The notes beneath the pieces are model-generated. The model had not been told where the DNA came from. It saw only the letters and a list, made by a program, of their open reading frames with translations, and did not search any database. A stretch of 64,000 bases of DNA from a virus, in IMG/VR virus record IMGVR_UViG_3300048837_000984, positions 62,001 through 126,000 of that record; one strand, given 5' to 3'. Position 1 is the stretch's first letter; every line of letters begins with the position of its first letter. Shown here piece by piece: positions 1 through 64,000 of the stretch. A program made the position numbers and the translations under genes.

Positions 1-100
1 ACCAGAGTTGGCCAGTCGTAAACCCCAGTACAGCCGTATACCGAGTGTGACCGTTCCGTGAGGTAGTTGTAGGGTAGTGGATCTTTGCGTCGCACGACAA
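1..100 (-). CDS. AxL-array micro-protein A1 (partial, runs off window)
   Basis: TTG start at 100, 7 bases after a GGAG site inside the end of the preceding gene. At least 33 codons; the C-terminus lies beyond position 1, so the array continues outside the window. Visible AxL units are DAKI and TAVL. Function unknown. Confidence 0.6.
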   Translation of the reverse strand, partial: MSCDAKIHYPTTTSRNGHTRYTAVLGFTTGQLW

Positions 101-101
101 G

Positions 102-347
102 CTAGTACTCCTCCTCGTGTTGGAACAGACCGGGCTTAAGGACCGCTCGGTCAAGTGTAGAAAGTGGCGCAGAGTCGTAACCATGCCCGCCGTGGGTGGC
201 ACTGGCGGTGAGATGCCCGTTGAGTCGGGCTGGTATCCCCCATTGCCATCTCCAGGTAGGACCAGACGCAGGTTCAGTCAGGCAGGCCCACGAGAACGGA
301 TAGTACGTCCCGAAGAGGGAACCAGATAGACTCGCTTTACAGTACAT
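102..347 (-). CDS. AxL-array micro-protein A2
   Basis: 81 aa. ATG chosen at 347 because the protein then opens MYCKASL in the array style and the start lies within the end of the previous gene (9-base overlap). Units: KASL, WACL, PARL, RAVL. The tail HEEEY is unusually acidic for this family and its codons carry the GAGGAG ribosome site of the next gene. An upstream GTG would add 14 residues. Confidence 0.65.
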   Translation of the reverse strand: MYCKASLSGSLFGTYYPFSWACLTEPASGPTWRWQWGIPARLNGHLTASATHGGHGYDSAPLSTLDRAVLKPGLFQHEEEY

Positions 348-588
348 CTGAGTCTTCGTCTCCTGGCGGGAACTGGTGAAGACAGGCACCGAGCCTGGCG
401 TCTAGAGAAGCGCCCGTATTCTGAAAGTCCGTAGGAAAGAGGATAGCCCCTCTGTCAGCAAAGTACCTGGCCGCAAGTGATGCCGAGGTGCCGCAGAACC
501 CGCAACCGCACGTGTTCATCGCCGCTCGGTCACGGGTCTGTGGGTAGTCATCAAGACTGCGAAATGTTATACCAGCTGTGCTGTTCAT
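337..588 (-). CDS. AxL-array micro-protein A3, Cys-rich segment
   Basis: 83 aa, the longest array member. ATG overlaps the previous stop (ATGA). Units: RAAM, SASL, GAIL, GASL, DARL, GACL. A central CGCGFCGT segment resembles the Cys-rich piece of the member at 1230-1460. The C-terminus PPGDEDSDVL is acidic. An internal ATG before the Cys segment could give a shorter product. Confidence 0.7.
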   Translation of the reverse strand: MNSTAGITFRSLDDYPQTRDRAAMNTCGCGFCGTSASLAARYFADRGAILFPTDFQNTGASLDARLGACLHQFPPGDEDSDVL

Positions 589-800
589 TGGTGCCTCAGA
601 ATAGCGCCATACCTGCCTGAAAGGTACGGCCGATCAGTGATTGCGAGCGAAGCAGAACAGGAAAGCCCGCGGACTCGACCGAAGGTTAACCACGCTTGAC
701 AACCCCAGTACAAGCCTCGTACAAGACCAAGCACTGCGGTGAACCGAGTACGGTAGTAACAGCGTGCTCGTTGGTAGTTAAGCGAAGCTCGGTTGTTCAT
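585..800 (-). CDS. AxL-array micro-protein A4
   Basis: 71 aa. ATG at 800 preceded by GAGG at 8 bases; the SD lies just after the previous stop. Units: RASL, RARC, TAVL, QAWL, SASL, GAIL. Ends GAILRHQ, the same ending as the next member upstream, pointing to shared descent of the C-termini. Confidence 0.72.
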   Translation of the reverse strand: MNNRASLNYQRARCYYRTRFTAVLGLVRGLYWGCQAWLTFGRVRGLSCSASLAITDRPYLSGRYGAILRHQ

Positions 801-810
801 CTTCAATACC

Positions 811-1014
811 TCATTGATGTCGAAGGATAGCCCAACAATTGTACAATGCAACCGCACCGGAATAGCGGGCTAGAATCGCATTCGCTTTATCGCGTAGAAC
901 CGCCTGGTGATGGTAACTCGCCGGACGGCTGCCCACCATCAAATAGGCGCTTACAGCTGAGACGTATATACTTGTTTGCGGAAAAAAGACAAAAAGGTTT
1001 GCTCGGCTTCCCAT
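811..1014 (-). CDS. AxL-array micro-protein A5
   Basis: 67 aa, ATG. Units: RANL, SAYL, QAVL, NAIL, GAVA, WAIL, ending WAILRHQ. SD is weak (GGTG 4-5 bases before ATG); the start sits just after the previous stop, consistent with translational coupling. Function unknown. Confidence 0.68.
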   Translation of the reverse strand: MGSRANLFVFFPQTSIYVSAVSAYLMVGSRPASYHHQAVLRDKANAILARYSGAVALYNCWAILRHQ

Positions 1015-1017
1015 TGG

Positions 1018-1233
1018 TCACCAGTGGTAGAGGATAGCTCCGACATCGCAAGAACCCAGACGCGCATTTTTGTTGTATCGGTACTGATATCCAAGAAGGT
1101 ACCCGCCACACCTGTCACTAAGAAACGGAGTGACGCCGTATCTGTCTCCAGCCGAGTACGTCAGACAAGCCCAGGAAAACGCATAGAATGGGTTGTAGAA
1201 TCGATAACAAGTCAGACCTGCTCGGCAACTCAT
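1018..1233 (-). CDS. AxL-array micro-protein A6
   Basis: 71 aa. ATG overlaps the previous stop (ATGA). Units: RAGL, YAFS, WACL, NARL, GAIL. Tyr-rich with three RY pairs. Ends GAILYHW, close to the RHQ endings of the next two members downstream. Confidence 0.7.
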   Translation of the reverse strand: MSCRAGLTCYRFYNPFYAFSWACLTYSAGDRYGVTPFLSDRCGGYLLGYQYRYNKNARLGSCDVGAILYHW

Positions 1234-1460
1234 TCGCCATCTCCGTGCCTGAGAAAAGTTCGGTGTAACCGAAACAGAGCCGCGCCACCGCAGCAAGAAC
1301 CAGCATAGGCACCGGAACGCTTGTGCGTAGTATTCGGTCTAAGACCGGCTCGGGTCCCACAACAACCGCAGTTACAACTCGCACTGAGAGCCGCTCGTCT
1401 TCGAAACCGTTCGGCGCCGTTGCGGGCCGTGACAACCAGCGTCGCGGAACAGCTAATCAT
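1230..1460 (-). CDS. AxL-array micro-protein A7, Cys-rich
   Basis: 76 aa. ATG 5 bases after a CAGGAG site. Units: SATL, RAAL, RAGL, GAYA, GAAL. Eight cysteines, including CNCGCCGT and SCCGG, suggest metal binding or disulphides in at least some members; the first resembles CGCGFCGT of A3. Confidence 0.72.
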   Translation of the reverse strand: MISCSATLVVTARNGAERFRRRAALSASCNCGCCGTRAGLRPNTTHKRSGAYAGSCCGGAALFRLHRTFLRHGDGE

Positions 1461-1471
1461 CGTTTCTCCTG

Positions 1472-1693
1472 TCAGACGTTCGAGAAAGGCCCACCAGGTA
1501 TTTGCCACCGGAACGGACCGGTCTTGAGTGTACATCGACAATGCTGGTCAAGGACTGCGTTGGCATATCTGCGGTAGTGTGCGAACGCTCGCCTGTCAAG
1601 GATACACAGCGCTGACCCATCGAGATAGGCCTTGGCGGGAAACCCGAAGAAAACTGGGTTACGTGGACTGGTTATGATAGCCGCTGTAAACAA
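1472..1693 (-). CDS. AxL-array micro-protein A8
   Basis: 73 aa, TTG start with AGGAG at 7 bases, which fixes the start better than any ATG. Units: AAII, KAYL, SAL, RAFA, NAVL. The C-terminal third is Pro/Gly-rich and lacks the repeat. Confidence 0.66.
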   Translation of the reverse strand: MFTAAIITSPRNPVFFGFPAKAYLDGSALCILDRRAFAHYRRYANAVLDQHCRCTLKTGPFRWQIPGGPFSNV

Positions 1694-1703
1694 GAAGCGT
1701 CTC

Positions 1704-1907
1704 CTAGTGTTCAAGGTCTGCAACCGACCGGTTGCGAATTAACGCAGCGGAACTTTGTGAATAGTAATTGCCTGGATACAGAGCACACCGGTTGCTCCAC
1801 CCAAGGACCGCAGAAGCCAACTTCCGGTCAAGAAAAGCTCGAGCACTCACCCGTAAACGAAAGATACGCCAAGTGATTAAAACGTTTCCATGGATAGCGC
1901 GAAACAC
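1704..1907 (-). CDS. AxL-array micro-protein A9
   Basis: 67 aa, GTG start 6 bases after AAAGGAG. Units: RAI, RAFL, SAVL, CAL, AALI, VADL. An in-frame ATG six codons upstream lies in front of the SD and is not used in this reading. Arg-rich, few acidic residues. Confidence 0.7.
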   Translation of the reverse strand: MFRAIHGNVLITWRIFRLRVSARAFLDRKLASAVLGWSNRCALYPGNYYSQSSAALIRNRSVADLEH

Positions 1908-1929
1908 AGGTATCTCCTTTATCACGATC

Positions 1930-2154
1930 TCAAAACCACGGGAAAAGCTCAGCGCCTTCGAGTAGGACGTCTAGCGACCATATCTCTGCGTGACACAGCC
2001 AGTAAGGACCCTGGTACAACCGGGCAGCTTCTTGACGACCTATATAGGCAGCGAAATCTCCGTGAAATAAGAAAGCCGCGCCGCACCTTTTCAAGCTGGC
2101 TGAAAACAATCGCGCGGAAAACACGCCACCTGAAGAAAGAATCGCGCCTTTCAT
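1930..2154 (-). CDS. AxL-array micro-protein A10
   Basis: 74 aa. ATG 4 bases after GGAGG. Units: GAIL, SARL, SASL, AAFL, AAYI, AARL, HAEI. An 8-codon ATG-started reading frame ends at an ATGA with this start and could be a leader peptide. One of the clearest members by repeat density. Confidence 0.75.
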   Translation of the reverse strand: MKGAILSSGGVFSARLFSASLKRCGAAFLFHGDFAAYIGRQEAARLYQGPYWLCHAEIWSLDVLLEGAELFPWF

Positions 2155-2186
2155 GATTCCTCCGTGTGTGCCGGCATAGCTGCTCC

Positions 2187-2381
2187 CTAAAAAAGGTACG
2201 CATACCGGGAGTATCCGAGAACAGCTCCAGTAGAAAAAAAGCTGGGGGAGTCAAGCCTGGCAGCAGGCGGGTTTCGGTTAGTTATGGATCCGGACCGGTC
2301 ATTGAGCACAGCTCTGTCTTGACGAACAACAATTCTCAGGTCGGCGAATCGCGCATACGGAAAGGTCAAGGAAGCTGGCAT
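2187..2381 (-). CDS. AxL-array micro-protein A11
   Basis: 64 aa, ATG preceded by AGGGG. Units: PASL, ARF, FADL, RAVL, AARL, GAVL, YAYL. The stop is followed within 20 bases by the next ribosome site. Function unknown. Confidence 0.72.
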   Translation of the reverse strand: MPASLTFPYARFADLRIVVRQDRAVLNDRSGSITNRNPPAARLDSPSFFSTGAVLGYSRYAYLF

Positions 2382-2384
2382 GTT

Positions 2385-2561
2385 TTACCCCTGCAGTAAA
2401 CGGGCTCTGCGGCCCTTGCGCAAGTCAGCGTCGGCCAAACCTTTCAACATTGCGTCGCTATACCACAGACACCAGGCCCAGCCGTGATAAGACAACCAGG
2501 CTCGAGAAGATAGCCATAGAGTGTTTGACCCGGGTACACAGACAACCAGGTATGCACTCAT
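2385..2561 (-). CDS. AxL-array micro-protein A12
   Basis: 58 aa. ATG overlaps the previous stop (ATGA). Units: SAYL, RAWL, WAWC, DAML, DADL, RARL at residues 3, 21, 29, 37, 45 and 53, so the last five are exactly 8 residues apart. Confidence 0.75.
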   Translation of the reverse strand: MSAYLVVCVPGSNTLWLSSRAWLSYHGWAWCLWYSDAMLKGLADADLRKGRRARLLQG

Positions 2562-2737
2562 CTTCGCCTCCATTGACAGAGATGGGCTTGAAAGAGAAAG
2601 TCCAGCGACGCTCGCTCAGACGGCCACTCACCGAAAAATAGCCGGGCCTCCTGTCCGGACAGTGAGGAAGCCCGCCAACAAAAGCTTAGCTCGGCAAAAG
2701 AGCAGAACTGTCGATTGATCCTAAGGACTGCACTCAT
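2558..2737 (-). CDS. AxL-array micro-protein A13
   Basis: 59 aa. ATG overlaps the previous stop (ATGA). Alanines of the repeat fall at residues 3, 15, 23, 31, 43 and 51 (SAVL, FAEL, RASS, EARL, RASL, QAHL), the reference 12-8-8-12-8 spacing for the family. Same length as A14 and A15. Confidence 0.78.
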   Translation of the reverse strand: MSAVLRINRQFCSFAELSFCWRASSLSGQEARLFFGEWPSERASLDFLFQAHLCQWRRR

Positions 2738-2913
2738 CTATGTGCTCCCGGCATGAGGTAGGCAGCTGAGATTTCTGAAAGACCGGCTCTAGCGTAGACT
2801 TGTCTGTGCCCACACCAAATCCAGGCGCGGCAGTCAAACAGGTGCGCGTAGCCCCGTCCAAGCAGGGAAGCGACGGAGTATCTAAAGTGACCGATTCTCA
2901 GTGTCGCTCGCAT
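2734..2913 (-). CDS. AxL-array micro-protein A14
   Basis: 59 aa. ATG overlaps the previous stop by one base (TAATG), with AAGGA 8 bases upstream. Units RATL, VASL, YAHL, RAWI, RAGL, AAYL sit at residues 3, 15, 23, 30, 43, 51, nearly the same as A13 although the sequences are otherwise different. Confidence 0.78.
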   Translation of the reverse strand: MRATLRIGHFRYSVASLLGRGYAHLFDCRAWIWCGHRQVYARAGLSEISAAYLMPGAHR

Positions 2914-3092
2914 TAGCGATTTCCTTGCTGTAGATAGGCCTGGGACAGCCACATAAGATGCGCCCGCGAAAAAAATTGATTGGGACCGAACCAGAGGTAC
3001 GGTACACAAAGCCGAGCATGTGCATGGTACCGCCCCCGCAAAAGTGGTCGGTCGGCCGCTGAGAATGGACTCACACGAAGTGTTGCACCCAT
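2913..3092 (-). CDS. AxL-array micro-protein A15
   Basis: 59 aa. ATG overlaps the previous stop by one base (TAATG) and follows GGAGG by 5 bases. Units: GATL, RPLL, HARL, PYL, RAHL, QAYL; register matches A13/A14 with a one-residue shift after residue 25. Confidence 0.77.
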   Translation of the reverse strand: MGATLRVSPFSAADRPLLRGRYHAHARLCVPYLWFGPNQFFSRAHLMWLSQAYLQQGNR

Positions 3093-3274
3093 TAGAACCT
3101 CCACTGGTGAAGAAACGCAGTAAAACCGCTCGACGTCTTTGCAAAACAGGTGAGCTGGCTACTGCGCCTACCAAACCGCAGCCACGGGCCGGACCAGTTC
3201 GAAAGGGTTGCACAAAATTCGTCTCGGTGACACGCCTCGGCCGCGTAACGTCGTCCGAAACAGAGAAAAGCCAT
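3092..3274 (-). CDS. AxL-array micro-protein A16, close paralog of A18
   Basis: 60 aa, ATG. Opens MAFLCFG and ends AFLHQWRF; A18 opens MAFLFFG and ends AFLHQWRFG, with AEA and LSG shared in between at matching positions. The pair is the most recent duplication I can see in the array. AAGGAG lies 11 bases upstream. Confidence 0.75.
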   Translation of the reverse strand: MAFLCFGRRYAAEACHRDEFCATLSNWSGPWLRFGRRSSQLTCFAKTSSGFTAFLHQWRF

Positions 3275-3289
3275 CTAGCCACCTACTCC

Positions 3290-3457
3290 TTAAGAAAGAT
3301 GCGCACGATAAGAGTGCGAAGCCTCGGCATCGCAGCAGCACCGGATAGGTCCGTACCAGAGCCAGCCTCGGTCCCACCAAGGCATAAGTGCGCCACAAAA
3401 AGAACTGAGTCTGGCCTGAAACTGGTACCGGACGCCTGGCTTGAGTATTGCTTTCAT
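3290..3457 (-). CDS. AxL-array micro-protein A17
   Basis: 55 aa. ATG overlaps the stop of A18 (ATGA), which sets the start against a longer upstream-extended frame. Units: KAIL, QARL, GALM, EAS, RAHL. Contains RCCCD. Lies between the close paralogs A16 and A18. Confidence 0.72.
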   Translation of the reverse strand: MKAILKPGVRYQFQARLSSFCGALMPWWDRGWLWYGPIRCCCDAEASHSYRAHLS

Positions 3458-3636
3458 CCGAACCTCCACTGGTGAAGGAAGGCGTCGCACTCCAAGCCGA
3501 GCACGGCGCGACAATATACGTGGCGAGTACGCGAACACAGGAAAGCGCCACTCAAGTCACGCAACGCCGCGTCGTTGAATCCGTCATGAGAAGCTTCGGC
3601 GAGATAGTTGTTTGGGCCAAAGAACAGAAACGCCAT
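3454..3636 (-). CDS. AxL-array micro-protein A18, close paralog of A16
   Basis: 60 aa. ATG 5 bases after GGAGC. Alanines at residues 2, 23/24, 31, 44 and 52 (MAFL, AAL, GAFL, RAVL, DAFL), i.e. alternating 8 and 13 spacing. Shares both ends with A16. Confidence 0.76.
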   Translation of the reverse strand: MAFLFFGPNNYLAEASHDGFNDAALRDLSGAFLCSRTRHVYCRAVLGLECDAFLHQWRFG

Positions 3637-3658
3637 CGTTAGCTCCAGTTCTCTTGGT

Positions 3659-3862
3659 TTAGGTGGGAATGAAGGCAGCCCGTCGGTACCTCTGCTGCCG
3701 CATAACCGCGCTGTATCTTTTCTTCACCAGAGCGCGCTGACAAAGCTCGAAGCTGCCCGAAGATAGCCAGGCAAAACCGTTGCGCTGGGCAAAGGCATGC
3801 GCCTGGAAATTGAGATAGGCCCTCCCAAGAGGGCCAGCCACATTGCATAGATACGCGGACAT
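3659..3862 (-). CDS. AxL-array micro-protein A19
   Basis: 67 aa. ATG with GGAGG 8 bases upstream. Units: SAYL, RAYL, HAFA, FAWL, RALV, SAVM, AAF. C-terminal stretch RQQRYRR is strongly basic. Confidence 0.77.
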   Translation of the reverse strand: MSAYLCNVAGPLGRAYLNFQAHAFAQRNGFAWLSSGSFELCQRALVKKRYSAVMRQQRYRRAAFIPT

Positions 3863-3864
3863 AC

Positions 3865-4056
3865 CTATAACCTCCCGCGAACAAGTCTCGCAGCGCGGTT
3901 ACCACGCAAGATGCTACCACGCATGACGACACGGAACGAAACCCACGCAGCTGGGGTTCTTAGCCCCAGTCTGGCAGCGTAGTCGAGACCGATGTGAGCC
4001 CGAGCACGAAACGACGGAAAACCGGAGCGCCAGTAAACGAGAAAGGCGTTATCCAC
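3865..4056 (-). CDS. AxL-array micro-protein A20
   Basis: 63 aa, GTG start 7 bases after GGGGG, giving MDNAFL; upstream in-frame codons do not fit the pattern. Units: NAFL, RARA, AARL, AAWV, SIL, AARL. Arg-rich C-terminus. Confidence 0.7.
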   Translation of the reverse strand: MDNAFLVYWRSGFPSFRARAHIGLDYAARLGLRTPAAWVSFRVVMRGSILRGNRAARLVRGRL

Positions 4057-4264
4057 AATAGGACCCCCACTGTAACAAGTATGGGATGGCCGTGTGACCA
4101 ACCCAGGCCCGTGAGAGATGGATACGCCCGGACTGGAGCCAGGCAGACCTGTGTTGGTCCAGCCTGGCTCCGCAGCCCTGGTAGTAGCTTGAACCGAGAA
4201 CCGCGTGGTGCTGGGAAGAGATGTCCCAGTCGCTGTTGAAGATCGTTAAGACAGCTCCGTGCAT
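4049..4264 (-). CDS. AxL-array micro-protein A21
   Basis: 71 aa. ATG lies inside the end of A22 (19-base overlap), with GGGG 8 bases upstream. Units: GAVL, HAVL, GARL, SAWL, RAWV, PYL. Confidence 0.72.
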   Translation of the reverse strand: MHGAVLTIFNSDWDISSQHHAVLGSSYYQGCGARLDQHRSAWLQSGRIHLSRAWVGHTAIPYLLQWGSYCG

Positions 4265-4470
4265 AAAGTCATCCCCTGGTCAAGAAGTGCGACTGCCGAG
4301 TCGCCCAGATACGCTGCATAGAGCAGCCACGGGTATGCGCCGCACATGAAGGCCACACTGTCCCCATCGTGGAGGGCGCGGCAACAACCACCGAGGACGG
4401 CACCAGAGCCTTCCATGTCGTAGCGAAAAACGCCAGCGTAGCCGGAATAAGAAATAATGGCACCGGACAT
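4246..4470 (-). CDS. AxL-array micro-protein A22
   Basis: 74 aa. ATG overlaps the previous stop by one base (TGATG) and follows GGAGG by 8 bases. Units: GAII, YAGV, GAVL, RALH, VAFM, AAYL, VALL; spacing 8, 12, 8, 8, 13, 8. Few basic residues compared with other members. Confidence 0.77.
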   Translation of the reverse strand: MSGAIISYSGYAGVFRYDMEGSGAVLGGCCRALHDGDSVAFMCGAYPWLLYAAYLGDSAVALLDQGMTLCTELS

Positions 4471-4682
4471 CAGAACAGCCTCCGCCTATGCCGAAGAATC
4501 GCCTGAGAGGCGTAGTTAGATATCGCTTGGCAACTAGGCAAGCCATACTTACCCGACCCAAGGAAGGCCTTGTTTCTGTACAGCGTTGTGTAGCGGCTGC
4601 GTGACAAACAAGCCCACGCCGAACGGTCATGAAACAGGAACGGGTAGTTGAACCTCTGATAGACAAGAAAAGCCCGACGCAT
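4470..4682 (-). CDS. AxL-array micro-protein A23
   Basis: 70 aa. ATG preceded by GAGGT 7 bases upstream. Units: RAFL, PFL, WACL, TTL, KAFL, QAIS, QAIL. C-terminus HRRRLF. Confidence 0.77.
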   Translation of the reverse strand: MRRAFLVYQRFNYPFLFHDRSAWACLSRSRYTTLYRNKAFLGSGKYGLPSCQAISNYASQAILRHRRRLF

Positions 4683-4684
4683 TG

Positions 4685-4897
4685 TTAGTACCTCACCAGG
4701 AAAGCGCCCGGCCTTTTGTCGTCCAGGTTAGCTGCGGCGACTCTTTTTACCCAGCCGAAAGACATAACACAGCCGTGGACGTACCACAACCTGTTGAGGG
4801 AAGCTCCGACAATGGTAAGATTTGAAAGGACCGGTCGACTAGGTCCGTAAATAATCAGGCCAGTAAAACCGAGACTTGCAGTATTGTTTCTAACCAA
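4685..4897 (-). CDS. AxL-array micro-protein A24
   Basis: 70 aa, TTG start 6 bases after GGAG, overlapping the end of A25 by 8 bases. Units: TASL, PVL, GASL, AANL, GAFL. An AANLDD segment is close to a pentapeptide-repeat unit, but no 5-residue register is kept. Confidence 0.7.
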   Translation of the reverse strand: MVRNNTASLGFTGLIIYGPSRPVLSNLTIVGASLNRLWYVHGCVMSFGWVKRVAAANLDDKRPGAFLVRY

Positions 4898-5102
4898 GCC
4901 TGGCTCCAGGAAAGGTGTTTAGGGCTGCGCGAGACATGTAGCCGACTTTCCCCACCGGTCGGCGAATGTTGGCCTTTGCATCAACCCACGTGGGTCGTAG
5001 CGCAGCCTCAGTATTGACAGTGCGCGTCATGGCACGACTGCGATCAAAGTAGCGTGACCAGTTGAAGTAGCTTTGCCAAAGGTTGGCACAACACAATCCC
5101 AT
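4890..5102 (-). CDS. AxL-array micro-protein A25
   Basis: 70 aa. ATG with AGGAG six bases upstream. Units: CANL, RAMT, AAL, KANI, RAAL, GARL. The middle third lacks clear units. Confidence 0.74.
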   Translation of the reverse strand: MGLCCANLWQSYFNWSRYFDRSRAMTRTVNTEAALRPTWVDAKANIRRPVGKVGYMSRAALNTFPGARLG

Positions 5103-5110
5103 GGACTCTC

Positions 5111-5305
5111 CTAGAAACGGAGGTTTGCGCAGGAAATATCAAACAGGGCGGCACCGTAGACGGAGTAGAGACCCTGGAACAGGCTGCTACTTAGCTGGAG
5201 GTGACCCTGGTGCAAACCTGCCAAGTCACAATACCGTCGAAGAATGGCGGAACTACAGATTCTACGTAAGGTGCCTGGGTAGTAAATGATTGCTGAGTGA
5301 CTCAT
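5111..5305 (-). CDS. AxL-array micro-protein A26
   Basis: 64 aa. ATG overlaps the previous stop (ATGA); no strong SD of its own, so translation probably depends on coupling. Units: SAII, SAIL, LAGL, AAL, CANL, ending CANLRF. Confidence 0.73.
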   Translation of the reverse strand: MSHSAIIYYPGTLRRICSSAILRRYCDLAGLHQGHLQLSSSLFQGLYSVYGAALFDISCANLRF

Positions 5306-5520
5306 CTAGGACAGATCCTCGCGCTTACAATCCACAAACCGTTAAGTCCGGTTGTGAATTTTGGAACATGGATGGCGCTGTTTACGGCCGGACCCTGGTA
5401 CAGGATCGCTCTCCTGAGACCGGGCCACGGCGTACGGGAATGGCGGTACAGCCGAGCGTCACAGCTCAGCTGCGTGTAATTCCCCCATCGGACTTCTCTG
5501 GTCAGGTAGGCTTTACTCAT
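5302..5520 (-). CDS. AxL-array micro-protein A27
   Basis: 72 aa. ATG, chosen because GGGGTG precedes it by 3-5 bases and the product opens MSKAYL; two upstream in-frame starts are ignored. Units: KAYL, DARL, RAIL, SAIH, SARI. Confidence 0.72.
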   Translation of the reverse strand: MSKAYLTREVRWGNYTQLSCDARLYRHSRTPWPGLRRAILYQGPAVNSAIHVPKFTTGLNGLWIVSARICPR

Positions 5521-5522
5521 TT

Positions 5523-5591
5523 TCACCCCAGGTTTGTGCGAGCCTGCCTTACTAAGTAAGAAACTCGCACAGCCAAGTACGCGTTGTTCAT
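5523..5591 (-). CDS. AxL-array micro-protein A28, 22 aa mini member
   Basis: 22 aa only, the smallest convincing member: MNNAYLAVRVSYLV followed by RQARTNLG. ATG overlaps the previous stop (ATGA). It carries two or three AxL units in the usual N-terminal style, so it may be a decayed member or a minimal building block. Confidence 0.6.
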   Translation of the reverse strand: MNNAYLAVRVSYLVRQARTNLG

Positions 5592-5764
5592 TGTTGTCTG
5601 AGTTTCGCCTCATGTGAGTAGCGCGGAAAAACGCCCGTTATTGACCTAATAGCGCCACGCCGTCCGGCCGAAAGGAAACTTCGACACAATTGCCAGTGAA
5701 AGGCTGCGCCGAAACCACTCAGAAAGGCTCGCGAGTACGGAATATATCGCAACGTTGCAGCCAC
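5588..5764 (-). CDS. AxL-array micro-protein A29
   Basis: 58 aa, GTG start with AGGAG at about 7 bases, between the stop of A30 and the ATGA with A28. Units: AATL, RAFL, AAF, SFL, GAI, EAKL. No ATG is available in this frame. Confidence 0.72.
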   Translation of the reverse strand: MAATLRYIPYSRAFLSGFGAAFHWQLCRSFLSAGRRGAIRSITGVFPRYSHEAKLRQQ

Positions 5765-5778
5765 AGAAACTCCTACTG

Positions 5779-5931
5779 TTAGTCAAGGTAAGCCGCGCTG
5801 CGATGGTTGAGTCGGGCATTTGCCGCCAGACTGATCCAGGCCGCTGGGTACTTTTTACCGATGATCGCGCAGCTCCAGGTAAGAATCGCTCGACAGGAAA
5901 GGTAATTTAGACCGACCAGATAGGCACCCAT
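5779..5931 (-). CDS. AxL-array micro-protein A30
   Basis: 50 aa. ATG 4 bases after a full AAGGAGG site. Units: GAYL, RAIL, CAII, AAWI, NARL, AAYL; the last three are 8 residues apart and the protein ends at AAYLD. Strong SD plus clean repeat make this one of the best single proofs that the array is coding. Confidence 0.78.
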   Translation of the reverse strand: MGAYLVGLNYLSCRAILTWSCAIIGKKYPAAWISLAANARLNHRSAAYLD

Positions 5932-5932
5932 A

Positions 5933-6133
5933 CTACCTCCTTAACCCGAACTTTAGAACAGCTTCTGCCAGATATAACCCCAGGTAAGCCCGATGCCAGT
6001 TACTGCGCAAGTTGCTTTGCGCCGAATACCTTCGAGGCAGCTGGACAAGTATCGCGCGGCTACGAAACCACAAATTAGCTCGAGTCTGACACCAACCGCC
6101 ACGAAAGGGAGAATGCCTGGCAGCCATCATCAC
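5933..6133 (-). CDS. AxL-array micro-protein A31
   Basis: 66 aa from GTG (GTGA overlap with the previous stop); two ATG codons follow at once and the first of them is 5 bases from AAGG, so the true start may be one codon later. Units: RANL, RAIL, SNL, RAYL, EAVL. Its last codons form the AAGGAGG site for A30. Confidence 0.72.
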   Translation of the reverse strand: MMMAARHSPFRGGWCQTRANLWFRSRAILVQLPRRYSAQSNLRSNWHRAYLGLYLAEAVLKFGLRR

Positions 6134-6306
6134 ATCCTTAGAGTGGCATTTGTACGGTTGTTAAGGAACGGCCGACAGTTCTTGTATGTCCATCCCCAGC
6201 CCTGAGCCAGGTAAGTTCGACAGTGGTGTTGATGAGCTGCCGCAGCCCAGTGGTTAAGCGCAGCAAAGGCGCGGGCAAATCCGCCGCCCGTTAAGCAAGC
6301 ACGCAA
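6130..6306 (-). CDS. AxL-array micro-protein A32
   Basis: 58 aa, TTG start 7 bases after GGAG. Units: RACL, RAFA, TYL, NATL; contains a poly-Ala/His stretch (WAAAAHQHH). Confidence 0.68.
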   Translation of the reverse strand: MRACLTGGGFARAFAALNHWAAAAHQHHCRTYLAQGWGWTYKNCRPFLNNRTNATLRM

Positions 6307-6309
6307 GGG

Positions 6310-6495
6310 TCAGCTCCAGTCAATGAGGTAAGAAAAGGAATTACCGCTGAGCGCAGCTGAGGCTTTACGAAACAAGCTGTTGTGGAGCCAGGCCGCAGAC
6401 CTTCCGTGTCGTGGATAGGACCGTAACCCGTGTCGGAGAACGGCCTGGTTGGTAAACCAGCCGGGGAGTGAGTCGATAAAAGCCCCTGTACTCAC
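6310..6495 (-). CDS. AxL-array micro-protein A33
   Basis: 61 aa, GTG overlapping the previous stop (GTGA). Units: GAFI, QAVL, AAWL, KASA/SAAL, SYL. Its last codons supply the GGAG for A32. Confidence 0.73.
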   Translation of the reverse strand: MSTGAFIDSLPGWFTNQAVLRHGLRSYPRHGRSAAWLHNSLFRKASAALSGNSFSYLIDWS

Positions 6496-6671
6496 AACCT
6501 TGCTCCGAAAAAGTGATTGAGGCGTGCCTGCGACTTCGTAAGCTGTCCGACTGTTTCGCCTTGTCGGAGGTTACTGACCAGGACAGCCCGACCCAACCAG
6601 GCTCCGGTTACCGGGGGCCAGCCCGTCAGGCGGGCTCGTGACTTTCTTGGATAAAGCCAGGCTCTGATCAT
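6492..6671 (-). CDS. AxL-array micro-protein A34
   Basis: 59 aa, ATG, weak SD (GTGGG region). Units: RAWL, RARL, GAWL, RAVL, QARL, ending FGARL. The AT-rich palindrome found ahead of several transcription units lies 13 bases upstream, so a secondary promoter may start here. Confidence 0.75.
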   Translation of the reverse strand: MIRAWLYPRKSRARLTGWPPVTGAWLGRAVLVSNLRQGETVGQLTKSQARLNHFFGARL

Positions 6672-6683
6672 AGGAAAGCACCC

Positions 6684-6698
6684 ACTAAAAAATTAAGT
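6684..6698. promoter_or_regulatory. AT-rich 15-base palindrome inside the array
   Basis: Reads ACTAAAAAATTAAGT on the + strand, a variant of the ACTTAAAAATTAAGT element. Sits between A35 and A34 and overlaps the A35 stop codon. Candidate internal promoter or operator of the array. Confidence 0.5.
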
Positions 6699-6828
6699 CG
6701 TGGTCTAGCCCGCCAGTGCTTACCACATCTACCGGTGTAGACGAGGAAAGCATGAGAATTCGTTCTCGAGTACGCTCTAAACGCCAGAGAGTTACGGCGT
6801 TGGTCCGTCCGGAAAGCTTAGCACCCAT
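6685..6828 (-). CDS. AxL-array micro-protein A35, shortened
   Basis: 47 aa, ATG with GAGG 7 bases upstream, overlapping A36 by 11 bases. Starts MGAKLSG and has VTLW, but the C-terminal half (STPVDVVSTGG) has lost the repeat and runs into the palindrome, whose codons encode LIF-stop. Probably truncated or decaying. Confidence 0.58.
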   Translation of the reverse strand: MGAKLSGRTNAVTLWRLERTRERILMLSSSTPVDVVSTGGLDHDLIF

Positions 6829-6991
6829 TCCTTTGCCTCATGCTTGCGCGGAAAGAGAAAGGAAAGCAGATAGACGCCGCCCACTTTTTAGAGAAACCGT
6901 AGCTGAGGGCAGCCCGCCGGTAATGGCCGCAAATAGCTGCATACAGCGAGTTATGGAGGGCCTTAACGTTCGCCTTCAGTACGTTGGCCAT
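6818..6991 (-). CDS. AxL-array micro-protein A36
   Basis: 57 aa. ATG 6 bases after GGGAGG, which decides it over an ATG eight codons further upstream. Units: ANVL, KAL, AAI, RAAL, AASI, RASM. Overlaps A37 by 16 bases. Confidence 0.74.
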   Translation of the reverse strand: MANVLKANVKALHNSLYAAICGHYRRAALSYGFSKKWAASICFPFSFRASMRQRNGC

Positions 6992-7179
6992 CGGAAACCT
7001 CCCGGTTCGAGCCATGCAGTTGGGTGGACCTCGCTAAGAGAGGCCCGATAATGGAATGACCAGTCTTGCGAATCCAGCGTAACAAGGTAAGCGACACTCC
7101 TGTATCGATGCGAGGCGTAATTTTGTCCGGTCAGCCTGCAGCGGCTGAGACCACAAAGGATTGCAGAGTAGAATCGCAT
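6976..7179 (-). CDS. AxL-array micro-protein A37
   Basis: 67 aa from the ATG at 7179; a GTG and an ATG lie two and seven codons upstream and cannot be excluded because the SD (AAAGG) is not well placed for any. Units: SAIL, CRL, VAYL, RASL, TAWL. Confidence 0.68.
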   Translation of the reverse strand: MRFYSAILCGLSRCRLTGQNYASHRYRSVAYLVTLDSQDWSFHYRASLSEVHPTAWLEPGGFRWPTY

Positions 7180-7190
7180 AGACACCTTTG

Positions 7191-7367
7191 TTAGATCCAT
7201 CCAGTCGGGTACAGCAAAGCCCGGCGGCTACCCGAAAGTCTGGGATAACACCTAAATATAGGACCCAAGCGGAGAAAAGCCCGGCGCCTGTAGCAAAGCC
7301 AGGCTCCCGGCTGATGGCCGCGATAGCAACTGGAATGACTGGGGACAGCCAATTTAGCTTCGGTCAA
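7191..7367 (-). CDS. AxL-array micro-protein A38
   Basis: 58 aa, TTG start with AGGG 8 bases upstream. Units: EAKL, GAWL, RAFL, PRL, RALL. No ATG in this frame. Confidence 0.66.
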   Translation of the reverse strand: MTEAKLAVPSHSSCYRGHQPGAWLCYRRRAFLRLGPIFRCYPRLSGSRRALLYPTGWI

Positions 7368-7380
7368 GTTGTTTACCCTG

Positions 7381-7575
7381 TTAGCGGCTCTGGACGCAAC
7401 GAGCCCCGATTCGCCAAAACCTCAAATACGCTGAAGAAACGCCACGCCAGTAACGGCTCTGGCAGTGATGGAGACCCGGCCGACAATGGGGATAGGCACC
7501 GAAACGGGTCCAGGCACGGCCAACCGTATACAGACTGGCACCGTGCGGCCAACTATTGAGTACAGCTCGGTTCAC
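7381..7575 (-). CDS. AxL-array micro-protein A39
   Basis: 64 aa, GTG start 9 bases after GGAGG. Units: RAVL, GASL, RAWT, GAYP, SAYL, GARC. Rich in His, Trp and Tyr. Confidence 0.73.
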   Translation of the reverse strand: MNRAVLNSWPHGASLYTVGRAWTRFGAYPHCRPGLHHCQSRYWRGVSSAYLRFWRIGARCVQSR

Positions 7576-7602
7576 GTTAGTTATCCTCCGCGTTGTCTGG
7601 GT

Positions 7603-7794
7603 TCAATGTCGTCTTCGTGGAGCGCCAGCCGCGAGCCAGGCCGCAGACATATGCAACCCGCTCAAGTAAGCCTGACAGCGTAACCCACCGACATTCAGGT
7701 ATGCGTGTCTGCTTCCGTCAATCTGGGCGCGATACAGGTGACGGTTTAACCGGCTTCGATCAAACCGGCCGAGTAAAGCCGTGTGACGTACCAT
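7603..7794 (-). CDS. AxL-array micro-protein A40
   Basis: 63 aa. ATG 4 bases after GGAGG. Units: TALL, SRL, RAQI, HAYL, QAYL, AAWL; the last three are 11 residues apart, an unusual spacing for the family. Basic tail PRRRH. Confidence 0.76.
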   Translation of the reverse strand: MVRHTALLGRFDRSRLNRHLYRAQIDGSRHAYLNVGGLRCQAYLSGLHMSAAWLAAGAPRRRH

Positions 7795-7811
7795 AGTGCC
7801 TCCAGCTAGGC

Positions 7812-7982
7812 TTAGTTAATCTGCCACAAGCAGGCCTGGTAGTTAAAGGTCAGCCGCGTGTAACACCGAAGCCTATATCCGAAGGCCAAAAACGCATGGC
7901 ATTCGGAGGGCAGGAGGGCTCCCGTTGCGTATCTGTACATACGAGCTCTGGATTTTCTTGACAGTCTAGCTGTGTTTAGCAT
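7812..7982 (-). CDS. AxL-array micro-protein A41
   Basis: 56 aa. ATG preceded by TAGGAAAAGAA. Units: TARL, RARM, GALL, HAFL, TRL, QACL. An upstream GTG-started frame would extend it but lies beyond the SD. Confidence 0.72.
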   Translation of the reverse strand: MLNTARLSRKSRARMYRYATGALLPSECHAFLAFGYRLRCYTRLTFNYQACLWQIN

Positions 7983-7990
7983 TTCTTTTC

Positions 7991-8035
7991 CTATCCGACA
8001 GAATAGAACCCTAACCAAGCTCCAGACCGTACCAC
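7991..8035 (-). CDS. Possible 14-codon AxL remnant
   Basis: GTG five bases after CAGGAG opens a 14-codon frame, MVRSGAWLGFYSVG, carrying one AxL unit (GAWL) before a stop. Good ribosome site but very short: either a leader peptide or the stub of a dead member. Weakly supported. Confidence 0.35.
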   Translation of the reverse strand: MVRSGAWLGFYSVG

Positions 8036-8051
8036 GTTGTCTCCTGAAGTA

Positions 8052-8219
8052 TTAGAAGTTGAGTTCCGCATACCGAGAGGCAAGCAGCCATGGTCCGCCG
8101 ACATAAGGAGACTCGGTAACCAGGCCAGGAACACAACATCGCATAAGCCAGGCCCGAGGAAACTTGCTTCGCAGATAAGCCTGATTTCGACACAAAAACC
8201 GAAGACCGGCGCTGCTCAT
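8052..8219 (-). CDS. AxL-array micro-protein A42
   Basis: 55 aa. ATG overlaps the previous stop (ATGA). Units: SAGL, QAYL, RAWL, PGL, PWL, YAEL. Confidence 0.74.
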   Translation of the reverse strand: MSSAGLRFLCRNQAYLRSKFPRAWLMRCCVPGLVTESPYVGGPWLLASRYAELNF

Positions 8220-8383
8220 AGAATAGCCGCTCCTCTTTTGGAATTGAGTAAGGCACCGTAGCCGAACCAGAGACTCCAGGCTAATGGCCGTAAAACAGCC
8301 AGAGGGGTGTCCATGCGAAGTGCGCCCGGAAACCGCCCAGCCAGTCGAGGGTACGACCGACGGCGAAGTTTGGCTCGTTTCAT
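8216..8383 (-). CDS. AxL-array micro-protein A43
   Basis: 55 aa. ATG overlaps the previous stop (ATGA). Units: RAKL, PRL, GAL, LAVL, LAWS, GALL, AAIL. Very basic N-terminus (KRAKLRRR). Confidence 0.75.
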   Translation of the reverse strand: MKRAKLRRRSYPRLAGRFPGALRMDTPLAVLRPLAWSLWFGYGALLNSKRGAAIL

Positions 8384-8559
8384 TCCAGTAAGGCTCCGCT
8401 TCTTTTGTTGAGACAGGCCAAACACTCCCGATGCCAATAAGCAGAAGAATGTTTAATGGCAGCCCCTGACCAAGGCAAGACCGTCCGCAACCAGGCTGCG
8501 CCGAAGGTGCCAGACAGGTCTGCTCGATCAATACTTCCATATAAGAAAGCTCTGTTCAT
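8380..8559 (-). CDS. AxL-array micro-protein A44
   Basis: 59 aa. ATG overlaps the previous stop (ATGA). Units: RAFL, RADL, AAWL, AAI, SAYW, LACL, GALL. RADLSG is identical to a textbook pentapeptide-repeat unit, hinting at a related fold. Confidence 0.77.
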   Translation of the reverse strand: MNRAFLYGSIDRADLSGTFGAAWLRTVLPWSGAAIKHSSAYWHRECLACLNKRSGALLE

Positions 8560-8756
8560 GCCAGGTGTGACCCCGTCTGAGGCTCGAGAAGGTAAGCGGC
8601 CGAGTACGCTCTGTTACGCCATCGTAAAATTTGGCAGCACAGCGCGCTGCTTCGAACCAGTCGCGTTCGAGGCCGGCTGTGAAACAACCAGGCTCGTGGG
8701 ACTATGCGATGCAAAACAGGACCGTAGGTCCACCGGCCGACTGTTGCAGTGTTCAC
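8556..8756 (-). CDS. AxL-array micro-protein A45
   Basis: 66 aa, GTG overlapping the previous stop (GTGA). Units: TATV, PVL, RAWL, TRL, SAL, RAYS, AAYL. Confidence 0.73.
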   Translation of the reverse strand: MNTATVGRWTYGPVLHRIVPRAWLFHSRPRTRLVRSSALCCQILRWRNRAYSAAYLLEPQTGSHLA

Positions 8757-8956
8757 CGCAGGTAAGCTCCATAAATAGACCGAAGGCCGGCTCGTTGTAC
8801 ACGTCGACCAGAATAATCCACGCAAGATGGTCGCCCGAAAAGTGCGTGCCGGCCCGCATAGCTGTAGCCAAACCAAAGCCAGGCGTTGGCAGTTCGCTCG
8901 CTCAACACGGCGCCTACGCAGGACCTGCAATTGTGCTGACGCAAGGATACGTTCAT
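8753..8956 (-). CDS. AxL-array micro-protein A46
   Basis: 67 aa. ATG overlaps the previous stop (ATGA); a GGAG lies about 10 bases upstream. Units: VSL, GAVL, NAWL, HAL, RAGL, GAYL. Confidence 0.75.
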   Translation of the reverse strand: MNVSLRQHNCRSCVGAVLSERTANAWLWFGYSYAGRHALFGRPSCVDYSGRRVQRAGLRSIYGAYLR

Positions 8957-9111
8957 GCTATCTTCGCTCCTGTGACAGATGAACCCAGGACAGCTCCTTC
9001 CGATTGCCCGAGAGCTGCGCACGCCCAGCCAGAGTCTAACCAAGCTCGATGGAAAATAGAGAACTCGATGAAATGAATGGCAAAAACTCTTCGGTTAAGA
9101 AACGCTAACAG
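8953..9111 (-). CDS. AxL-array micro-protein A47, no standard start codon
   Basis: 52 aa if it begins at the CTG at 9111, which would give MLAFL, the family opening, 4 bases after AGGTGG. No ATG, GTG or TTG exists in this frame after the preceding stop. Units: LAFL, FAI, RAWL, CAAL, GAVL, AKI. Either a true CTG start or a member that lost its start. Confidence 0.5.
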   Translation of the reverse strand: MLAFLNRRVFAIHFIEFSIFHRAWLDSGWACAALGQSEGAVLGSSVTGAKIA

Positions 9112-9112
9112 C

Positions 9113-9298
9113 TTACCACCTGCTCTTTCCGTGGCTTAAATCCGCATCGCGGCGGAATCGGTGAAGGGCGTAGACGAAGAAGTACTCAGGTCTGTACATA
9201 AGCCAAGGCCGAGATTCCAGCCCAAGAAGGGCCGAAGCAAATCCCGTTCGACTGCTTAGCAGAGCCATGTTTGTGCTGTTCAAAATTGCTTTGTTCAT
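9113..9298 (-). CDS. AxL-array micro-protein A48
   Basis: 61 aa. ATG overlaps the previous stop (ATGA). Units: KAIL, MALL, SALL, PWL, YAL, DADL. Confidence 0.76.
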   Translation of the reverse strand: MNKAILNSTNMALLSSRTGFASALLGLESRPWLMYRPEYFFVYALHRFRRDADLSHGKSRW

Positions 9299-9489
9299 CT
9301 TACATGCCACTCCGGTTTTCCGGGGTACAGATACGCCTCTTGCTTGTCACAATGCAACGCCCCAAAAACCCGGTGGCTGCCTTGTCGCAGCGACGGATAC
9401 AACTTTCGACGAAGCATTGCGCCGCCTGTCCACCACGGAGATATGTGCAGAGAAGCAAGGTTCCACTGCTCGAGAAAGGCTCCACTCAC
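9295..9489 (-). CDS. AxL-array micro-protein A49
   Basis: 64 aa, GTG overlapping the previous stop (GTGA), with a GGGGGG run just upstream. Units: GAFL, LASL, GAML, PSL, GAL, EAYL. Confidence 0.74.
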   Translation of the reverse strand: MSGAFLEQWNLASLHISPWWTGGAMLRRKLYPSLRQGSHRVFGALHCDKQEAYLYPGKPEWHVR

Positions 9490-9677
9490 GCTGCCCCCCA
9501 CCAGTAAGGACCGAAGCCGAAGAGCCGGGCCTCGTATAGAGCGCCGAGTGTTGCTCTCTGCGGGATAAATAAGTCCCTCTGAGCTCTGGCCGTACATCGC
9601 AGTCGCAAGAAGGCCGCACCGAAACTGAAACGCCAGCGGAGCCGGGCACCTTGCTGTCCAGATAAGTAAGCTCCCAT
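9486..9677 (-). CDS. AxL-array micro-protein A50
   Basis: 63 aa. ATG 7 bases after GGGAG. Units: GAYL, GARL, AAFL, TARA, RATL, EARL. Rich in Phe, Arg and Gly. Confidence 0.76.
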   Translation of the reverse strand: MGAYLSGQQGARLRWRFSFGAAFLRLRCTARAQRDLFIPQRATLGALYEARLFGFGPYWWGAA

Positions 9678-9681
9678 CGCG

Positions 9682-9864
9682 TCACTCCCACAGATAGCAA
9701 CCGGGGCTCATGCAGGCCCCGACCCAATGATCGAGCCACGGAAAGGAGTAATTGAAGTAGAACCGTAGACAGGCTCTGTCTCGCCGAAACAAGACGGCTA
9801 AGCCGAAAAACTGACCGTATGCGCCTATAGCGCTCGAATAGCCCCGCAACCTGGCCGTATTCAA
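9682..9864 (-). CDS. AxL-array micro-protein A51
   Basis: 60 aa, TTG overlapping the previous stop (TTGA) and 5 bases after GGGAGG. Units: TARL, SAI, LAVL, RACL, PWL, GACM. Confidence 0.74.
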   Translation of the reverse strand: MNTARLRGYSSAIGAYGQFFGLAVLFRRDRACLRFYFNYSFPWLDHWVGACMSPGCYLWE

Positions 9865-10046
9865 CGTAACCTCCCTGCGGTCAGAAACGCTCCCGGGTTT
9901 TTTCGGTTAAACAAAATCCACGCCATACTCCAGCCAGTCTCACCGTGGGCCGCGTACGCCCAGGAAAGGCTGCCCAGGTGCGCCCGACACAGGCTGGAAA
10001 GCCATGTACGGGACTGACCTCTTGCTACGGCTCGATTCAATTTCAT
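9861..10046 (-). CDS. AxL-array micro-protein A52
   Basis: 61 aa. ATG overlaps the previous stop (ATGA), with GGAGGAAGGAG immediately upstream. Units: RAVA, RTWL, RAHL, WAYA, MAWI, GAFL. Confidence 0.75.
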   Translation of the reverse strand: MKLNRAVARGQSRTWLSSLCRAHLGSLSWAYAAHGETGWSMAWILFNRKNPGAFLTAGRLR

Positions 10047-10222
10047 CTCCTTCCTCCTGAGAGCCAGGCCGCTTTGCGCCATACTGGAAGCCCGGACAAC
10101 ACGGGAACGATACAAACCGACCCCGACCGGAATCGGGCGTAACTGTCGCCGAACCATGCTCTGGGAAACCGCGAAAAATGCCGACTATGACCCTGAAGAA
10201 GATACGCGGCACAGAACCACAT
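10043..10222 (-). CDS. AxL-array micro-protein A53
   Basis: 59 aa. ATG directly after the previous TAA, 7 bases after GGAGGG. Units: AAYL, RAWF, YARF, PVL, AAWL. Confidence 0.75.
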   Translation of the reverse strand: MWFCAAYLLQGHSRHFSRFPRAWFGDSYARFRSGSVCIVPVLSGLPVWRKAAWLSGGRR

Positions 10223-10426
10223 TTATCGACCCTCCTGAACGAGCCAGGCGCGGGTGGATTCCATCAAACGCGCTCCGGATCGCTTCAAAGGAGGCCGACC
10301 CGCAACTTGAAGTAACCTGGGCCATGTGAAGCCAAACCACCTAATGTTGGCTCTGGCGCTAGCAATAGCTGTGCGCCGGTTCAACATGGCTGAACACTGC
10401 CAGACTTTATGCAAAGCATGACTCAT
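10223..10426 (-). CDS. AxL-array micro-protein A54, first array gene
   Basis: 67 aa. ATG overlaps the stop of the ordinary gene at 10423-10677 (ATGA), so the array is transcribed and translated as the tail of that operon. Units: HAL, SAML, TAI, RANI, GARL, RAWL. Confidence 0.76.
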   Translation of the reverse strand: MSHALHKVWQCSAMLNRRTAIASARANIRWFGFTWPRLLQVAGRPPLKRSGARLMESTRAWLVQEGR

Positions 10427-10677
10427 ATAGTGCTCTCCAGAACCTCGACGGAGCTTTTCGGAGGGTAAAAGGTAAGGTTGTTATCGGAACCGAGGTAGAA
10501 CTCGTTCTTGTCATCAAAACCAGCTTCTCTGCCAGAGAGGTGAATATAACGGAACCAGACGGCGATATGTCCGCTGCTACTTGTCTCGACCCGGACAGCG
10601 TACCGATACTGGTAGCCGTCAAAGAAGGTATCTCCCTTCTGCAGATCCTCGACTTGCTTCCACACGACGAACTCCAA
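10423..10677 (-). CDS. Small hypothetical protein at the head of the AxL array operon
   Basis: 84 aa, ATG. Opens with DLQKGDTF and ends VEVLESTI; the protein at 18896-19150 has QLKEGDVY and VEVLTP at the same places, so the two are distant paralogs of a beta-rich, SH3-like small domain. It is acidic-neutral and lacks AxL units, unlike everything downstream. The AT-rich palindrome embedded in the hairpin at 10683-10711 precedes its start. Function unknown. Confidence 0.72.
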   Translation of the reverse strand: MEFVVWKQVEDLQKGDTFFDGYQYRYAVRVETSSSGHIAVWFRYIHLSGREAGFDDKNEFYLGSDNNLTFYPPKSSVEVLESTI

Positions 10678-10682
10678 AAGAT

Positions 10683-10711
10683 AGGCCCGACTTAAAATTT
10701 AAGTCGGGCCT
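10683..10711. promoter_or_regulatory. Perfect 14-bp-arm palindrome containing the AT-rich element
   Basis: Arms AGGCCCGACTTAAA and TTTAAGTCGGGCCT around one central base. The core ACTTAAAATTTAAGT is a variant of the element seen ahead of other operons; the GC extensions make it also able to form a terminator hairpin for the gene ending at 10732. It therefore separates two transcription units and probably starts the array operon. Confidence 0.6.
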
Positions 10712-10731
10712 CGCTAGGTAATCTGTTACCG

Positions 10732-11643
10732 CTAACTATTTCCGAGGACAAGATCTAGAGACCACATTCCTTTCCAGTGTCGGCCGGGTCTCCGGAGGTG
10801 TTTGAGGACTGGGTGCTCGATCTTACCGGTGCCAGCACAGTTCTGGCACCAGATGGAAATGCTTTCCGGCCAGCTGGCTGAACTTGCTGCACTTTTTCTG
10901 AACGTGTAGACAGTCGTTGGGAACCTTTCAACTTCGGCTGATGTGTAAGTCTGCTCACCTTTTCCGGCGCATTTTGGACAGGCGCCAGCTTCCAGACCAG
11001 CTTCCTCCAGAGCGTCTGAAAGAATCGCTAGTCGGTCCGGATCCAGACAGCCGGTAGACAGTTGTGTTGAATAGGCCGTCCTGGCCAGGTCGAGAACTGT
11101 ATCAGTAACGATCGGCGATAGCTTCGTGCCACGCCCACTGCAGGCTTTGCAACGCAAGCGAAGATTTCGGTGTGGAACCGCGCCACCGGCACCGGCAGGA
11201 ACAGTGCCCTTACCTCGACACTTCTTACATTTATCGCCCGGCGGTAAGGCAACCGGCGCCTCTGGATATCGCACGATATCTCTGATGACGTCGGGGACCA
11301 CTCGCCTCTGATTCTCAGTACAACTAAACGACTGTCGAAAGGAGTCTACAGCGGAAGCAATGGTCGCCCAGTACGCGCGTGTCTTAGCGGGTGCCATGAA
11401 CTTCTCTACGGTCGCCCAGGACGATCCGTCGGCCAACATTTCTGCGGCTGTACCGAGCGTGTTTTTGTGTACGGTGCCTTCTGAAGACAGCAACCGAACA
11501 GCTGCCGCGGCGATCAGTCGCATCTGTCTTTCTGTGATCCTGAAAGGCTCTTCGGGTGCAGTTAGCCCCGTCGGATCGCGTTGTGTGAGCCAGTGGTAGA
11601 GCTCGTCTGGGTTCTTGCAGGCCAGCCACTCTGCTTCTGTCAT
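10732..11643 (-). CDS. Gemmata-type TExEW/HLRxxGxHxxGxW family protein with two zinc-finger insertions
   Basis: 303 aa. ATG at 11643 chosen: it overlaps the previous stop (ATGA) and begins MTEAEWLACKNPDEL, the family opening. Core follows: DVIRDIVRYPEAPVALP, then LARTAY, LAILSDALEEAGL, and the end LKHLRRPGRHWKGMWSLDL. Two CxxC pairs are inserted (CKKCRGKG/CKACSGRG and CPKCAGKG/CQNCAGTG), spaced like DnaJ-type zinc fingers. The family is abundant in Gemmata-group planctomycetes; its function is not known to me. Confidence 0.8.
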   Translation of the reverse strand: MTEAEWLACKNPDELYHWLTQRDPTGLTAPEEPFRITERQMRLIAAAAVRLLSSEGTVHKNTLGTAAEMLADGSSWATVEKFMAPAKTRAYWATIASAVDSFRQSFSCTENQRRVVPDVIRDIVRYPEAPVALPPGDKCKKCRGKGTVPAGAGGAVPHRNLRLRCKACSGRGTKLSPIVTDTVLDLARTAYSTQLSTGCLDPDRLAILSDALEEAGLEAGACPKCAGKGEQTYTSAEVERFPTTVYTFRKSAASSASWPESISIWCQNCAGTGKIEHPVLKHLRRPGRHWKGMWSLDLVLGNS

Positions 11644-12188
11644 GGAATTATGTCGTCCTCTGGGTTTATTGCTCGGGTTGGTAGGTTTTCCGGCCTGTCC
11701 GGAAGGAGCGTTAGAGGTGCAATTTTGTGCCAGGCTGTCTCCCGAGCCTGGGCTTCCTTCATCAGCGCTTCTAACTTGGGTCGGTTCTCTTCCTTGGCTA
11801 GCCAAGCCCGCAGGAAATGTTCCGTTGCCCTACGTTCGACTTCCCTGCCCCAGCGACCCGTGTTGACATAGCCCTCAGCTCTGGCCATTTCCAGGTAGGG
11901 CTCCGTGTCGACAACTTCCTCGATCGGGACCTTGCTAATCATCGGCAAGACAACCCAACCCTTGGGGATAGCTGCAGCTACCCACACAGCTGTAACGCGT
12001 TCATCGTGAACTGCCTTGATTGCTCTGCACCGCCTACTGACTTCTCTGTCTGCGTCCTTGACACCCAGTTCGACTGCCGGCATGGATGCTGGCAGCCCAG
12101 CTAACAGAATCGCTTCACCTCTCTCGCGGTCCTCAAACGAGTCGCTACCCAGGAGGATCAGCGCAGCCACAAACCATAGATTCATCAC
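11640..12188 (-). CDS. Hypothetical protein, helical repeat-like with possible signal peptide
   Basis: 182 aa. GTG followed at once by ATG; GGAGGG lies 8 bases before the GTG. A short hydrophobic N-terminus (LWFVAALILLG) may be a signal or anchor. The next segment, ERGEAILLAGLPASMPAVELGVKDADREVSRRC in outline, is HEAT-like as in many planctomycete proteins; the rest is charged helices. Function unknown. Confidence 0.62.
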   Translation of the reverse strand: MMNLWFVAALILLGSDSFEDRERGEAILLAGLPASMPAVELGVKDADREVSRRCRAIKAVHDERVTAVWVAAAIPKGWVVLPMISKVPIEEVVDTEPYLEMARAEGYVNTGRWGREVERRATEHFLRAWLAKEENRPKLEALMKEAQARETAWHKIAPLTLLPDRPENLPTRAINPEDDIIP

Positions 12189-12215
12189 GGTAGAATCCCT
12201 CCACTGAATCTCTGA

Positions 12216-12980
12216 TTAAACACCCCTTGCTAAATCCACAGCCCAGCAGCCCACGTAATGCGGACCAGGGCTGCGTAGATGCTCTAGAACTGGATCGGCG
12301 ATCTCGATGTTTGCCAAACCGCGACAAGCAGCGCACTCAACCTGATGCGTGTTAAAGCCAGCCGTGCAGGCGGGGCAGTAACTGGTCGAAGAAAGAAGAC
12401 CAGCTCCGCCACAAACACCGCACGCCGACTTGTACGACACGCGGCCAAAACCTCGGCAGTTCTGGCATACTCTCCGTTGGTTCGACAGACCAGCGTCCTC
12501 CAGAGCATCTGAAAGGATAGCCAACCTTTCGCCATCCAGCGTAGCGTCCTGCTCGCAATTTTCATAGGCGGTATTGGCCAGATTGCGGACCTGAGGTGTC
12601 AGGACGCTCTCGGCAAGCCGGTCTACTGGTGAGCCGAAAATGTCCAGGAACAGGTGTTCAATCTCTTCTGGTGAAAGAGGCCTGCGCATGTCTTCAGAAG
12701 GATATGTGCCAGCAGAGTAGTGGCGAATCGAGATGCGAGCAAACTCCGCAGCCTCGTGAAGACGTAGGTTCCACCGCGGACTCTGCTGTGCCCCAGGTAT
12801 TTTGTCGATGAAAGCCAGATCTCCTCTAAAAAACTGGTAGGTAGCTAAAGTAAACCTTTGGTAGAGATTCAGACCGAACAGCATAAGCTGTCGGTCTAAT
12901 TTGGGACTCGGCCTTACCTTTTCCAGGTACTCGGCCAGCATTCTCTGTATGTCGTCGACAGTAAGAGATGTTTCAGCCAC
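12216..12980 (-). CDS. Gemmata-type family protein with CxxC zinc-finger cluster
   Basis: 254 aa, GTG start with GAGG 7 bases upstream. The usual TExEW opening is absent, but IFGSP, LANTAYENC, LAILSDALEDAGL and EHLRSPGPHYVGCWAVDL place it in the same family as the genes at 10732 and 19155. Four CxxC pairs (CQNC, CGVC, CPAC, CAAC) form a two-zinc DnaJ-like insertion. The AT-rich palindrome at 12994 lies 13 bases upstream of the start. Confidence 0.78.
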   Translation of the reverse strand: MAETSLTVDDIQRMLAEYLEKVRPSPKLDRQLMLFGLNLYQRFTLATYQFFRGDLAFIDKIPGAQQSPRWNLRLHEAAEFARISIRHYSAGTYPSEDMRRPLSPEEIEHLFLDIFGSPVDRLAESVLTPQVRNLANTAYENCEQDATLDGERLAILSDALEDAGLSNQRRVCQNCRGFGRVSYKSACGVCGGAGLLSSTSYCPACTAGFNTHQVECAACRGLANIEIADPVLEHLRSPGPHYVGCWAVDLARGV

Positions 12981-12993
12981 TAGGTTTCCTCGA

Positions 12994-13008
12994 ACTTAAT
13001 TTTTAAGT
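12994..13008. promoter_or_regulatory. AT-rich 15-base palindrome
   Basis: ACTTAATTTTTAAGT on the + strand, ACTTAAAAATTAAGT on the coding strand. Overlaps the stop of the upstream gene (encoding LKN-stop) and stands 13 bases ahead of the start at 12980. Candidate promoter core or operator. Confidence 0.55.
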
Positions 13009-13487
13009 GGTGCGACGCCGAACATTATCCGGATCTGGTCACAGCCCCAATCCCAGCAGGCCCGAGCCAGATACTCTTCGTGAACCGTGTCCGGTATCTC
13101 TCGGTGATAGGCTACACCTTCAGCTTGCTCAGACCGGATGTAACCAACCAGGTACCGCAGAATGTCTTCGGGTACCTCAGACCGGTCTACGGGGATAAGA
13201 TGACTCGTCCACGTAAACCAGCCATCGCAACAAGGTGCCCGGTCCGTGATGCGCAGCGTGTCCCGGGTAACCTTGCCGCCGATGATGCACGAGGCGTAGA
13301 CCTTCATCCAGGCCTGCAGCTCGAAACCGGTACTTGCGTGCCATACCTTGGGGTTGGATATGACCCGCAGCCTCTCGGCTTGATCTTCTTCGTTATGGTC
13401 CAGCAGCCAGTCCCGGAAGACAGCTGCTGTCGCGATCGTTTCTTTCCTGGCGATCAGGTCTTCCACAAACACCTTCCTCGCGTCCAT
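12996..13487 (-). CDS. Hypothetical protein, TIGR02996-related family with KETxxTAAxFRDxLL opening
   Basis: 163 aa. ATG at 13487 overlaps the previous stop (TAATG) and opens MDARKVFVEDLIARKET; the frame is open far upstream but that part lies in the neighbour. Paralogs at 27142 and 27966 share FVxxLxARKxTxxTxxVFxDxLxEN, a central WL segment, and a conserved end ACWxWAxxxxRxxFG. The pattern resembles the planctomycete TIGR02996 domain; role unknown. Confidence 0.75.
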   Translation of the reverse strand: MDARKVFVEDLIARKETIATAAVFRDWLLDHNEEDQAERLRVISNPKVWHASTGFELQAWMKVYASCIIGGKVTRDTLRITDRAPCCDGWFTWTSHLIPVDRSEVPEDILRYLVGYIRSEQAEGVAYHREIPDTVHEEYLARACWDWGCDQIRIMFGVAPLKN

Positions 13488-13795
13488 TAAGACCTCACAA
13501 TCCCGCCTTTGCACCAGATGCACGTCTCCCATTGCGCTTCCTTGTTCATGGCTCTGCCGCTGCCGCGACAGACTCGACAGGTTTGAATCGTTGCGACTGT
13601 GTTGTCTTGCTCGTCGCAGATCTCTACAACATGACCACCCACCGTCTGTCGTAAGGCTTCTGCAAACGCATCGCGATAGGTGTAAGATCCCGGCAGCCAC
13701 CAGAAACCGGAACCGAGCACGATCTTCACACGGAAATTGTCCGGGCTACCGCTTGATTCTGGTCCCGGTTGGTTCGACTTGGTTGGGTCCGACAC
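13487..13795 (-). CDS. Small zinc-finger protein
   Basis: 102 aa, GTG start with AAGGA upstream. N-terminal half is hydrophilic; C-terminus has CRVCRGSG and CIWCKGG about 16 residues apart, a DnaJ-like zinc finger also used as an insertion in the neighbouring family proteins. May be a free-standing source of that cassette. Stop overlaps the next start (TAATG). Confidence 0.7.
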   Translation of the reverse strand: MSDPTKSNQPGPESSGSPDNFRVKIVLGSGFWWLPGSYTYRDAFAEALRQTVGGHVVEICDEQDNTVATIQTCRVCRGSGRAMNKEAQWETCIWCKGGIVRS

Positions 13796-13799
13796 GTCT

Positions 13800-14036
13800 T
13801 TATCCTTTCTTCCTCGCTAGCTTAACTAGCTCGAGACCGTCAACCTTGTTGAGCTTAACCAGCTGTGCCAGGAGCGCCGCCATGCACTTCGGACACAGAT
13901 CCAGGCGTTCGTAGTCCGGTTCAGCAGGTCCGCCAGCTGGACAGGCGCTGTGCCCAACACAGACCTGGAGCCAGCACTCTGCTGGTATCTCCTTGGCCTG
14001 ACATCTGTCGCAATCCATAACTTCTCTGCGTGCCAC
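13800..14036 (-). CDS. Small Cys-rich protein
   Basis: 78 aa, GTG start 6 bases after GGAGG. Cysteines in DCDRC, AECWLQVC, SACP and LCPKC suggest one or two zinc sites in the first 50 residues, followed by a helical Lys/Leu-rich tail. An internal ATG at residue 7 is possible. Function unknown. Confidence 0.66.
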   Translation of the reverse strand: MARREVMDCDRCQAKEIPAECWLQVCVGHSACPAGGPAEPDYERLDLCPKCMAALLAQLVKLNKVDGLELVKLARKKG

Positions 14037-14048
14037 AGCTATCCTCCG

Positions 14049-14501
14049 TTAATCGAGACGCTCCAGCTGTTCTTTTGCTATCTGCATTCGGTTTGAGAAG
14101 ATCGCGTCTGCGTCTTCCTCAGAATCGTCCTGCTGGGCCTCATCCCAGGCTGCAACGGCCTCGCTGGCGATGTAATAGGCCAGCAAATCTCCCTCGTTCG
14201 GCGGCGGGACGATTAGATCCGCGGTGACACCGATATATTCCATGAAACCGCCTTCGTAGCGGGCAGACACGCTGTGCAGCCACCGCCACTTAGGTTCCAG
14301 CTCATCTCGACACGACAGGCACGGTGAGCCAGGTTCGCCAACGCATTCCCACCTGGTGCTGCAGACCGGACAGATCTCGTATCCACCGCACTCGTTACAG
14401 CAGGTGACGCGACCTCGACCCGGCCAGACCCACGCCCTTTCAAGCTCTTCTGGCGTTACACAGCGTTTGTCGCAGTATGCGCACTGAACTTCTGTCTCCA
14501 C
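14049..14501 (-). CDS. Zinc-ribbon-like hypothetical protein
   Basis: 150 aa. GTG at 14501 chosen because AAGGAG lies 6 bases upstream and codons further up belong to the neighbouring gene. Residues 1-70 hold CAYC, CCNEC, CPVC and CLSC pairs (at least two zinc sites); the rest is acidic and helical. Function unknown. Confidence 0.7.
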   Translation of the reverse strand: METEVQCAYCDKRCVTPEELERAWVWPGRGRVTCCNECGGYEICPVCSTRWECVGEPGSPCLSCRDELEPKWRWLHSVSARYEGGFMEYIGVTADLIVPPPNEGDLLAYYIASEAVAAWDEAQQDDSEEDADAIFSNRMQIAKEQLERLD

Positions 14502-14503
14502 AA

Positions 14504-15097
14504 TTAGCTCCTTCCAAGAACGAGGTCCAGAGCCCAGCACCCCCGCAGATGTGGACCTGGACTCCGCAAGTGTTCCAGAACACCTGGCAACTTTCTATTC
14601 TCCGTCAGCCCGGCGTCTTCCAGGGCGTCAGACAGAACCAACAAACACTCGTTGTCGAGCGTGCCGTCAAGCTTGTGTCCACCGTACGCCGCAGCAGCAA
14701 TAGCCTGGACTGCGGGGGTTAAACACTCTTTGGGGATTATCACACTCTGGTAAGGGTTACACACGACCTCTCGAATGTTTTGGCAGACGATATGTCTAGC
14801 CCACGGTTCGGCGGCATGTGAGGCCGCGGCTAACGGTTCCCCGTAGATATGCCACACGGTCTCTGACCGCTCATCTTTCTTGTGGCCGGCATCTACCCAG
14901 GCGTCGAATTTAGCCATGCTGACAACGTAACTTTGAAGCCATTTTTCCGATCTACCGCGACAGACGACAGAGAAAAAGTTGGCGCGTGCGACCAGGTAAA
15001 GTTTCCGACCACTTGCCGGGGTCACAGCTTGTTCGCTGGTCGCCGTAGCCAACAGAGTCCTCGGGTCCGACACGTTCCACCAGGCTTCCGAAGTCAT
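14504..15097 (-). CDS. Gemmata-type family protein without zinc insertion
   Basis: 197 aa. ATG with GGAGGG 5 bases upstream; begins MTSEAWWNVSDP. Family marks: IREVVCNPYQSVIIP, AAAAYGG, LLVLSDALEDAGL, EHLRSPGPHLRGCWALDLVLG. It lacks the CxxC pairs found in most paralogs and is correspondingly shorter. Confidence 0.77.
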   Translation of the reverse strand: MTSEAWWNVSDPRTLLATATSEQAVTPASGRKLYLVARANFFSVVCRGRSEKWLQSYVVSMAKFDAWVDAGHKKDERSETVWHIYGEPLAAASHAAEPWARHIVCQNIREVVCNPYQSVIIPKECLTPAVQAIAAAAYGGHKLDGTLDNECLLVLSDALEDAGLTENRKLPGVLEHLRSPGPHLRGCWALDLVLGRS

Positions 15098-15111
15098 ACG
15101 CACCCTCCGGT

Positions 15112-15486
15112 TCAAACGCGCAGATCTGCCAGGAATGCGGCCGGTTTGCTGACCATGTGGTTGAAGAGGTCCAGGAAGGCCAGGGTTCTGGTCGGATAAG
15201 CCCGACTAGTCCAGGTACTGGACAGGTTGCACGTATCGACAGGAACGAGGCTCTTCTTCACTGAAGCAGACTTCGACGCGTGTGTGTCCCACCGAAAATC
15301 GAGGTACGATTTCCGCGGCCAACGCTTGAACCTGTGGCACCAGCGACAGGCATCCGCATAGAGAGGTTCGTTGTAGTCGAGCCACAGGTCAGCCCAGACG
15401 AGGAGGTCGTCTTTGTGTGTGATGACAAAGTTTAGCGGCGATCGCGACCTAAACACGACCGTGCCCATGTTAAATGCTTCAGCCAT
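15112..15486 (-). CDS. Hypothetical protein
   Basis: 124 aa. ATG at 15486 preceded by GGAG 7 bases upstream; starts inside the last codons of the upstream gene. Contains ITHKDDLLVWADLWLDYNEP and a single CRWC. No family recognised. Confidence 0.6.
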   Translation of the reverse strand: MAEAFNMGTVVFRSRSPLNFVITHKDDLLVWADLWLDYNEPLYADACRWCHRFKRWPRKSYLDFRWDTHASKSASVKKSLVPVDTCNLSSTWTSRAYPTRTLAFLDLFNHMVSKPAAFLADLRV

Positions 15487-16225
15487 TGGCGTTCTCCAGG
15501 TTACGAAGGAGTTGAAGTGCCCAGCAGCCGTCAAAGTGAGTCTTGCCGTTACGTAAGTGAGCCAGAATCGGGTGGGTAAGGTGTCCCTCACCGTTGCAAT
15601 TGTCGCACGCGACTTCAGTGATAAATTGCCCAGGAGTTACCGGGACTCTGGGATCGTTTCCCTTCCCACGACAAACCCAGCACAGGTACTCCGTGGGGAG
15701 ACCGAACTCTTCCAGGGAGTCGGACAGGACCATCAGGGCGTCTGCGGGTAGCCTTGGATCAGTTTGCTTGCTGATTTCCTGGTAAATGCTCTCCGCAAGT
15801 TCGGTACTGCGCTTTGGGAACTGCTCCGGAACAAACATACCAGACAATCCCAAGCAGTTACATGCTCGATAGTCAGCGTGCCTGTCACAGCAGCCAAACA
15901 TAGTTGCCCGGGACTGGATGACTTCGGCTGCCTCTCGGCCATTACGGCTCCGAAGTGCGTACGGGTAAGGAGGTGCGTAAACATCCCGGATGGCCGCAGC
16001 TAGAGATGCACGGGGTATGGTGAAAACGTCACAACCGCCATCATAGTAGTCAGCGACGATGCTGACGTCTTTCTGGTTGTATTCTTCAATGTACGAGACG
16101 TTAACAAGAATGAACCCTCCGAACAGGGCTCGAGCCAATCCGCTCTTGTCCCGAAACGGGCTGCGGTTGATGCAGTTGAATAGAAATACAGCGTCATCAA
16201 TCGTCTCCCACTCAAGTGCCGTCAC
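15479..16225 (-). CDS. Divergent Gemmata-type family protein with zinc finger
   Basis: 248 aa. GTG at 16225 chosen for GGAGG at 6 bases and the TALEWETIDD opening. Middle part is divergent (DVYAPPYPYALR replaces DIFGNPFRPVTL) and has extra cysteines; LMVLSDSLEEFGL, a CWVCRGKG/CDNCNGEG finger, and AHLRNGKTHFDGCWALQLL close it. Confidence 0.75.
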   Translation of the reverse strand: MTALEWETIDDAVFLFNCINRSPFRDKSGLARALFGGFILVNVSYIEEYNQKDVSIVADYYDGGCDVFTIPRASLAAAIRDVYAPPYPYALRSRNGREAAEVIQSRATMFGCCDRHADYRACNCLGLSGMFVPEQFPKRSTELAESIYQEISKQTDPRLPADALMVLSDSLEEFGLPTEYLCWVCRGKGNDPRVPVTPGQFITEVACDNCNGEGHLTHPILAHLRNGKTHFDGCWALQLLRNLENANG

Positions 16226-16679
16226 AGCCACCCTCCCTTCTCGCCCATTGAATAGCTAAAGACGAAGCGTATTCGAGGGCCTCGTCCATCGAGGCAAAGG
16301 CGGGGGCTTCTTGGAGAGAACGACCGCTCGGAATCTGGACAACGGGTTCGAAATGCGCCGGAAGGTCTTCAGGCCCTGCAAGAAACCGGTTAGAGGACAG
16401 GGCATCCACATAGAAGAACCATAGGTATCCTTTTCGTGTAGCCGACCAGGCTGGCTCTCGGTCTGAAAACCTTACACGGAGAAGCGGGTACTCCTGGACC
16501 AGGTCGGGTCCTATTGCCATCCACTCTGCTAACGTACCGACCCAGGCACCAGAGACAGCAAACTCAGGTAGCTCGACACCACTGTCTTCACAAAGACCCA
16601 GCCACGCAAAGCGCGCAGCTGGGTCTCCAGAATAGTGGCAGTCAAGCAGGGACTTAGTTAGTTCCGCGCTTGGGGCCAT
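16212..16679 (-). CDS. TIGR02996-type protein
   Basis: 155 aa, ATG. Begins with a helix carrying LLDCHYSGDPAARFAWLGLCEDSG, then WVGTLAEWMAIGPDLVQEYPLLRVRFSDREP, matching the planctomycete TIGR02996 (repeat-companion) pattern. Close paralogs at 17761, 23662, 29238, 29672 and 30648. C-terminus has the shared ALEYASSLAIQWARR. Biological role undescribed. Confidence 0.78.
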   Translation of the reverse strand: MAPSAELTKSLLDCHYSGDPAARFAWLGLCEDSGVELPEFAVSGAWVGTLAEWMAIGPDLVQEYPLLRVRFSDREPAWSATRKGYLWFFYVDALSSNRFLAGPEDLPAHFEPVVQIPSGRSLQEAPAFASMDEALEYASSLAIQWARREGGCDGT

Positions 16680-16938
16680 CTTCTTTCCTCTCCAGGTTAG
16701 CCTTCCGCCAGCCCCTCATCCAGGCCGACCTCGGCGTCTCTCGGTCGCTGTAACTGAATTGAAACGGGCACACCTCGGGAGGAGCACCTTCGAGGCCGGC
16801 TTCATAGCCCTGATTGAATGCCTCCTCTACCCATTGTTGATGTCCGCTAGAGCAAACCAAGGCAATAGGAACCACAATCAGGGTCAGGACGACACACACA
16901 ACTAAGAGGATCCAGAGAACTTCACGGAGATCGGACAT
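16654..16938 (-). CDS. Membrane-anchored RMF-like protein
   Basis: 94 aa, ATG. Residues 9-28 are a clear transmembrane helix. The C-terminal half reads NQGYEAGLEG, then CPF, then SAWMRGWRKAN, the arrangement of ribosome modulation factor (RGYQAGxxG, CPY, SQWLGGWREAM), as in the Rmf/CrpP group. RMF normally promotes ribosome hibernation; a membrane-tethered version would be unusual. Its start lies within an AT-rich palindrome variant. Confidence 0.6.
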   Translation of the reverse strand: MSDLREVLWILLVVCVVLTLIVVPIALVCSSGHQQWVEEAFNQGYEAGLEGAPPEVCPFQFSYSDRETPRSAWMRGWRKANLERKEDGPKRGTN

Positions 16939-16949
16939 AATTTTTAAGT
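16935..16949. promoter_or_regulatory. AT-rich palindrome variant over a start codon
   Basis: ACATAATTTTTAAGT on the + strand; on the coding strand the ATG of the RMF-like gene is the end of the element. If this is a promoter core the mRNA of that gene would need another start point, so an operator role fits better here. Confidence 0.4.
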
Positions 16950-17150
16950 ACCTTCCTGTTTCTTGGATTGGTAACCGGGCCAGTCCTTGTAACCCTGCCC
17001 AGGCTTCTTACCTTCCGTCCAGAAATGACCGCACGCCTGACAGACGTAAGCAGGTCGCCCATCGTAACCGGAAGTGTTAGTAATACCCCAGCAACGACAG
17101 ATCCCGCAGACGCGCCGTCGTTTAGGTTTCTTCTTGTGGTGCTTCGACAT
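16944..17150 (-). CDS. Small zinc-ribbon protein
   Basis: 68 aa, ATG, GGAAGGAGA just upstream. Very basic N-terminus (HHKKKPKRRR) then CGIC and CQACGHFW 17-20 residues apart, a classic zinc ribbon, likely nucleic-acid binding. Function unknown. Confidence 0.7.
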   Translation of the reverse strand: MSKHHKKKPKRRRVCGICRCWGITNTSGYDGRPAYVCQACGHFWTEGKKPGQGYKDWPGYQSKKQEGT

Positions 17151-17176
17151 TCTCCTTCCCGAGTTCCTTTCTGCTA

Positions 17177-17755
17177 TTAGACCGCCTCGAAACGAAGCAT
17201 CATCTCGCTGGCCATGGCTTCTGGGTTGGAAAGGATGTCCGCATCGTCCGTTTCCAGCTCGGCGTCACTCGCCCGCAGCCGGTCATGAACCTCAGGACGC
17301 GTGTGCCTGGCCCAGCGGATGAGAAATTCTTTATCCGCCTGGTCGTCGTTGCCGAAGGCTTTCTTGGTCGCGTAATTCCACACATTACCCTTCTGCGGGA
17401 TGTAGCCCCGGAACGTCTTGCCGTCCTTGTCCATGTAGATCGGGAAGTAGAGAGGGAACTCCCAGTCGCCACCCGCCAGGCAACCGATGTAGCTGAAACA
17501 GGTGAGCGGCAGTCTTGTCCAGAACTTTCGATAGCCCAGGAAGCCATCCGCCCGGCCCAGGTTCTCGTCCAGGTGGCTGTAGAAAAAGTTCTCGAACGAG
17601 AACGACACCTTTGAGATGTCCGCCATGAACTTCGGTCCCAGCCGGTCAAACTCGTAAGGGTTGACGCCATCTGGAAACTTGGCGTGAAAGGTCTCCCAGA
17701 GCTGCTCCGGGCTGACACGCGTGTGGTTAGCTGCCTTGCGTCGATTCTTGTTCAC
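17177..17755 (-). CDS. Hypothetical protein
   Basis: 192 aa, GTG start. Globular, aromatic-rich (FSFENFFYSHLDEN, DWEFPLYFPIYMDKDGKTFRGYIP) with an acidic segment ELETDDADIL near the C-terminus. No family recognised. Lies between two small genes and a TIGR02996-type gene. Confidence 0.65.
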   Translation of the reverse strand: MNKNRRKAANHTRVSPEQLWETFHAKFPDGVNPYEFDRLGPKFMADISKVSFSFENFFYSHLDENLGRADGFLGYRKFWTRLPLTCFSYIGCLAGGDWEFPLYFPIYMDKDGKTFRGYIPQKGNVWNYATKKAFGNDDQADKEFLIRWARHTRPEVHDRLRASDAELETDDADILSNPEAMASEMMLRFEAV

Positions 17756-17760
17756 TGTGG

Positions 17761-18204
17761 TTATTTCCTTTGTCTTCTGGCCCAGATGATAGCCCTTTTG
17801 GAAGCGTCCTCAAAGGCAGCGTCCCGGGTGTCGTAGTAATGAAAGAGGCCTGGGAACGCCGTATCTTCGAAAAACTCTTCAGGTAAGTCGTCCGCTTCGG
17901 AGAGGCCGAGATACCCACCAAACCACAGGTAGTGGTTTTCTCGTATACTTGGTTCCTTGTCTGTGAACCGAACCGTAACGATAGCCAGCTGACGTACCAG
18001 GTCTGGACCTTCGCTAAGCCAATCGGACAAGCTGCCAGACCAGACGCCGCGCCTTCCGACGTGCCCGGGATCGATGCTGTTGTCCTCGCAGAAGTCCAGC
18101 CAGGCGTTCCTGGCCGCTTCGTCGCCCGCATAGTGTGCGTCGAGTAACGCAGCGATCATTTCCTCGGTGAATGTCGTGCCTGACGCCGGAGGGTCTGTAC
18201 TCAC
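17761..18204 (-). CDS. TIGR02996-type protein
   Basis: 147 aa, GTG start. Contains LLDAHYAGDEAARNAWLDFCEDN, GVWSGSLSDWLSEGPDLVRQLAIVTVRFTDKEP and the C-terminal FEDASKRAIIWARR shared with the paralog at 16212. Confidence 0.78.
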   Translation of the reverse strand: MSTDPPASGTTFTEEMIAALLDAHYAGDEAARNAWLDFCEDNSIDPGHVGRRGVWSGSLSDWLSEGPDLVRQLAIVTVRFTDKEPSIRENHYLWFGGYLGLSEADDLPEEFFEDTAFPGLFHYYDTRDAAFEDASKRAIIWARRQRK

Positions 18205-18207
18205 TTT

Positions 18208-18330
18208 TTAGCCTTTACCTTTCTCGTCTCGGAGCTGAATGCATAGCAGGATGTAATCCTCCCACCACTTACCGTAGTGGCGAGGATACTTGCGGATGAT
18301 CTCCAGGGCCTCTTCAAGCGTCACAGCCAT
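18208..18330 (-). CDS. Short hypothetical protein
   Basis: 40 aa, ATG with AAGGAA just upstream. Helical, with KWWEDYILLC in the middle and a Lys/Gly-rich end. The stop lies 3 bases before the next start, and the start is within the end of the upstream gene, so it fits the operon tightly. Confidence 0.55.
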   Translation of the reverse strand: MAVTLEEALEIIRKYPRHYGKWWEDYILLCIQLRDEKGKG

Positions 18331-18772
18331 GTTCCTTCTTGCTTTCCTCGACAGCCCAGTTCAGGGCATTTTGATTGATGATTTTCGAAACCTCAGAAAA
18401 ACGTTTCACCCCATTGCGATAAGTCCTGGATGTACGACCGCAGATAGACTCTGCCGGCGGAAACCACAGCGGGATGTAAATCGCTGCGTCCCCTGAGTCG
18501 CATCTGATGGAGATAAGCGGGTTTGAAAAGGTACCCGCTGAGAAGCACACCAGGTCGCGCAGCTTGAGCTCCCGGATCGGTTGGAGGCGTAACAGGTCTG
18601 GTCCCTCTGCAAGCCAGCGGTCGGCTGTCGTCGAAGCCCGGATAAAAACCTCGGGAAAGTTCTCGTCCTCCCCTAACTCCTCTTGTCGCCAGTCGTTAAA
18701 CATAGCGACCAGGAATGGAATGTCCTTCTCGTCGCAGGTGCGTATCCTTTCAACCCATTCTCGTCTGGTCAT
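18314..18772 (-). CDS. Divergent TIGR02996-like protein
   Basis: 152 aa, ATG, weak SD. WVERIRTCDEKDIPFLVAMFNDWRQEE and RWLAEGPDLLRLQPIRELKLRDL keep the outline of the TIGR02996 pattern, and the C-terminal NQNALNWAVEE matches its ending. More diverged than the neighbours. Confidence 0.65.
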   Translation of the reverse strand: MTRREWVERIRTCDEKDIPFLVAMFNDWRQEELGEDENFPEVFIRASTTADRWLAEGPDLLRLQPIRELKLRDLVCFSAGTFSNPLISIRCDSGDAAIYIPLWFPPAESICGRTSRTYRNGVKRFSEVSKIINQNALNWAVEESKKEHGCDA

Positions 18773-18899
18773 GCCGATTCCGCTCTAATGAGTAGTGTTT
18801 TGACAGCTTCAGCAACGCCACGGACAGGGCTGCGTGGGCGGCGTCGGCGGTGGGGTTGGCGATGATGTCGTCGAGCAGTCCGGCCTCGGTGTTGGTCAT
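18750..18899 (-). CDS. Short GC-rich protein with TIGR02996-like opening
   Basis: 49 aa, ATG overlapping the previous stop (ATGA). MTNTEAGLLDDIIANPTADAAHAAL resembles the start of TIGR02996 domains (xxxLLxxIxANPxDDxxRL) but stops short. Base composition is visibly GC-richer than the genes downstream. Confidence 0.6.
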   Translation of the reverse strand: MTNTEAGLLDDIIANPTADAAHAALSVALLKLSKHYSLERNRHDQTRMG

Positions 18900-19150
18900 G
18901 GGGTAAGTACCTCGACAGTCAAATCGCGACGCAGAATGTTGAGCCCCGTTCGTGGCGTGTAGCAATCATTCTTGCTCCACCCGTACTCACGCTGCGACGG
19001 TGGAATAATCCATTCCGTGACGGTGATGCAATCGGGGGCAAGGTGGCACACACCAATCACCGACACGACCGACCGCCAATGGTGCCGGTGGTCAGGACGG
19101 TACACGTCCCCCTCCTTCAACTGATCCGCCCGCTTGGTCGTCGTGGTCAC
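18896..19150 (-). CDS. Small SH3-like protein
   Basis: 84 aa. ATG/GTG region in front of TTTTKRADQLKEGDVY; ends VEVLTP like the protein at 10423 (VEVLESTI). Likely a small beta-barrel; contains RPDHRHHWRSVV. GC-rich like its neighbours. Function unknown. Confidence 0.65.
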   Translation of the reverse strand: MTTTTKRADQLKEGDVYRPDHRHHWRSVVSVIGVCHLAPDCITVTEWIIPPSQREYGWSKNDCYTPRTGLNILRRDLTVEVLTP

Positions 19151-19154
19151 GGTG

Positions 19155-19931
19155 TCACTCCCTCCCCGTCAGCAGGTCGATTGCCCAGCATCCCCGGTAG
19201 TGCGGCCCCTCGGATCGCAGGTGGGCGAGCAGGGGGTGTGGTTGCCTTGCTTCAGCAAGCAGTTTGCTCTTTTCGTTGATGTTTCTTGCGTACCCTCTTG
19301 CAGCAGAATCGCTGTAACACCCCGACGCAATAAGGTGCAGGGTCTTGATGTCACGCTCCAATTCGGCGACATTTCCAGCCTGTGCAGGCAACCCCGCATC
19401 AATCAGCGCGTCACTCAGCACCAGCAGCCTGTCCGGGTCTAGGGTACCGTCCTCGCAGCGTTCCTGGTACGCGGCTTCGGCGAGGGACCGCACGAGGGGT
19501 GTGAGGACGGGTGAGGGTCCGTGTCCGGTGCCGCGGCATACCGCACAAGGTAACCATTGCAGACCCATGCCGTCAGGGGAAAGCTTCCCGTGAACGGGCG
19601 AGTCCTTGCACATTGGGCACTTCTCCCCCGCCGGCAGCGTAACCAGACGGAATGGATTGCCGACGATATCTCGAAGAATGTGTACAAATGCTGGGATAAA
19701 TTTCTGGTTCGGTTTATCCCGTACACATCCCGTCAGGTGCATTAAATCAGCCTCGGCTTTATGCAGCTGGCAAAAACCTAGCGCCCAGACTGCGTCCCTT
19801 ATCTGGTGCAACTTCTGCGCACTGGGTTTTGGCGGGCCTATCTGGTGACCGCCTGCGTATTGTTGTGGGCCTGTGAGAAAGTCTAGCATTAAGACGGGAT
19901 CACTACTTGCCAGCCATTCAGCCTCGGTCAT
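19155..19931 (-). CDS. Gemmata-type family protein, one zinc finger replaced by a helical insert
   Basis: 258 aa. ATG with GAGG 8 bases upstream; begins MTEAEWLASSDPVLMLDFL. IVGNPFRLVTLP, CPMCKDS/CAVCRGTG, LTPLVRSLAEAAYQERCEDG, LLVLSDALIDAGL, AHLRSEGPHYRGCWAIDLL. Near-identical DNA blocks are shared with the gene at 22726, but between them this copy has a helical segment where the other has a CxxC finger. Confidence 0.82.
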   Translation of the reverse strand: MTEAEWLASSDPVLMLDFLTGPQQYAGGHQIGPPKPSAQKLHQIRDAVWALGFCQLHKAEADLMHLTGCVRDKPNQKFIPAFVHILRDIVGNPFRLVTLPAGEKCPMCKDSPVHGKLSPDGMGLQWLPCAVCRGTGHGPSPVLTPLVRSLAEAAYQERCEDGTLDPDRLLVLSDALIDAGLPAQAGNVAELERDIKTLHLIASGCYSDSAARGYARNINEKSKLLAEARQPHPLLAHLRSEGPHYRGCWAIDLLTGRE

Positions 19932-20106
19932 CTTGGTTACCTCGAGAAGCGTCCACGAGAATCTCAACAATCGCCAGAAGCTCGTAAACAGCCCAACTGA
20001 TGCCCAGGGTTATGAAGAAAGAGTCCACGCCATAGTGACGGAAGACGTAGAACAAGATCCACGCAAACAGGCAGCCGACGATGAAGCCCTTACGAAAAAG
20101 GTACAT
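19918..20106 (-). CDS. Small membrane protein
   Basis: 62 aa, ATG. Two hydrophobic helices (residues about 8-24 and 30-52) and a basic N-terminus. Overlaps the downstream start by 14 bases. No family recognised. Confidence 0.6.
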   Translation of the reverse strand: MYLFRKGFIVGCLFAWILFYVFRHYGVDSFFITLGISWAVYELLAIVEILVDASRGNQDDRG

Positions 20107-20117
20107 GGGAAAGCTCC

Positions 20118-20147
20118 AAGGCCTACCCGATCTGGGTAGGCCTTTTG
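20118..20147. terminator. Hairpin between transcription units
   Basis: AAGGCCTACCC, loop GATCT, GGGTAGGCCTT: 11-bp perfect stem. T-run is present on the + side only, so termination strength on the minus strand is uncertain. Confidence 0.6.
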
Positions 20148-20157
20148 TTACTGAGGG

Positions 20158-20781
20158 TTACTTGGGAAGGGAAACCAGAACGTGGCCAGTTTCGGCCAGG
20201 CCTTTCAGCGCTAACCGCCGCTCACCGACAAACAGCATAAAACCGAACCTGTCTTCAAACCTTTGGTACAGCGGGGCTGACTCGATAGTTGTCCCGTCAG
20301 CCAGGCGCAGGGTTAGGACTGAAAGGATTGGGACCTTCTTCGGGTCCAGGAGATCTTCCCGGGTCAAGACTGTCGGGGACTTGCGGAGTCTGGTAATGGT
20401 GGTAGTTGCGTGTACGTAGCTTGTCGACCGATATGCCGAAAGAGCTGCGTGACCACCTTTGAAAACGATATACGTCGATTCGACACGAAGGACTTCGCCC
20501 TCGTAAGAGTCGCAAAAGTCTGTGCCATGGTGTTCGATCCGGACGCGTACAAAGTCACCCGGTTGGACCTGGTCCAGAGTGATAACTTCCCCCTCTTCCG
20601 CAGGCTTGCCTGTCAGGGCGCGATTTAGGTCAGCCATTGCTTCTTCCTTCGTCGCGTACCTGCGGTAGAATTCGCATAGCTGACCGCCCTCGAGCCGGTC
20701 AAAGACATCTTCCGGGATCGCCTCAGGTCGTGTGGGCGAGCCTCCCCGAACCCAGCAGTTGAAAAATGGATCGTAATGCAC
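20158..20781 (-). CDS. Hypothetical protein with SH3-like domain
   Basis: 207 aa, GTG start after GAGGAG. Residues 1-60 are a short N-terminal domain (YATKEEAMADLNRAL); the rest starts LDQVQPGDFVRVRIEHHG and includes TTTITRLRKSPTVLTREDLL. The order GDxVxV, hydrophobic strand, TxxxLxR, ExxLxxxxL is shared with 25019 and 25853, making a three-member paralog set. Function unknown. Confidence 0.68.
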   Translation of the reverse strand: MHYDPFFNCWVRGGSPTRPEAIPEDVFDRLEGGQLCEFYRRYATKEEAMADLNRALTGKPAEEGEVITLDQVQPGDFVRVRIEHHGTDFCDSYEGEVLRVESTYIVFKGGHAALSAYRSTSYVHATTTITRLRKSPTVLTREDLLDPKKVPILSVLTLRLADGTTIESAPLYQRFEDRFGFMLFVGERRLALKGLAETGHVLVSLPK

Positions 20782-20792
20782 AAGCGCTCCTC

Positions 20793-20807
20793 ACTTAATT
20801 TTTTAGT
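20793..20807. promoter_or_regulatory. AT-rich 15-base palindrome variant
   Basis: ACTTAATTTTTTAGT on the + strand, 12 bases before the GTG at 20781 and overlapping the stop of the upstream gene. Confidence 0.5.
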
Positions 20808-21222
20808 CGTCAGCGTACGGATCCGCGTTGATCGAGTAGGTATCGTACTTCACGATATTGGTAACTTCCAGATAGAACGTACAGCCGCAGTGCTCGCAGT
20901 CCGTTACGTAGCGGCGGTCGCTGACAAAGCCATAAACGTTCGGGTCAAACTCGTGCCCGCAGAACGGGCATATCGCCTCAGAACTGTCAAAGGAAGCCTG
21001 GTACTTCAGAACCAGGTGCTGCGCCGGAGTCTCGGAAAAGCACTTCCTGCAGAGCCCAGTACGGCACTGGGTTTGGTGGTCCGCCACGTTGACGTAGTGG
21101 ACGGCCTTATAGCACTTCTTGCAGCGAGGAAAGTCATCGGACGCTTTCGAGAACAGAACCCAGTACATTATCGCGATGGCTGCAGCCAGAGGGACCCACA
21201 GCGCAATTTCAGACATCGTCAA
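20803..21222 (-). CDS. Membrane-anchored zinc-ribbon protein
   Basis: 139 aa, TTG start 7 bases after AGGAGG (an ATG two codons later is poorly placed). One N-terminal transmembrane helix (residues 6-24), then CKKC, CRKC, CPFCGHEFD and CEHCGCTF: two zinc-ribbon-like sites in the cytoplasm or lumen. Function unknown. Confidence 0.7.
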   Translation of the reverse strand: MTMSEIALWVPLAAAIAIMYWVLFSKASDDFPRCKKCYKAVHYVNVADHQTQCRTGLCRKCFSETPAQHLVLKYQASFDSSEAICPFCGHEFDPNVYGFVSDRRYVTDCEHCGCTFYLEVTNIVKYDTYSINADPYADD

Positions 21223-21844
21223 CTTTAGTCCTCCTAGCCAGGGTTAGCAGTGCCCGCGATAGAGCAGCATCGGCATCCTGCCTGGTGTAGTAATCCTTTG
21301 AATAGACAGCCGCTTCGAAGAAGCCGTCTAGCTCGCGCCAGACTCGCATAGGAAGGTCATTTGGATCCACCGGTTCCTCACCGATCTGTGAGTTGTAGAC
21401 ACACCGCCACCAGGTGAAGATGGTGGCCAAGGCGTCATCGGTTGTATTGCTGCCGTCCTCAGTGTAAGCTTCGGCAGATCTGTCTGTCACCACAACCCGC
21501 TTGACTGGCTGCTTGTGCGCCATCCATGGCAAATACTCCAGTAAAACATCCAACGGCGCGTGGACCTCCTCAATAAAGCCTTTCCTGAACACCAGCCGCT
21601 CAGGTACAAACCTCCGACTTGGCGCGCATTCCGCGACGATCGCCAGGACTTCCCCGTACTGGGGGACAGTAAGCCTTGTTTTTAGCAATTGCCCAGAGCC
21701 ATCTGTCTCGATTGTGTCCTCGAGACGGATGATCTCGGCACGGGCTGTAAAGCCATTCTCTTCCAGCCAATCAGAGTAAACCAGGCGATGAACGTCATCG
21801 TCAGGCTCTTCGAGGATCTTTTCCAGAAAACCTTCATGGTTCAT
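21209..21844 (-). CDS. TIGR02996 (repeat-companion) domain protein
   Basis: 211 aa, ATG. The first 45 residues are the canonical domain: FLEKILEEPDDDVHRLVYSDWLEENG followed by RAEIIRLE. In Gemmata-type planctomycetes this domain heads hundreds of proteins, often before leucine-rich repeats; here it is followed by RLVFRKGFIEEV and VKRVVVTDRSAE, a degenerate LRR-like stretch. The best single marker of a planctomycete host in the window. Confidence 0.85.
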   Translation of the reverse strand: MNHEGFLEKILEEPDDDVHRLVYSDWLEENGFTARAEIIRLEDTIETDGSGQLLKTRLTVPQYGEVLAIVAECAPSRRFVPERLVFRKGFIEEVHAPLDVLLEYLPWMAHKQPVKRVVVTDRSAEAYTEDGSNTTDDALATIFTWWRCVYNSQIGEEPVDPNDLPMRVWRELDGFFEAAVYSKDYYTRQDADAALSRALLTLARRTKVDDV

Positions 21845-21847
21845 TCT

Positions 21848-22510
21848 TTACACCAGTCCGGCTGCCAGGTCGACAGCCCAGCAGCCTTGATAATGAGGTC
21901 CCGCTGACCGTAAATGGGCGAGAGCCGGGGGGAGTTGGCGTCCCGTACGGTTACACGCTTTGCACGGCTCGACTGTGTACCCGTGAGATGTCTGTGTCCT
22001 GCTTGTCAAAGCTCCTTTGCACTTCTTGCACTCAACCTCTGACAGTCCGGCCTCTTCTAGCGCATCCGACATGATCAACAACCGCTCTCGGTCCAGAAAC
22101 CCGTATTTATTGCGATTGTCGAAAGCTGCCTGAGCCAGACTGACCACTTGCCCAGTCAGAGCCTCTGGAGGCAAAACAACCGGATCCGATGGGTCGATGA
22201 AAATGTCTCGAAGGATCTGGGGTTGATTTTCTCTTTGTGGCTCTGTGTTGTGGATACGAATCGCCTCGTACAGCGTTTCGAGCACATCGTGGAGCTGCGT
22301 GTAACTGAATAAGTGCCCCTTCCAGTGCTTGCCGCGACCGTGTACGTTCCAGAAGTTGAACTCGATCGCGTTTATCGCCAGCCGCAGCTTCCGGTCGCTG
22401 GGCCGCTGCACCTTCAACGCTTCGTGTCCCGCCGGGTACGCATTACGTCGCGTCAGCAGGTCCAGCATCGCCACCGGGTCTGTGCCGACGCTCCATTCCG
22501 CTTCTGTCAC
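21848..22510 (-). CDS. Gemmata-type family protein with zinc finger
   Basis: 220 aa, GTG overlapping the previous stop (GTGA) after GAGGTGAGG. MTEAEWSVGTDPVAMLDLL, SDRKLRL, LRDIFIDPSDPVVLP, LAQAAFDNR, LLIMSDALEEAGL, CKKC/CKACNRTG, AHLRSAGPHYQGCWAVDL. Confidence 0.82.
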   Translation of the reverse strand: MTEAEWSVGTDPVAMLDLLTRRNAYPAGHEALKVQRPSDRKLRLAINAIEFNFWNVHGRGKHWKGHLFSYTQLHDVLETLYEAIRIHNTEPQRENQPQILRDIFIDPSDPVVLPPEALTGQVVSLAQAAFDNRNKYGFLDRERLLIMSDALEEAGLSEVECKKCKGALTSRTQTSHGYTVEPCKACNRTGRQLPPALAHLRSAGPHYQGCWAVDLAAGLV

Positions 22511-22722
22511 CCCCTCACCTCCTGCCTCCCTGTCCCACGGCATTCCCAGCATGGCACAAGCTCAACTGTTGGGCACCCGTTCCACCAGTCAGCCTTGCCT
22601 CCTGTCTCGTCACAGCCAAAGATAAAGCACCGGCAGACGTACCGCACCTTTCGCCCCAGGCAGTGGGGGCAGTCCAGGCGACTTCGCTCCGGTGCCGGGC
22701 TGTTGGCTTTTGGCTTGTCCAC
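22507..22722 (-). CDS. Free-standing DnaJ-like zinc-finger protein
   Basis: 71 aa, GTG after GGAGGTGAGCC. CPHCLGRKVRYVCRC, then GC and CWECRGTG: a compact four-pair zinc module with almost nothing else, ending QEVRG like the protein at 23662. Resembles the fingers inserted in adjacent family members. Confidence 0.7.
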   Translation of the reverse strand: MDKPKANSPAPERSRLDCPHCLGRKVRYVCRCFIFGCDETGGKADWWNGCPTVELVPCWECRGTGRQEVRG

Positions 22723-22725
22723 GGC

Positions 22726-23496
22726 TCACCTCCTCTCCGTCAGTAGGTCGATTGCCCAGCATCCCCGGTAGTGCGGCCCCTCGGATCGCAGGTGGGCGAG
22801 CAGGGGGTGCGGCAACTGCAGCCGTCCGCCACACTCATCGCACAATTTCGTCCGCGACGCAGGCACCTTCCTGTTTCCGCCAAGGCTCCCAGTGCCACCG
22901 CACCGGCAGCATGTCTCGTCGGTCGGCAACCCCGCATCAATCAGCGCGTCACTCAGCACCAGCAGCCTGTCCGGGTCTAGGGTACCGTCCTCGCAGCGTT
23001 CCTGGTACGCGGCTTCGGCGAGGGAGAGGACGAGGGGCGTGAGGACAGGGGAGGGTCCGTGCCCGGTGCCGTGGCAGGTGTCGCAGTTACGCGAGTCGGG
23101 CGGAACATCCCTTTGCTGGTAATACCGGAGGATGACCTTGCCGAAGCCCTTGCACTTCCCGCACACCTCCCCCACCGGCAGCGTGACCGGGCGGAAGGGG
23201 TTGCCGAGCACCTCACGGACAGCATCAGCGACCGTGCCCGCGTCTGTGTCCAGGGCGAAGTGGTAGTCGTCGTAATCGCCCTTGCTGCCTTCCCACTGGA
23301 CGTTGGCCGTCAGCCTGCGTCCGCCAGGAGAACTGGTCCACCGAATCCCGCGAATATTGGTAAAGTCCTCGTTGCGCAGCATTGCGTACCCGACCAGCAG
23401 CAATTTCCGTTCGCTGGGCTTGTACTGAGGTGTGTGAACGACGAAAGACATCATCGCCACCGGGTCCGTACTCGCCAGCCATTCCTGCTCTGTCAC
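22726..23496 (-). CDS. Gemmata-type family protein with two zinc fingers
   Basis: 256 aa, GTG after GGAGGTGAGATT. MTEQEWLASTDPVAMMSFV, SERKLLLVGYAM, VLGNPFRPVTLP, CGKCKGFG/CDTCHGTG, LAEAAYQERCEDGTLDPDRL, a second finger CCRCGGTG/CDECGG, AHLRSEGPHYRGCWAIDLL. About 100 and 70 bases are essentially identical to parts of the gene at 19155. Confidence 0.84.
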   Translation of the reverse strand: MTEQEWLASTDPVAMMSFVVHTPQYKPSERKLLLVGYAMLRNEDFTNIRGIRWTSSPGGRRLTANVQWEGSKGDYDDYHFALDTDAGTVADAVREVLGNPFRPVTLPVGEVCGKCKGFGKVILRYYQQRDVPPDSRNCDTCHGTGHGPSPVLTPLVLSLAEAAYQERCEDGTLDPDRLLVLSDALIDAGLPTDETCCRCGGTGSLGGNRKVPASRTKLCDECGGRLQLPHPLLAHLRSEGPHYRGCWAIDLLTERR

Positions 23497-23500
23497 AATC

Positions 23501-23665
23501 TCACCTCCTGTCCCCTGGTGTAGTCCAGTCGTGCAGCCACTCACCGAAAGAATCCACAGAGCGAATGGTTCCGAACAAGCTGATAAAGCGGCACACCTGC
23601 ATTACCGGGTGGGCAATCAGGTTGTGTATTGCCCACCAAAATTCTCGATGCAGAAATTCCGTCAC
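23501..23665 (-). CDS. Conserved small phage-type protein (WWAxHNxxAHP motif)
   Basis: 54 aa, GTG overlapping the previous stop (GTGA). FWWAIHNLIAHPVMQVC and FGEWLHDWTTP match a small protein I know from many phages and actinobacterial/planctomycete genomes; function unknown. Confidence 0.7.
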   Translation of the reverse strand: MTEFLHREFWWAIHNLIAHPVMQVCRFISLFGTIRSVDSFGEWLHDWTTPGDRR

Positions 23666-24114
23666 CCCCTCACCTCCTGCCTTTGTCCCTGTCCCCTCGC
23701 CCACCGGATCGCCCGGCGGGATGCGTCGTCGATGGCGTCCTGGCGGGTGTCGTAGGGATACCAGTCCCGTTTGCGAAACCACGCTGCCGGTAAGGCGTAT
23801 GGGAGTTCTAAGTGCTGGTAAGCAAACCAGGAATACTTGCCCGCCAATTCCTCTCGAATCCAGTCCGCATGTTCGTCGTCATACTCCGGCTCCCGATCCG
23901 ACAACTCCACCCGCTCCAGTGCCACCCTCCGCACCAGCCCCGGACCCACCTCCAGCCAGTCAGCCAGCGTCCCCCGCCAGACGCCGGTGATGCCCACCTC
24001 GGTGAGCCTCACGCCGTTGTCCTCGCACCAGCCCAGCCAGGCGAACCGGGCTACGGGGTCGCCCTGGTAGTGGGCGTCGAGCAGGGCGGTTTCCAGGTCG
24101 GTGGTTGGTGTCAT
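23662..24114 (-). CDS. TIGR02996-type protein, GC-rich copy
   Basis: 150 aa, ATG. LLDAHYQGDPVARFAWLGWCEDNGVRL, VWRGTLADWLEVGPGLVRRVALERVELSDREP. Much GC-richer than paralogs at 16212 and 29238, consistent with recent arrival from the host. Ends QRQEVRG. Confidence 0.82.
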   Translation of the reverse strand: MTPTTDLETALLDAHYQGDPVARFAWLGWCEDNGVRLTEVGITGVWRGTLADWLEVGPGLVRRVALERVELSDREPEYDDEHADWIREELAGKYSWFAYQHLELPYALPAAWFRKRDWYPYDTRQDAIDDASRRAIRWARGQGQRQEVRG

Positions 24115-24140
24115 CCTCTCCCCTCCCTCCCCACCGTGCC

Positions 24141-24163
24141 GGTTAGCCGGTCGCGGCTAAACC
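24141..24163. terminator. Hairpin between genes
   Basis: GGTTAGCCG, loop GTCG, CGGCTAAACC with one bulged base. Separates 24195 from 23662; no clear T-run on the coding strand. Confidence 0.4.
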
Positions 24164-24194
24164 TCCCGCGACACCCGGCGCGGCGGGGGTGGTT

Positions 24195-25022
24195 TCACTG
24201 GCCTTGTTTCTTTGCCGCCTCAAGTATCACGTTTAGGTCTGCGGCACTGATCTCCTGAGACGACGGACGCAGGGCCAGAGGCAGCCCCTCCCCGTACAAC
24301 TCTGCCCACCTCGCCAACGCCGCATCGACCATCTCGCCGAGCGAGGCGGGACTGTCCTCGGTGCCGATGCCGACGTGGTTCGGCTTGTCGCTGTCAATCG
24401 GCTTGTTCCACACGACCACCACTTCCCGCTTGTTCGTCGCCGGGTGGCAGATGTCGATCAACTCCAGCATCTCGGCGTCCTGGCAGCCTTCGACGCTGAC
24501 GACTGCCGTGCGGAATCCTTCGCGCTGCTGCACCCACGCCCGCAGCCGGGACAGGGCGGATTCCTCGGACTGCTCGCGGAGTCGGGCGTTCTCGGCACGC
24601 AGGCGGTCCAGTTCCGCCTTCATCCCCTCGAACGCGCCCCATGCGTACCCGCACAGCCACACGTCATGCGGGCAGTGTTCCGGCTCTGCCGATTCCGGCA
24701 AGCCGTCCTTCGCGGCCTGATAGCCCGCGTTGAATTCATCGATCTCCTCAGCGTACTCACGACGAGACTGGGCAAGTTCTGCCTCTACCGCCTGGCACCG
24801 CCTGATCCAGTACGGCAGGGCTTCGCGGGACTCACAGATAAAGCAGGCGTTGTAAACCATCTGCTCGACGGAATGCTCTTTGCAATCCATGTTGGCGATG
24901 ATTGGTCCGTAGCCCCGTTCGTCTTCCGGCTCTCGGACTGAGTACCCGCTGACGGATTCCCACGGTCCCGGCGTTGCCGCATTGCACAACTCCAGGTCCT
25001 TCTCGGTGTCTCGCTCGCTCAT
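24195..25022 (-). CDS. Hypothetical protein with RMF-like motif and coiled coil
   Basis: 275 aa, ATG. N-terminal 75 residues (CNAATPGPWE...ESREALPYWIRRCQ) match a domain common in phage proteins. Residues about 97-130 read FNAGYQAAKDG, CPH, WLCGYAWGAFEGM, the RMF-like pattern also at 16654. A coiled coil follows (ELDRLRAENARLREQ). The C-terminus shares GEMVDAALARW with the protein at 26771. GC-rich. Confidence 0.65.
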   Translation of the reverse strand: MSERDTEKDLELCNAATPGPWESVSGYSVREPEDERGYGPIIANMDCKEHSVEQMVYNACFICESREALPYWIRRCQAVEAELAQSRREYAEEIDEFNAGYQAAKDGLPESAEPEHCPHDVWLCGYAWGAFEGMKAELDRLRAENARLREQSEESALSRLRAWVQQREGFRTAVVSVEGCQDAEMLELIDICHPATNKREVVVVWNKPIDSDKPNHVGIGTEDSPASLGEMVDAALARWAELYGEGLPLALRPSSQEISAADLNVILEAAKKQGQ

Positions 25023-25477
25023 CCCTGTGTCTCCTCCGTGTAAATCGCCTTGATGTTGTCGAGGGCGACTTCGGCAGTGTCGAATGGGCTCGCACCAAGG
25101 AAAACATTCACGCCGTTAGCAGAGCGTGTCACAAAGTGGAACGTGCCGTGAATAACGCCACCGTTGTTCTGGACCAGTTCCACCTTCGTCCCGATCGCCG
25201 TCTTCAGGATCAGGTCTTCCTTGCTGACCTCCACTCGCCTGGGTGGCCGGTGGAGGAGGAGAATCGTGACTGAACTGCGACCAGTAGTGACCGCATCGAT
25301 GGGTCTGTTGAGATTTGCGCCGGTGTCGAAAATAATTGAGTTGAACCAGAGGCAGTCTACCACGCCCTCGTCAATCTCCTTGTAGCCGCTGGGCCAGACC
25401 CGGGTAATCCGGACCGTGTCACCCTTGAGGACCTCATTCGGTGCAATAGGCTTGCCGCCGTTACATGCGTCAGTCAT
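25019..25477 (-). CDS. SH3-like hypothetical protein
   Basis: 152 aa. ATG at 25477 after AAGGATGAAGAC. VLKGDTVRITRVWPSGYKEI, SVTILLLHRPPRRVEVSKEDLILKTAIGTKVEL and FDTAEVALDNIKAIY parallel the gene at 25853 (DKIQVTNTYFDG, KIILLHRAKKRREITKEELI). A paralog pair in tandem, with a third copy at 20158. Confidence 0.7.
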   Translation of the reverse strand: MTDACNGGKPIAPNEVLKGDTVRITRVWPSGYKEIDEGVVDCLWFNSIIFDTGANLNRPIDAVTTGRSSVTILLLHRPPRRVEVSKEDLILKTAIGTKVELVQNNGGVIHGTFHFVTRSANGVNVFLGASPFDTAEVALDNIKAIYTEETQG

Positions 25478-25856
25478 TGTCTTCATCCTTAGAAGGGGTT
25501 TCGAACAGGAAAACAGTGTCCTGGTTAGGGGCTGAAAGCATCCACTCAGCCAACTCGCTATCCGCGACAAAGAGACGTAAGACCACCTCGTCGGTGAGAC
25601 GCCATTCCAGAGCCACCTCGGCAGAGGGTTCCCAGAAATAGATGTCGTCAGGGTACCGCATCTTCTGAAGTCGCGGGAGGAGAGTCCGAACCAGGTCCTT
25701 CTGGAACTCGGTAAAGTCACCCTGCGAATCCAGGTCGGCGATCGTCGTCAAGATGGTCCCCCACCTCACGTCCTGCTCGCCGACCTGGAGTTGCTCGATC
25801 GTCTTATGTATTCGCCCGGGACGCATAAAGCGTAGGCCCTCAAAAAGTACTATCAC
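25470..25856 (-). CDS. Hypothetical protein
   Basis: 128 aa from the GTG that overlaps the previous stop (GTGA); an ATG ten codons in has a GAGGG site 10 bases away and is an alternative start. Helical N-terminal half, beta-rich C-terminal half, acidic tail. No family recognised. Confidence 0.62.
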   Translation of the reverse strand: MIVLFEGLRFMRPGRIHKTIEQLQVGEQDVRWGTILTTIADLDSQGDFTEFQKDLVRTLLPRLQKMRYPDDIYFWEPSAEVALEWRLTDEVVLRLFVADSELAEWMLSAPNQDTVFLFETPSKDEDND

Positions 25857-26263
25857 TCTTCAATCCAGAGCTTCTCGACATCGTCCAGGGAACACTCCGT
25901 TAATGATGCAAAATCGAACATCCAGGACTTGCTGCTGCGCCAGACAATGCCGAAGATCCCGGTAATGTCGACCGTTTTGTCCTTGAACCGAACGACCAGG
26001 GTAGCCCCCGACTGGACGTTGTAGATCAGCTCCTCTTTCGTGATCTCGCGTCGCTTCTTTGCCCGGTGGAGGAGGATAATCTTCGTACCAGAATCAACCG
26101 GGACCCATTGCTTCTGGTAGCTGTACTTGAGCCAGACGCCCCCGGGCCTGACGCCGACCAAAGTACCGGTCTCGGTCCTTGTGTACTCCCCGTCGAAGTA
26201 TGTGTTGGTGACCTGGATCTTGTCGTTGACCTGAAGCTCTCCGACCTTGACTTCCTTACTCAT
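25853..26263 (-). CDS. SH3-like hypothetical protein
   Basis: 136 aa, ATG six bases after AAGGAG. Begins KVGELQVNDKIQVTNTYFDGEYTR; see the paralogs at 25019 and 20158 for the shared order of motifs. Likely a small beta-barrel; function unknown. Confidence 0.7.
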   Translation of the reverse strand: MSKEVKVGELQVNDKIQVTNTYFDGEYTRTETGTLVGVRPGGVWLKYSYQKQWVPVDSGTKIILLHRAKKRREITKEELIYNVQSGATLVVRFKDKTVDITGIFGIVWRSSKSWMFDFASLTECSLDDVEKLWIEE

Positions 26264-26283
26264 TGCCGTCTCCTTGTGGTGGT

Positions 26284-26490
26284 TTACGAGCTGAAACGCA
26301 ACGCCACAGTCTGCTTCCGGAGTCGCCGATGTCTTACGGCTTCCTCTCCATTAAACTTGAACCGGCACCGCATCCCGTACACCGCCGCATACGACAGAAA
26401 CTGACCGGGAGCCTCTCGCTGAAGACGCTGGTTTCGCTTCAGCGCCTTTCTTGCCTTGAGGAGTTCCTCATCACTCTTCTTTTTAGCCAT
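26284..26490 (-). CDS. Small basic protein
   Basis: 68 aa, ATG overlapping the previous stop by one base (TGATG). Lys/Arg-rich helices at both ends; probably nucleic-acid or ribosome associated, but no family recognised. Confidence 0.6.
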   Translation of the reverse strand: MAKKKSDEELLKARKALKRNQRLQREAPGQFLSYAAVYGMRCRFKFNGEEAVRHRRLRKQTVALRFSS

Positions 26491-26744
26491 CAGACAGCCT
26501 CGTGACCCTGGTCGTTGTTCGCGCGGATTGCGTCGGCGATCTCTTTCTGGTTGTTATCCCAGTACTCACTGGCAGCTAAGAGATCATCGAACGTGAGAAA
26601 CGGAAAATAGTCTGGACCCATGACGTCTGTGAAATACACGTCATGGGTCCACAGCTCTGCCAGTTGCCACACGGCAACCCGGGTATCCCGGATACAGGCT
26701 TCCCCGCCCATCACTCCAGGAGTCTTCTTGATTAGACTACTCAT
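26490..26744 (-). CDS. DUF433 domain protein (VapB45-like antitoxin family)
   Basis: 84 aa. ATG at 26744 after AAGGG. PGVMGGEACIRDTRVAVWQLAELW, then FPFLTFDDLLAASEYWDNNQKEI, is the DUF433 signature (GGxPxIxGTRIxV). These proteins usually pair with a PIN/DUF5615 toxin, which I do not see next to it; it could be an orphan antitoxin countering a host toxin. Confidence 0.75.
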   Translation of the reverse strand: MSSLIKKTPGVMGGEACIRDTRVAVWQLAELWTHDVYFTDVMGPDYFPFLTFDDLLAASEYWDNNQKEIADAIRANNDQGHEAV

Positions 26745-26770
26745 CCTAACCCTTCCACTTCTTTTAGCTG

Positions 26771-27142
26771 TCAAGCGGTACCCGGATACCGTTGCTCCCA
26801 CTCCCGCAACGCCGCGTCGACCAGCTGACCGAACGTCGGCGGGTTCTCCGGGGAACCCACAACCGTGATGTTCTCGTCTTCAGCGTCCAGGCCCACAAAG
26901 ATGCTCAAGACCCGGTTATTGGCATCCGTGCCGATGATGTGGAGGAGCTGGTCGTCCAGGCTGTAGTAGCGACCGCTCTGGGCACTCTTCCACTCCCGCA
27001 GGCGAGCGTGGGCTGTAACCTCGAGTCGGTCTTGCAGATGTTGCTTGAGCCAGTAAGACAGAGCCTCAGCCATGAAGTCGAAGGCGTCGTTCTTCTCTTC
27101 GAACGTACCCAGCTTGTCCAGGTCTTCCTGTGCATTACGCAT
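26771..27142 (-). CDS. Hypothetical protein
   Basis: 123 aa, ATG overlapping the previous stop (TAATG). C-terminal PPTFGQLVDAALREWEQRYPG matches the end of the protein at 24195. N-terminal helical region FDFMAEALSYWLKQHL. Function unknown. Confidence 0.65.
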   Translation of the reverse strand: MRNAQEDLDKLGTFEEKNDAFDFMAEALSYWLKQHLQDRLEVTAHARLREWKSAQSGRYYSLDDQLLHIIGTDANNRVLSIFVGLDAEDENITVVGSPENPPTFGQLVDAALREWEQRYPGTA

Positions 27143-27702
27143 TACTCAGTCTCTTTAGGTTTGATAGGTGGCTGAAGCCTACATGGCTCCAGCTTTTCAC
27201 CTAGAAGAAATCGCTTTGTACGGTCGACCGCCCAGTGCCAACAGGCGTGAGCCAGCGCGTCCTGGGGGCTTGGGATCGAGGTTTCCGTGCCCGAGCTGGC
27301 ACGGATTTGCGCTGAATCGTCACCGGCGTAAAAGGTTTCCAACCGCCAGTTTGGCAGGAACTGCAGTACCTCGAGCGGCACTTCGGAATCGTCGTCTTCT
27401 ATGTCGTCGGCAGTGAAACTCCACCAGTAGCCGCGATAGGTGAGACGATCTTCAATGTACAGAGAGTCTTCATCCACAACACCTAGGACAACCGCATCCA
27501 TATGGTTGGCTAGCCAGTCCTCTATCGGGAACTCTAGCCGGTTGTGGGTCATTGTCAGCCAGGTCTGTAGCTGGTTGATCTGGTCTACCTGGTCAGGATA
27601 GTTCTCAACCAGGTAGTCATGGAAAACCGCAATGGTGGCCTGGGTGTCTTTCCGTGCTAGCAGAGACTCGACGAACGAGACCACCAGTGGGTCATCTTTC
27701 AT
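27142..27702 (-). CDS. Hypothetical protein, paralog of 12996 and 27966
   Basis: 186 aa, ATG. DPLVVSFVESLLARKDTQATIAVFHDYLVENYP opens it; VPLEVLQFLPNWRLETF and DALAHACWHWAVDRTKRFLLG close the shared part, followed by a Pro/Lys tail. TIGR02996-related by pattern. Confidence 0.75.
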   Translation of the reverse strand: MKDDPLVVSFVESLLARKDTQATIAVFHDYLVENYPDQVDQINQLQTWLTMTHNRLEFPIEDWLANHMDAVVLGVVDEDSLYIEDRLTYRGYWWSFTADDIEDDDSEVPLEVLQFLPNWRLETFYAGDDSAQIRASSGTETSIPSPQDALAHACWHWAVDRTKRFLLGEKLEPCRLQPPIKPKETE

Positions 27703-27941
27703 ACGTAGTCCTCTGGTTTGGCCAACCTGGCTGAGACAGTCCGGCCGTTACGGTTGTCGATAACCAGCAACGCGATTCGCAGGATTTTTGCGCCCGTGAG
27801 TGTCGAATTTACCCACCGGGCGACACGTCGGATGGCGACAGTCATCCCGTCAGGACAGCCAAACACGTTCAAGGACAGACTTTTCTTCATTTCCTCGTGC
27901 AGGTAAAGAATCTCAGCCCGCAGGTGGGTATTACATTTCAT
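27699..27941 (-). CDS. Hypothetical protein
   Basis: 80 aa, ATG after AGAAAGGAA. RAEILYLHEEMKKSLSL and VTVAIRRVARWV-like helices. No family recognised; stop overlaps the next start. Confidence 0.6.
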   Translation of the reverse strand: MKCNTHLRAEILYLHEEMKKSLSLNVFGCPDGMTVAIRRVARWVNSTLTGAKILRIALLVIDNRNGRTVSARLAKPEDYV

Positions 27942-27965
27942 ACTGGGTTCCTTTCTGCAGAGTGA

Positions 27966-28487
27966 TCAGTCTTCGATCTCGAAAAACTCCCTGAAACTGT
28001 GAACCGCCCAATGCCAGCACGCCTTGTTCAGGTCTTTCAGTGCCAACGCAAGCGAGTACGGATACGGTGGCTCAGCCTTAAAGTAAGATCCGCTGAAATT
28101 GGAAAGGTCTCGCAGCTGCCAACCCACGAGGAAATTCAGGATCTTCAGGGGAACGTGCGACCGGTCGTCTTCGAGTGACGGGTCTAGAAAGCTCCACCAG
28201 CCGGCACCGTAAGGAATCCGGTCCGTAATAACTAGCGTTTTCTCTGACAGGCCCGCATAAAGCACCACAGCTTCCTTGTGGAAGTTCAGCCACTCCTCCA
28301 AGGTAAAGAGCTTCTGTTCGTCTCGCTTGCTCAACAGATAGGGCACGCTCTCCAGGAACAGTGCCTGGCTTACAGCCTTTGGGTAGTTCTCCAGCAAGTA
28401 GTCGCGAAAGATGGCTGCAGTTGTCAGGGTCTCTTTGTGGGCGATAAGGTCGTCTACGAAAGCCTTAACCACGGGGTCATGACTCAA
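27966..28487 (-). CDS. Hypothetical protein, paralog of 12996 and 27142
   Basis: 173 aa. TTG at 28487 chosen: it gives MSHDPVVKAFVDDLIAHKET, aligning with both paralogs, follows GGGAG, and sits just past the neighbour's coding end; an ATG nine codons upstream would break the alignment. Ends ACWHWAVHSFREFFEIED. Confidence 0.74.
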   Translation of the reverse strand: MSHDPVVKAFVDDLIAHKETLTTAAIFRDYLLENYPKAVSQALFLESVPYLLSKRDEQKLFTLEEWLNFHKEAVVLYAGLSEKTLVITDRIPYGAGWWSFLDPSLEDDRSHVPLKILNFLVGWQLRDLSNFSGSYFKAEPPYPYSLALALKDLNKACWHWAVHSFREFFEIED

Positions 28488-28924
28488 GCTTCTTCTCCCA
28501 TTCTTCCAGGGCATCGCCCACCAAATGAGTCAAAGCCTCCACAGGGTTGTCTGAAGCGCCCAGGGAAGGACCCCGGACGATAACATCGTTCTGCTTGTCG
28601 TAGAGCTCCAGAAGTGCGTAACCGGTAGTGGTAGCGTCTGACAGGCAAAAGCCTCCCGCGGCATTGTCATGCTTCCAGGCGGCTAATCGCAGGACCGGGC
28701 TTTGACCCGCTGCGTCAGCCAGATCCGCATTCAGCTTTACCAGGCGCCAGTTGTCCTTGCGGAGCTCGTCGATTCGGGCTCGAAGCTCTTCGTTCAGTTC
28801 GGTTAGACAAAGGTAGCGGTTCTCAACCCAGGAGTCGACCCAGCGCAGAATCCCACCAGCCAGCCAGCCCGATGGCCAGGGCCATAGCTGCCGTGGCCAG
28901 CAACATGTAAACGATATCCATCAT
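28477..28924 (-). pseudogene. Membrane-anchored protein split by a frameshift at a 4-base repeat
   Basis: Starting at ATG 28924, the frame encodes a transmembrane helix (MLLATAAMALAIGLAG) then stops early. The frame that continues to TGA at 28477 (ENRYLCLTELNEELRARIDELRK ... DALEEWEKKLES) has no start codon. The two join perfectly, as GLAGGILRWV, if one GGCT unit is removed from the tetranucleotide repeat at 28856-28869. Either phase-variable OFF, decayed, or a sequence error. Confidence 0.65.
28856..28869. repeat. Tetranucleotide repeat (CCAG)3 at a frameshift
   Basis: CCAGCCAGCCAGCC; a change of one unit would restore the reading frame of the surrounding gene. Confidence 0.7.
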
Positions 28925-29235
28925 TCAACCGTCTCCTTGCGAATGTACTTGCGAACGATCTCATCGAACGTTAGCTCTCGCTCGTTGAGTCCGGCCCGGT
29001 TGCCAGAAATGACATCCAGGGCCGTCCAGCCGTCCACTGTCGAAGATCCGAACTTTTCTACCCGCTCAAGGCGCTCGTCGAGCTTTGCGAAGCCTTCCTC
29101 GCCGTACTTGGACTTGTAGTACTCCTTGAACTCCTCAAGCGACATGCCGTAGGTAACCGGAGCGTCCACGATTGTGGACCACTCCAGGTAGTAGGGTACG
29201 CCGTCATCAACAATCTTAACAATGTATCTGGGCAT
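28921..29235 (-). CDS. Hypothetical protein
   Basis: 104 aa, ATG. YIVKIVDDGVPYYLEWSTIVDAPVTYGMSLEEFKEYYKSKYG and LDERLERVEKFGS suggest a compact alpha/beta fold. No family recognised. Stop overlaps the next start. Confidence 0.65.
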   Translation of the reverse strand: MPRYIVKIVDDGVPYYLEWSTIVDAPVTYGMSLEEFKEYYKSKYGEEGFAKLDERLERVEKFGSSTVDGWTALDVISGNRAGLNERELTFDEIVRKYIRKETVE

Positions 29236-29237
29236 GA

Positions 29238-29669
29238 TTACTCCTTCGGTCTCTTATGGGGTCGGGCCGTAAAATAGGCCCACAGTATAGCCGTCCGACT
29301 TAGCCAGGCGTTTGCCGCTCTTACGCTAGAAAATTCTTTGCACGCGGAATTGAGAAGATACGGCGGAAGGTGGATTGTTGTCCTACAGCTTGCGTTGTTG
29401 CAACAATACCAACGACAGATTCCGGGCTCGATAAGGTTTACTCTTCTTTCCTGGAAAACCACACGAACTATTGGCATAGCCAGAACCAAGGTCGGACCTT
29501 CGATGTGCCACAATGCCGTGGTCGTTCTGGTAACTATTCTGTCAGCGTTGTCCGGTAAGCTCAGGCCGTGATCCGTGTGGTAGTCCAGCCAGGCTAGCCG
29601 GGCAACTGGGTTGTTGTTGACATAGAAGTCGTGGAGCATCTCGTCCAGGATGTCGCTGTGGTCGGTCAA
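29238..29669 (-). CDS. TIGR02996-type protein
   Basis: 143 aa, TTG start 7 bases after GGAGG. MLHDFYVNNNPVARLAWLDYHTDHG and PTLVLAMPIVRVVFQER; C-terminus AANAWLSRTAILWAYFTAR. Closest paralog is the next gene. Confidence 0.76.
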   Translation of the reverse strand: MTDHSDILDEMLHDFYVNNNPVARLAWLDYHTDHGLSLPDNADRIVTRTTTALWHIEGPTLVLAMPIVRVVFQERRVNLIEPGICRWYCCNNASCRTTIHLPPYLLNSACKEFSSVRAANAWLSRTAILWAYFTARPHKRPKE

Positions 29670-29671
29670 CT

Positions 29672-30124
29672 CTAGGCCTCCAACTTAATTTTTAAGTCCG
29701 GACGTGCTTGGCTGTATGCCCACAGGATAGCCGTCCGACTCAGCCAGGCTTTCGCAGCATCCTTGGTCGGGAAACTCTTACTACTGCCTGCCGGGAGCCA
29801 GGCTGACGAGATATGGTAAGAGCAGGAACAGCTGTTAAAGGATCTACATCCGTGCCAGTAATACCTGGAGTCAGTAGGAGCGTTTTGGAGCGGCTCGAGA
29901 TCCCGAAACGTGACCACCAGCAACGGGCATTTCAGGACCTCGAGACGACCAGAATTCACCCATCTCCTGATGTCGCGAGTGATGCTTCTGCACTGCGCGC
30001 TTTTGTCTAGCTCGATGCCGTGGTCGATGTGGTAGTCCAGCCAGGCCTGCCCAGCCACTGGGTTTTCATTGACATAGAAGTCATAGAGCATGTCATCCAG
30101 CATCTTCTGGTGTTGTAGGTCCAT
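29672..30124 (-). CDS. TIGR02996-type protein, tandem duplicate of 29238
   Basis: 150 aa, ATG. MLYDFYVNENPVAGQAWLDYHIDHG and AAKAWLSRTAILWAYSQAR are nearly the same as in the downstream copy; the centre differs. Its last codons (DLKIKLEA) are encoded by the AT-rich palindrome at 29683. Confidence 0.76.
   Translation of the reverse strand: MDLQHQKMLDDMLYDFYVNENPVAGQAWLDYHIDHGIELDKSAQCRSITRDIRRWVNSGRLEVLKCPLLVVTFRDLEPLQNAPTDSRYYWHGCRSFNSCSCSYHISSAWLPAGSSKSFPTKDAAKAWLSRTAILWAYSQARPDLKIKLEA
29683..29697. promoter_or_regulatory. AT-rich 15-base palindrome
   Basis: ACTTAATTTTTAAGT on the + strand, inside the 3' end of 29672 and 13 bases before the TTG at 29669. Confidence 0.5.
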
Positions 30125-30608
30125 GGGATCCTTTCGATGGAAGTACTTGATTGGTCAGATACTTGCGAGGCGTGGGCGGATACATCTCTAGCAGGTGGAC
30201 AGGTTGATTGCGATAAAACCTGAGGTAGAAAGCAAGAGCGCCAGAGATATCGAGAAAGCTGTAATAAGGTACCTTGCTAGTCAAGTAAAAAGTTGAGTGA
30301 AACGTGGCTCGGGCGTATCTGTAATCCGTGTCGCTCTCAAAAGGTGTCGACCCGGGCCAGTAGTGGAACCAGTAGTCTTTGTGGGGTGGCCAGACCCACC
30401 AAATGCAGCCACTGTTAACACCCGCCAACTGAGGAGTGCGCACAAACGGCCAATGGTTGTGGTCGTACAGGAACCGCCAGGCTGCCGCAGTGATGTTATC
30501 GCCCTGATCTTCGCAGAAGTCTGACGCAACAAGAACCGTTGTCCAGTCAGGCTCACCTTCTTCAGAGGTCGCAGCGACCACAGCCTGGAACATGTCGTCG
30601 GCGGTCAT
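30093..30608 (-). CDS. Hypothetical protein, possibly TIGR02996-related
   Basis: 171 aa, ATG. Opens DDMFQAVVAATSEEGEPDWTTVLVASDFCEDQGD, comparable to the xDWLEExGD turn of TIGR02996, then a Trp/Tyr-rich beta region. Extends 32 bases into the next gene, so its final residues or that gene's start are uncertain. Confidence 0.62.
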   Translation of the reverse strand: MTADDMFQAVVAATSEEGEPDWTTVLVASDFCEDQGDNITAAAWRFLYDHNHWPFVRTPQLAGVNSGCIWWVWPPHKDYWFHYWPGSTPFESDTDYRYARATFHSTFYLTSKVPYYSFLDISGALAFYLRFYRNQPVHLLEMYPPTPRKYLTNQVLPSKGSHGPTTPEDAG

Positions 30609-30647
30609 TGTGCCTCCGCTTGCCTATAGGTGCGATCTCTCACTGAC

Positions 30648-31286
30648 CTACTCCCGTCTGCTGAGAACCCTTTTGCACTCGCCCTGGTAATCGCTTGTTA
30701 AGTCTGTAACCCTTCCAACCCACTCATCCGAACAGGCATGCGCTGGCAAGATTACCCTGTCCCCGACCTTGACCGGAAGGTCTGTGTCGTAGGCATACTT
30801 GCCGTTGACGGTAATGCGTTTCTCGTAAGCTGGCGGGCGACCTACCTTTCTGGCCCAGCGGATAGCCCGCATGCTGGCGCTTTTTTTAGCCCTCTCATGC
30901 GAAGCGTAGACGGCTACGAAGCTCGTCTTCTGGAACGGCCACCACGCCATCGGCAAGAGGTTCTTGCTGTTACCGTAGCGGTAAGCCTCAAACGACTCGG
31001 TCAGGTAAACAGACCAGTGAAACGACAAGAACCCTGGCGTCGGCTGGGGTTCCCTGTCTGTGAACGTTACGGACGGTACCGGCTGCTCGTAAACAATCTG
31101 TGGACCCAGCTTCATCCACTCACTCAGGGTCACCTTGACCCCGTTCACGTAGGTCTTGTCTACAGGCAAGCTGTGCTCCTCTACGTAGTCCAGCCAGACG
31201 CTGCGTGAGAAGTCTATACGAATGCCACGATAGAAATCGTCCAGCATGGCCTGGGTAGTTGCCAGGTGTCTGGGATCTATGACCAT
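30648..31286 (-). CDS. TIGR02996-type protein with C-terminal KOW/SH3-like domain
   Basis: 212 aa, ATG. MLDDFYRGIRIDFSRSVWLDYVEEHSL and GPQIVYEQPVPSVTFTDREP are the family marks; SASMRAIRWARKVG ends the usual length. About 50 further residues (PVKVGDRVILPAH, EWVGRVTDL) look like a fused small beta-barrel. Confidence 0.75.
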   Translation of the reverse strand: MVIDPRHLATTQAMLDDFYRGIRIDFSRSVWLDYVEEHSLPVDKTYVNGVKVTLSEWMKLGPQIVYEQPVPSVTFTDREPQPTPGFLSFHWSVYLTESFEAYRYGNSKNLLPMAWWPFQKTSFVAVYASHERAKKSASMRAIRWARKVGRPPAYEKRITVNGKYAYDTDLPVKVGDRVILPAHACSDEWVGRVTDLTSDYQGECKRVLSRRE

Positions 31287-31301
31287 TCTCCAGGTTCTCC
31301 T

Positions 31302-31316
31302 ACTTAATTTTTAAGT
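31302..31316. promoter_or_regulatory. AT-rich 15-base palindrome
   Basis: ACTTAATTTTTAAGT on the + strand, 15 bases before the ATG at 31286 and directly in front of its AGGAG. Confidence 0.55.
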
Positions 31317-31322
31317 CCGAAC

Positions 31323-31352
31323 GGGGGGTGGGGATAACCCCACCCCCCGCCA
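31323..31352. terminator. GC-rich hairpin
   Basis: GGGGGGTGGGG, loop ATAA, CCCCACCCCCC, just after the stop of 31364; likely terminator of that gene. A short C-run replaces the usual T-run. Confidence 0.6.
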
Positions 31353-31363
31353 CGGACTCAATG

Positions 31364-31630
31364 TTAGTCGTAATCTTCGTCGACGTCAGCATCGTCGTCA
31401 TACTCTGCGGCATCGTCGAAGTCGATGTCGCACGTCATGATCACCATCTTGCCCCCAGGAACTCCAGGAGGCTGGTCCTCGACCATCATGCCGACCGGAT
31501 GCAGAATGACCGCTTCGTCATCCTCGACGATTTGTTCGGCTGACTCGTCCGTCAACATCAGGCTGAACGGCACCTCATCGGGCACGTTCGCCAGGAACTT
31601 CTTGATGTCACCCACCGTCATCGAAGCCAT
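31364..31630 (-). CDS. Small acidic protein
   Basis: 88 aa. ATG at 31630 after AAAGGGTG, excluding upstream codons that lie in the palindrome. TVGDIKKFLANVPDEVPFSLML, a Pro/Gly segment, then a 20-residue Asp/Glu/Tyr tail. The acidic tail suggests DNA mimicry or protein sequestration, but nothing specific is recognised. It is a single-gene unit bounded by hairpins on both sides. Confidence 0.7.
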   Translation of the reverse strand: MASMTVGDIKKFLANVPDEVPFSLMLTDESAEQIVEDDEAVILHPVGMMVEDQPPGVPGGKMVIMTCDIDFDDAAEYDDDADVDEDYD

Positions 31631-31662
31631 GTTTTCACCCTTTAATCGTTGACAATCGACAC

Positions 31663-31700
31663 TGAACACAGTAGAGTGGAGCTCCACTCTACTGTGTTCA
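31663..31700. terminator. 38-base perfect palindrome
   Basis: Perfect self-complementarity with centre GGAGCTCC. Lies between the stop at 31708 and the start at 31630. Either a bidirectional terminator or an operator for a dimeric regulator. Confidence 0.6.
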
Positions 31701-31707
31701 ACCACTT

Positions 31708-32187
31708 TTACAGAGAATCAACAGGAAGCTTCTTAGCCTCCTCTGCCTTCTTTTCCGCAACAGCGTAGAAGGCCTCTGCGGCCTCGTACGCCTCGAAAAT
31801 CAGTGATTCGTGCCGCCGACCCTGGCTCTGTCCGCTGGCAAAGCCAGCCACAAAGATCTGCGAGGCCAGCTGGTTAATCGCCACCTGACGCTCGTGTGCT
31901 TGGTAGTTGGGCGGGGTTAGAAACCGGTGCATGCACGCGGCCGATTCTGCCTTCGTCATGGGCACGATCTCGTATTCACCGACATGTGTGGTATCAAATT
32001 GTCCGTCCCAGAACCGCGGGTCCGTGATAACCTTTTCAAGCCAGGGCAACATGGCCCGCCGAGCTTCTGGAAGTTGATCCGTCCGAAGACCTTTTGTGCC
32101 CGTCAGGTGTTCGATGTCCTTGACGATGTCTCTCGTGTCCGTGTGCAGCCGACCGGTCGTCAGGTTCCGGAGACGCTGAATGTCCAT
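31708..32187 (-). CDS. Hypothetical protein
   Basis: 159 aa, ATG after AAGGAG. All-helical: EHLTGTKGLRTDQLPEARRAMLPWLEKVI, ASQIFVAGFASGQSQGRRHESLIFEAYEAAEAF and a Lys/Glu/Ala-rich tail. No family recognised. The switch element lies upstream on the coding strand. Confidence 0.65.
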   Translation of the reverse strand: MDIQRLRNLTTGRLHTDTRDIVKDIEHLTGTKGLRTDQLPEARRAMLPWLEKVITDPRFWDGQFDTTHVGEYEIVPMTKAESAACMHRFLTPPNYQAHERQVAINQLASQIFVAGFASGQSQGRRHESLIFEAYEAAEAFYAVAEKKAEEAKKLPVDSL

Positions 32188-32200
32188 CTGGCTACTCCTT

Positions 32201-32215
32201 ACTTAATTTTTAAGT
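32201..32215. promoter_or_regulatory. AT-rich 15-base palindrome
   Basis: ACTTAATTTTTAAGT on the + strand, 13 bases before the ATG at 32187, immediately in front of AAGGAG. Confidence 0.55.
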
Positions 32216-32223
32216 GACTTCAA

Positions 32224-32330
32224 CGCTAAGGCCCCTAGAATCGCTTTTAACGAGTCTAGGGGCCTAAGACATCAAATCTATCTACCTACCTGATCGAAGG
32301 CCCGCAGAATCAATTCTAGGGGCCTTAGCG
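32224..32330 (-). promoter_or_regulatory. Alternative-pairing RNA element (attenuator or switch-like)
   Basis: On the transcribed strand the order is copy 1 (32330-32313), copy 2 (32265-32255), then their common complement (32241-32224). The complement can pair with copy 2 (11 bp, short loop) or with copy 1 (18 bp, enclosing copy 2). The two hairpins exclude each other. It lies between 32338 and 31708. Confidence 0.65.
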
Positions 32331-32337
32331 TCGATGC

Positions 32338-32556
32338 TCAGGGCAACAAAGGCGAAGCATCCGCAGAACCCTTCCGGATTGCCCCGATTCGGACCAGGGT
32401 CACGAACTCCCATTCCGTAAGCTTCTGACCGTTGCGAACTCGACCCTGGATCACGCGACGGCTACTTCCCGCCGCCGCAACAGCCGTCTCGTAAGTCTCG
32501 TAAGGCCCCCAAACGTATCGCTGGGGACCGGTACTGTCGACTACGTAAAACATCAC
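32338..32556 (-). CDS. Small hypothetical protein
   Basis: 72 aa, GTG overlapping the previous stop (GTGA) with ATG one codon later. FYVVDSTGPQRYVWGPYETYETAVAAAGSS is a small alpha/beta unit; LTEWEFVTLVRIGAIRKG follows. Function unknown. Confidence 0.6.
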   Translation of the reverse strand: MMFYVVDSTGPQRYVWGPYETYETAVAAAGSSRRVIQGRVRNGQKLTEWEFVTLVRIGAIRKGSADASPLLP

Positions 32557-33308
32557 TCTTCCCCGACCACGAGCTTGTTGACCGAGATGCCGAGGGCATT
32601 TGCGATCGGGACCAGCTTGGAAACGTGAAGCGATCGAAGCCCGAACTCAATCCGGCTCAGATCCGACGCACGAAGATCCACAGCCATGGCCAGCTCGAGC
32701 TGGGTCAGCCCAAGCATCTCCCGGTAGAACCGGATGCGATGCCCGATACCCATGCTTTCCGGACTTGCGTTATTGCTTCGCCCAGGCAATGGAGTCGGGT
32801 TCGCTTCCTGGAGAAACGTGTCCAGAGTGACGTTGAACAGCTGCGCGGCCTTGACCGCAGATGCCCAGGTAGGTCCGGATCGACCACATTCCAGCCGACT
32901 GTACTTGACCATGGAAAATCCGAGCTTGGCTGCGGTTTCGACCTGGGTCATCCGGGCCGTTAACCGCAGCTCTCGAAGCTTTGCCGAGAACCGGGCATTG
33001 ACGCCGAGATCCACCTCAGCCAGGCCTTTTCGCTTTCTACGTCGCTTTGCCGAGATCGACGTAACATCTTCCTCTGCCTTGACTTCCTGTTTGACAGACT
33101 CTTCCGTTTCCATGAGCTCTTTGGCTGAGATACCGAGAGCTGCGCACAGCCGTGTCGCCTCGTCAGGGCCGGGAAGGCAATAGCCGTACTCCCAGCGATA
33201 GATGGACCCTTTGCCGACCCGGGCTTCTGTTGCCAGACGGGTCTGACTCAGGCCAGACCGTGACCGGAGTTTTCGAAGTCTCTCTGCGAACTTTAGATGC
33301 GGTCTCAT
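32553..33308 (-). CDS. Regulator with three tandem XRE-type HTH domains
   Basis: 251 aa, ATG overlapping the previous stop (ATGA). HTH 1 at about residues 8-62 (LRKLRSRSGLSQTRLATEARVGKGSIYRWEYG), HTH 2 at 88-145 (LRELRLTARMTQVETAAKLGFSMVKYSRLECG), HTH 3 at 180-245 (IRFYREMLGLTQLELAMAVDLRASDLSRIEFG). All keep the Q-x3-A and R-x-E marks of Cro/C1-type HTHs. Three in one chain is unusual; it should bind an extended or repeated operator. Confidence 0.85.
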   Translation of the reverse strand: MRPHLKFAERLRKLRSRSGLSQTRLATEARVGKGSIYRWEYGYCLPGPDEATRLCAALGISAKELMETEESVKQEVKAEEDVTSISAKRRRKRKGLAEVDLGVNARFSAKLRELRLTARMTQVETAAKLGFSMVKYSRLECGRSGPTWASAVKAAQLFNVTLDTFLQEANPTPLPGRSNNASPESMGIGHRIRFYREMLGLTQLELAMAVDLRASDLSRIEFGLRSLHVSKLVPIANALGISVNKLVVGEE

Positions 33309-33760
33309 CCGTCCTCCCGTTCTCCCAGCGCCTTGCCGATCCGACGAGATCGACGAATTTGTTGCTCGGCAAGCCGGTTGGCTTGCAACTGTTGATTCAC
33401 TACGACCTGCTCTCGCAAGGAGAGCTCTTCCACCGGAGTGGACTTCAGATGGTCATCGGCCTTGCGATACTGTCGCAATGCCTTCTTCGTATGACTCTGC
33501 GGAAGATCCCGAATCTGTTCCGAGATCTCGGCGAGCTTGTAAGCTACGCCACGGACACACTTTAGGGAAATACCTCGCTCATCCTTGAGCCGCACTCTCA
33601 ACTTCGTGATGACATGGTTCCAGGAACCATGTCGACGTCGCATGCCCGCCAGTCGTTCGATGACGGTGTAGCGAACCAGCTTGCCGCGGTCAAGCGCCAG
33701 CGTGTACTGCCAGAGCGCCTCCACCGCTTTGGTGATTCTCTCACTCTTTGGGATAAGCAC
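33305..33760 (-). CDS. Basic helical protein, possible DNA-binding
   Basis: 151 aa. GTG at 33760 follows GGAGGG by 5 bases; the frame stays open upstream only because of the structured leader. SERITKAVEALWQYTLAL, then RRHGSWNHVITKLRVRLKDERG and a long Arg/Gln/Lys-rich helix to the end. Pattern resembles a winged-helix followed by a coiled helix; partner of the triple-HTH gene with which it overlaps. Confidence 0.65.
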   Translation of the reverse strand: MLIPKSERITKAVEALWQYTLALDRGKLVRYTVIERLAGMRRRHGSWNHVITKLRVRLKDERGISLKCVRGVAYKLAEISEQIRDLPQSHTKKALRQYRKADDHLKSTPVEELSLREQVVVNQQLQANRLAEQQIRRSRRIGKALGEREDG

Positions 33761-33782
33761 CGATACCCTCCACAAAAGAAAC

Positions 33783-34140
33783 ACCCATCCGCCGTCAGGA
33801 GGATGGGTCCTTGCCTCGCCGCGCCGTACCGGACCGGACCTGGCCTTGCCCAACCCGGCCAAGAAAATACCCACGTGACCAGTTAAGGGAACGTGGGTCC
33901 GGACCATACCTCGCATCGCCAAGCCCCGCCTTGCCTTGCCCTGCCGCGCTACGTTAAACGCAGTCAGTAAAGGCCTTGCGGAAATACCCACTCGACAGTT
34001 TCCTGGAGAGTGGGTCCGAGCCGTACCGAGCCTAGCCGCGCCTTGCCATGCCGAACCCTGCCATACTTAGCCAAGAAAGTGCCTACCTGACGGTTTCCCG
34101 TAAGGTAGGCCCAGACCACACCAAGCCCCACCACACCTAA
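33783..34140 (-). promoter_or_regulatory. Leader of four GNRA-type hairpins separated by 5-base GG-periodic tracts
   Basis: No gene fits in this 390-base gap. Four hairpins (33783-33808, 33869-33898, 33986-34015, 34081-34110) have 8-bp stems; two loops resolve into a smaller stem closed by GAAA. Between them the coding strand has GG every five bases for about ten to twelve units (e.g. CAAGGCGCGGCTAGGCTCGG). It ends 23 bases before the start at 33760. Confidence 0.75.
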
Positions 34141-34150
34141 CCTGGTGCAA

Positions 34151-34819
34151 TCAGCTCAAGGTGACTTCAAACTGGCCCCACGGCCCTGGCGTCGGACAGC
34201 CGGGGCGCCAGTCACCGAGACCCTTCTTACCGGCCTCAGCAAAGATCGCTTCGATTGCCGTTGGAGTCAGGACATCTTCGTTGATGATCTGCAGCTCTCC
34301 AGTCACCGCCCATGCCGTAAACTGTGGCCGCACACGGACATGCTTCGATTTGTTCGAAATCTTTGCCCGCTTAACGAAGAGCTTGAAGCCCATCTTGGCA
34401 ATAGCTGACTGGTGCTTTGGAAACACATCGTCGGGGCTGTCTCCCAGGTCTCGCAGCTTGAGGATCGGCTTGATCGGGATCTGCTTACCGCTGATGGTAA
34501 ACTTCAGGTGCTCGTCCGGGATGAAGAGGCCCGACTGCGACGCTTCCTTGAGCGTCTTACCGCGAGTACCTGGGATCGGGATGGTTGCTCCCGCTTGGCG
34601 CAAGCAGGAAGAGAGATTGTCAGCCGGCATGCTGATGTGCGTGCCGTCGTGGTAGAGACATCCAAGCCAGGACCACGGTGGCGAGCGGTCGTCGCCCTTC
34701 TTGGTAATCTCTTTCGGTGCCGCCGCACGAAATCGCGACAGCTCGTCCGAAAAGTCGATGTTGTCCGCGTGCATCAGCATGTCGGTCCGCCCGCGGCAAA
34801 CGAATCTCACCGTACGCAT
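34151..34819 (-). CDS. Conserved-looking phage hypothetical protein
   Basis: 222 aa, ATG. PWSWLGCLYHDGTHISMPADNLSSCLRQAG and the C-terminal GKKGLGDWRPGCPTPGPWGQFEV form a pattern I associate with a phage protein of unknown function. Central strands ISGKQIPIKPILKLRD and FKLFVKRAKIS are beta-rich. No catalytic residues recognised. Confidence 0.65.
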   Translation of the reverse strand: MRTVRFVCRGRTDMLMHADNIDFSDELSRFRAAAPKEITKKGDDRSPPWSWLGCLYHDGTHISMPADNLSSCLRQAGATIPIPGTRGKTLKEASQSGLFIPDEHLKFTISGKQIPIKPILKLRDLGDSPDDVFPKHQSAIAKMGFKLFVKRAKISNKSKHVRVRPQFTAWAVTGELQIINEDVLTPTAIEAIFAEAGKKGLGDWRPGCPTPGPWGQFEVTLS

Positions 34820-34831
34820 AGTTCGTTCCTT

Positions 34832-35053
34832 TCACTTGATAAACGCTTCCAGACTGACTTTGAGAGCGTTAGCTAGACATACCGCGGTAGCCAGCGAAGG
34901 TCCCCAGAGACCGTCTTCTAGACCGCGGATCGTTTGAAGGGTGATTCCAGATAACTTGTGAAGTTTCTGCTGCGTTAAACCAGCGTCGATCCGAAACTTC
35001 GCCAGCCGTTCACTGAAGAGTGAGTCGATTTCCTTCTTACGCTCGTGCGTCAT
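34832..35053 (-). CDS. XRE-family HTH regulator
   Basis: 73 aa, ATG inside the end of the upstream gene. Single HTH: FRIDAGLTQQKLHKLSGITLQTIRGLEDGLWGPSLATAVCLANALKVSLEAFI. Likely transcriptional regulator; third HTH gene of the region. Confidence 0.82.
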   Translation of the reverse strand: MTHERKKEIDSLFSERLAKFRIDAGLTQQKLHKLSGITLQTIRGLEDGLWGPSLATAVCLANALKVSLEAFIK

Positions 35054-35366
35054 AGAGCTCCGACAGTTTTCGTAAAACCAGTTCCGGCACCACGTAAGGG
35101 TCGCAGTCGATTGCCCAGGCCGTGCCCGTGCCCGTGCCCGAGATGCCGTACCACTCTGTGTCCTCGTAGGAATAGACTATCGCCTCGGCATAGTCGTCTC
35201 CTGCCTCCCAGGTCAGGTAGAACTCGTCGAGGCCGACCTCGTAATAGAAGGGGGAAAAACCAACTTCTCCGAACAACTCCTCAGACCACAGGAAAAGAAA
35301 GGAGACACGGTTGGCGAGCTCTTGCCCGAGGTGCTCTCGTAACTCCGGACTAATGAGTCGATGCAC
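35037..35366 (-). CDS. Hypothetical protein
   Basis: 109 aa from the GTG at 35366, which starts just after the previous stop with GGGAG ten bases upstream; the longer frame lies in the neighbour. Acidic, aromatic (FSPFYYEVGLDEFYLTWEAGDDYAEAIVYSYED), with TGTGTAW. SMI1/KNR4-like by feel but not demonstrable. Confidence 0.6.
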   Translation of the reverse strand: MHRLISPELREHLGQELANRVSFLFLWSEELFGEVGFSPFYYEVGLDEFYLTWEAGDDYAEAIVYSYEDTEWYGISGTGTGTAWAIDCDPYVVPELVLRKLSELYDARA

Positions 35367-35371
35367 GTGTA

Positions 35372-35776
35372 TCAGGCTCCCGAGAGAATGGTCCAGGCCC
35401 CGAACGAGTCTGGATCCCACAGGCCGCACGGCTCCAAGACATCCCTGACCGTGCGGATGGCATCCAGAACTTCCGCCGCGGTGATCTTAGTCGCGTCTTC
35501 GTCACCGCCGTTTAGGTAAACACAGCGAACTCCGACGTAGTACGTGTCCGGAGTGTGGTCTAGACCGGAGGCAACATCCAGGCCACGAAACTTGTCGCCG
35601 TCCAGCCCTTCGACCGCCACCTTGTAAACAATCTTGTAGGGCTTACCACAGTTCGGACAGAACCTGGGAGGGACCCGGTGAAGCTCACAGCCACACTCGG
35701 TCTCGGCCACCGGAACGATCTTGTCTGCGGCAACCGCACAGCCAATTATCGAGATGGCGTAGTAACGGTAACCCAC
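35372..35776 (-). CDS. Zinc-ribbon hypothetical protein
   Basis: 134 aa, GTG 8 bases after AGGAGG. ECGCELHRVPPRFCPNCGKPY is a zinc ribbon near residue 35; the rest is alpha/beta with AAEVLDAIRTVRDVLEPCG. A typical small phage metal-binding protein; role unknown. Confidence 0.68.
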   Translation of the reverse strand: MGYRYYAISIIGCAVAADKIVPVAETECGCELHRVPPRFCPNCGKPYKIVYKVAVEGLDGDKFRGLDVASGLDHTPDTYYVGVRCVYLNGGDEDATKITAAEVLDAIRTVRDVLEPCGLWDPDSFGAWTILSGA

Positions 35777-35796
35777 CCTTTTTGCCTCCTGTCTAC

Positions 35797-35811
35797 TTAA
35801 AAATTAAGTCC
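35797..35811. promoter_or_regulatory. AT-rich 15-base palindrome, inverted copy
   Basis: ACTTAAAAATTAAGT on the + strand, the opposite orientation of the asymmetric centre to most copies, 20 bases before the GTG at 35776. Confidence 0.5.
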
Positions 35812-35840
35812 CACCCCGAAAACGGCCAAACTACTGAACA

Positions 35841-35859
35841 CTGTCCACCAGGTGGACAG
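35841..35859. terminator. Hairpin after 35974
   Basis: CTGTCCACC, one base, GGTGGACAG: 9-bp perfect arms in the 160-base gap between 35974 and 35776. No T-run; might be an operator instead. Confidence 0.45.
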
Positions 35860-35973
35860 CAGATCACTTTTTCGTTGTCACGTGTAAAACTGGTAAAGTT
35901 GCCGAGAGTTGAGTGGGACTTTTACAGAGAAATCTTACCCAGCGCGATAATCTTCCAGGAAGGTGACGCTGGT

Positions 35974-36516
35974 TCAACTTGCGTCGGAACTCTGGTCACC
36001 TTTTATGGCAGCCCGGCATCGAGCGCAGTAAACCTCTGGCTGAGGTTTTTCAGGTTTGCGCAGGAGACTCATCCAGCCCGGCTCTGACGCGTCAACTACG
36101 GACACCGGGACCGAGGGGGCAGCCTCCTTGTTGTGGAGACTCTTGTGTTGTCGCCGGATCAACCGGAACAACAGCTCGCGCTGTTGCAACCGCTCCTTGG
36201 CCCGCGGGTCACGCCAGTCCCGTGGGTACGGCGTCTGCGTGTATGGACCAGCGATGAAATGAAAGACCTTGGGCGGCGTTGTCGCACAGGGTTGCCAGAA
36301 AATCTTGTTCAGCCGTTGGATCTTGACCGTGACGAGCGGCGTGACTTCGAGACGATCGAACTTGTTATCGACCACGAACAGTTCCGGGTACGGTTGCGAC
36401 ATGACGTACGCCAGGACACGGTCGACCATGTCTCGGATGTCTGGCCAGGCTTCTTCAGCTTTCAGAATGGGAACCCGCATCCGGGTCAGTCTCAACATGT
36501 CTCGACTTGGAATCAT
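35974..36516 (-). CDS. Hypothetical protein
   Basis: 180 aa, ATG after GAGGAG. AWPDIRDMVDRVLAYVMSQ, a beta core VTVKIQRLNKIFWQPCATTPPKVFHFI, then a basic helix RAKERLQQRELLFRLIRRQHK and CARC near the end. No family recognised. Confidence 0.65.
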   Translation of the reverse strand: MIPSRDMLRLTRMRVPILKAEEAWPDIRDMVDRVLAYVMSQPYPELFVVDNKFDRLEVTPLVTVKIQRLNKIFWQPCATTPPKVFHFIAGPYTQTPYPRDWRDPRAKERLQQRELLFRLIRRQHKSLHNKEAAPSVPVSVVDASEPGWMSLLRKPEKPQPEVYCARCRAAIKGDQSSDAS

Positions 36517-36540
36517 AGAAACACTCCTCGTAAAAGGTCT

Positions 36541-37293
36541 TCAGGTAAGAACCTCTACACCAGTCTCTGTCACCAGGACCGTGTGTTCGTATTGCGCCGA
36601 CAGGGATCCGTCCACTGTTCTCACCGTCCACTTGTCAACCTTGTCGACAACAACCTCAGCCAGGCCAACGTTGACGGACGGTTCGATCGTAAACGTCATC
36701 CCCGGCGCCATGGTCAGGATGCTCTCCCACACGACCGTGTGGTTGACCTGTGGCGGTTCATGGAAGGCAAGACCAACCCCATGCCCACAGAACTGGTGAA
36801 CCACCGAATACCCGTGGCGGTTGACGTGCGGCTCGATCGCCTTGCCGATGTTGCTGAAGTACGCGTACGGCTTGACTTGCCGAATCCCCATTTGTAAGGC
36901 CTGCTCGGCTACCGACAACAATCTGCGAGCCTCGTCTGAAATGTCTCCGACGGCGAACGTTGTGCTTGTGTCTCCGTAGTAACCGTTGAGCACGGTCGTC
37001 ACGTCGATGTTGACGATGTCTCCTTCCTTGAGAACGTACTCCGACGGGATGCCATGGCACACCACTTCGTTGACCGAGATGCAAGTCGCAGCTGGAAACC
37101 CCTGATAACCCTTGGGAGCCGGAATGGCTTTGTTATCCGTGATGTAGGCCTCTAGCAAGTCGTTAAGGTGTCTGGTCGTAACACCCGGCAAGACGTGCGG
37201 CTCGATAAACTCTAGGCAAGATCTGGCCAGGCGACAACTCTTGCGGATCCCATCGATCTGTTCCGGCGTCTTTATCAACATGGGTGTCTGCAT
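36541..37293 (-). CDS. map: Methionine aminopeptidase, type I
   Basis: 250 aa, ATG after GAGGT, the normal length for bacterial MetAP. Metal ligands are all visible: the two Asp in NIDVTTVLNGYYGDTS, His in CGHGVGLAFHEPP, Glu in FTIEPSVNVG and Glu in TVLVTETG; the substrate His is in VVCHGIPS. It should remove N-terminal Met from nascent proteins. Phage copies are uncommon; two CAT-anticodon tRNAs lie downstream in the same window. Confidence 0.93.
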   Translation of the reverse strand: MQTPMLIKTPEQIDGIRKSCRLARSCLEFIEPHVLPGVTTRHLNDLLEAYITDNKAIPAPKGYQGFPAATCISVNEVVCHGIPSEYVLKEGDIVNIDVTTVLNGYYGDTSTTFAVGDISDEARRLLSVAEQALQMGIRQVKPYAYFSNIGKAIEPHVNRHGYSVVHQFCGHGVGLAFHEPPQVNHTVVWESILTMAPGMTFTIEPSVNVGLAEVVVDKVDKWTVRTVDGSLSAQYEHTVLVTETGVEVLT

Positions 37294-37311
37294 GGGTGAC
37301 CTCTAGAAGTG

Positions 37312-37342
37312 GAAACACCGCAGTTAGTGACTGCGGTGTTTC
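37312..37342. terminator. Hairpin between 37356 and map
   Basis: 13-bp perfect stem with a 5-base loop; probable terminator for the minus-strand gene ending at 37356. Confidence 0.65.
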
Positions 37343-37355
37343 TGACCATCGCCGG

Positions 37356-38108
37356 TCAGCGTTCGACAAGGAATGTTAAGATTTTGGTCGCCTTCAAGTC
37401 AAACCGCGTGAGGTAGGCTTGTACCGCTTCTTTGGTGACGATATCTCCGACGAGCAGGTTTGCCCGGTCAGCCGCTTTCTTGTACAGACCTGCATTCGCA
37501 GCATTGTAGTTTTCGTAAACACCGAGAACCGCGTCAGTGTTGTCCGATCTAATGCCGACCAGAAGGCAGACATGTGTGAGTTCGTTCGTTGTTGAGCCCT
37601 CGCCGACAGCCTCAGCGGTTGTCTCTGGCGCCGACGGTACTCCGGGTCTCGAGTCATCTGCCGAAGAAAGGAGCTCGATGATCGGGACGTTGAGCGCTTC
37701 GGCTAGGGCACAGATGTCGTAAAACTCTGGGTACTGCTCGTCCTCCTCAACTCGGCTCAGGTCGTAGGAGATGATACCGGGTATCTCCCCGAGTTCTTCC
37801 ACAGTTCGACCGTCTTGCTCCCGGAGCTGCTTGAGTCGGCGTGCCAGGTGCGTCTTGGGTTTTTTTGCCTCTGGCTCTTCTTCGGGTTCGTTGTCCACCG
37901 GCACGACGAAGACCCCATAGTCTTTGAAGCCTTCCGACTCGAGGTATGCCCTTACGGGATCTCTCCGCATGTCGAATTCACCTTGCCGGTCCCGCCAAGC
38001 CGACACCAGCTTCTGCATGTACTCACGGGCCTTGGCATCAGACGAGAAGTAGCCCTTGGTCACTGCGCCACCGTCCAACAAGAAGTCCAGCTTGTAAACC
38101 GTTTCCAT
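37356..38108 (-). CDS. XRE-like HTH protein with extra domains
   Basis: 250 aa. ATG at 38108 after AGGAG. Residues about 1-75 form an alpha/beta domain (YKLDFLLDGGAVTKGYF, DAKAREYMQKLV). An HTH follows at about 85-145 (LKQLREQDGRTVEELGEIPGIISYDLSRVEEDEQYP), slightly degenerate. The C-terminal 80 residues (VCLLVGIRSDNTDAVLGVYENYNAANAGLY) may be a sensor. Likely regulator. Confidence 0.72.
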   Translation of the reverse strand: METVYKLDFLLDGGAVTKGYFSSDAKAREYMQKLVSAWRDRQGEFDMRRDPVRAYLESEGFKDYGVFVVPVDNEPEEEPEAKKPKTHLARRLKQLREQDGRTVEELGEIPGIISYDLSRVEEDEQYPEFYDICALAEALNVPIIELLSSADDSRPGVPSAPETTAEAVGEGSTTNELTHVCLLVGIRSDNTDAVLGVYENYNAANAGLYKKAADRANLLVGDIVTKEAVQAYLTRFDLKATKILTFLVER

Positions 38109-38110
38109 CT

Positions 38111-38347
38111 TTACTCCTTTTCGTTGATCATCGCCAGATTGTTGGGCGTTAGATAGTCGCCCGCGATCCATTCAGGCTTGAACGTCTTGTTGAGGTACAA
38201 GATCGCCAGGTTTCGGTCATCGAACGTCTTTATCGTTCCGTCGTCCTCTCTCAGGAACTTGTCGTCATCGTATCCGTACGTGTGTTCCGTGACTCGGACT
38301 ACGCGTAACTTGCCATCATCCAGATAGATCCTGAAATGCTCTTCCAC
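38111..38347 (-). CDS. Small hypothetical protein
   Basis: 78 aa. GTG at 38347, five bases after GGAGG; the ATG further upstream falls inside the terminator stem. Starts VEEHFRIYLDDGKLRVVRV; ends LTPNNLAMINEKE. No family recognised. Confidence 0.62.
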   Translation of the reverse strand: MEEHFRIYLDDGKLRVVRVTEHTYGYDDDKFLREDDGTIKTFDDRNLAILYLNKTFKPEWIAGDYLTPNNLAMINEKE

Positions 38348-38361
38348 TGTAACCTCCAAAA

Positions 38362-38395
38362 GATAGAGCCGTGACTTAGCTGTCACGGCTCTATC
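38362..38395. terminator. Strong hairpin
   Basis: 14-bp perfect stem with a TTAGCT loop, between the stop at 38413 and the start at 38347. Confidence 0.7.
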
Positions 38396-38412
38396 AATTG
38401 ACTAAAGAACTG

Positions 38413-38652
38413 TCACCAGTTCTTAAACTTGTTTTCCACACGGCCCTGCAAGTGAATCGCATACTTTGCAAGCCAACCGTTGGAGAAGTTGTAAGACTTG
38501 TGCTTCTCCGTTTCCCGCACCATCTCTTCCATTTCACCAGGCGTGACATAGTCCCTCATCAGCAGGTACAGCAGGCACACCAGTCGATTTTCCGACCCCA
38601 TGGCTCCGGATGCTTCCCGGAGATCCTCAGTTTTTTCCTCATCAAACGTCAT
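38413..38652 (-). CDS. Conserved phage hypothetical protein
   Basis: 79 aa. ATG at 38652 with GGAG 8 bases upstream. SENRLVCLLYLLMRDYVTPGEMEEMV and NGWLAKYAIHL match a small protein frequent in phages, function unknown. Confidence 0.66.
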   Translation of the reverse strand: MTFDEEKTEDLREASGAMGSENRLVCLLYLLMRDYVTPGEMEEMVRETEKHKSYNFSNGWLAKYAIHLQGRVENKFKNW

Positions 38653-38744
38653 CAACACGACTCCATAGACTCCTTGTTGCAAGTGTTAACGCTTGTGTAC
38701 CTTACCGCAACCGTTGCGATCAACACAAGGCTCGCTCTCGCCAA

Positions 38745-38981
38745 TCACGTAGGGAAGGGCAGCTGAAGCTGTCTCGACAGCTGAACGATTTGGGCTAGCT
38801 TATCTTCGATAGGAAGGTCCGAGTTGGAGACCTCCTCAATCTTCGTCGCAGTTCTCTGCACCGTCTCCAGCAGGAGAGCAACCTTCTGCGGAAGCGTCGG
38901 GTAGCGACCCTTGACGTCCGCAACGTGTCCCAGGATGTTTGCCGCATGCTGAGTCGCAGCGGCCACAAGCAGTTCCTTCAT
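38745..38981 (-). CDS. Hypothetical protein
   Basis: 78 aa, ATG with GAAGATG upstream. Helical and well-formed (LLVAAATQHAANILGHVADVKGRYPTLPQKVALLLE). Overlaps the upstream gene by 146 bases in another frame; on sequence quality this is the better coding frame of the two in that stretch. Confidence 0.62.
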   Translation of the reverse strand: MKELLVAAATQHAANILGHVADVKGRYPTLPQKVALLLETVQRTATKIEEVSNSDLPIEDKLAQIVQLSRQLQLPFPT

Positions 38982-39480
38982 CTTCGCCCTCCAGAACTAC
39001 CCAGGCTCCAACCAGGGTCTTACCGTTACGCCGAAGAATCGGCGCGTCCTCTTGAACTACAACGTTCTCCGGCAAAGATTCTCGAGCCTGCGCGATCGCC
39101 AGGCCGACTTTATCTTTAAGTGCCACCTCAGCTCGCTTGACCAGCTCCGCTAGAGTGTCGGCAGTCTGCCCAGGCGGCAGAAGAGACTGCAAGTAGCAAA
39201 GCACTCGCAGGTCAGCAGCTGTCAGCGACACCCAGGACCTCTCTCGATCTACCGTCAGGCCGACCAGACTGATTGCGAACACTGCCTCGACGATCTTCTT
39301 GAAGACGGTGCGCTTGCGTTCCTCACCGAACGCGGTACCAGCAAGCGCGTTGACGACGGCCTCTCGGACTGAGATCAATCCCTGGGCCTCTTCCGGCATG
39401 TAGGCGCAAATGCGCTCTACGGCCTGACGAATCTCACTGACAATGAGACTCGCCCTAGCCTTCAATCGGCTTTCGTCCAT
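38836..39480 (-). CDS. Hypothetical protein with questionable C-terminus
   Basis: 214 aa. ATG at 39480 after GAGGTAGTGACC. Residues 1-165 look normal (SLIVSEIRQAVERICAYMPEEAQG, LTAADLRVLCYLQSLLPPGQTADTLAELVKRAEVAL, LVGAWVVLEGEDE). The last 45 (CGRCDSACGKHPGTRCGRQG) lie over the next gene and look like an out-of-frame read-through; an ancestral stop may have been lost. Confidence 0.6.
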   Translation of the reverse strand: MDESRLKARASLIVSEIRQAVERICAYMPEEAQGLISVREAVVNALAGTAFGEERKRTVFKKIVEAVFAISLVGLTVDRERSWVSLTAADLRVLCYLQSLLPPGQTADTLAELVKRAEVALKDKVGLAIAQARESLPENVVVQEDAPILRRNGKTLVGAWVVLEGEDEGTACGRCDSACGKHPGTRCGRQGSLPDASAEGCSPAGDGAENCDED

Positions 39481-39510
39481 GGTCACTACCTCAGAGTTGC
39501 GAAGGGGAAA

Positions 39511-39586
39511 TGTGTAGCTGCCGGAGTTGAACCGACTTCTCCAGGGGTTTATGAGCCCCTCATGGTACCGACCACCCAACTACACA
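39511..39586 (-). tRNA. tRNA with anticodon CAT (Met or Ile2)
   Basis: Perfect 7-bp acceptor stem TGTGTAG/CTACACA, D arm, anticodon loop CTCATAA, T arm with GGTTCAACTCC. The 31-39 pair is a G-A mismatch. No CCA is encoded. Loop and anticodon fit Met; lysidine-modified Ile cannot be excluded from sequence alone. Confidence 0.85.
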
Positions 39587-39630
39587 CGGACAGCAGGTCA
39601 CCCCCATAGCAGCGCCTGCTGTCGCCTAGC

Positions 39631-40137
39631 TCAGATTTTGTTCTCGACAACCGTCGCCGGTAGCGACGACATCATTGCTACCAGTCTGCGAACAAGATCG
39701 GCCGGCGTCAAGCCATGATTTGACTGCATCGGCCGACGAACCAGATACATCTTACTCTCGAAGCCCGGTGGCGGGCTGTACGAGTATGTCTCGCTCTCGT
39801 CTCGAATCAACTCCAGAACACCTCGCTCTGGGTCAGCCCTGAAGACCAGACCAGCTACCCGTACGGAGATTCGTTCGTTGCTGTAGCAACCGAGCGCGAC
39901 GTCGCCGGGTTGAAACCCGCCCAGAGTGAACTCTGGGAACGACCACGCATCATCCGTGACCGGAAGGAGGATAACCTCATCCGCGTCAGACGTACTGACG
40001 GTGAACGGCTCGTCACCGTTCTCGAAGGCGACCGAGTCGTCGGACACGCTGGCCAGAACGCCGATCGTTTCAGACGTTACATGGCCAAAGCGGACACCCA
40101 AAGAAATCTTCTGGCCGATCATGTTTTCCAGTTTCAA
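39631..40137 (-). CDS. Hypothetical protein
   Basis: 168 aa, TTG overlapping the previous stop (TTGA), 5 bases after GGAGGG. SH3-like beta strands at the start (ISLGVRFGHVTSETIGVLASVSDDSVAF), then GFQPGDVALGCYSNERISVRVAGLVF. C-terminus ATVVENKI. No family recognised. Confidence 0.65.
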   Translation of the reverse strand: MKLENMIGQKISLGVRFGHVTSETIGVLASVSDDSVAFENGDEPFTVSTSDADEVILLPVTDDAWSFPEFTLGGFQPGDVALGCYSNERISVRVAGLVFRADPERGVLELIRDESETYSYSPPPGFESKMYLVRRPMQSNHGLTPADLVRRLVAMMSSLPATVVENKI

Positions 40138-40586
40138 GACAGCCCTCCTGGGTTGGTCAGGTTGAGTCGGTCAGCGATTATAGACGCCCGAGCCTGCGCC
40201 CGGAACGACGTGTCAGCAGTGGAGAAGATCAGCTTGACCTGTTCTGGCTCCACGATGTCGTACTCGAATCGCATGTCGCCTCCCAGACTCGAATCTGTCT
40301 GTTCGACGAAGGCGATGATTCTGGACCTGGAGTCCTCGTCCAAAGTTTTGTCCCCGTTCAACTTGACACAGATCGACAGGTACAACCTGCCACTGCCCAC
40401 GTCTTTGGCCAGAAAGAACCACAGCAGCCCGACCGCTGATGCAGCCACAGTCTCCGTCACAGACATCGGCGTGTGAAAATCGATCGGCGCGCCGAGTAGA
40501 AAACTGCGCGTCAGTCGGCTAATAAACAAAACAGCGCCGAACGCCAGGAACGCCGCCACAGCCGGTTTCAGATACGTGAAGTTCAT
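40134..40586 (-). CDS. Two-helix membrane protein
   Basis: 150 aa, ATG after GAGGTGAGAC. Transmembrane helices at about residues 9-26 and 45-62; a soluble C-terminal domain of about 85 residues (YLSICVKLNGDKTLDEDSRSRIIAFVEQTD). First non-array gene after array B; the array's last stop supplies its ribosome site. Confidence 0.68.
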   Translation of the reverse strand: MNFTYLKPAVAAFLAFGAVLFISRLTRSFLLGAPIDFHTPMSVTETVAASAVGLLWFFLAKDVGSGRLYLSICVKLNGDKTLDEDSRSRIIAFVEQTDSSLGGDMRFEYDIVEPEQVKLIFSTADTSFRAQARASIIADRLNLTNPGGLS

Positions 40587-40589
40587 GTC

Positions 40590-40784
40590 TCACCTCAAAC
40601 AAATCAGAGCACCACAGGAACGACTCAAAACCGCCACAGCAGAAAGATAGGGGTCCGGCATTAGCACAGACCCAGCCATAGAGAAACGACCTCGACCGCT
40701 ACTAGCCCACGCCAGCCAGAACCAGTTTGGACTACCGGCCCCGTGCCACAGGCGTGTGCCAGATAGCCCTGCTTTCAGAACCAT
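40590..40784 (-). CDS. AxL micro-protein B7
   Basis: 64 aa, ATG inside the end of B6 with GGTGAAGA upstream. Units: KAGL, TRL, LAWA, MAGS, SAVA, GALI. Last gene of array B. Confidence 0.72.
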   Translation of the reverse strand: MVLKAGLSGTRLWHGAGSPNWFWLAWASSGRGRFSMAGSVLMPDPYLSAVAVLSRSCGALICLR

Positions 40785-41011
40785 TCTTCACCACGCAAGT
40801 AAGCTCCACTGAGCTTGCGTAGTCTCGCCGTCGCGGAAAATGCCAGCAACGGAAAGTATGCAAACGGTGAATGAACTAGAAAGGCCCTGTCTTCTTGAGC
40901 AGGACCTAGCCAATCCCAAACTCGGTCCGACCACTTGTTTGGTCTAGACAGGCTAGCTATATAACGCCGGTTCGCGGTCGCCCGGAAATTGTCGCGAAGG
41001 AAAGCACTCAA
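40775..41011 (-). CDS. AxL micro-protein B6
   Basis: 78 aa, TTG overlapping the previous stop (TTGA), 8 bases after AAAGGAGG. Units: SAFL, IASL, RAFL, FAYF, LAFS, TARL, GAYL. Confidence 0.75.
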   Translation of the reverse strand: MSAFLRDNFRATANRRYIASLSRPNKWSDRVWDWLGPAQEDRAFLVHSPFAYFPLLAFSATARLRKLSGAYLRGEEWF

Positions 41012-41208
41012 TAATGGTTCCTCCTTTGCAGTAAGTTAGCTGTGTATTTATGGCGAAGTGTTGCAGCCGGTTCGTCCCAGCCTTCACCGCATAGAAACTG
41101 ACCGGCAAGTGGTAACTCGAGTCCGCCAAAAAGCCAGGCACGCCAAAAGTAGAGAAAGACGCCGGCACGCGGCAGCTCGGCGCCACTATTTCCTGCACAC
41201 ATAATCAT
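41008..41208 (-). CDS. AxL micro-protein B5, paralog of B3
   Basis: 66 aa. ATG overlaps the previous stop. Contains LPLAGQFLCGEGWDEP, AATLR and TANLLQ; B3 has IPIAGPFLWYGEDREP, SAMLR and TARLYQ at matching spacing, so this pair shows real protein-level homology within the family. Confidence 0.76.
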   Translation of the reverse strand: MIMCAGNSGAELPRAGVFLYFWRAWLFGGLELPLAGQFLCGEGWDEPAATLRHKYTANLLQRRNHY

Positions 41209-41441
41209 CGTACGTATCCCAGCCTTGCACGGTGTTTTCCCCGTAAATTGGCAGTACAACCCCAGGGTGTAGCGGGTAATCGATAGGGATGATCGCGGTT
41301 GGGGTAACAGCCTAACAAGGCCCTGCAGCCCGACGGAAAACCGGTGGCATGGTAAACCGGCCAAAAGATGCGACCGATCACTGCAAACGGAAACTGACCC
41401 GCCATGTAGGCGCGCCCGTCGTAGTTGAGCAGGGCACTCAT
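41205..41441 (-). CDS. AxL micro-protein B4
   Basis: 78 aa. ATG overlaps the previous stop (ATGA). Units: SALL, RAYM, FAVI, RALL, TANL, RARL. AGQFPF recalls the AGQFL segment of B5. Confidence 0.75.
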   Translation of the reverse strand: MSALLNYDGRAYMAGQFPFAVIGRIFWPVYHATGFPSGCRALLGCYPNRDHPYRLPATPWGCTANLRGKHRARLGYVR

Positions 41442-41647
41442 ACGGGCCACCTCCAGACTTTTTGATACAAACGTGCGGTGAACCTGCCGCGCAGCATAGC
41501 ACTAGGTTCTCTGTCCTCGCCGTACCACAGAAAAGGGCCAGCAATGGGTATAAGACCGTCATGCACAAGCCATGTCCGCCATGGACAGAAAGATGCCAGC
41601 CGGTGCTTCATAGAGGCGCCGGTTGTGTTTCCCGAGGATAAACGCAT
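41438..41647 (-). CDS. AxL micro-protein B3, paralog of B5
   Basis: 69 aa. ATG at 41647 with GAGGG upstream. Units: LASF, IAGPFL, SAML, TARL. N-terminal ten residues lack the usual opening; an internal ATG before KHRLASF is an alternative start. Confidence 0.72.
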   Translation of the reverse strand: MRLSSGNTTGASMKHRLASFCPWRTWLVHDGLIPIAGPFLWYGEDREPSAMLRGRFTARLYQKVWRWPV

Positions 41648-41655
41648 AGTTCCCT

Positions 41656-41862
41656 CTAGATGCTGGCTACGCACCAACCGTCGAGTTTTGCCGCGTGTCC
41701 AACTGTCGGGATCCGGCGAGTTTCAAAATAAACCAGACAGGCGTGACTACCAGACGTGATGTCAGAAAAAAAGAATATCCGCAACGAAATCCGACCCAGG
41801 GTGGCTCGAGGGAACGAACCACTCAGGGTCGCCGCTTCGGACAACCCAAGGTAAGCTTTCAC
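41656..41862 (-). CDS. AxL micro-protein B2
   Basis: 68 aa, GTG 4 bases after GAGGAGG. Units: KAYL, AATL, RATL, HACL, AAKL, VASI. A run of Phe (IFFF) is unusual. Confidence 0.75.
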   Translation of the reverse strand: MKAYLGLSEAATLSGSFPRATLGRISLRIFFFSDITSGSHACLVYFETRRIPTVGHAAKLDGWCVASI

Positions 41863-41871
41863 GGGGCCTCC

Positions 41872-42078
41872 TCACACGAGCTGCTCTAGCCGCGCTCGGC
41901 AATGCAAATACATGAAGCCGAGCCTACGCGGTCCCGCAAACGCTCTACCGTAGGACTTGTCCCAAACCAGAGACGCGGATTGTGTGTAGTAACGCGGGTA
42001 CATGACCGCAAAGGTGAGGTCATGTAGGTTGGCACCGCAAAAGGCATGAAACTCCCCTTGCCATAGCCAGGTGCTCAA
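41872..42078 (-). CDS. AxL micro-protein B1, first gene of array B
   Basis: 68 aa, TTG overlapping the stop of the ordinary gene at 42075 (TTGA), 7 bases after GGAG. Units: TWL, CANL, FAVM, SASL, RAFA, RARL. As in array A, the set hangs on the end of a normal gene. Confidence 0.74.
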   Translation of the reverse strand: MSTWLWQGEFHAFCGANLHDLTFAVMYPRYYTQSASLVWDKSYGRAFAGPRRLGFMYLHCRARLEQLV

Positions 42079-42857
42079 CTTTCAACTCCGTCCGGTTGGT
42101 TGACGCCGACCCCTGGATCGTAGGAAAACACCGACGTCCGGATGCTCCCGATGATCTGATACTTCTGGTCTGACGACATGTCTGGCCACTCGTCCGAGAA
42201 GAAGTCGAACAAGAGGTCTGTGTATTCTTCCTGCCAGCTCGAGACAAAAGCTTGGGCAGCTTCCTTGTTGGCCTTCTCGGCCTTATCGCAGCAGTGCGAG
42301 CTGCGCCCGATGTAGCCGTGGTAGACACGAACCGTACCGTTCGATACCAGCTCGACCACCATGCCGCCCAGAATCCATGAAACCCAGTCGTCACTGCGGT
42401 TTGGATTGTTGTTCCAGGCCTCATCCGCATTGACGCCATGAAATTTGCCGCCTTCGAGGACGATGGGCTTGCCGCAGAAGTCGCAGAGAAGAGGGCCACC
42501 GTGACAACCCATGGTTGCTAGAGGCTTGACAGGGGTCTGGCCCCTTCGGGATGTAGCAGAGACCACATCGTTGGCATACTTGCGGTAAGGGGCCATCATC
42601 TTTTCGTAGCACAAGTAGGCCGCGTAGATGTTACGGGCCAGTGAATGATCCTTCTTAAGTGGCTCGAACGTGACCTCGACCGTTGGTGGTGTCTCTGGCT
42701 TCGGATCGACTTCGCGAAGACGGGCATCGACCGGCTGTAGCCCGAGCTGTGCGCGGAGCTGGTTAATGATGGCAAGGTCTTCCTTTTGTGCATTCAGTGG
42801 CTGCGTCGGGTACTCCGACACCAGGAAGTCGAGCCGGTCTTGGATCTCTTTGGACAT
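42075..42857 (-). CDS. Hypothetical protein with a CxxC site
   Basis: 260 aa, ATG. Helical N-terminus (IQDRLDFLVSEYPTQPLNAQKEDLAIINQLRAQLG), a central LLCDFCGKPIVLEGGKFHGV segment (half zinc finger), a CC pair at SSHCCDK, and an acidic helical C-terminus. Leads array B. Function unknown. Confidence 0.68.
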   Translation of the reverse strand: MSKEIQDRLDFLVSEYPTQPLNAQKEDLAIINQLRAQLGLQPVDARLREVDPKPETPPTVEVTFEPLKKDHSLARNIYAAYLCYEKMMAPYRKYANDVVSATSRRGQTPVKPLATMGCHGGPLLCDFCGKPIVLEGGKFHGVNADEAWNNNPNRSDDWVSWILGGMVVELVSNGTVRVYHGYIGRSSHCCDKAEKANKEAAQAFVSSWQEEYTDLLFDFFSDEWPDMSSDQKYQIIGSIRTSVFSYDPGVGVNQPDGVES

Positions 42858-42881
42858 GTCTCTTTCTCCAGAAAGGAAAAG

Positions 42882-43070
42882 TTAGTTACCGAGTCGTGCG
42901 TCCGACCTGGCTCGCGATTTCGCGACACAGAAGAGCTTGATAACGGGATCGACGGCGATCTTGGCACCCGACCCGTTGCGCTGTTGCTTGAGCGCTTTTT
43001 TAAGTGCTGTCTCACCCAGTCGAGCCAGGCTGTTGGCATTCGAGCCGTGAACGGGAACGATCGTCACCAT
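42882..43070 (-). CDS. Small basic protein
   Basis: 62 aa, ATG preceded by AGGAGAAGAAG. NSLARLGETALKKALKQQRNGSGAKIAVDPVIKLF. Arg/Lys-rich; no family recognised; lacks AxL repeats. Confidence 0.6.
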   Translation of the reverse strand: MVTIVPVHGSNANSLARLGETALKKALKQQRNGSGAKIAVDPVIKLFCVAKSRARSDARLGN

Positions 43071-43095
43071 CTTCTTCTCCTTTGCATGGTACTTC

Positions 43096-43326
43096 TCAGT
43101 CCTCGTATTGACAGAGTTTAGCTGCTGAGAAGTAGTTCAGAATCGTAAGAAAGTTGTCTTCGTAATCAGCGCCAGGGAACAGAATCGGATTGTTCCACAT
43201 GTGTCCCCACACTCTAGCGCCAGAGTGACGACGCAGACTGGCACTCCGGCCGATTCGGCGACCAATGTTGAGTATCGTACCCAGGTACTGGATTCCGTCT
43301 CCCTGACAGAGCTTAGCTTTGTACAC
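43096..43326 (-). CDS. AxL micro-protein C2
   Basis: 76 aa, GTG 4 bases after TAGGAG. Units: KAKL, SASL, GARV, GADY, AAKL. Begins MYKAKLCQ and ends AAKLCQYED, so its two ends repeat each other. Confidence 0.73.
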   Translation of the reverse strand: MYKAKLCQGDGIQYLGTILNIGRRIGRSASLRRHSGARVWGHMWNNPILFPGADYEDNFLTILNYFSAAKLCQYED

Positions 43327-43333
43327 GTGACTC

Positions 43334-43486
43334 CTATCCGGGCCAAAGAGTCGCTCGGTAGCGTCCGCCGAGTTCGGCCGCGTTATTCAGGTGATAGGCA
43401 CCGAACCGCCACCAAGGTGTGAACATAGCTGGCCGGTTTAGGAAAGACGGAGCGCAGTAAGCAAAATCGTAATAGGGAATTATCAA
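43334..43486 (-). CDS. AxL micro-protein C1
   Basis: 50 aa, TTG overlapping the previous stop (TTGA). Units: FAYC, PAMF, GAYH, AAEL, RATL. Again follows directly on an ordinary gene. Confidence 0.68.
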   Translation of the reverse strand: MIIPYYDFAYCAPSFLNRPAMFTPWWRFGAYHLNNAAELGGRYRATLWPG

Positions 43487-43704
43487 CAGAACTCGTCCTC
43501 CTTGTATGCTTCTCTGTCAACGGTCAAGAGCGCCTCTTCAAGGACGCTCGTCGGATAAGATTCAATTGGGGGAAGCCAGCGATTGCCTACCTTGAGCAGG
43601 TAGACGTTGCCGAAACCGTGGACGTGAACGATGACTCTGGTCGCCCTCCAGTTCGACTCCCTGGAGGCGCCACTGAAAAGGACGACATAATTTTTAAGTG
43701 CCAC
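43483..43704 (-). CDS. Small hypothetical protein
   Basis: 73 aa, GTG. NWRATRVIVHVHGFGNVYLLKVGNRWLPP and an acidic helical tail. Its first codons (LKNYV) are encoded by the AT-rich element. A second frame at 43587-43778 (MKKCPEC...) overlaps it and is judged less likely. Confidence 0.6.
   Translation of the reverse strand: MALKNYVVLFSGASRESNWRATRVIVHVHGFGNVYLLKVGNRWLPPIESYPTSVLEEALLTVDREAYKEDEFC
43685..43699. promoter_or_regulatory. AT-rich palindrome variant
   Basis: ACATAATTTTTAAGT on the + strand, same variant as at 16935; here it falls just inside the coding start. Confidence 0.35.
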
Positions 43705-43777
43705 GCCTGATACCTAAGAGGAACAGTAAAGCCTAAGCTCCTGCATAGGATATTGACGCATTCCGGGCACTTTTTCA

Positions 43778-44563
43778 TTACACGACTTCGGACCCCAGTA
43801 CACGCAGGTTACGTACACTGAACTCGCCAGAGCTATGCAGGTCGACCATGGCGAACCCGCGGAACCAGTTATTGATGGGCAGCCAGAATGGATTCAGACC
43901 GCAAGCGCAGCCGATGCTCCAGGCCGATTGAAGCTTTCCGGAGACAGTCGGCGCATTGTACTCGTCGGGTCTGTGAAAGTGGCTGGTGATGATTGACTGG
44001 CGAGCGCGCATGAACACGGTTCTAGCTGGACTGACCGGATCGCTGGCGCCAGAACGAAACTCGTGTCCGTGAACGACAGCTAACTTGCCCAGGTGAATGA
44101 CTCTGCGATCCCCCACGTAGTCGATATCGTTCTTCTCGAACTCGAACAGCTGGGGAAGTGAAATAGCATCCAGACCGAAAAGGGCTGGCGCTCGTCTGAT
44201 GATGTAACGATCGAGGCGTTCTTCGTGGTTGCCTTTGCGATAGATGATTCTGGATTTGGGGAACTGCTGGCGGAGATAGGTCAGGAATTCGATGGCTGAT
44301 TTGCGTTCTTCTCTATAGCGTGGAGCGCCGGGGTCCTGGTCGAAGTCTGACATTTCATGTGCATCGACTATATCTCCGTTCAGTATGATTCCAGTAGCCC
44401 TGTCTTTCTTGGCCCTCTTCACGGCCAGCTCGATTGTCTTGACATCGTGGTACCGGATGTGCGTGTCGCCCAGGATCAGATAGTGTCCGGGCTCTTCGAT
44501 GTGGACCTGTTCGTGGCTGGTGTAGACAGAGGAAGGAATCTCGGCTTTGGTCTTGCGTGACAC
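43778..44563 (-). CDS. Calcineurin-like metallophosphoesterase
   Basis: 261 aa, GTG or ATG near 44563. All five blocks are visible: GDTHIR, NGDIVD, GNHEE, VHGHEF and SHFHRPDE (in place of GHxH). Two metal ions should be bound. Such enzymes cut phosphodiesters or phosphates (nucleases, nucleotide and protein phosphatases); the substrate cannot be read from sequence. C-terminal CACGLNPFWLPINNW is a conserved tail in phage versions. Confidence 0.88.
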   Translation of the reverse strand: MSRKTKAEIPSSVYTSHEQVHIEEPGHYLILGDTHIRYHDVKTIELAVKRAKKDRATGIILNGDIVDAHEMSDFDQDPGAPRYREERKSAIEFLTYLRQQFPKSRIIYRKGNHEERLDRYIIRRAPALFGLDAISLPQLFEFEKNDIDYVGDRRVIHLGKLAVVHGHEFRSGASDPVSPARTVFMRARQSIITSHFHRPDEYNAPTVSGKLQSAWSIGCACGLNPFWLPINNWFRGFAMVDLHSSGEFSVRNLRVLGSEVV

Positions 44564-44687
44564 GTCGGGCCTCCATGCGTTCTGTCTGTGGTTGCACTCT
44601 CCGTTCCCTGAGATAGAGCCATTCTAAACAATGGCCTGTCAAGGTTGTAGCAGTTCGGGTTCTGATAGATAAAAACAAGAAAGAGAA

Positions 44688-44707
44688 GACCACCCCGAAG
44701 GGCGGTC
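44688..44707 (-). terminator. Intrinsic terminator of 44713
   Basis: On the minus strand GACCGCCC, TTCG, GGGTGGTC followed by a T-rich stretch. The 150-base gap to 44563 otherwise shows nothing certain. Confidence 0.7.
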
Positions 44708-44712
44708 AAATT

Positions 44713-44991
44713 TCAGTCTCTACCAGCGATAGCAACTAGGGACTGAAATTCTTTGTGGCTGATCGGAAAGATCGCCACAAAGGCCGCTATCTGCAGCTCC
44801 AGCCGCTCTGGAATCGAGCGGGCTGGGCTGGACGTTTTCCCGTCCAGGAGGTCGCGCACGCTGCGCTCCCCGCTGACCTGCAACGAACCCTCCGGCAATA
44901 CGCAGGAGTGAGGAGTCGTCTGTATAACGACTCCAACGTAGCACCGGTCGTCTCGGCCCACGAAGATGTAAGCCTGCCCTGTCGCGGTCAT
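44713..44991 (-). CDS. Hypothetical protein
   Basis: 92 aa. ATG at 44991 after AAGGAGGAGG. AYIFVGRDDRCYVGVVIQTTPHSCVLPEGSLQVSGE is beta-rich; ERLELQIAAFVAIFPISHKEFQSLV helical. No family recognised. Confidence 0.64.
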   Translation of the reverse strand: MTATGQAYIFVGRDDRCYVGVVIQTTPHSCVLPEGSLQVSGERSVRDLLDGKTSSPARSIPERLELQIAAFVAIFPISHKEFQSLVAIAGRD

Positions 44992-45012
44992 TCTGTCCTC
45001 CTCCTTCACTAC

Positions 45013-45035
45013 GCACCCGCCACGGTGGCGGGTGC
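45013..45035. terminator. GC-rich hairpin
   Basis: GCACCCGCCAC, one base, GTGGCGGGTGC: 11-bp arms between 45105 and 44991. Confidence 0.6.
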
Positions 45036-45104
45036 TAGACTGTGGTCTGGAAATTCCCCGCATGCCCTACGACGGGCTACGCCTGAAGCGTGCGGGGATT
45101 AACA

Positions 45105-45389
45105 TCAATAATCCCGGTTCCCGCGACGGGGGATACCGGGGGCGTCCTCGTCCTCGACCTCGTCCCAGTCCTCTTCTGGGTCCGGGATCGCATGTTGATT
45201 GCACAGGAACGTGCGACCGTCTGCGGTCGCAACCGTGCGACCGTTATACTCGCCGAGGCGAGTACTATTTTCACAGCCGCACAGGGCTGTGAGAATAACG
45301 CGACCGTTTTCCTCACGCCGGACGCAGCCGTCGAACTGGTTGCGGTCGCGGGCAGCCAGAGCATTCTCGCAAATCAGGGTTCGGGGCAT
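45105..45389 (-). CDS. Hypothetical protein
   Basis: 94 aa. ATG at 45389 after GGAGGGG. NALAARDRNQFDGCVRREENGRVILTALCGCEN, LCNQH and an acidic tail (PEEDWDEVEDED). Cysteines may hold a metal. No family recognised. Confidence 0.62.
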   Translation of the reverse strand: MPRTLICENALAARDRNQFDGCVRREENGRVILTALCGCENSTRLGEYNGRTVATADGRTFLCNQHAIPDPEEDWDEVEDEDAPGIPRRGNRDY

Positions 45390-45456
45390 GTTGCCCCTCC
45401 TTTCATTAGAGAAACCCAGACGAGCGCAACGCACGCAAGTCCGGGTTCCTGGTTAT

Positions 45457-45528
45457 TGGGAACGGCGGGAGTTGAACCCACTTCCAAGGGTTTATGAGAC
45501 CCCTGCTCTACCGTTGAGCTTCGTTCCC
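45457..45528 (-). tRNA. tRNA with anticodon CAT (Met or Ile2)
   Basis: Acceptor GGGAACG/CGTTCCC with discriminator A, D arm AGCTC/GAGC, anticodon stem GGGGT/ACCCT with loop CTCATAA, T arm GTGGG/CCCGC with TTCAACT. No CCA encoded. The anticodon stem begins with several G-C pairs, as in initiator tRNAs, but the first acceptor pair is G-C, which initiators of bacteria usually lack. Confidence 0.9.
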
Positions 45529-45536
45529 GGGTACTT

Positions 45537-45965
45537 CTACGCGTTGGGGGCAGCCAGCGCGTGTCCACGCCAGAACGCGATCGAGGCGTCGCGTTCTTCC
45601 TGACGCAACGTCGGGTCGTCAATCTCGCGGGGGCTGACCGGACCCCCGAAGACCGTGTAAAGGACACAGGGCTGGCCCTGGTGAGGGCCAGCAATGACAG
45701 TAACCGTCCGAGTCGGACGGCTCGGCCGGTTGGTCAGCCGACTTGGGTAAGCTCGACCTGGCCGAGCCCGCCACTCCACCTCGTCTTCAGTCAGAGGTGG
45801 GTCGCCCATCGTCGGGCCGTACAACCCGCACTCAACCTCCGGCAGATCCGCCGGGAGGTCGAAGGTTTCGATAAAGAACTCTGTGCGGTGGGCGAAACGC
45901 GACAAAACGAACTGGACGACCTGTGGCGAAACGTGATCGGTGTGGCTATCTGTGGTGACAATCAT
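45537..45965 (-). CDS. Hypothetical protein
   Basis: 142 aa. ATG at 45965 after AGAGGAG. SHTDHVSPQVVQFVLSRFAHRTEFFIETFDLP, GPTMGDPPLTEDEVEWRARPGR, VTVIAGPHQGQPCVLYTVFGGPV. Reads like a conserved hypothetical of unknown function; Pro-rich. Confidence 0.66.
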   Translation of the reverse strand: MIVTTDSHTDHVSPQVVQFVLSRFAHRTEFFIETFDLPADLPEVECGLYGPTMGDPPLTEDEVEWRARPGRAYPSRLTNRPSRPTRTVTVIAGPHQGQPCVLYTVFGGPVSPREIDDPTLRQEERDASIAFWRGHALAAPNA

Positions 45966-46005
45966 CACCACTCCTCTCCCCCCTTCAAGGGGTAAAAAAG
46001 AAGTC

Positions 46006-46037
46006 ATCACAAGCCGGTTTTCGGCCGGCTTGTGATG
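46006..46037. terminator. Hairpin with T-run
   Basis: 12-bp stem (ATCACAAGCCGG / CCGGCTTGTGAT) followed on the minus strand by a T-rich run; also directly follows the late-type element, so it may be a 5' stem of a new transcript. Confidence 0.6.
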
Positions 46038-46046
46038 ATTACAGGG

Positions 46047-46080
46047 TTACCACATTATCTTGACGCAGAAAAGGCTGTTT
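46047..46080 (-). promoter_or_regulatory. Late-type element, copy 1
   Basis: Minus strand contains TTTTCTGCGTCAAGATAATG directly after the stop of 46086. Shares 11 contiguous bases with the copy at 56776. Candidate late promoter. Confidence 0.5.
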
Positions 46081-46085
46081 TTTAG

Positions 46086-46862
46086 CTATCGGGCTATGGG
46101 TCTTTCCATACGAATCTTGTGTGCCAGTTCCTGGACCTTAGCAAGCTCCGGATAATACAACTTAGCCTGAACCATGTTAAGTGGACCGCCCCAAGCATTC
46201 TCTATCCCGTTGTAGATCTCCTGTAGGGCGGAGGCGTCAAGCTTCGGAAATAGCTGTTGCGCCATCGACAGCGCTTTACCTTGCTGGCCCAACAGTGCTT
46301 GCATGGCCTCTGTGTTTGGCTTGCCGTTTGGCATGACAAACTGCTTGCCCTCAGGTGTCGCTGCAAACTGCGCAATTGACAACAAGTTACCCGGCGCAGC
46401 TGGGTTGGCTGGCGGTTTCCGGTCCCAGTGTCCCAGGCTGGTCCGGGTCGGAACGTGCTGTGCTCCGGGTATGTTGAGAATAGATTCATCCAGTTCACCC
46501 ATCGCCGGTGGGGGCGGCGTCTGTGGCGCTTGTGGTTGCTTATTGACACCCATCCCAACAATCTTGCCCAGGTTGGGTAAGAGGTTGGAGAAGTTACCGC
46601 CAGAGAGTCCGTAACCGGCCGCACCTAGACCGGCCAGGCCGATGGCTGGGCTAAGCCAGTCAGGACCGGCATCGTCATCGCCGCCACCCATGAGTGAGTT
46701 GTACAGGCCGTAACCGGCAGCACCCAGTCCACCTACAGTAGCAATGCGCTGGGGCGTATCCATCTTGTTCCAGACCTCGCTTATCCCAGCTGGGATGTCC
46801 GCCAGGTCGGCCTGCTTGGTGATGTAGCCCAGGAGTTTCGCAAACTGGCTTTGCTGGTTCAC
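46086..46862 (-). CDS. Glycine-rich membrane-associated structural candidate
   Basis: 258 aa, ATG. Opens FAKLLGYITKQADLADIP, then two Gly-rich hydrophobic segments (VGGLGAAGYGLYNSLMGGG, AIGLAGLGAAGYGLSGG) that repeat each other, then a Pro/Gln linker and a helical C-terminus. Position among virion genes and the glycine-zipper pattern suggest an internal or membrane-interacting virion protein. Confidence 0.6.
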   Translation of the reverse strand: MNQQSQFAKLLGYITKQADLADIPAGISEVWNKMDTPQRIATVGGLGAAGYGLYNSLMGGGDDDAGPDWLSPAIGLAGLGAAGYGLSGGNFSNLLPNLGKIVGMGVNKQPQAPQTPPPPAMGELDESILNIPGAQHVPTRTSLGHWDRKPPANPAAPGNLLSIAQFAATPEGKQFVMPNGKPNTEAMQALLGQQGKALSMAQQLFPKLDASALQEIYNGIENAWGGPLNMVQAKLYYPELAKVQELAHKIRMERPIAR

Positions 46863-46871
46863 GGGATCTCC

Positions 46872-47780
46872 TTATCCGCCAAAGTCGTCGTCTGCCATGG
46901 CTCGTATAGCCAATCGAGCCAGTAAGCGCATCGGAACCATGGACTTCGCGCCAACGCCGATCCCGGTGTGCGCGTACGTTGGTAGTGCATTCATGACGTC
47001 AAAGCGTCTCGGTCTCTCTTCACCTGCGCGGGTAGCCGTGACCTTGACGTCCTCGTTGCTGATGTGCCGAAGGAGTGCAGTAAGGCCTGCACCCAACCCC
47101 GCTCCACCCGCTGTAATCCCCGCAGCCGCGGCCGGATGCATATCTGTCGCAAAACTGAGCGATCCGAGACCACCACCAGCCAAGGCACCCAAGATGGCCT
47201 GACGACCCGGATCAGCCATCATGCCCTCAACCGGAGTGTTCATGTGCTGGATGATGTCCGGGATCCAGCGCTTCTCGCCCTTGCTGATCTGCTTCTTGAG
47301 GTCCTCGCTAGGTTCTTCGTGGACTTCATTTTTAAGTCCAAGTAGCTTCGCCACGCCGTCGCCGCTGTGGCTGGACGCAAACTTCACGGAGTCAGCGTAC
47401 ATTGCCAAGTTGTTGAGGATGTCGTACTTCTTCGGGTTCTTGGCCCCCGACCGAATAGCCGCCGCGGTGTTGTCCTGGTTCTTGATATACCGAAGTAGCG
47501 CAGCCATGCCTGCACCAAGGCCAGCCCCACCCAGTCCACCAACAGCAGCGCCAATGCCTGTGGCGTTGTTCTTGGAGCCGATCATACCACCTACACCAGC
47601 ACCAGCACCGCCGCCGACCAGGGCACCAAGCAAGGCCTGGCGAAGGGGACTCGCTAGCGTATTCTCGGCTGGTGTGTTCAAGCTCTGAATGATATCTGGG
47701 ATCCAGCGCTCCTGACCCTTTTCCAGGCGATCGAGGAGTTCTGGATCGACATCAGCGTAATCAGGGTCTGTTCGGTCCAC
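46872..47780 (-). CDS. Duplicated glycine-zipper structural candidate
   Basis: 302 aa. GTG at 47780 seven bases after AGGAG. Two copies of one unit: ELLDRLEKGQERWIPDIIQSLNTP / LKKQISKGEKRWIPDIIQHMNTP, each followed by RQALLGALVGGGAG-like glycine zippers and AALLRYI / TALLRHI. Glycine zippers insert into membranes in phage ejection proteins, which is my best guess. Confidence 0.68.
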   Translation of the reverse strand: MDRTDPDYADVDPELLDRLEKGQERWIPDIIQSLNTPAENTLASPLRQALLGALVGGGAGAGVGGMIGSKNNATGIGAAVGGLGGAGLGAGMAALLRYIKNQDNTAAAIRSGAKNPKKYDILNNLAMYADSVKFASSHSGDGVAKLLGLKNEVHEEPSEDLKKQISKGEKRWIPDIIQHMNTPVEGMMADPGRQAILGALAGGGLGSLSFATDMHPAAAAGITAGGAGLGAGLTALLRHISNEDVKVTATRAGEERPRRFDVMNALPTYAHTGIGVGAKSMVPMRLLARLAIRAMADDDFGG

Positions 47781-49416
47781 GGCTGTCTCCTGCGGTTGGG
47801 AACTCCAGTACGTGACCAGCCCCGGGTGAGAGCTGGTTGGCAAGGTTTCTGGTTAACTTCATGCCGTCCATGCCCGGAAGGCTGCCGAACTGTTTGAGAC
47901 CGCTCAAAACAGCACCAGCCTGCCCCTGGCCGGTCAGAGCATTCTGAATGAACGGGTTTCCGTACAGGTTGCTAAGGGCCTGCTGTTGAACGTCGCCAAG
48001 ACCGTACTTTCGGGCAAACGCTTCCACAGCCTTGGGATTGTTTTGGCTCGCTACATCAGCTAGCTCAGCCGACTGGATGATGTTCTGGTTCTCTGCTTCC
48101 TGTGCAGCCTGCATTCGAGCTTGCTGGGCTCTGTCTGATACGATACCAAGACCGATAAAGCCCGCTGCCGGTATCACCGAAGGCGCCATCACATCTGCCA
48201 TGTACTTGCCCCAGGTTCTATCCGGAGGCGCTTTTGGCGTTGCTGACCTAAAACCGGCCCACGGGTCTGTAGGCCCTGGTTTCGGCCCAGCCTTGCCCCA
48301 ACGGAAAAGATTGGCCAGCCAGCCGCCCGCTCTGGCCAACCACGGCCACATAGCGTTCTTCTCCAGATTCGGAAGGAGGTTGGTCTTAGCCGGCACCGGT
48401 GGCGGGTTTGTAGGTAGCATCGACGATCGCATTCTCTGGACCGGCCCCTTGGCCCTCAGCCCAGGAAGGATCCCAGCTCTACCAAACTCCATGGCTCCAG
48501 GAGAACCCTTGGCCAGGGTTGATGGCGTTGATCGAAACATCTTGGCGAGCAAGCCAGCCAGGCCAGGGATCCGGAACAAGGAAGCTAGGCCAGCCATGCT
48601 TTTCTTATCATAGGCCAGCTTAGGCTGCTCCAATGGCTCGGCCATCGGCTGGATGGGCGGCTGGTTCGGAGAAACGCTCTGGGCAACCGTAGCGCCTGGT
48701 TGTTCTGTAACACCGATTCCGTTGGGAGACTTCGGTGCGGGTGGTTTGGGTTGTGTACCTGGCTTCGTACCCGGTTGTGTCTGACCTTCTGGTTGCTGTT
48801 GCTTGTTGCCTGCCCACCACTGCCACAGCCACGGCAGAAGGGAAGCTACAGTCAGGGCACCGTTTATCCAGAAAGCAACCTTCTCGAACTCCTCCCGAGC
48901 CTCAGGGAGCAACGAAGCCTTTTTCACCAGAGGCGCAACCTGTTGCGGGCTCAACCCACAATCGAAGCAGCACTTCAGGAAACCAGCAACAAAGGGGTTC
49001 TGCTCCACAAAAGCCGCCAACTTGGCCTGGCTGGGTGGAGTCATCACTGGCTGGGGCTGTTGCATCTGTGGTGGCTGTTGCAACAGCTGCCCGCCGGGCT
49101 TCGGTGGATTGGGACCAGCCGGAGCCTTTAGCTGTGGTTGCTGTTGGGGCTGTTGTTGAGGCTGTTGCTGTTGTGGTTGTGGCGGTGCCTGAGCCTGCGG
49201 CATGTTCTCTGGCCGCGGCGGAGTGATCGGACCTTGCGGCGAACCGGCTATAGGGAAGGGAGATCCTGGGCCATCCGGCAAGAGGTCCTCAGGTCCACCC
49301 ACTTCAGCTGGCTGGTCTGTCGGTCGAGCCAACGGTGAAACAGCCCGGCCGGGGACAACAGGTCCCCGGCGTCCGGACTGATAGATGGCTTTCTTCAGTA
49401 GCGCTCGGTCAAGCAT
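47761..49416 (-). CDS. Pro/Gln-rich large virion candidate
   Basis: 551 aa, ATG overlapping the previous stop (TAATG). N-terminal third is a Pro/Gln linker; a helix EFEKVAFWINGALTVASLLPWLWQWW lies near residue 185; further short KLAY and KNAMWPWL segments are spaced by Pro-rich linkers; C-terminal 150 residues helical. Likely structural, position unknown. Confidence 0.6.
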   Translation of the reverse strand: MLDRALLKKAIYQSGRRGPVVPGRAVSPLARPTDQPAEVGGPEDLLPDGPGSPFPIAGSPQGPITPPRPENMPQAQAPPQPQQQQPQQQPQQQPQLKAPAGPNPPKPGGQLLQQPPQMQQPQPVMTPPSQAKLAAFVEQNPFVAGFLKCCFDCGLSPQQVAPLVKKASLLPEAREEFEKVAFWINGALTVASLLPWLWQWWAGNKQQQPEGQTQPGTKPGTQPKPPAPKSPNGIGVTEQPGATVAQSVSPNQPPIQPMAEPLEQPKLAYDKKSMAGLASLFRIPGLAGLLAKMFRSTPSTLAKGSPGAMEFGRAGILPGLRAKGPVQRMRSSMLPTNPPPVPAKTNLLPNLEKNAMWPWLARAGGWLANLFRWGKAGPKPGPTDPWAGFRSATPKAPPDRTWGKYMADVMAPSVIPAAGFIGLGIVSDRAQQARMQAAQEAENQNIIQSAELADVASQNNPKAVEAFARKYGLGDVQQQALSNLYGNPFIQNALTGQGQAGAVLSGLKQFGSLPGMDGMKLTRNLANQLSPGAGHVLEFPTAGDSRGPNRP

Positions 49417-52400
49417 TACCGCACCTTCCTTGGCTTGCGGAGGTCCTTGAGCAGGTCAACAACCTTCTCGACAGGCAGCTCTTCCTCAACAGGTGGCTTC
49501 TTCTTTTTCTTCTTCGGCCCAGGAAGAACAATCGTCTGGTTGCCGGACATCGCAGCCATGGCTGCCAGGGCTGGTACAGACACAGCTGCCTGCTTAGTAA
49601 CCGCCGTCATCATGCGAGAGAGGACGTCGGAGGCAATGTCGCGAGAAGACGAACCTCGGCGCACCCCTGGCTGCGGCGCGGGTGGCGTAGGGGGTGGCGT
49701 AGTTGACTGAACCGGTGGGGTCGGACCAACCGGTGCAACTGGCGGCGTAGTTGACTGAACCGGCGGGGTCGGACCTCCAGCTGCAGGCGGAGTTGGCGTA
49801 CCGCTAACTGGCGCCGGTTTGTTCTCGTAAGGAGAAGCACCAAACCGCTGCCGCTTCAACGGGTCGTTGAAGATCGACTTGTACTTTGCTTCGATCCGCG
49901 CCTTGTCTGCCAGCATCTTGCTTTGTCGAGCCTGCCACTCGGCGCGAAGCTTCTGTTCTTGAGCTTTGCGGTACGACTCGTTCCTTTTCGCAATGAGTTC
50001 ACGCATTGGATCCAGGGACAAGCTCTTTTCAAGATAGTCCGGCAGCTTGGAAGCATTACGTACTTTGTCGGTAAATCCGGCCGACATGGCGCTGTACGGT
50101 GAGTACGTCTGGCGAAGCCGATCTACAATAACTGGATCCAACCTATGCGCGTTCTGGTCAATCCACTTTTTCATCTTCTGGTGCTCAGCTGAAAGACCGC
50201 TGTAGCCGGTGTAATCGACAGCAGAGCCGAGCGTATTGTAACCCAGTGCGCCCAAACCCTGGAGAGCTGAGTAAGCCAGACTCGTACCACCGGACGGATC
50301 AAAATTCTCTGCGGCGTTCGCCAGAGCTTGCTGCCGTTCCTTAAACGTAGAAAGTATGTCTTCGTTATCGGCCGACAATTGTCTCATCTTGTCGAGAAGA
50401 TCTTTGTAATCTAGCGAGTCATCTTCTTTATTTTTAAGCGCCTCCAGCTGCTTGTTGAGCTCGGCCTCACCCGAGGTCAGACCCGACGCAGCCAGCTGGT
50501 ACCGTTCGATGTCGTCGGGGCTGATCTCGTCGACCTTGTCGGTCGCGACAGAGGACGAATTAGAGCTGCCGGGGTAGCCCCAGACAGGCTTATAGGCGTC
50601 ACCACTGGTTGTCGCCTGCCCGAGATTGAGCCGCTGGTTAATAGCATCAAGCTGGGCCTTAGCCTGCGGGTCACCGTCCATGGCCCAACGCAGCTGCAGG
50701 TCGCGTAGACGCTGCTCGATCTGCTGAGCCTGGCTTTGCGCGGGGCTTCGGTTGCTATAGCCCATAGGATAACCCGAGGGCGCAGCTGAATGACCGAAGC
50801 CTGGATAGTCAGCCAATCCAGAAGACTGCTGACCAAAGCCAGGGTAACCAGCCGAAAAGGCCAGCTTGGCGATTCTAGAGACAGGGTCAAACCCGTTACG
50901 CTTCTGCATGATTGGCTTGTCAACCGCAGAATCTGGCGGCGTTTTCGGAAGCGGCTTTGCATTAACGACTGTGGGAGGCGCCTGCGGCTTCGAAGCTGCC
51001 GGAAACGGAGCAAAGTCCTCAACTTCTTGAGGCGTCATTTGGTGCTCTCGCTGCAAATTCTCGCGCATAGCCGGCAAACGACTTGGGAGGTAACGCGGTT
51101 CCGACTGCGTTCCGGCGGCACCTATCGCAGCGACGCCAGAATTTTCTCGTCCGAAAGGAGCCACACCGGGGACCCCTTGTAAGGCAGCCGGCTGTCTTGT
51201 ATCTGCCTGCCCTGTGAGTGGTTGCTGGAACCAGCTCTGAAACGGTCGAGCGACATTATTCGCAAAAGTAGATACTCGACCCGCAACCGCTCCACCGATG
51301 TTGCGTGCAGCTTGATCTCGAATCCCGACCGCCTGGTTAGCCAGCCCTGTGATTGCGTCTCGGCCGGCGTCGATCATAGTTGGTTGCTCGGTCGCAGCGC
51401 CAGAACCAGAAAAAGCCAAGCTCGACCCAACAACCGGGAAGGTAGATCCCGGCATCCCAAAGCCCTGTTCGACCATATGTCTGTTGCGGGCAATTTGCCA
51501 ATCTTTCCGCGATTTCAGCGGAGCAACGGGTGGACTGGGGACCAGAGCCTGACCGGTTGCGTTCCCGAAAAACTCCGGCGATTTTTGCGTCGGTGTAGTC
51601 GGATCGGTCGTCCGGGGTGTCTGTGCGGCCTGACCTGGCTGCGGTGCAGGTTGCTGTGGTTTGTCTGAGCTACTCGGGCCTGGAGCAGGCGTAGCCAACA
51701 CGGCTGATGCGCCACCGCTCCACGGAGCGGACGCGTCGAAGGCCGATCCAGTCCCAGTCATGCCCTGACTTTGTAGAAACTGCTGTGGGTTCGTCGTCAT
51801 CAGTTGGTGCGACTTACTCAACTCAGCCAGTCTCTGTCGGATCTGTTGACTTTTGGCGAACCGGTCGCCAAAGTCAGCAGAAGTGTCGTTCTGCAGCTTC
51901 TTCAACTGTTCGACCAGCTGAGCCTCCTCAAGTCCGTTGTTGAACACAGCCGCATAGGCTGGACCCTGGCTCTGGAAGTACTTCTTAGCTCCCTCTTCGA
52001 ACTGCTTCTTCTGTGCTCTAACTTGCTCAATTTGGTTCTCTCGCGGAAGGAGCCAGGATTCATCTGCCTGGCCTTCACTGATGGCCTTCTCTCGCTCCGA
52101 AAACTTCCTGAGTGCGGTTAGGTAGTCGCCATAAGCCTTCTGTGCTCCGGCTACGGATTCGCTTGCACCAGGTTGGTTGGTATTAGCGGCACCCGCCGTT
52201 TGGCCAGCGGCCGCACGCCGCTTCTCGAGAATGTCGTTAAAGGCCTGCAGTCGAGTTCTCTGGGTCTCGTAACGCTTCTGCAGGGCGTCTAGCTGCCTAT
52301 TGACCTGGTCTTTGGTGTACCCGCGCTGAAGGCCGTGCTGGATCAACTGATGCTGGTGATACGTGTGCTGAGCATCCAGGGTTTCCGGATCCATAGCACC

Positions 52401-52640
52401 ATGACCGAGGACCGGCACGCCGTACTCGGTACGCGGCACCTGCGGTTGCTGCGGCTGCTGCTGGCCGTAAAAGTTTCCCTGAGGCTGGCCGAAACCCTGA
52501 ATACGGCGGAGGCCAAAAGGGACACGGGTGTACACAGGGTAGATCGCCTGCTTGGTCAGAACCGCGCTAGCGATCTTCTCGGCAGCCGTTGGGAGACGTT
52601 CGACAGTCTCAGACAGCAGTTGTTCGACCGTCCTGGTCAT
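49416..52640 (-). CDS. Very large repeat-poor, linker-rich virion candidate
   Basis: 1074 aa. ATG at 52640 overlaps the previous stop (TAATG) and follows GGAGG. Starts TVEQLLSETVERLPTAAEKIASAVLTKQAIYP; long coiled-coil and Gln/Ala regions, an IAKLAFSAGYPGFG segment near residue 600, Pro-Thr-Pro linkers, then a Lys-rich end. Size and context suggest a tail, internal or tape-measure-like protein; no domain is recognised. Confidence 0.62.
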   Translation of the reverse strand: MTRTVEQLLSETVERLPTAAEKIASAVLTKQAIYPVYTRVPFGLRRIQGFGQPQGNFYGQQQPQQPQVPRTEYGVPVLGHGAMDPETLDAQHTYHQHQLIQHGLQRGYTKDQVNRQLDALQKRYETQRTRLQAFNDILEKRRAAAGQTAGAANTNQPGASESVAGAQKAYGDYLTALRKFSEREKAISEGQADESWLLPRENQIEQVRAQKKQFEEGAKKYFQSQGPAYAAVFNNGLEEAQLVEQLKKLQNDTSADFGDRFAKSQQIRQRLAELSKSHQLMTTNPQQFLQSQGMTGTGSAFDASAPWSGGASAVLATPAPGPSSSDKPQQPAPQPGQAAQTPRTTDPTTPTQKSPEFFGNATGQALVPSPPVAPLKSRKDWQIARNRHMVEQGFGMPGSTFPVVGSSLAFSGSGAATEQPTMIDAGRDAITGLANQAVGIRDQAARNIGGAVAGRVSTFANNVARPFQSWFQQPLTGQADTRQPAALQGVPGVAPFGRENSGVAAIGAAGTQSEPRYLPSRLPAMRENLQREHQMTPQEVEDFAPFPAASKPQAPPTVVNAKPLPKTPPDSAVDKPIMQKRNGFDPVSRIAKLAFSAGYPGFGQQSSGLADYPGFGHSAAPSGYPMGYSNRSPAQSQAQQIEQRLRDLQLRWAMDGDPQAKAQLDAINQRLNLGQATTSGDAYKPVWGYPGSSNSSSVATDKVDEISPDDIERYQLAASGLTSGEAELNKQLEALKNKEDDSLDYKDLLDKMRQLSADNEDILSTFKERQQALANAAENFDPSGGTSLAYSALQGLGALGYNTLGSAVDYTGYSGLSAEHQKMKKWIDQNAHRLDPVIVDRLRQTYSPYSAMSAGFTDKVRNASKLPDYLEKSLSLDPMRELIAKRNESYRKAQEQKLRAEWQARQSKMLADKARIEAKYKSIFNDPLKRQRFGASPYENKPAPVSGTPTPPAAGGPTPPVQSTTPPVAPVGPTPPVQSTTPPPTPPAPQPGVRRGSSSRDIASDVLSRMMTAVTKQAAVSVPALAAMAAMSGNQTIVLPGPKKKKKKPPVEEELPVEKVVDLLKDLRKPRKVR

Positions 52641-54169
52641 TAGACAACCTCCGTGACTCTGCAGGCACAAGCCGCTTTCTTGAGAACTCCCATAATACCA
52701 CCGAAATTATCCGTTAGCGAGTGGCTGGACTGCTTCTGGGCCATATCTACTGAAGGCAACGGCACCTGAAGTCGTTTGATGCGGTCGACCAAACCACCCG
52801 GCAAAACTGGAATACCCGGCGCTGAGGTAAACTCAGACTTGAACAGCTCTGTCGGGGACATGCGCTGAGTTTTGGAGATAGCCGCAGCAGTCGATTCTGG
52901 TGCCAACCTGGCTATGCGTTCTACGTTTGAAGCGTCGTCTAGCGTTTTTACAGTACCCACCGGCGGACCAAACAGACTTGTTCGGAGGTTCCTCCAGGTC
53001 ATACCTTTGAGATATGGGACTTCACGGGGATTCGGCAACAACTTTTTGAACGGTCCGGCCTCTTCTCGGACCGTTTCGTAGATGTTAGCGGCCCGTACTT
53101 CGTCCGGCAAAGAATCGTACAAAGTCTTCGCCAGATTTGATTTGCCTTCGATTCCTTCTGCGACATCTCGCCCGTAAGCCAGGGGGTTTCTCCCGAATGT
53201 GTTAACCAGGTCGCTACGAAGCTCGTTCTCGTCCACGGGTTTAGCCGCCCCGTGCATTGCTGCCGTCAGCAATGCTCCGGGAATAGTCATAGACCGACTA
53301 GCATCCAATACCTTACCGAGATAGGGTGCGTACTCGTGGGGAACGCCCGGGATAGCCGGGCCGTATGTCGTTACGTTATGCAACTGCTGCCGGGCAAAGG
53401 GTACAGCGTTGTTGATAGCAAACTCTCGAGTTCTCGCCGCCAATGGGCTGTCTTCGGTTGCGACCTGACTAACGATTTTCGGAAAGTTTTTTCGCAGCTT
53501 CTCTTCCATGTCTACCGCGGCTGTATGATCGCCTACGTTCCGCAAGTGCTCATAGGCAATCGTATCCGACAGCTGATCGCGAAGGATCTTTGGTGCAGTC
53601 AATGCGCCCGCTAACAGTGACGCGCCAGCTAGGCCGGTACCGACTCGACCCAGAACCTTTGTCGTCACTGGCGCCGATTGGCGTGTAAATGGTGAGAACC
53701 AAGGGGTTGTGGTTCGGTTCCACATTCGGCGCAGGAAGCCAGGGGTTTGTCCGCTGTGCGTACCACCGAGATCCTTCCACCACCACTTCAGACCTGGGTA
53801 GATACGACTGAACGGCCGAACCAGGTTACTCAAGAAAGCTGGAGATGCAATCTTCTCCTGACCTCCCGACGAAGCTGCTCCAGTTGTTAGTCCGGGAGGT
53901 TTGCCTGTTCCCTCAACAGATCCAGGTACGCTAGCTCGGGCAGCCCGATTGATTTTGGCTGACGGCAACGGTTTCGGCTGCAAAGCCTTTGGTGGGCCGG
54001 GCGCCGTAGATGGAAGCATGGCTTGCTTCGGTAGTTGCGGGAAAATGTTCAGGCGACCGGACGGAACCAGCGTCCGAATGAGGGGCGCGCGGCGTACAGT
54101 CAAACCAGGCGCTTTGGCCTGGTTAACTGGTGAACCAACCCCATTCGTCTCGACAGCGTCTTTGCGCAT
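52640..54169 (-). CDS. Virion candidate
   Basis: 509 aa, ATG seven bases after AAGGA. Pro-rich N-terminus, GQEKIASPAFLSNLVRPF near residue 110, a hydrophobic segment VGTGLAGASLLAGALTAP, and helical body (GDHTAAVDMEEKLRKNFPKIV). Shares the short EKIA/KLA-type segment with the two neighbours. Confidence 0.62.
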   Translation of the reverse strand: MRKDAVETNGVGSPVNQAKAPGLTVRRAPLIRTLVPSGRLNIFPQLPKQAMLPSTAPGPPKALQPKPLPSAKINRAARASVPGSVEGTGKPPGLTTGAASSGGQEKIASPAFLSNLVRPFSRIYPGLKWWWKDLGGTHSGQTPGFLRRMWNRTTTPWFSPFTRQSAPVTTKVLGRVGTGLAGASLLAGALTAPKILRDQLSDTIAYEHLRNVGDHTAAVDMEEKLRKNFPKIVSQVATEDSPLAARTREFAINNAVPFARQQLHNVTTYGPAIPGVPHEYAPYLGKVLDASRSMTIPGALLTAAMHGAAKPVDENELRSDLVNTFGRNPLAYGRDVAEGIEGKSNLAKTLYDSLPDEVRAANIYETVREEAGPFKKLLPNPREVPYLKGMTWRNLRTSLFGPPVGTVKTLDDASNVERIARLAPESTAAAISKTQRMSPTELFKSEFTSAPGIPVLPGGLVDRIKRLQVPLPSVDMAQKQSSHSLTDNFGGIMGVLKKAACACRVTEVV

Positions 54170-54190
54170 GACGGCATCCTTGCCTCAAGA

Positions 54191-54216
54191 GGTTAACTGT
54201 ATGATCCACAAAACGA
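54191..54216 (-). promoter_or_regulatory. Late-type element, copy 2 (weak)
   Basis: Minus strand TTTTGTGGATCATACAGTT aligns with TTTTCTGCGTCAATATAGTT; lies 22 bases upstream of the ATG at 54169. Confidence 0.4.
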
Positions 54217-54242
54217 GTTGCAACCGCAACTGATAGCTAAAA

Positions 54243-54263
54243 GAAACCGGGCTAGCCGGTTTC
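54243..54263 (-). terminator. Intrinsic terminator of 54273
   Basis: GAAACCGG, 5-base loop, CCGGTTTC followed on the minus strand by TTTT. Confidence 0.75.
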
Positions 54264-54272
54264 CGTGTGTCT

Positions 54273-55247
54273 TTAGTTGTCTTGCTTCCAGTCCGTATAC
54301 TGCGCCTCTGCTACCGTATCTCCGGCAGCAATAGCTTTCTTGAAAGCCACAGCCATCGGTCGCTGGTCTAGATCGACCAACAAGCCAGAATCTTTTACCG
54401 TCGCGACGAAAGCCGCAGTTCCGGCTGGGTTAATTCGACCGAAGCCGACATTGCCATACAGATCGGCTAGCAACACAGACATCTGTACGTCGCCGAAGAG
54501 TGAGATGCGTGTGCAGCAGCCATCCAGGCTGAAGCTCCAGACGCTGGCGCCTACCTGTGTCAAGGAAACGCAACGAGTGTCCCGTTTTAGCAGCTGCCTA
54601 ACCTGAGGCGCGTCGTCTCCTATATCGACTCGATATACCTCGCCCGAAGAAGTACCGACGAAGAGTGTGGAGCTGTCAACGAAGACAGCCGTTCGCGGAG
54701 CCGATACAGATTGGATCAAGTTTCGGTTTCCACTTTTCAGGTCAATCAACTCAAGACGATCGGATAGCCAGCAAATCGCCGCCCACCTGGCGTCTGGTGC
54801 CACCTCAACATGGACAGGTCCCATTCCGTAAGAAGGGGAGATACGATGCACTAACTTCGATCCACCCTGCGGTTCGAGAACAAGGACGCTCCCGTTCTGT
54901 AGGCAGGCCAGAAACCGGTTGTCGGGAATTCGCGCAACCGCACACACAGGTGACGTCTTGTCCCAAAATATGCGCTGGCTGTTAGCTTGCCGAGAAATTT
55001 CCACACGAACAAATTGGCGGTCCCAGTTTACGAAACTAACTTCACTGTTGTCGGATGAGAACAGTATCGGGGAACACCAGAGTGGATCTAACCCTAGCGA
55101 CGATTCACCTACCTTCACCAGACTCCTGGCATCAAAGACCGCCACTCCGAGTCTGGTAGCGACGGCCAGAAAGTTGCCGTCGGGGCTGAAGGAGGCGTTA
55201 AAACAGTTGAACGGCAGCTCAGTCACGCGTACGGTTTCATCTGGCAT
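54273..55247 (-). CDS. WD40-like beta-propeller protein
   Basis: 324 aa, ATG overlapping the upstream stop. Repeating blades with FSPDGNFLAVATRLGVAVFDARS, FSSDNSEVSFVNWDRQFVRVEIS, DARWAAICWLSDRLELIDLKSG and similar, about six in all. Propellers are common in planctomycetes and may be host-derived; in a virion gene block it could be a receptor-binding or assembly factor. Confidence 0.72.
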   Translation of the reverse strand: MPDETVRVTELPFNCFNASFSPDGNFLAVATRLGVAVFDARSLVKVGESSLGLDPLWCSPILFSSDNSEVSFVNWDRQFVRVEISRQANSQRIFWDKTSPVCAVARIPDNRFLACLQNGSVLVLEPQGGSKLVHRISPSYGMGPVHVEVAPDARWAAICWLSDRLELIDLKSGNRNLIQSVSAPRTAVFVDSSTLFVGTSSGEVYRVDIGDDAPQVRQLLKRDTRCVSLTQVGASVWSFSLDGCCTRISLFGDVQMSVLLADLYGNVGFGRINPAGTAAFVATVKDSGLLVDLDQRPMAVAFKKAIAAGDTVAEAQYTDWKQDN

Positions 55248-55671
55248 AGTAGTCCTCCGGCAACTGTTCTTTCGGTCGGTAGTCCGGCTCGATCGGTGGA
55301 TTGCTCATCTCGACCACGAAAGCCAGTACTTTGGCTGGATCGTGCTCATCGAAGATCTTGTGAGCCAGCTTGGTTATCTGTTTCACGTTGAGTTGGCGCC
55401 AGATCCTTGCTGAGTCTTCTGGCGCTACGCCGGCCTTGAAACAGGTCACGTCAAAGGCATACGCCACGACGTGACAGAACTTTTCTCGCTCGCCATAAGC
55501 GATGTGTGCGTCTTCTAGCAGATCTTCGCGCCGGTCGTACAGACTGTAGACGTGCCCAGTCTCCGTCACGGCTGGGTAGATACAGTGTACGTACCACAGA
55601 TCCAGGCTTTCTCGGGTGACCTTGACATAAAATTTATGTGCCAAGATCTTGGCCAGGGATCGCTTTCTCAT
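55237..55671 (-). CDS. Hypothetical protein
   Basis: 144 aa, ATG. YVKVTRESLDLWYVHCIYPAVTETGHVYSLYDRREDLLEDAHIAYGEREKF; helical end with IFDEHDPAKVLAFVVEMS. No family recognised. Confidence 0.65.
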   Translation of the reverse strand: MRKRSLAKILAHKFYVKVTRESLDLWYVHCIYPAVTETGHVYSLYDRREDLLEDAHIAYGEREKFCHVVAYAFDVTCFKAGVAPEDSARIWRQLNVKQITKLAHKIFDEHDPAKVLAFVVEMSNPPIEPDYRPKEQLPEDYYAR

Positions 55672-55955
55672 AGCATGGCTCCGTTCTTATCAGCCGCTAT
55701 CGAGACCAGGAGCATCTGGCTCCCCTCCTCTTCCAACCACGCCAACTCCGAAAGCTCGACTTCCAGAGTCTCTCCGGGCGAACCACTCAACGTACGCAGA
55801 GCTAGCCCAAAACGCCGGTCGTCTGCAGTAAAGACTGCGCTGTCTGAAATGAACCACGCCCCGATACCTTCCGGTACGGCTGGCGTCCAGTTCTCCGCGA
55901 GGACCCAGTAGTAGCCAGTCCTCCGATTAACACCGACAACCGTTACAGTTGGCAA
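55668..55955 (-). CDS. Hypothetical protein
   Basis: 95 aa, TTG 6 bases after GGAGG. Beta-rich (VTVVGVNRRTGYYWVLAENWTPAVPEGIGAWFISDSAVF). Overlaps the next start. Function unknown. Confidence 0.62.
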   Translation of the reverse strand: MPTVTVVGVNRRTGYYWVLAENWTPAVPEGIGAWFISDSAVFTADDRRFGLALRTLSGSPGETLEVELSELAWLEEEGSQMLLVSIAADKNGAML

Positions 55956-55983
55956 GTTGGGCCTCCGGTTAGCTAAAAAAGAA

Positions 55984-56013
55984 AGAGGAGCAAGCCCGAA
56001 GGCCTGCTCCTCT
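55984..56013 (-). terminator. Strong intrinsic terminator of 56038
   Basis: AGAGGAGCA-GGCC-TTCG-GGCT-TGCTCCTCT on the minus strand followed by a long T-run. Confidence 0.85.
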
Positions 56014-56037
56014 GGTTACTTCACGAAACCGACGGTC

Positions 56038-56439
56038 TTACGAGACCGGCGGCAGGTCCGTGCGAGCTTCGCGCTCTGCGTGCGTCCGGCGCCGCAGACG
56101 CACCAGCGCCCCCGGGTGGAGGTGCTGGGTCGTCTGGATGTTCAAAAATGGAATCTCGAGAGTGTCGGTATCAATCGGCGTGATGTCGGTATCCGACGTG
56201 ATCACGCCGTGGAGGAACTGGATCAGATCGCCGATCTGACCCACAGCGGCAGCCGACTCAAGGATGCAGCTCATGGGGAGACGCTCCTTGACCCGACCGA
56301 TGTACCAGCGCTGAGCGCACTCGAAGAGGAGTTCGTTACCAGCCTCGATATTCTTGTAACTCATCCCGCATTCCTCCGCAAACTGATCGAACATCATCTG
56401 CACGTCGATGAAGTCGAAACACGGAATCATTTCTGCCAT
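56038..56439 (-). CDS. Hypothetical protein
   Basis: 133 aa, ATG. FDFIDVQMMFDQFAEECGMSYKNIEAGNELLFECAQRWYIGRVKERLPM, then beta-rich end. Resembles a small head-completion-type protein only by position. No family recognised. Confidence 0.62.
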   Translation of the reverse strand: MAEMIPCFDFIDVQMMFDQFAEECGMSYKNIEAGNELLFECAQRWYIGRVKERLPMSCILESAAAVGQIGDLIQFLHGVITSDTDITPIDTDTLEIPFLNIQTTQHLHPGALVRLRRRTHAEREARTDLPPVS

Positions 56440-56440
56440 C

Positions 56441-56731
56441 TCACCGCTCCTCTAGCCACAAGCCAGCGAGCTGTTCTTCTGTGGGCCAACCGGCTGTCTT
56501 CGACAGCGCTCGAATCGTTGGCCCCAAGCCGCTTAACAACTCGGTACTTTCTCTCGCAAACAGCCTTCTGAGAATCGCATACAGCTCCAGCTTCGCTGCG
56601 GCGACCTCAGCGCCCAGATAGTCTGCATTTTTTATCCGGCCACGGTAACCCTCCAACAATTCCTCGACCGACAAATCCACGATGATCTTCTGGATGACCT
56701 TGTTGCGGTCACCCCAATCCGGGTCGATCAT
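56441..56731 (-). CDS. Hypothetical helical protein
   Basis: 96 aa, ATG. DWGDRNKVIQKIIVDLSVEELLEGYRGRIKNADYLGAEVAAAKLELY. First gene after the late-type element at 56776. No family recognised. Confidence 0.6.
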   Translation of the reverse strand: MIDPDWGDRNKVIQKIIVDLSVEELLEGYRGRIKNADYLGAEVAAAKLELYAILRRLFARESTELLSGLGPTIRALSKTAGWPTEEQLAGLWLEER

Positions 56732-56775
56732 GTCGAATCCCCAATGGGTAAGTCGACGGCAGACTGGTAAGGTCT

Positions 56776-56804
56776 ACCAAACTATATTGACGCAGAAAAC
56801 AGGC
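56776..56804 (-). promoter_or_regulatory. Late-type element, copy 3
   Basis: Minus strand TTTTCTGCGTCAATATAGTT, then a 7-bp hairpin (GGTAGAC/GTCTGCC), then the start at 56731. Directly follows the stop of 56809. Confidence 0.5.
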
Positions 56805-56808
56805 TATT

Positions 56809-57102
56809 TTAGGACAGGGATCGGGCCAGCTCTTCTTCCGCAATGATCTCGGATAGACGAACCAGCTGGACCGTAGCGAAGGGAAGCAAGGACAGGTCAG
56901 GTCTTGATGCAGCCAGAATCATGGCAGCTGTGGTAGGGTCCGCTGCAACAAAGAAATCTTGCACGGGAACACCGCTAAGGCTGGCCTCGTAGTTCTCTCC
57001 GACGAACTCTACTTTCGACGGTGTAGAGCTCTGCGAATTGATCAAGCCCCTAGACGACAATGGCTCGACAGCAATCGGTTCAACCACAATCTCGTAAGCC
57101 AT
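56809..57102 (-). CDS. Hypothetical protein
   Basis: 97 aa, ATG. IVVEPIAVEPLSSRGLI, KVEFVGENYEASLSGVPVQDFFVAADPTTAAMILAASRPDL. Compact alpha/beta; no family recognised. Three-base gap to the upstream gene. Confidence 0.62.
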   Translation of the reverse strand: MAYEIVVEPIAVEPLSSRGLINSQSSTPSKVEFVGENYEASLSGVPVQDFFVAADPTTAAMILAASRPDLSLLPFATVQLVRLSEIIAEEELARSLS

Positions 57103-57104
57103 GG

Positions 57105-57725
57105 CTACCTCGACTTGGTTGCCTTGAGAACAGCTTCAACCCTTTTCCTGAGGGCATCAACTCTGGCTGCAACAGCTGGCGAGCGCCTCAACTCAGCCAT
57201 GGAGAGAAGGATCTCCTTCATCTCACTCAACAGCGACCGTACCTCGAATCGGTTGCTCGCCTTTATCTCCATGCCCTCAACCATTTCCAGGTCACTGCCA
57301 ATGTCAGCCAGCTTCACCGCCTTGGCAATAAGAGTAGCGTTTCCAACCCGGTTGGCCAGCAGAAATGACCGCTTAGAGTACGGTTCGCGGATGTCCGGTG
57401 TCAGCGCAGCCACCGTATTCGCCACCGCATCGTCCGCTGCGGCTACCACATCTTCGTATCTGCGACCTGACACGATGCTCTCATGTAGAAGGCCCGCGGC
57501 TTCGCAGACCTTGGTCCAGTAACGCTTAGCTGATAAGGACATCTCGTCCGCAGCTCGGTCAAACAGTGCGCAGGCATCCTTGCTAACGACCTGCAGGTGA
57601 CCAAATACAGAAGTCTGGTCCAGCCGGCGGTGAACAGAGAACCACTTAGCTGCCGTGTCTTCGACAGCCGGCAAAAGAAGGTCCGAACTCAGCCGGTCGA
57701 ATTCCAGGTCCTGATCCAGTTCCAC
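57105..57725 (-). CDS. Hypothetical helical protein
   Basis: 206 aa, ATG. All-helical throughout (WFSVHRRLDQTSVFGHLQVVSKDACALFDRAADEMSL, MEGMEIKASNRFEVRSLLSEMKEILLSMAELRRSP). Sits between the glycosyltransferase and late genes. Function unknown. Confidence 0.62.
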   Translation of the reverse strand: MELDQDLEFDRLSSDLLLPAVEDTAAKWFSVHRRLDQTSVFGHLQVVSKDACALFDRAADEMSLSAKRYWTKVCEAAGLLHESIVSGRRYEDVVAAADDAVANTVAALTPDIREPYSKRSFLLANRVGNATLIAKAVKLADIGSDLEMVEGMEIKASNRFEVRSLLSEMKEILLSMAELRRSPAVAARVDALRKRVEAVLKATKSR

Positions 57726-58751
57726 TTAGGCCTCCTGGAAAAATGTTGACCAGGTGCTGTTGAACACGGATCTCCGTTCAACAAGCTTCCGGTGTGTATC
57801 AAGGCGCATTCTAGCCAAATCGCCGGGACTGTTCAGTAGCAACCGGACCGATTTGTCGAAAGCTTTCCAGTCTGGAACTACTGCTGGCACACCACACCGG
57901 TTATTAACCAGATCGCAAGGCACCAGTAAACCATTACGGCCGTGTGTGACGATCTCTCTCGTTACTGGATGGTCAAATGTCACACAAGGCGTGCTCATTG
58001 AGAGAGCGCAGTGTCCGACGAGGCCAACGCTTTCTGCTGTGGTAGGCCAAACAACAAAGTCATGGCGACCGTAAGTCATTCTGTTCTTGGACATTACGTT
58101 CGAGTAGAGGATAGCTATCCGGTGCTCGTACTTACCCATGATGCGATTCAAACGACGAAGAAAGGTAGCAGTTAGACCGCCCGTATGAAGGACGGTGAGG
58201 TAAAGGTCCTTGAAGTCCTTGAGTAGAGGAGACAACAAAGAAATAAAGTCCATGTCCTGATTCGCAGCCTGGCTACCCTCTATGGGCCACAAGATCGCCT
58301 TATTCTTGGATGGTGCGTAGTCAGGTCTGGTCAGGTGAACTGCCGCGTCGAACGGCACATAAACAACTTTACCTGGATGCTTCTTGTGCAGAAGGTCTGC
58401 GGAGCACTTGGTAGGACAGACGATAACGTCGAACCACTTGAGTCGGCCTTCCGTCTCCTCGGTCAACGTGTCCCACAGAAAGAACAGGACCGTCTTGACG
58501 TTGGCCTGTTTGGCTTCTCGCATAACCTCTTCAGTGGTCGGTTCTGAAAAGACAACGGTGTCCATCTGGCGAAGCCACTTGAAAATGTTCGACACCTGAC
58601 TCAGGCTCGCATCAAAGTCAGTCGACTCGCTGACCGGACCCTCGACAAATATGGAAGTGTCGAGACCGCAGTCCTGCGCCACCTTTACCACAGGCAGTAA
58701 CGCATAGGTTGCGTCGCACTTGCGATAAGGCATCACAAACCCTGCGGCCAT
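57726..58751 (-). CDS. GT-B fold glycosyltransferase
   Basis: 341 aa, ATG. C-terminal donor-site pattern ESVGLVGHCALSMSTPCVTFDHPVTREIV with the E-x7-E spacing of GT4-type enzymes, then HGRNGLLVP. N-terminal half is Rossmann-like (VVFSEPTTEEVMREAKQANVKTVLFF). Would transfer a sugar from a nucleotide donor; the target may be virion protein, DNA base or host surface. Close to the portal, so virion glycosylation is plausible. Confidence 0.8.
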   Translation of the reverse strand: MAAGFVMPYRKCDATYALLPVVKVAQDCGLDTSIFVEGPVSESTDFDASLSQVSNIFKWLRQMDTVVFSEPTTEEVMREAKQANVKTVLFFLWDTLTEETEGRLKWFDVIVCPTKCSADLLHKKHPGKVVYVPFDAAVHLTRPDYAPSKNKAILWPIEGSQAANQDMDFISLLSPLLKDFKDLYLTVLHTGGLTATFLRRLNRIMGKYEHRIAILYSNVMSKNRMTYGRHDFVVWPTTAESVGLVGHCALSMSTPCVTFDHPVTREIVTHGRNGLLVPCDLVNNRCGVPAVVPDWKAFDKSVRLLLNSPGDLARMRLDTHRKLVERRSVFNSTWSTFFQEA

Positions 58752-58762
58752 CGAAACCTCCG

Positions 58763-60670
58763 TTATTCGTCAAGAAGTACTGATCTCTTTTTCTTTCGAC
58801 TGCCTCCAGTCTTGCCGAACATCTGCGCCTGGAGCATTTCTCCTCCTTGGCGCTGGAGCTGTCGGCGCTTGTCGTCCATGATCGACTTGACGATCGGGTG
58901 GAGACTCGGGTCCTTCTTTTTGAGCTGGATGAGCGTCGAGTCTTTCTGACTCTCCGACATACCCATGATCTGGTTAGCCAGATACTCGGCTCGAGACCAC
59001 TGCTCTTCCGGCGTAGTGGACTGGTGCGGTCCAGTCGGCAAGTTGGCCAGAACATCCTGGTAAGCAGCGCCCGCAGGGCCAGCTGGCTGTCCGCCGGGTC
59101 CTGGCGGAGCCCCGCCACCCTGCTGGGCCGGAGCCCCCTGTTGCTGCGGTGGTGCGGGCGGCTGCATCATCTGTTCCTGGACGCTGGCCTGTTCCATACG
59201 CTCCTGCAGCTCGGCCTCGGACTTCGCCTGGAACTGCTGGTCGTCCATCATGCGGCGAACTTCCTCGCGGTAGTCCAGACCCACCGACTTCATACCGGTC
59301 GAGGGGCTGATCTGTCCGCCAGTCCAGAGCTGCAGCTTGGTCTGCTGCCGTTGCAGGTCGTCAGCGTGCGTGACGCGCGCCATTCTGGCTTTCACCGTCT
59401 CCCACGACAAAAGCTGCGAAATCTGTTTGACGAGGAAACGCAGGAATCCGTTGAAGTTGTGCGGCAGTGTGCTCCAAGAAGCCTCAAAAAGACGAAGGGC
59501 AGCTGGTGCCGCCTGGATCTGGAGACTGCCCTTGTAAAGCTCCACAGGCACGCCAATTGAGTTGAGCAGTGTTTCCATGCCCTGGTCCATAAGCTCTCGA
59601 GGGGCCAACTGCTTGGCGTCACCACCGATGGCCTGGTACTGAACCGGAAACGGTAGCGTGTTCCACTTGGCTGGGTCTTTTCTTCTGTCTCGCAACATGC
59701 GGTGAACATGGGACATGAAGCCGCCCAGGTTCTGGTTAAGCAGCGTATCGCCACCGCGTTCCTTGTCACCCGGGACGGGCGTTATCAGCCGGAACGGGAT
59801 AACGTAGTCCAGGGCGATGGCTTCGTTATAGCGGTGCAGAACCTGGACGTACCAGGCCTGGCGGAAGTTGGACAGGACGCGACTGATACCCCAGCCCCGG
59901 TTGTGGAGGCCAGCCAGAGCGTCCTCACGCATGTGATAGATAACGCCGCGCTCAAAGAGAAGGTGGCGGTTCTCCTTAACAGCCTGGATAACTTCCCAGT
60001 TAGCTCGTTCGAGGTGGTAGAGTCTGCCTTCTTTAATGAGGCGTCGGTAGGTATCCGGGATCTTCCAGATGTAGTCGCAGTCTTCTGTGAGTGGGTCCCA
60101 GAGAAGCTCGATCTCGTGGGGGTTCCACCTCTTAATTTTAAAGTCCGCCTCAGAGCCAGATCGCCGGTCAATGTGATTCCACTTGCCGGAGGTCTTGCAC
60201 TTGGGGCAGGTCGCGCGGAACTCGAAGTTGGACCAGCTGAAAGCGAAGGCCTGGTTAGAGTACACCTCAGCCAAGGGAGCTTCCATGCAGCCCTTGGGGC
60301 AGGCCAAATAGCGACGAAAACCGGGGAGGATACTAGTGAAACTGTTCCCGTAGCATGCGGAGTCTAACCCTATGATGTGTAAGGCGTTACGTATATCGAT
60401 GGTCTCGTCCAGGAAGGTCAGCCACTTATCTCGCTCGTCATCCGAGCAATCCGAAATGTCGATGTCGGTGATGAAGTAGCTAAGGACCCGGTCGATAGCC
60501 TGGCGATACGTACCGTTCGTGCAGAAGAGAAATTCACACCATCGCAAGACGTGCTGGTTTGCCTGCGGCATCGCCAGAGATGCGTAGTCCAGAAAAGGGT
60601 CTGGAAAGTTCTCCGACAAGGAGGACATCCAGCTGCTTCCTGGAGATAGCGAAGTTGACGAGCCGAACAT
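58763..60670 (-). CDS. Phage portal protein
   Basis: 635 aa, ATG six bases after GGAGG. N-terminal VLRWCEFLFCTNGTYRQAIDRVLSYFITDIDI, then IRNALHIIGLDSACYGNSFTSI, a CPKGC/CPKCKTSG zinc site, VIPFRLITPVP, then GVPVELYKGSLQIQAAPAALRLFEASW and the acidic, Gln/Pro-rich tail typical of portals of large phages. Forms the DNA-entry ring of the capsid. The zinc site is a feature I associate with portals of some jumbo-type phages. Confidence 0.8.
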   Translation of the reverse strand: MFGSSTSLSPGSSWMSSLSENFPDPFLDYASLAMPQANQHVLRWCEFLFCTNGTYRQAIDRVLSYFITDIDISDCSDDERDKWLTFLDETIDIRNALHIIGLDSACYGNSFTSILPGFRRYLACPKGCMEAPLAEVYSNQAFAFSWSNFEFRATCPKCKTSGKWNHIDRRSGSEADFKIKRWNPHEIELLWDPLTEDCDYIWKIPDTYRRLIKEGRLYHLERANWEVIQAVKENRHLLFERGVIYHMREDALAGLHNRGWGISRVLSNFRQAWYVQVLHRYNEAIALDYVIPFRLITPVPGDKERGGDTLLNQNLGGFMSHVHRMLRDRRKDPAKWNTLPFPVQYQAIGGDAKQLAPRELMDQGMETLLNSIGVPVELYKGSLQIQAAPAALRLFEASWSTLPHNFNGFLRFLVKQISQLLSWETVKARMARVTHADDLQRQQTKLQLWTGGQISPSTGMKSVGLDYREEVRRMMDDQQFQAKSEAELQERMEQASVQEQMMQPPAPPQQQGAPAQQGGGAPPGPGGQPAGPAGAAYQDVLANLPTGPHQSTTPEEQWSRAEYLANQIMGMSESQKDSTLIQLKKKDPSLHPIVKSIMDDKRRQLQRQGGEMLQAQMFGKTGGSRKKKRSVLLDE

Positions 60671-60684
60671 CTGCAGCCTCCGTG

Positions 60685-60843
60685 CTACTGATCTTCCCGG
60701 TTAGACTTCGGAGGTTTCTCCGGTTTTGCGGCCTTTGCCATCTTCTGGTAAACGACGGACTCTTCCAGGTCCTTGGCTTCCTTCTCTGCAGAAGCTTGTT
60801 TGTCGAGCTTAAGGTCCGCATCCTCGACGCCGCGCTTTTCCAT
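60685..60843 (-). CDS. Small charged protein upstream of portal
   Basis: 52 aa, ATG with GGAGTAG upstream. Lys/Glu/Ala-rich single helix (LKLDKQASAEKEAKDLEESVVYQKMAKAAK). Could be a scaffold-like or packaging accessory peptide; position only. Confidence 0.6.
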   Translation of the reverse strand: MEKRGVEDADLKLDKQASAEKEAKDLEESVVYQKMAKAAKPEKPPKSNREDQ

Positions 60844-60849
60844 TGTAAG

Positions 60850-61617
60850 CTACTCCTCCATGAAACGCTCACGGTCCACAATCAGGATCGAAAACTCATA
60901 GTGCTGGAACTTGAACGTCGTTCCCGAGTAGTAAACCAGATACAGGACATCTGGCTGGCCGTTCTCTCCTTCCACTAGAGCAGCGAACGACTTGGGGTTC
61001 CCATCTTCGTCTTCCAGGACCGGCGGAGTATACCGCGGCGAGTCCTTGCGAGACGTATCCAGGACCAGCACGAGGGCAGACTCGGCCCGGATGACTTGGT
61101 GGTAGTAGGTCGCGATCTGACCAGCGCCAGGCAACTCGAAAGTAACCTTGCGCGGCTGAACCGCCGGTACAGTTGGAGCCACAGCCTTGGTCGCTTCAGC
61201 CATCAGGTGCCTCACTTCTGAAGACGCTTCCTTCTTCACCTTTGCCGGTTCCTCTGTCTGAACCTGGGTTGGTTGGGCGCTGGGGCTGTTCCGCAGCTTC
61301 TGCATCTCAGCGTCGAATTCCTTGTAGGTCTCGATCGCCGCCATCTTGGTGTCTGAGTAGATCTTGTGGTTTTTGGCGATCAACCGCTGCATGATGTGGT
61401 TGTACTTCTCAACTTCCTCAGCTCGGATCAGGATGCAGGGTCCACCGGCCTTGTCAGTCAAGTAAACCACAAAATCTCGCGGCTTCCGGACGTCATACGC
61501 GCTACTGCTGCCGTCCCGAGTGGCATCAGCGATGACAATTCCGTCCAGGCCGGCATAGTCCTGAGCGGTCCGGTAGTTGTTGTAAGCTACCTTTTCCTTA
61601 CGCACGTCGTAACTCAT
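60850..61617 (-). CDS. Hypothetical late protein
   Basis: 255 aa, ATG after AGGAG. Begins SYDVRKEKVAYNNYRTAQDYAGLDGIVIADATRDG; DKAGGPCILIRAEEVEKYNHIM; a linker; then a beta-rich C-terminal domain (VTFELPGAGQIATYYHQVIRAESALVLVLD). No family recognised. Confidence 0.65.
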   Translation of the reverse strand: MSYDVRKEKVAYNNYRTAQDYAGLDGIVIADATRDGSSSAYDVRKPRDFVVYLTDKAGGPCILIRAEEVEKYNHIMQRLIAKNHKIYSDTKMAAIETYKEFDAEMQKLRNSPSAQPTQVQTEEPAKVKKEASSEVRHLMAEATKAVAPTVPAVQPRKVTFELPGAGQIATYYHQVIRAESALVLVLDTSRKDSPRYTPPVLEDEDGNPKSFAALVEGENGQPDVLYLVYYSGTTFKFQHYEFSILIVDRERFMEE

Positions 61618-61631
61618 GTCGTCTCCTGGTT

Positions 61632-61660
61632 GGTTCTAAGATTATTACACAAACGGACTT
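61632..61660 (-). promoter_or_regulatory. Late-type element, copy 4 (weak)
   Basis: Minus strand GTTTGTGTAATAATCTTAGAAC aligns loosely with the copy at 63488 (TTTTCGTGTCAATTTAATC). Lies 15 bases before the start at 61617. Confidence 0.35.
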
Positions 61661-61683
61661 GGACAGCCAATAGCTAAAAAAAT

Positions 61684-61706
61684 GACCAGGGCAAGGTGCC
61701 CTGGTC
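61684..61706 (-). terminator. Intrinsic terminator of 61713
   Basis: GACCAGGGCA, 3-base loop, TGCCCTGGTC followed on the minus strand by seven T. Confidence 0.85.
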
Positions 61707-61712
61707 AAACGG

Positions 61713-62951
61713 TTAGCTGTTGTACATCCACTCAAGCCCCGAAGGGCATCCAGTGAAGTCCCAGAGGGTCTGCCCAGCCAGACCACGCAAGGACTTATCT
61801 CGAACAGCGACCGCTGGTATCCAGACCAGCTCGTCCGAGATTATCGACCGCCGGAAGGCCGACGTCGGCAGCTCGACCACCGCACGGATGGCTTTGGTTG
61901 CCGGCCGCTGTGGGGACGACAAGCTGAAGAATCCCGTTGGGACGGCGTAAACGCCCCCGACCTTCTTCATGCTTGCTGCCCAGAAGTCGGCCACGGCAAA
62001 TTCATATGCCGCGTCGCCAATCTGTGACCGCAGCGCCTCGACGTCGCGGCAGGGCCGAACATTACCAGGGACGGCCTTCCCGATGGTGGCCCAGGCCGGG
62101 AAGTTCGCTGGCCTGCCTTGGCTCAGCCAGGCGTTCACACGACTGACCAGAGCCCGGCGGAATTCCGGGCTCTCTTCCGGCTGCACCGTATCCTCTTCTG
62201 GAAAGAGGAAATAGGTCGCCGGGAAGGGCACGACCTCCGACCAGTTGCTCTGTGTAAGCAACGTTTCGATCTCCATGTGGAGAAGGATGGCTGCCTCCAC
62301 GGACTCTGGGTGGGCCAGGTTCAGCGCCGCCTGGTCTTTGTTCCATCGCCCTTTAGGGGCGAAGTTGGCCATCCTGGCTGCAATCGTGCGGTTTTGCCCG
62401 CCGACGAGAATTTCGCCGGTGGTCTTGTCCGAACCCAGCAGGTGGACCTTAAAGTCCAGTGCGTGGAACGGTCGGCCGGTGTGGCCAACATGACGCCGCG
62501 ACACCAGCGTCACGCACCGGACGTCCTCCAGACCATAAAACCCTCCGATGGGCCAGTTGACACGGGCATGCGCCTTGATCCAGGACATGCTCAGCATGCC
62601 ATAGGACCGACGCTTGATGTCAGCTGGCACAGCGATCACTTGGAACGCGTGCCAGAGGACCAGACGGTCCTCAAGAGACAGCCCGGCCACAAGGGCACGG
62701 AACTGCTCCCGCACCGCCCGGAGCAGCAGCACGGCATCGTCGCCGCGCACCTGGTCCAGGCTGTAACCGCACATGGGGCTTTCGGCCCCGACAACGGTCG
62801 TACGAAGCCCGGTCTCTTCGAAGACCTTGCCTCGGTCGAACTGGCCCAACTTCAGCAGCTTGGACACCTGAACTTCGTCCAACGGCCGGCCGCGCTCAGC
62901 CGCCAGACGGATCGAAGTTGCGAGACCATCGTCCAACATGACTGGATTCAT
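61713..62951 (-). CDS. Hypothetical protein
   Basis: 412 aa, ATG. Well-formed globular sequence with LDEVQVSKLLKLGQFDRGKVFEETG, LDQVRGDDAVLLLRAVREQFRALVAG, DVRCVTLVSRRHVGHTGRPFHALDFKVHLLG and a C-terminal AVPTGFFSLSSPQRPATKAIRAVVELP. GC-richer than the neighbours. I do not recognise it; single-gene unit with its own terminator. Confidence 0.68.
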   Translation of the reverse strand: MNPVMLDDGLATSIRLAAERGRPLDEVQVSKLLKLGQFDRGKVFEETGLRTTVVGAESPMCGYSLDQVRGDDAVLLLRAVREQFRALVAGLSLEDRLVLWHAFQVIAVPADIKRRSYGMLSMSWIKAHARVNWPIGGFYGLEDVRCVTLVSRRHVGHTGRPFHALDFKVHLLGSDKTTGEILVGGQNRTIAARMANFAPKGRWNKDQAALNLAHPESVEAAILLHMEIETLLTQSNWSEVVPFPATYFLFPEEDTVQPEESPEFRRALVSRVNAWLSQGRPANFPAWATIGKAVPGNVRPCRDVEALRSQIGDAAYEFAVADFWAASMKKVGGVYAVPTGFFSLSSPQRPATKAIRAVVELPTSAFRRSIISDELVWIPAVAVRDKSLRGLAGQTLWDFTGCPSGLEWMYNS

Positions 62952-62964
62952 GTTGGTTCCTCCT

Positions 62965-63004
62965 GGTATATCGGCAGACGTCAGCCGACTGGCTGACTCT
63001 TAAT
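62965..63004. terminator. Hairpin between 63021 and 62951
   Basis: CGGCAGA ... TCTGCCG with an inner CAGCC/GGCTG stem. Confidence 0.5.
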
Positions 63005-63020
63005 CTGCCGACACGAGACC

Positions 63021-63245
63021 TTAGCGGAACGAGCGCCTTACGGCCTGCTCGTAGACGCTTTGGTCAATAAACAAAATGACCCCCTGGCTTCCCCGGGGGC
63101 CGTTGTCATCGATGATGACCTTGATTTTGCCATCAAGTTTGACAGCTCGCTTAACCTTCCTGCCTTTGTAGACGGAAAGGTCGACCGTATTACCTGTTTC
63201 GGTTACTCCCTGCCCAAGGCCCGAGAGAATACGCAATTGAGGCAT
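63021..63245 (-). CDS. Small hypothetical protein
   Basis: 74 aa, ATG after GGAGCGATCGT. Beta-rich (GKIKVIIDDNGPRGSQGVILFIDQSVYEQAV). Overlaps the upstream gene by 43 bases. Confidence 0.6.
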   Translation of the reverse strand: MPQLRILSGLGQGVTETGNTVDLSVYKGRKVKRAVKLDGKIKVIIDDNGPRGSQGVILFIDQSVYEQAVRRSFR

Positions 63246-63433
63246 ACGATCGCTCCAGTAACGGCCCAGGCCACAGCGTGGTAGCCCCAGCTACCACTGA
63301 GAACTCCCCACCCGAAGGTAAGGAGAAGCGCCCCCGACACCGGAATGTCCAGGAGCGCGAACTCGACAGAGGGACCAGCAGGGGCTGGCTCCTCATACTT
63401 TCTCGGTTTCCCTTTGAAGTTGTTTTTCCTCAT
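63203..63433 (-). CDS. Small two-helix membrane protein
   Basis: 76 aa, ATG after TAGGAGG. Basic, Pro-rich N-terminus then two hydrophobic helices (residues about 25-46 and 50-70). Holin-like topology near the late genes, but no proof. A long hairpin at 63452-63488 directly precedes its ribosome site. Confidence 0.62.
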   Translation of the reverse strand: MRKNNFKGKPRKYEEPAPAGPSVEFALLDIPVSGALLLTFGWGVLSGSWGYHAVAWAVTGAIVCLNCVFSRALGRE

Positions 63434-63451
63434 GGGAAAAAAATCCTCCTA

Positions 63452-63488
63452 AAGCCCTTTAACGCGCGACGTGTGCGTTAAAGGGCTT
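63452..63488. other. Hairpin ahead of ribosome site
   Basis: 14-bp stem (AAGCCCTTTAACGC / GCGTTAAAGGGCTT). Lies between a late-type element and the AGGAGG of 63203; could end the upstream unit or protect a new 5' end. Confidence 0.6.
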
Positions 63489-63514
63489 CAGATTAAATTG
63501 ACACGAAAACAGGT
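63488..63514 (-). promoter_or_regulatory. Late-type element, copy 5
   Basis: Minus strand CCTGTTTTCGTGTCAATTTAATC, directly after the stop of 63520. Confidence 0.45.
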
Positions 63515-63519
63515 TGTTT

Positions 63520-63894
63520 TTAGACCGTGTCTTCGCCTTCTGGCGCAGGAGGTGGTGACGGCGGCGCTTCTTCTTCCAGAAGCTTGGCGTTCAGTTTCTG
63601 GTAGTTCGAATCGATAGAAGAGCCAGATATGCTACCGCTCTCGTCGATCTCACCCGGAACATCTGGTTCGAACAGCGGAATCGGATCCTGCCCGGGAATG
63701 ACCATGAACTTTCGAGCACCACGCGTTAACCGGATAGGTTGCCCGTAGAAAAGGAAAACCTGCACATCATTGTCCGATGTCTCGGCCAAGAGACCCTTGA
63801 CATACGAAGTTAGGTAAAGAAGCGAAGTGAACGACTTCACCGACGCGTAGCCGTTCAGGACAGTGACAGCGGAGTAGCTTTCAGTTTCCGACAT
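63520..63894 (-). CDS. Hypothetical protein
   Basis: 124 aa. ATG at 63894 preceded by GGAG. VTVLNGYASVKSFTSLLYLTSYVKGLLAETSDNDVQVFLFYGQPIRLTRGARKFMVIPG, then an acidic Pro-rich tail. No family recognised. Confidence 0.64.
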   Translation of the reverse strand: MSETESYSAVTVLNGYASVKSFTSLLYLTSYVKGLLAETSDNDVQVFLFYGQPIRLTRGARKFMVIPGQDPIPLFEPDVPGEIDESGSISGSSIDSNYQKLNAKLLEEEAPPSPPPAPEGEDTV

Positions 63895-64000
63895 CTGTAG
63901 CGTTCTCCTGCGATTCTGGTGGCTCTGGCTCGTCTTCGGCACCTGGTGGGGCCGAGTCAAAACCAGGGTCGACCGGCTTTAACGGTTGAAGGAGAAGTCG
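63881..64000 (-). CDS. C-terminus of a late protein (partial)
   Basis: Open frame entering from the right edge and ending QENATDVGN-stop at 63881; Pro/Glu-rich tail (SAPPGAEDEPEPPES). Overlaps the start of 63520 by 14 bases. Confidence 0.6.
   Translation of the reverse strand, partial: RLLLQPLKPVDPGFDSAPPGAEDEPEPPESQENATDVGN

What the first reader, a model, noticed from the sequence alone, without database searches (positions are those of the whole stretch)
33783..34140. Four-module leader: GNRA hairpins separated by strict 5-base periodicity
In a 390-base gap, four hairpins with 8-bp stems alternate with tracts in which GG recurs every five bases for ten or more units. The stem sequences differ while the structure is kept, and inner stems close on GAAA in two. 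Five-base spacing fits neither codons nor the 10.5-base helix turn exactly (two units do approximate one turn). It sits upstream of the HTH operon. Could be an RNA scaffold, a protein-binding array, or an origin or partition site.
Basis: partly seen in the sequence, partly recalled or inferred. Interest (0 to 1): 0.88.

Follow-up and report, generated by a model that had tools for sequence, protein, structure and literature searches.

The report
VIPR guide-RNA array in large phage
The strange five-base-periodic stretch is a set of four guide RNAs of a recently described phage weapon called VIPR, sitting between the gene for its CRISPR-like (RAMP) partner protein and an accessory gene; it very likely lets this large phage switch off genes of rival phages, and it is a new example of a known system rather than a new kind.

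Summary
On the minus strand, 34142-33774 holds four modules: a tract of GGYNN pentamers (6, 11, 10 and 10 units; third base C/T in 37 of 37; last two bases close to random), then an 8-bp hairpin that keeps its pairing through changes on both sides, then a U-rich end. A profile of the ORF next to our array (34151-34819) and its relatives finds a homologue in 90 of 121 loci (window included), median 24 nt from a tract, same strand in 88. This matches VIPR (Viral Interference Programmable Repeat; PMC13142463, 2026): a RAMP protein (Vipr) loaded with vrRNAs of alternating GGY/NN, whose NN pairs read double-stranded DNA with a 1-nt skip and repress competing phages. Our ORF falls in the family of SUSP1 Vipr (phrog_4652; family profile hits PDB 36pp at 6.5e-42) and its model matches Cas7/Csm3-type RAMPs. 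The gene after the array (33305-33760) falls in the family of SUSP1 vap1 (phrog_5926). So this is a type II-like VIPR locus in an uncultivated phage record of about 194 kb. No target was found. New member of a known kind.

The parts
34151..34819 (-). vipr: RAMP protein of 222 aa, the predicted vrRNA-binding partner; stop codon 9 nt before the first tract
   Evidence: phrog_4652 2.8e-12, same family as SUSP1 Vipr 1.4e-96; family profile hits PDB 36pp 'SUSP1 Vipr protein' 6.5e-42; AlphaFold2 model pLDDT 92.6 matches type VII and III CRISPR RAMP subunits
34113..34142 (-). vrRNA A guide tract, 6 GGYNN units; NN = TA GT GG TT GT CT (short, perhaps a remnant)
34073..34112 (-). vrRNA A tail: 8-bp stem (34110-34103 with 34088-34081), inner stem closed by GAAA, then ACUUUCUU
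34018..34072 (-). vrRNA B guide tract, 11 units (one is AGTAT); NN = TA AT AG TC AT AA GC TA TC AC TC
33978..34017 (-). vrRNA B tail: 8-bp stem (34015-34008 with 33993-33986), inner stem closed by GAAA, then AUUUCC
33901..33950 (-). vrRNA C guide tract, 10 units (first is AGCGC, eighth TGCGA); NN = GC AG AA AA GG TT GA GA AT CC
33861..33900 (-). vrRNA C tail: 8-bp stem (33898-33891 with 33876-33869), then AUUUUCUU
33811..33860 (-). vrRNA D guide tract, 10 units; NN = CG TG AA CA CC CC AC GC GA AA
33774..33810 (-). vrRNA D tail: 8-bp stem (33808-33801 with 33790-33783), then GUUUCUUUU
33305..33760 (-). vap1-like accessory gene, 151 aa, GTG start at 33760 behind GGAGGG (33771-33766); the longer listed ORF 33305-33991 merely reads through tracts C and D
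   Evidence: phrog_5926 2.8e-5, the family of SUSP1 vap1 1.1e-75; relatives beside vipr in about two dozen other loci; start site read from the sequence
32553..33308 (-). possible further accessory: protein with three Cro/C1-type HTH domains, overlapping the vap1-like stop by 4 nt; membership of the system not shown
   Evidence: Pfam HTH_31 and HTH_3, three stretches; only weak relatives in two other VIPR loci

Best explanation
The region is a VIPR locus, read on the minus strand in the order vipr, four vrRNAs, vap1-like gene. Each vrRNA is a tract of 6-11 GGYNN repeats plus a hairpin tail. By analogy with SUSP1, Vipr subunits coat the tract in register with the pentamers; the GGY triplets are held by the protein and the NN dinucleotides pair with double-stranded DNA as NN-x-NN-x (1-nt skip). 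The complex then blocks transcription of the target, probably a gene of a competing phage, prophage or satellite, helped by the predicted DNA-binding Vap1. Shown here: repeat anatomy, tail structure with compensatory changes, Vipr and Vap1 homology, RAMP fold, and co-occurrence in other viruses. Inferred from the published system: transcription, RNP assembly, the skip rule and repression. The target is unknown.
For: GGY in register with near-random NN; hairpin tails with compensatory changes; the motif alone recovers at least 120 viral loci, 90 of 121 with a Vipr homologue, median 24 nt away, 88 of 90 on the same strand; Vipr family by PHROG and by the solved SUSP1 Vipr; RAMP fold; vap1 family by PHROG; the published description fits feature by feature.
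Against: Tract A has only 6 units, below the 9-16 reported. The tails differ in sequence between copies, whereas the paper calls the tail invariable. No target was found in IMG/VR or, for B and D, in GTDB genomes. The single-sequence match to SUSP1 Vipr is weak (0.0086). No expression data.
Confidence: 0.95

Rival explanations
1. A TRAP-like or other cis-acting protein-binding array: a ring or filament protein binds about 11 triplets spaced by two bases and regulates the downstream HTH operon.
For: About 11 triplets with two-base spacers, the spacing I recall for TRAP targets; position just upstream of the HTH operon.
Against: The neighbouring protein conserved beside such arrays is a RAMP, not a TRAP fold; the triplet is GGY, not GAG or UAG; arrays also lie upstream of vipr or after vap in other loci.
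Confidence: 0.02
2. A DNA element (origin, partition or packaging site) or a chain of two-tier G-quadruplexes.
For: Repeated GG with three-base gaps; intergenic position; repeated modules.
Against: Neither predicts a pyrimidine at position 3 in 37 of 37 units, RNA hairpins with compensatory changes, or constant strand and closeness to a RAMP gene.
Confidence: 0.02
3. A degenerate, no longer working VIPR locus: the parts are inherited but the guides have decayed.
For: Tract A has 6 units; B and C contain imperfect units; no target was found.
Against: vipr and the vap1-like gene are open; B, C and D have 10-11 units; every outer-stem pair is kept. The host is unknown and published targets are narrow satellites and prophages, so a missing match says little.
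Confidence: 0.08

Closest known systems
VIPR (type II) of Escherichia phage SUSP1, KT454805; PMC13142463; PDB 36pp
   Same: Vipr family (phrog_4652) and vap1 family (phrog_5926); four vrRNAs of GGY/NN repeats with structured 3' tails; phage-encoded, same-strand locus
   Different: All four vrRNAs lie between vipr and vap1 (SUSP1: one upstream, three downstream of both genes); tails are plain hairpins that differ between copies, without the SUSP1 pseudoknot shown; one tract has only 6 units; an extra triple-HTH gene overlaps vap1
Class 1 CRISPR-Cas (Cas7/Csm3 RAMP backbone with crRNA)
   Same: RAMP fold of the protein; periodic protein-on-guide arrangement by analogy
   Different: No CRISPR repeats or cas operon; guide read as two-base words separated by GGY instead of a continuous spacer; single small RAMP
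TRAP-binding leader RNAs
   Same: About 11 triplets with two-base spacers (from my own knowledge)
   Different: Triplet is GGY; partner is a RAMP; hairpin tails; several units in a row acting, by analogy, in trans

Membership tests
VIPR | vrRNA of tandem GGY/NN repeats, NN hypervariable, 9-16 units | tested here: met
   37/37 Y at position 3, NN near random; 11, 10, 10 units, but one tract of only 6
VIPR | Structured 3' tail after the repeats | tested here: met
   Four 8-bp hairpins with compensatory changes; the sequence is not invariant as in SUSP1
VIPR | Vipr RAMP protein encoded beside the vrRNAs | tested here: met
   phrog_4652, PDB 36pp by profile, RAMP fold by Foldseek; 9 nt from the first tract
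VIPR | Accessory vap gene; vap1 in type II | tested here: met
   33305-33760 in phrog_5926, as SUSP1 vap1; the assignment to type II by tree was not made
VIPR | Mainly phage-encoded, no CRISPR array or cas operon | tested here: met
   Viral record of 193,694 bp with terminase, baseplate and tail genes
VIPR | Natural targets under the 1-nt skip rule in competing elements | tested here: inconclusive
   No full match in IMG/VR (B, C, D) or GTDB genomes (B, D); partial matches near chance
VIPR | vrRNA expressed, bound by Vipr, represses transcription | not testable with these tools
   Needs small-RNA sequencing, pull-down and a reporter
CRISPR-Cas class 1 | CRISPR repeat-spacer array with several cas genes | tested here: not met
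   No such repeats in the region; neighbouring genes are HTH, M24 peptidase and unknowns
Rfam RNA families | Match to a described RNA family | tested here: not met
   Nothing above threshold in the region

The most novel reading that the evidence does not exclude
A VIPR variant in which the guide RNAs are capped by simple, mutually diverged hairpins, so that Vipr reads the tail by shape rather than sequence, and in which an extra triple-HTH protein joins Vap1 in repression.
Probability: 0.25. Interest if true: 0.5.

Novelty: new member of a known kind. Interest (0 to 1): 0.45.

Why it matters
The window adds a distant type II-like VIPR from an uncultivated phage record of about 194 kb, with four readable guides. 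A motif-only scan independently reproduces the published GGY/NN code and its partner protein in about a hundred viral contigs, and turns up 31 loci with arrays but no recognisable Vipr. The locus makes a clean test of whether Vipr recognises tail shape or tail sequence.

Tried and rejected
Rfam gave nothing. BLASTN against phages gave nothing. A scan with the long ORF 33305-33991 found nothing; its N-terminal part is an artefact of reading through tracts C and D. A TRAP-like array, G-quadruplexes and an origin or partition site were considered and dropped (see rivals). The hairpins as intrinsic terminators: the consensus scan found none on the minus strand, and no sigma-70-type promoter. Target search: full NN-x-NN patterns of B, C and D in IMG/VR gave none; 16-base cores gave 12, 61 and 12 stretches whose flanks match about as chance predicts (C: seven loci in three sequence clusters at 19/20, about three loci expected); full B and D in GTDB genomes gave none; no self-target. 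The host was not determined: the terminase is only about 27% identical to Salmonella phage Arash and Vibrio phages.

Full report
OBSERVATION. The window is bases 62001-126000 of a 193,694-bp IMG/VR viral record. Read on the minus strand, the gap between two ORFs (34150-33761) holds four modules. Each has a pentamer tract, then an 8-bp hairpin, then a U-rich stretch. The longest run of GG at period 5 is 11 units, never reached in 5000 dinucleotide-preserving shuffles (maximum 8); 34 GG pairs lie 5 apart against a shuffle maximum of 22. No other such tract exists in the record. In register, the 37 units read GGYNN: G in 34/37 and 37/37 at positions 1 and 2, C or T at position 3 in 37/37, and near-random bases at positions 4-5. 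The four hairpins pair fully, and 5 of 8 outer pair positions change on both sides. Each folds better than nearly all of its shuffles.

RELATED LOCI. ORFs in these loci were searched with the protein that ends 9 nt before the first tract in our window (34151-34819) and with two ORFs found beside other arrays. The iterated profile finds one homologue in 90 of 121 loci (window included), median 24 nt from the nearest tract, same strand in 88 of 90. So a search that started from the RNA motif alone leads to one protein family.

IDENTITY. The literature search gave one fitting paper: VIPR, Viral Interference Programmable Repeat (PMC13142463, bioRxiv 2026). There, Vipr is a small RAMP protein and vrRNAs are 9-16 YNNGG repeats with hypervariable NN and a structured 3' tail. 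The NN dinucleotides specify double-stranded DNA with a 1-nt skip; the complex silences transcription, and natural targets are competing phages, prophages and satellites. Our protein hits phrog_4652 at 2.8e-12, the family of SUSP1 Vipr (1.4e-96). The family profile hits PDB 36pp, 'SUSP1 Vipr protein', at 6.5e-42; our protein alone hits it at 0.0086, in the region that includes the glycine-rich loop. Its AlphaFold2 model (pLDDT 92.6) best matches RAMP subunits of type VII and type III CRISPR complexes (best E 2.3e-5, TM-scores about 0.35-0.53 normalised by the query, so a distant match). The gene after the array, 33305-33760, hits phrog_5926 (2.8e-5), the family of SUSP1 vap1 (1.1e-75). An iterated profile puts relatives of it next to vipr in about two dozen other loci; that profile absorbed a few ORFs that read through arrays or overlap vipr, so the PHROG match is the cleaner evidence.

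MECHANISM. Shown here: anatomy, structure and family membership of the parts. Inferred from the published system: Vipr subunits on the tract, GGY held by protein, NN pairing with target DNA, repression of a rival element, help from Vap1. The decoded guides are A TA-GT-GG-TT-GT-CT; B TA-AT-AG-TC-AT-AA-GC-TA-TC-AC-TC; C GC-AG-AA-AA-GG-TT-GA-GA-AT-CC; D CG-TG-AA-CA-CC-CC-AC-GC-GA-AA. No full target was found in IMG/VR for B, C or D, nor in GTDB genomes for B and D; C was not searched in genomes. Partial hits are near chance. There is no self-target above chance in the own record.

DIFFERENCES FROM SUSP1. All four vrRNAs lie between vipr and the vap1-like gene, while SUSP1 has them on either side of the gene pair (and the paper). 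The tails are plain hairpins that have diverged between copies while keeping their pairs. Tract A is short (6 units). A gene with three Cro/C1-type HTH domains overlaps the vap1-like stop codon by 4 nt. These are variations; none contradicts membership. The type was not settled by a tree; 'type II-like' rests on the vap1 family.

VERDICT. Real, and explained: a new, distant member of VIPR. Interest is moderate: the system was published only in 2026 and this instance offers readable guides and a test of tail recognition, but it is not a new kind.

Noticed in passing
L018, L026, L031, L050, L067, L085, L103 and 24 further loci: 31 viral loci carry GGYNN arrays but no ORF that the Vipr profile recognises, even at relaxed thresholds. 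Some are short fragments; others have 10-15 kb of sequence. They could be orphan arrays, satellites or hold a diverged RAMP.
   Followed up: partly
L027, L030, L072 and others: Some viral contigs carry very large or nearly continuous GGYNN arrays: single tracts of up to 175 units when linkers stay in register, and up to 23 tracts in one locus.
   Followed up: no
window 12989-13015, 16935-16955, 20787-20807, 29678-29704, 31297-31323, 32195-32221, 43685-43705: A palindrome close to ACTTAATTTTTAAGT recurs in gaps between genes across the window; it looks like an operator or promoter element of this phage.
   Followed up: no
L006:11576-17221 (-), outside the window: A single 1881-aa ORF matches DNA polymerase (about 106-781), a nicotinamide phosphoribosyltransferase of staphylococcal phages (770-1112), a helicase (about 1215-1671) and a further DNA-polymerase family (1672-1812): an unusual fusion, or a frame of an assembly artefact.
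   Followed up: no
window 34832-35053 and 32553-33308 (-): A 73-aa Cro/C1-like HTH protein ends 12 nt before vipr and resembles the triple-HTH protein downstream (5e-11), so the VIPR locus is flanked by related HTH genes, perhaps its own regulators.
   Followed up: no
window 16212-31286 (-): A paralogous family of small proteins (at least six copies: 16212-16679, 17761-18204, 23662-24114, 29238-29669, 29672-30124, 30648-31286) of unknown function.
   Followed up: no
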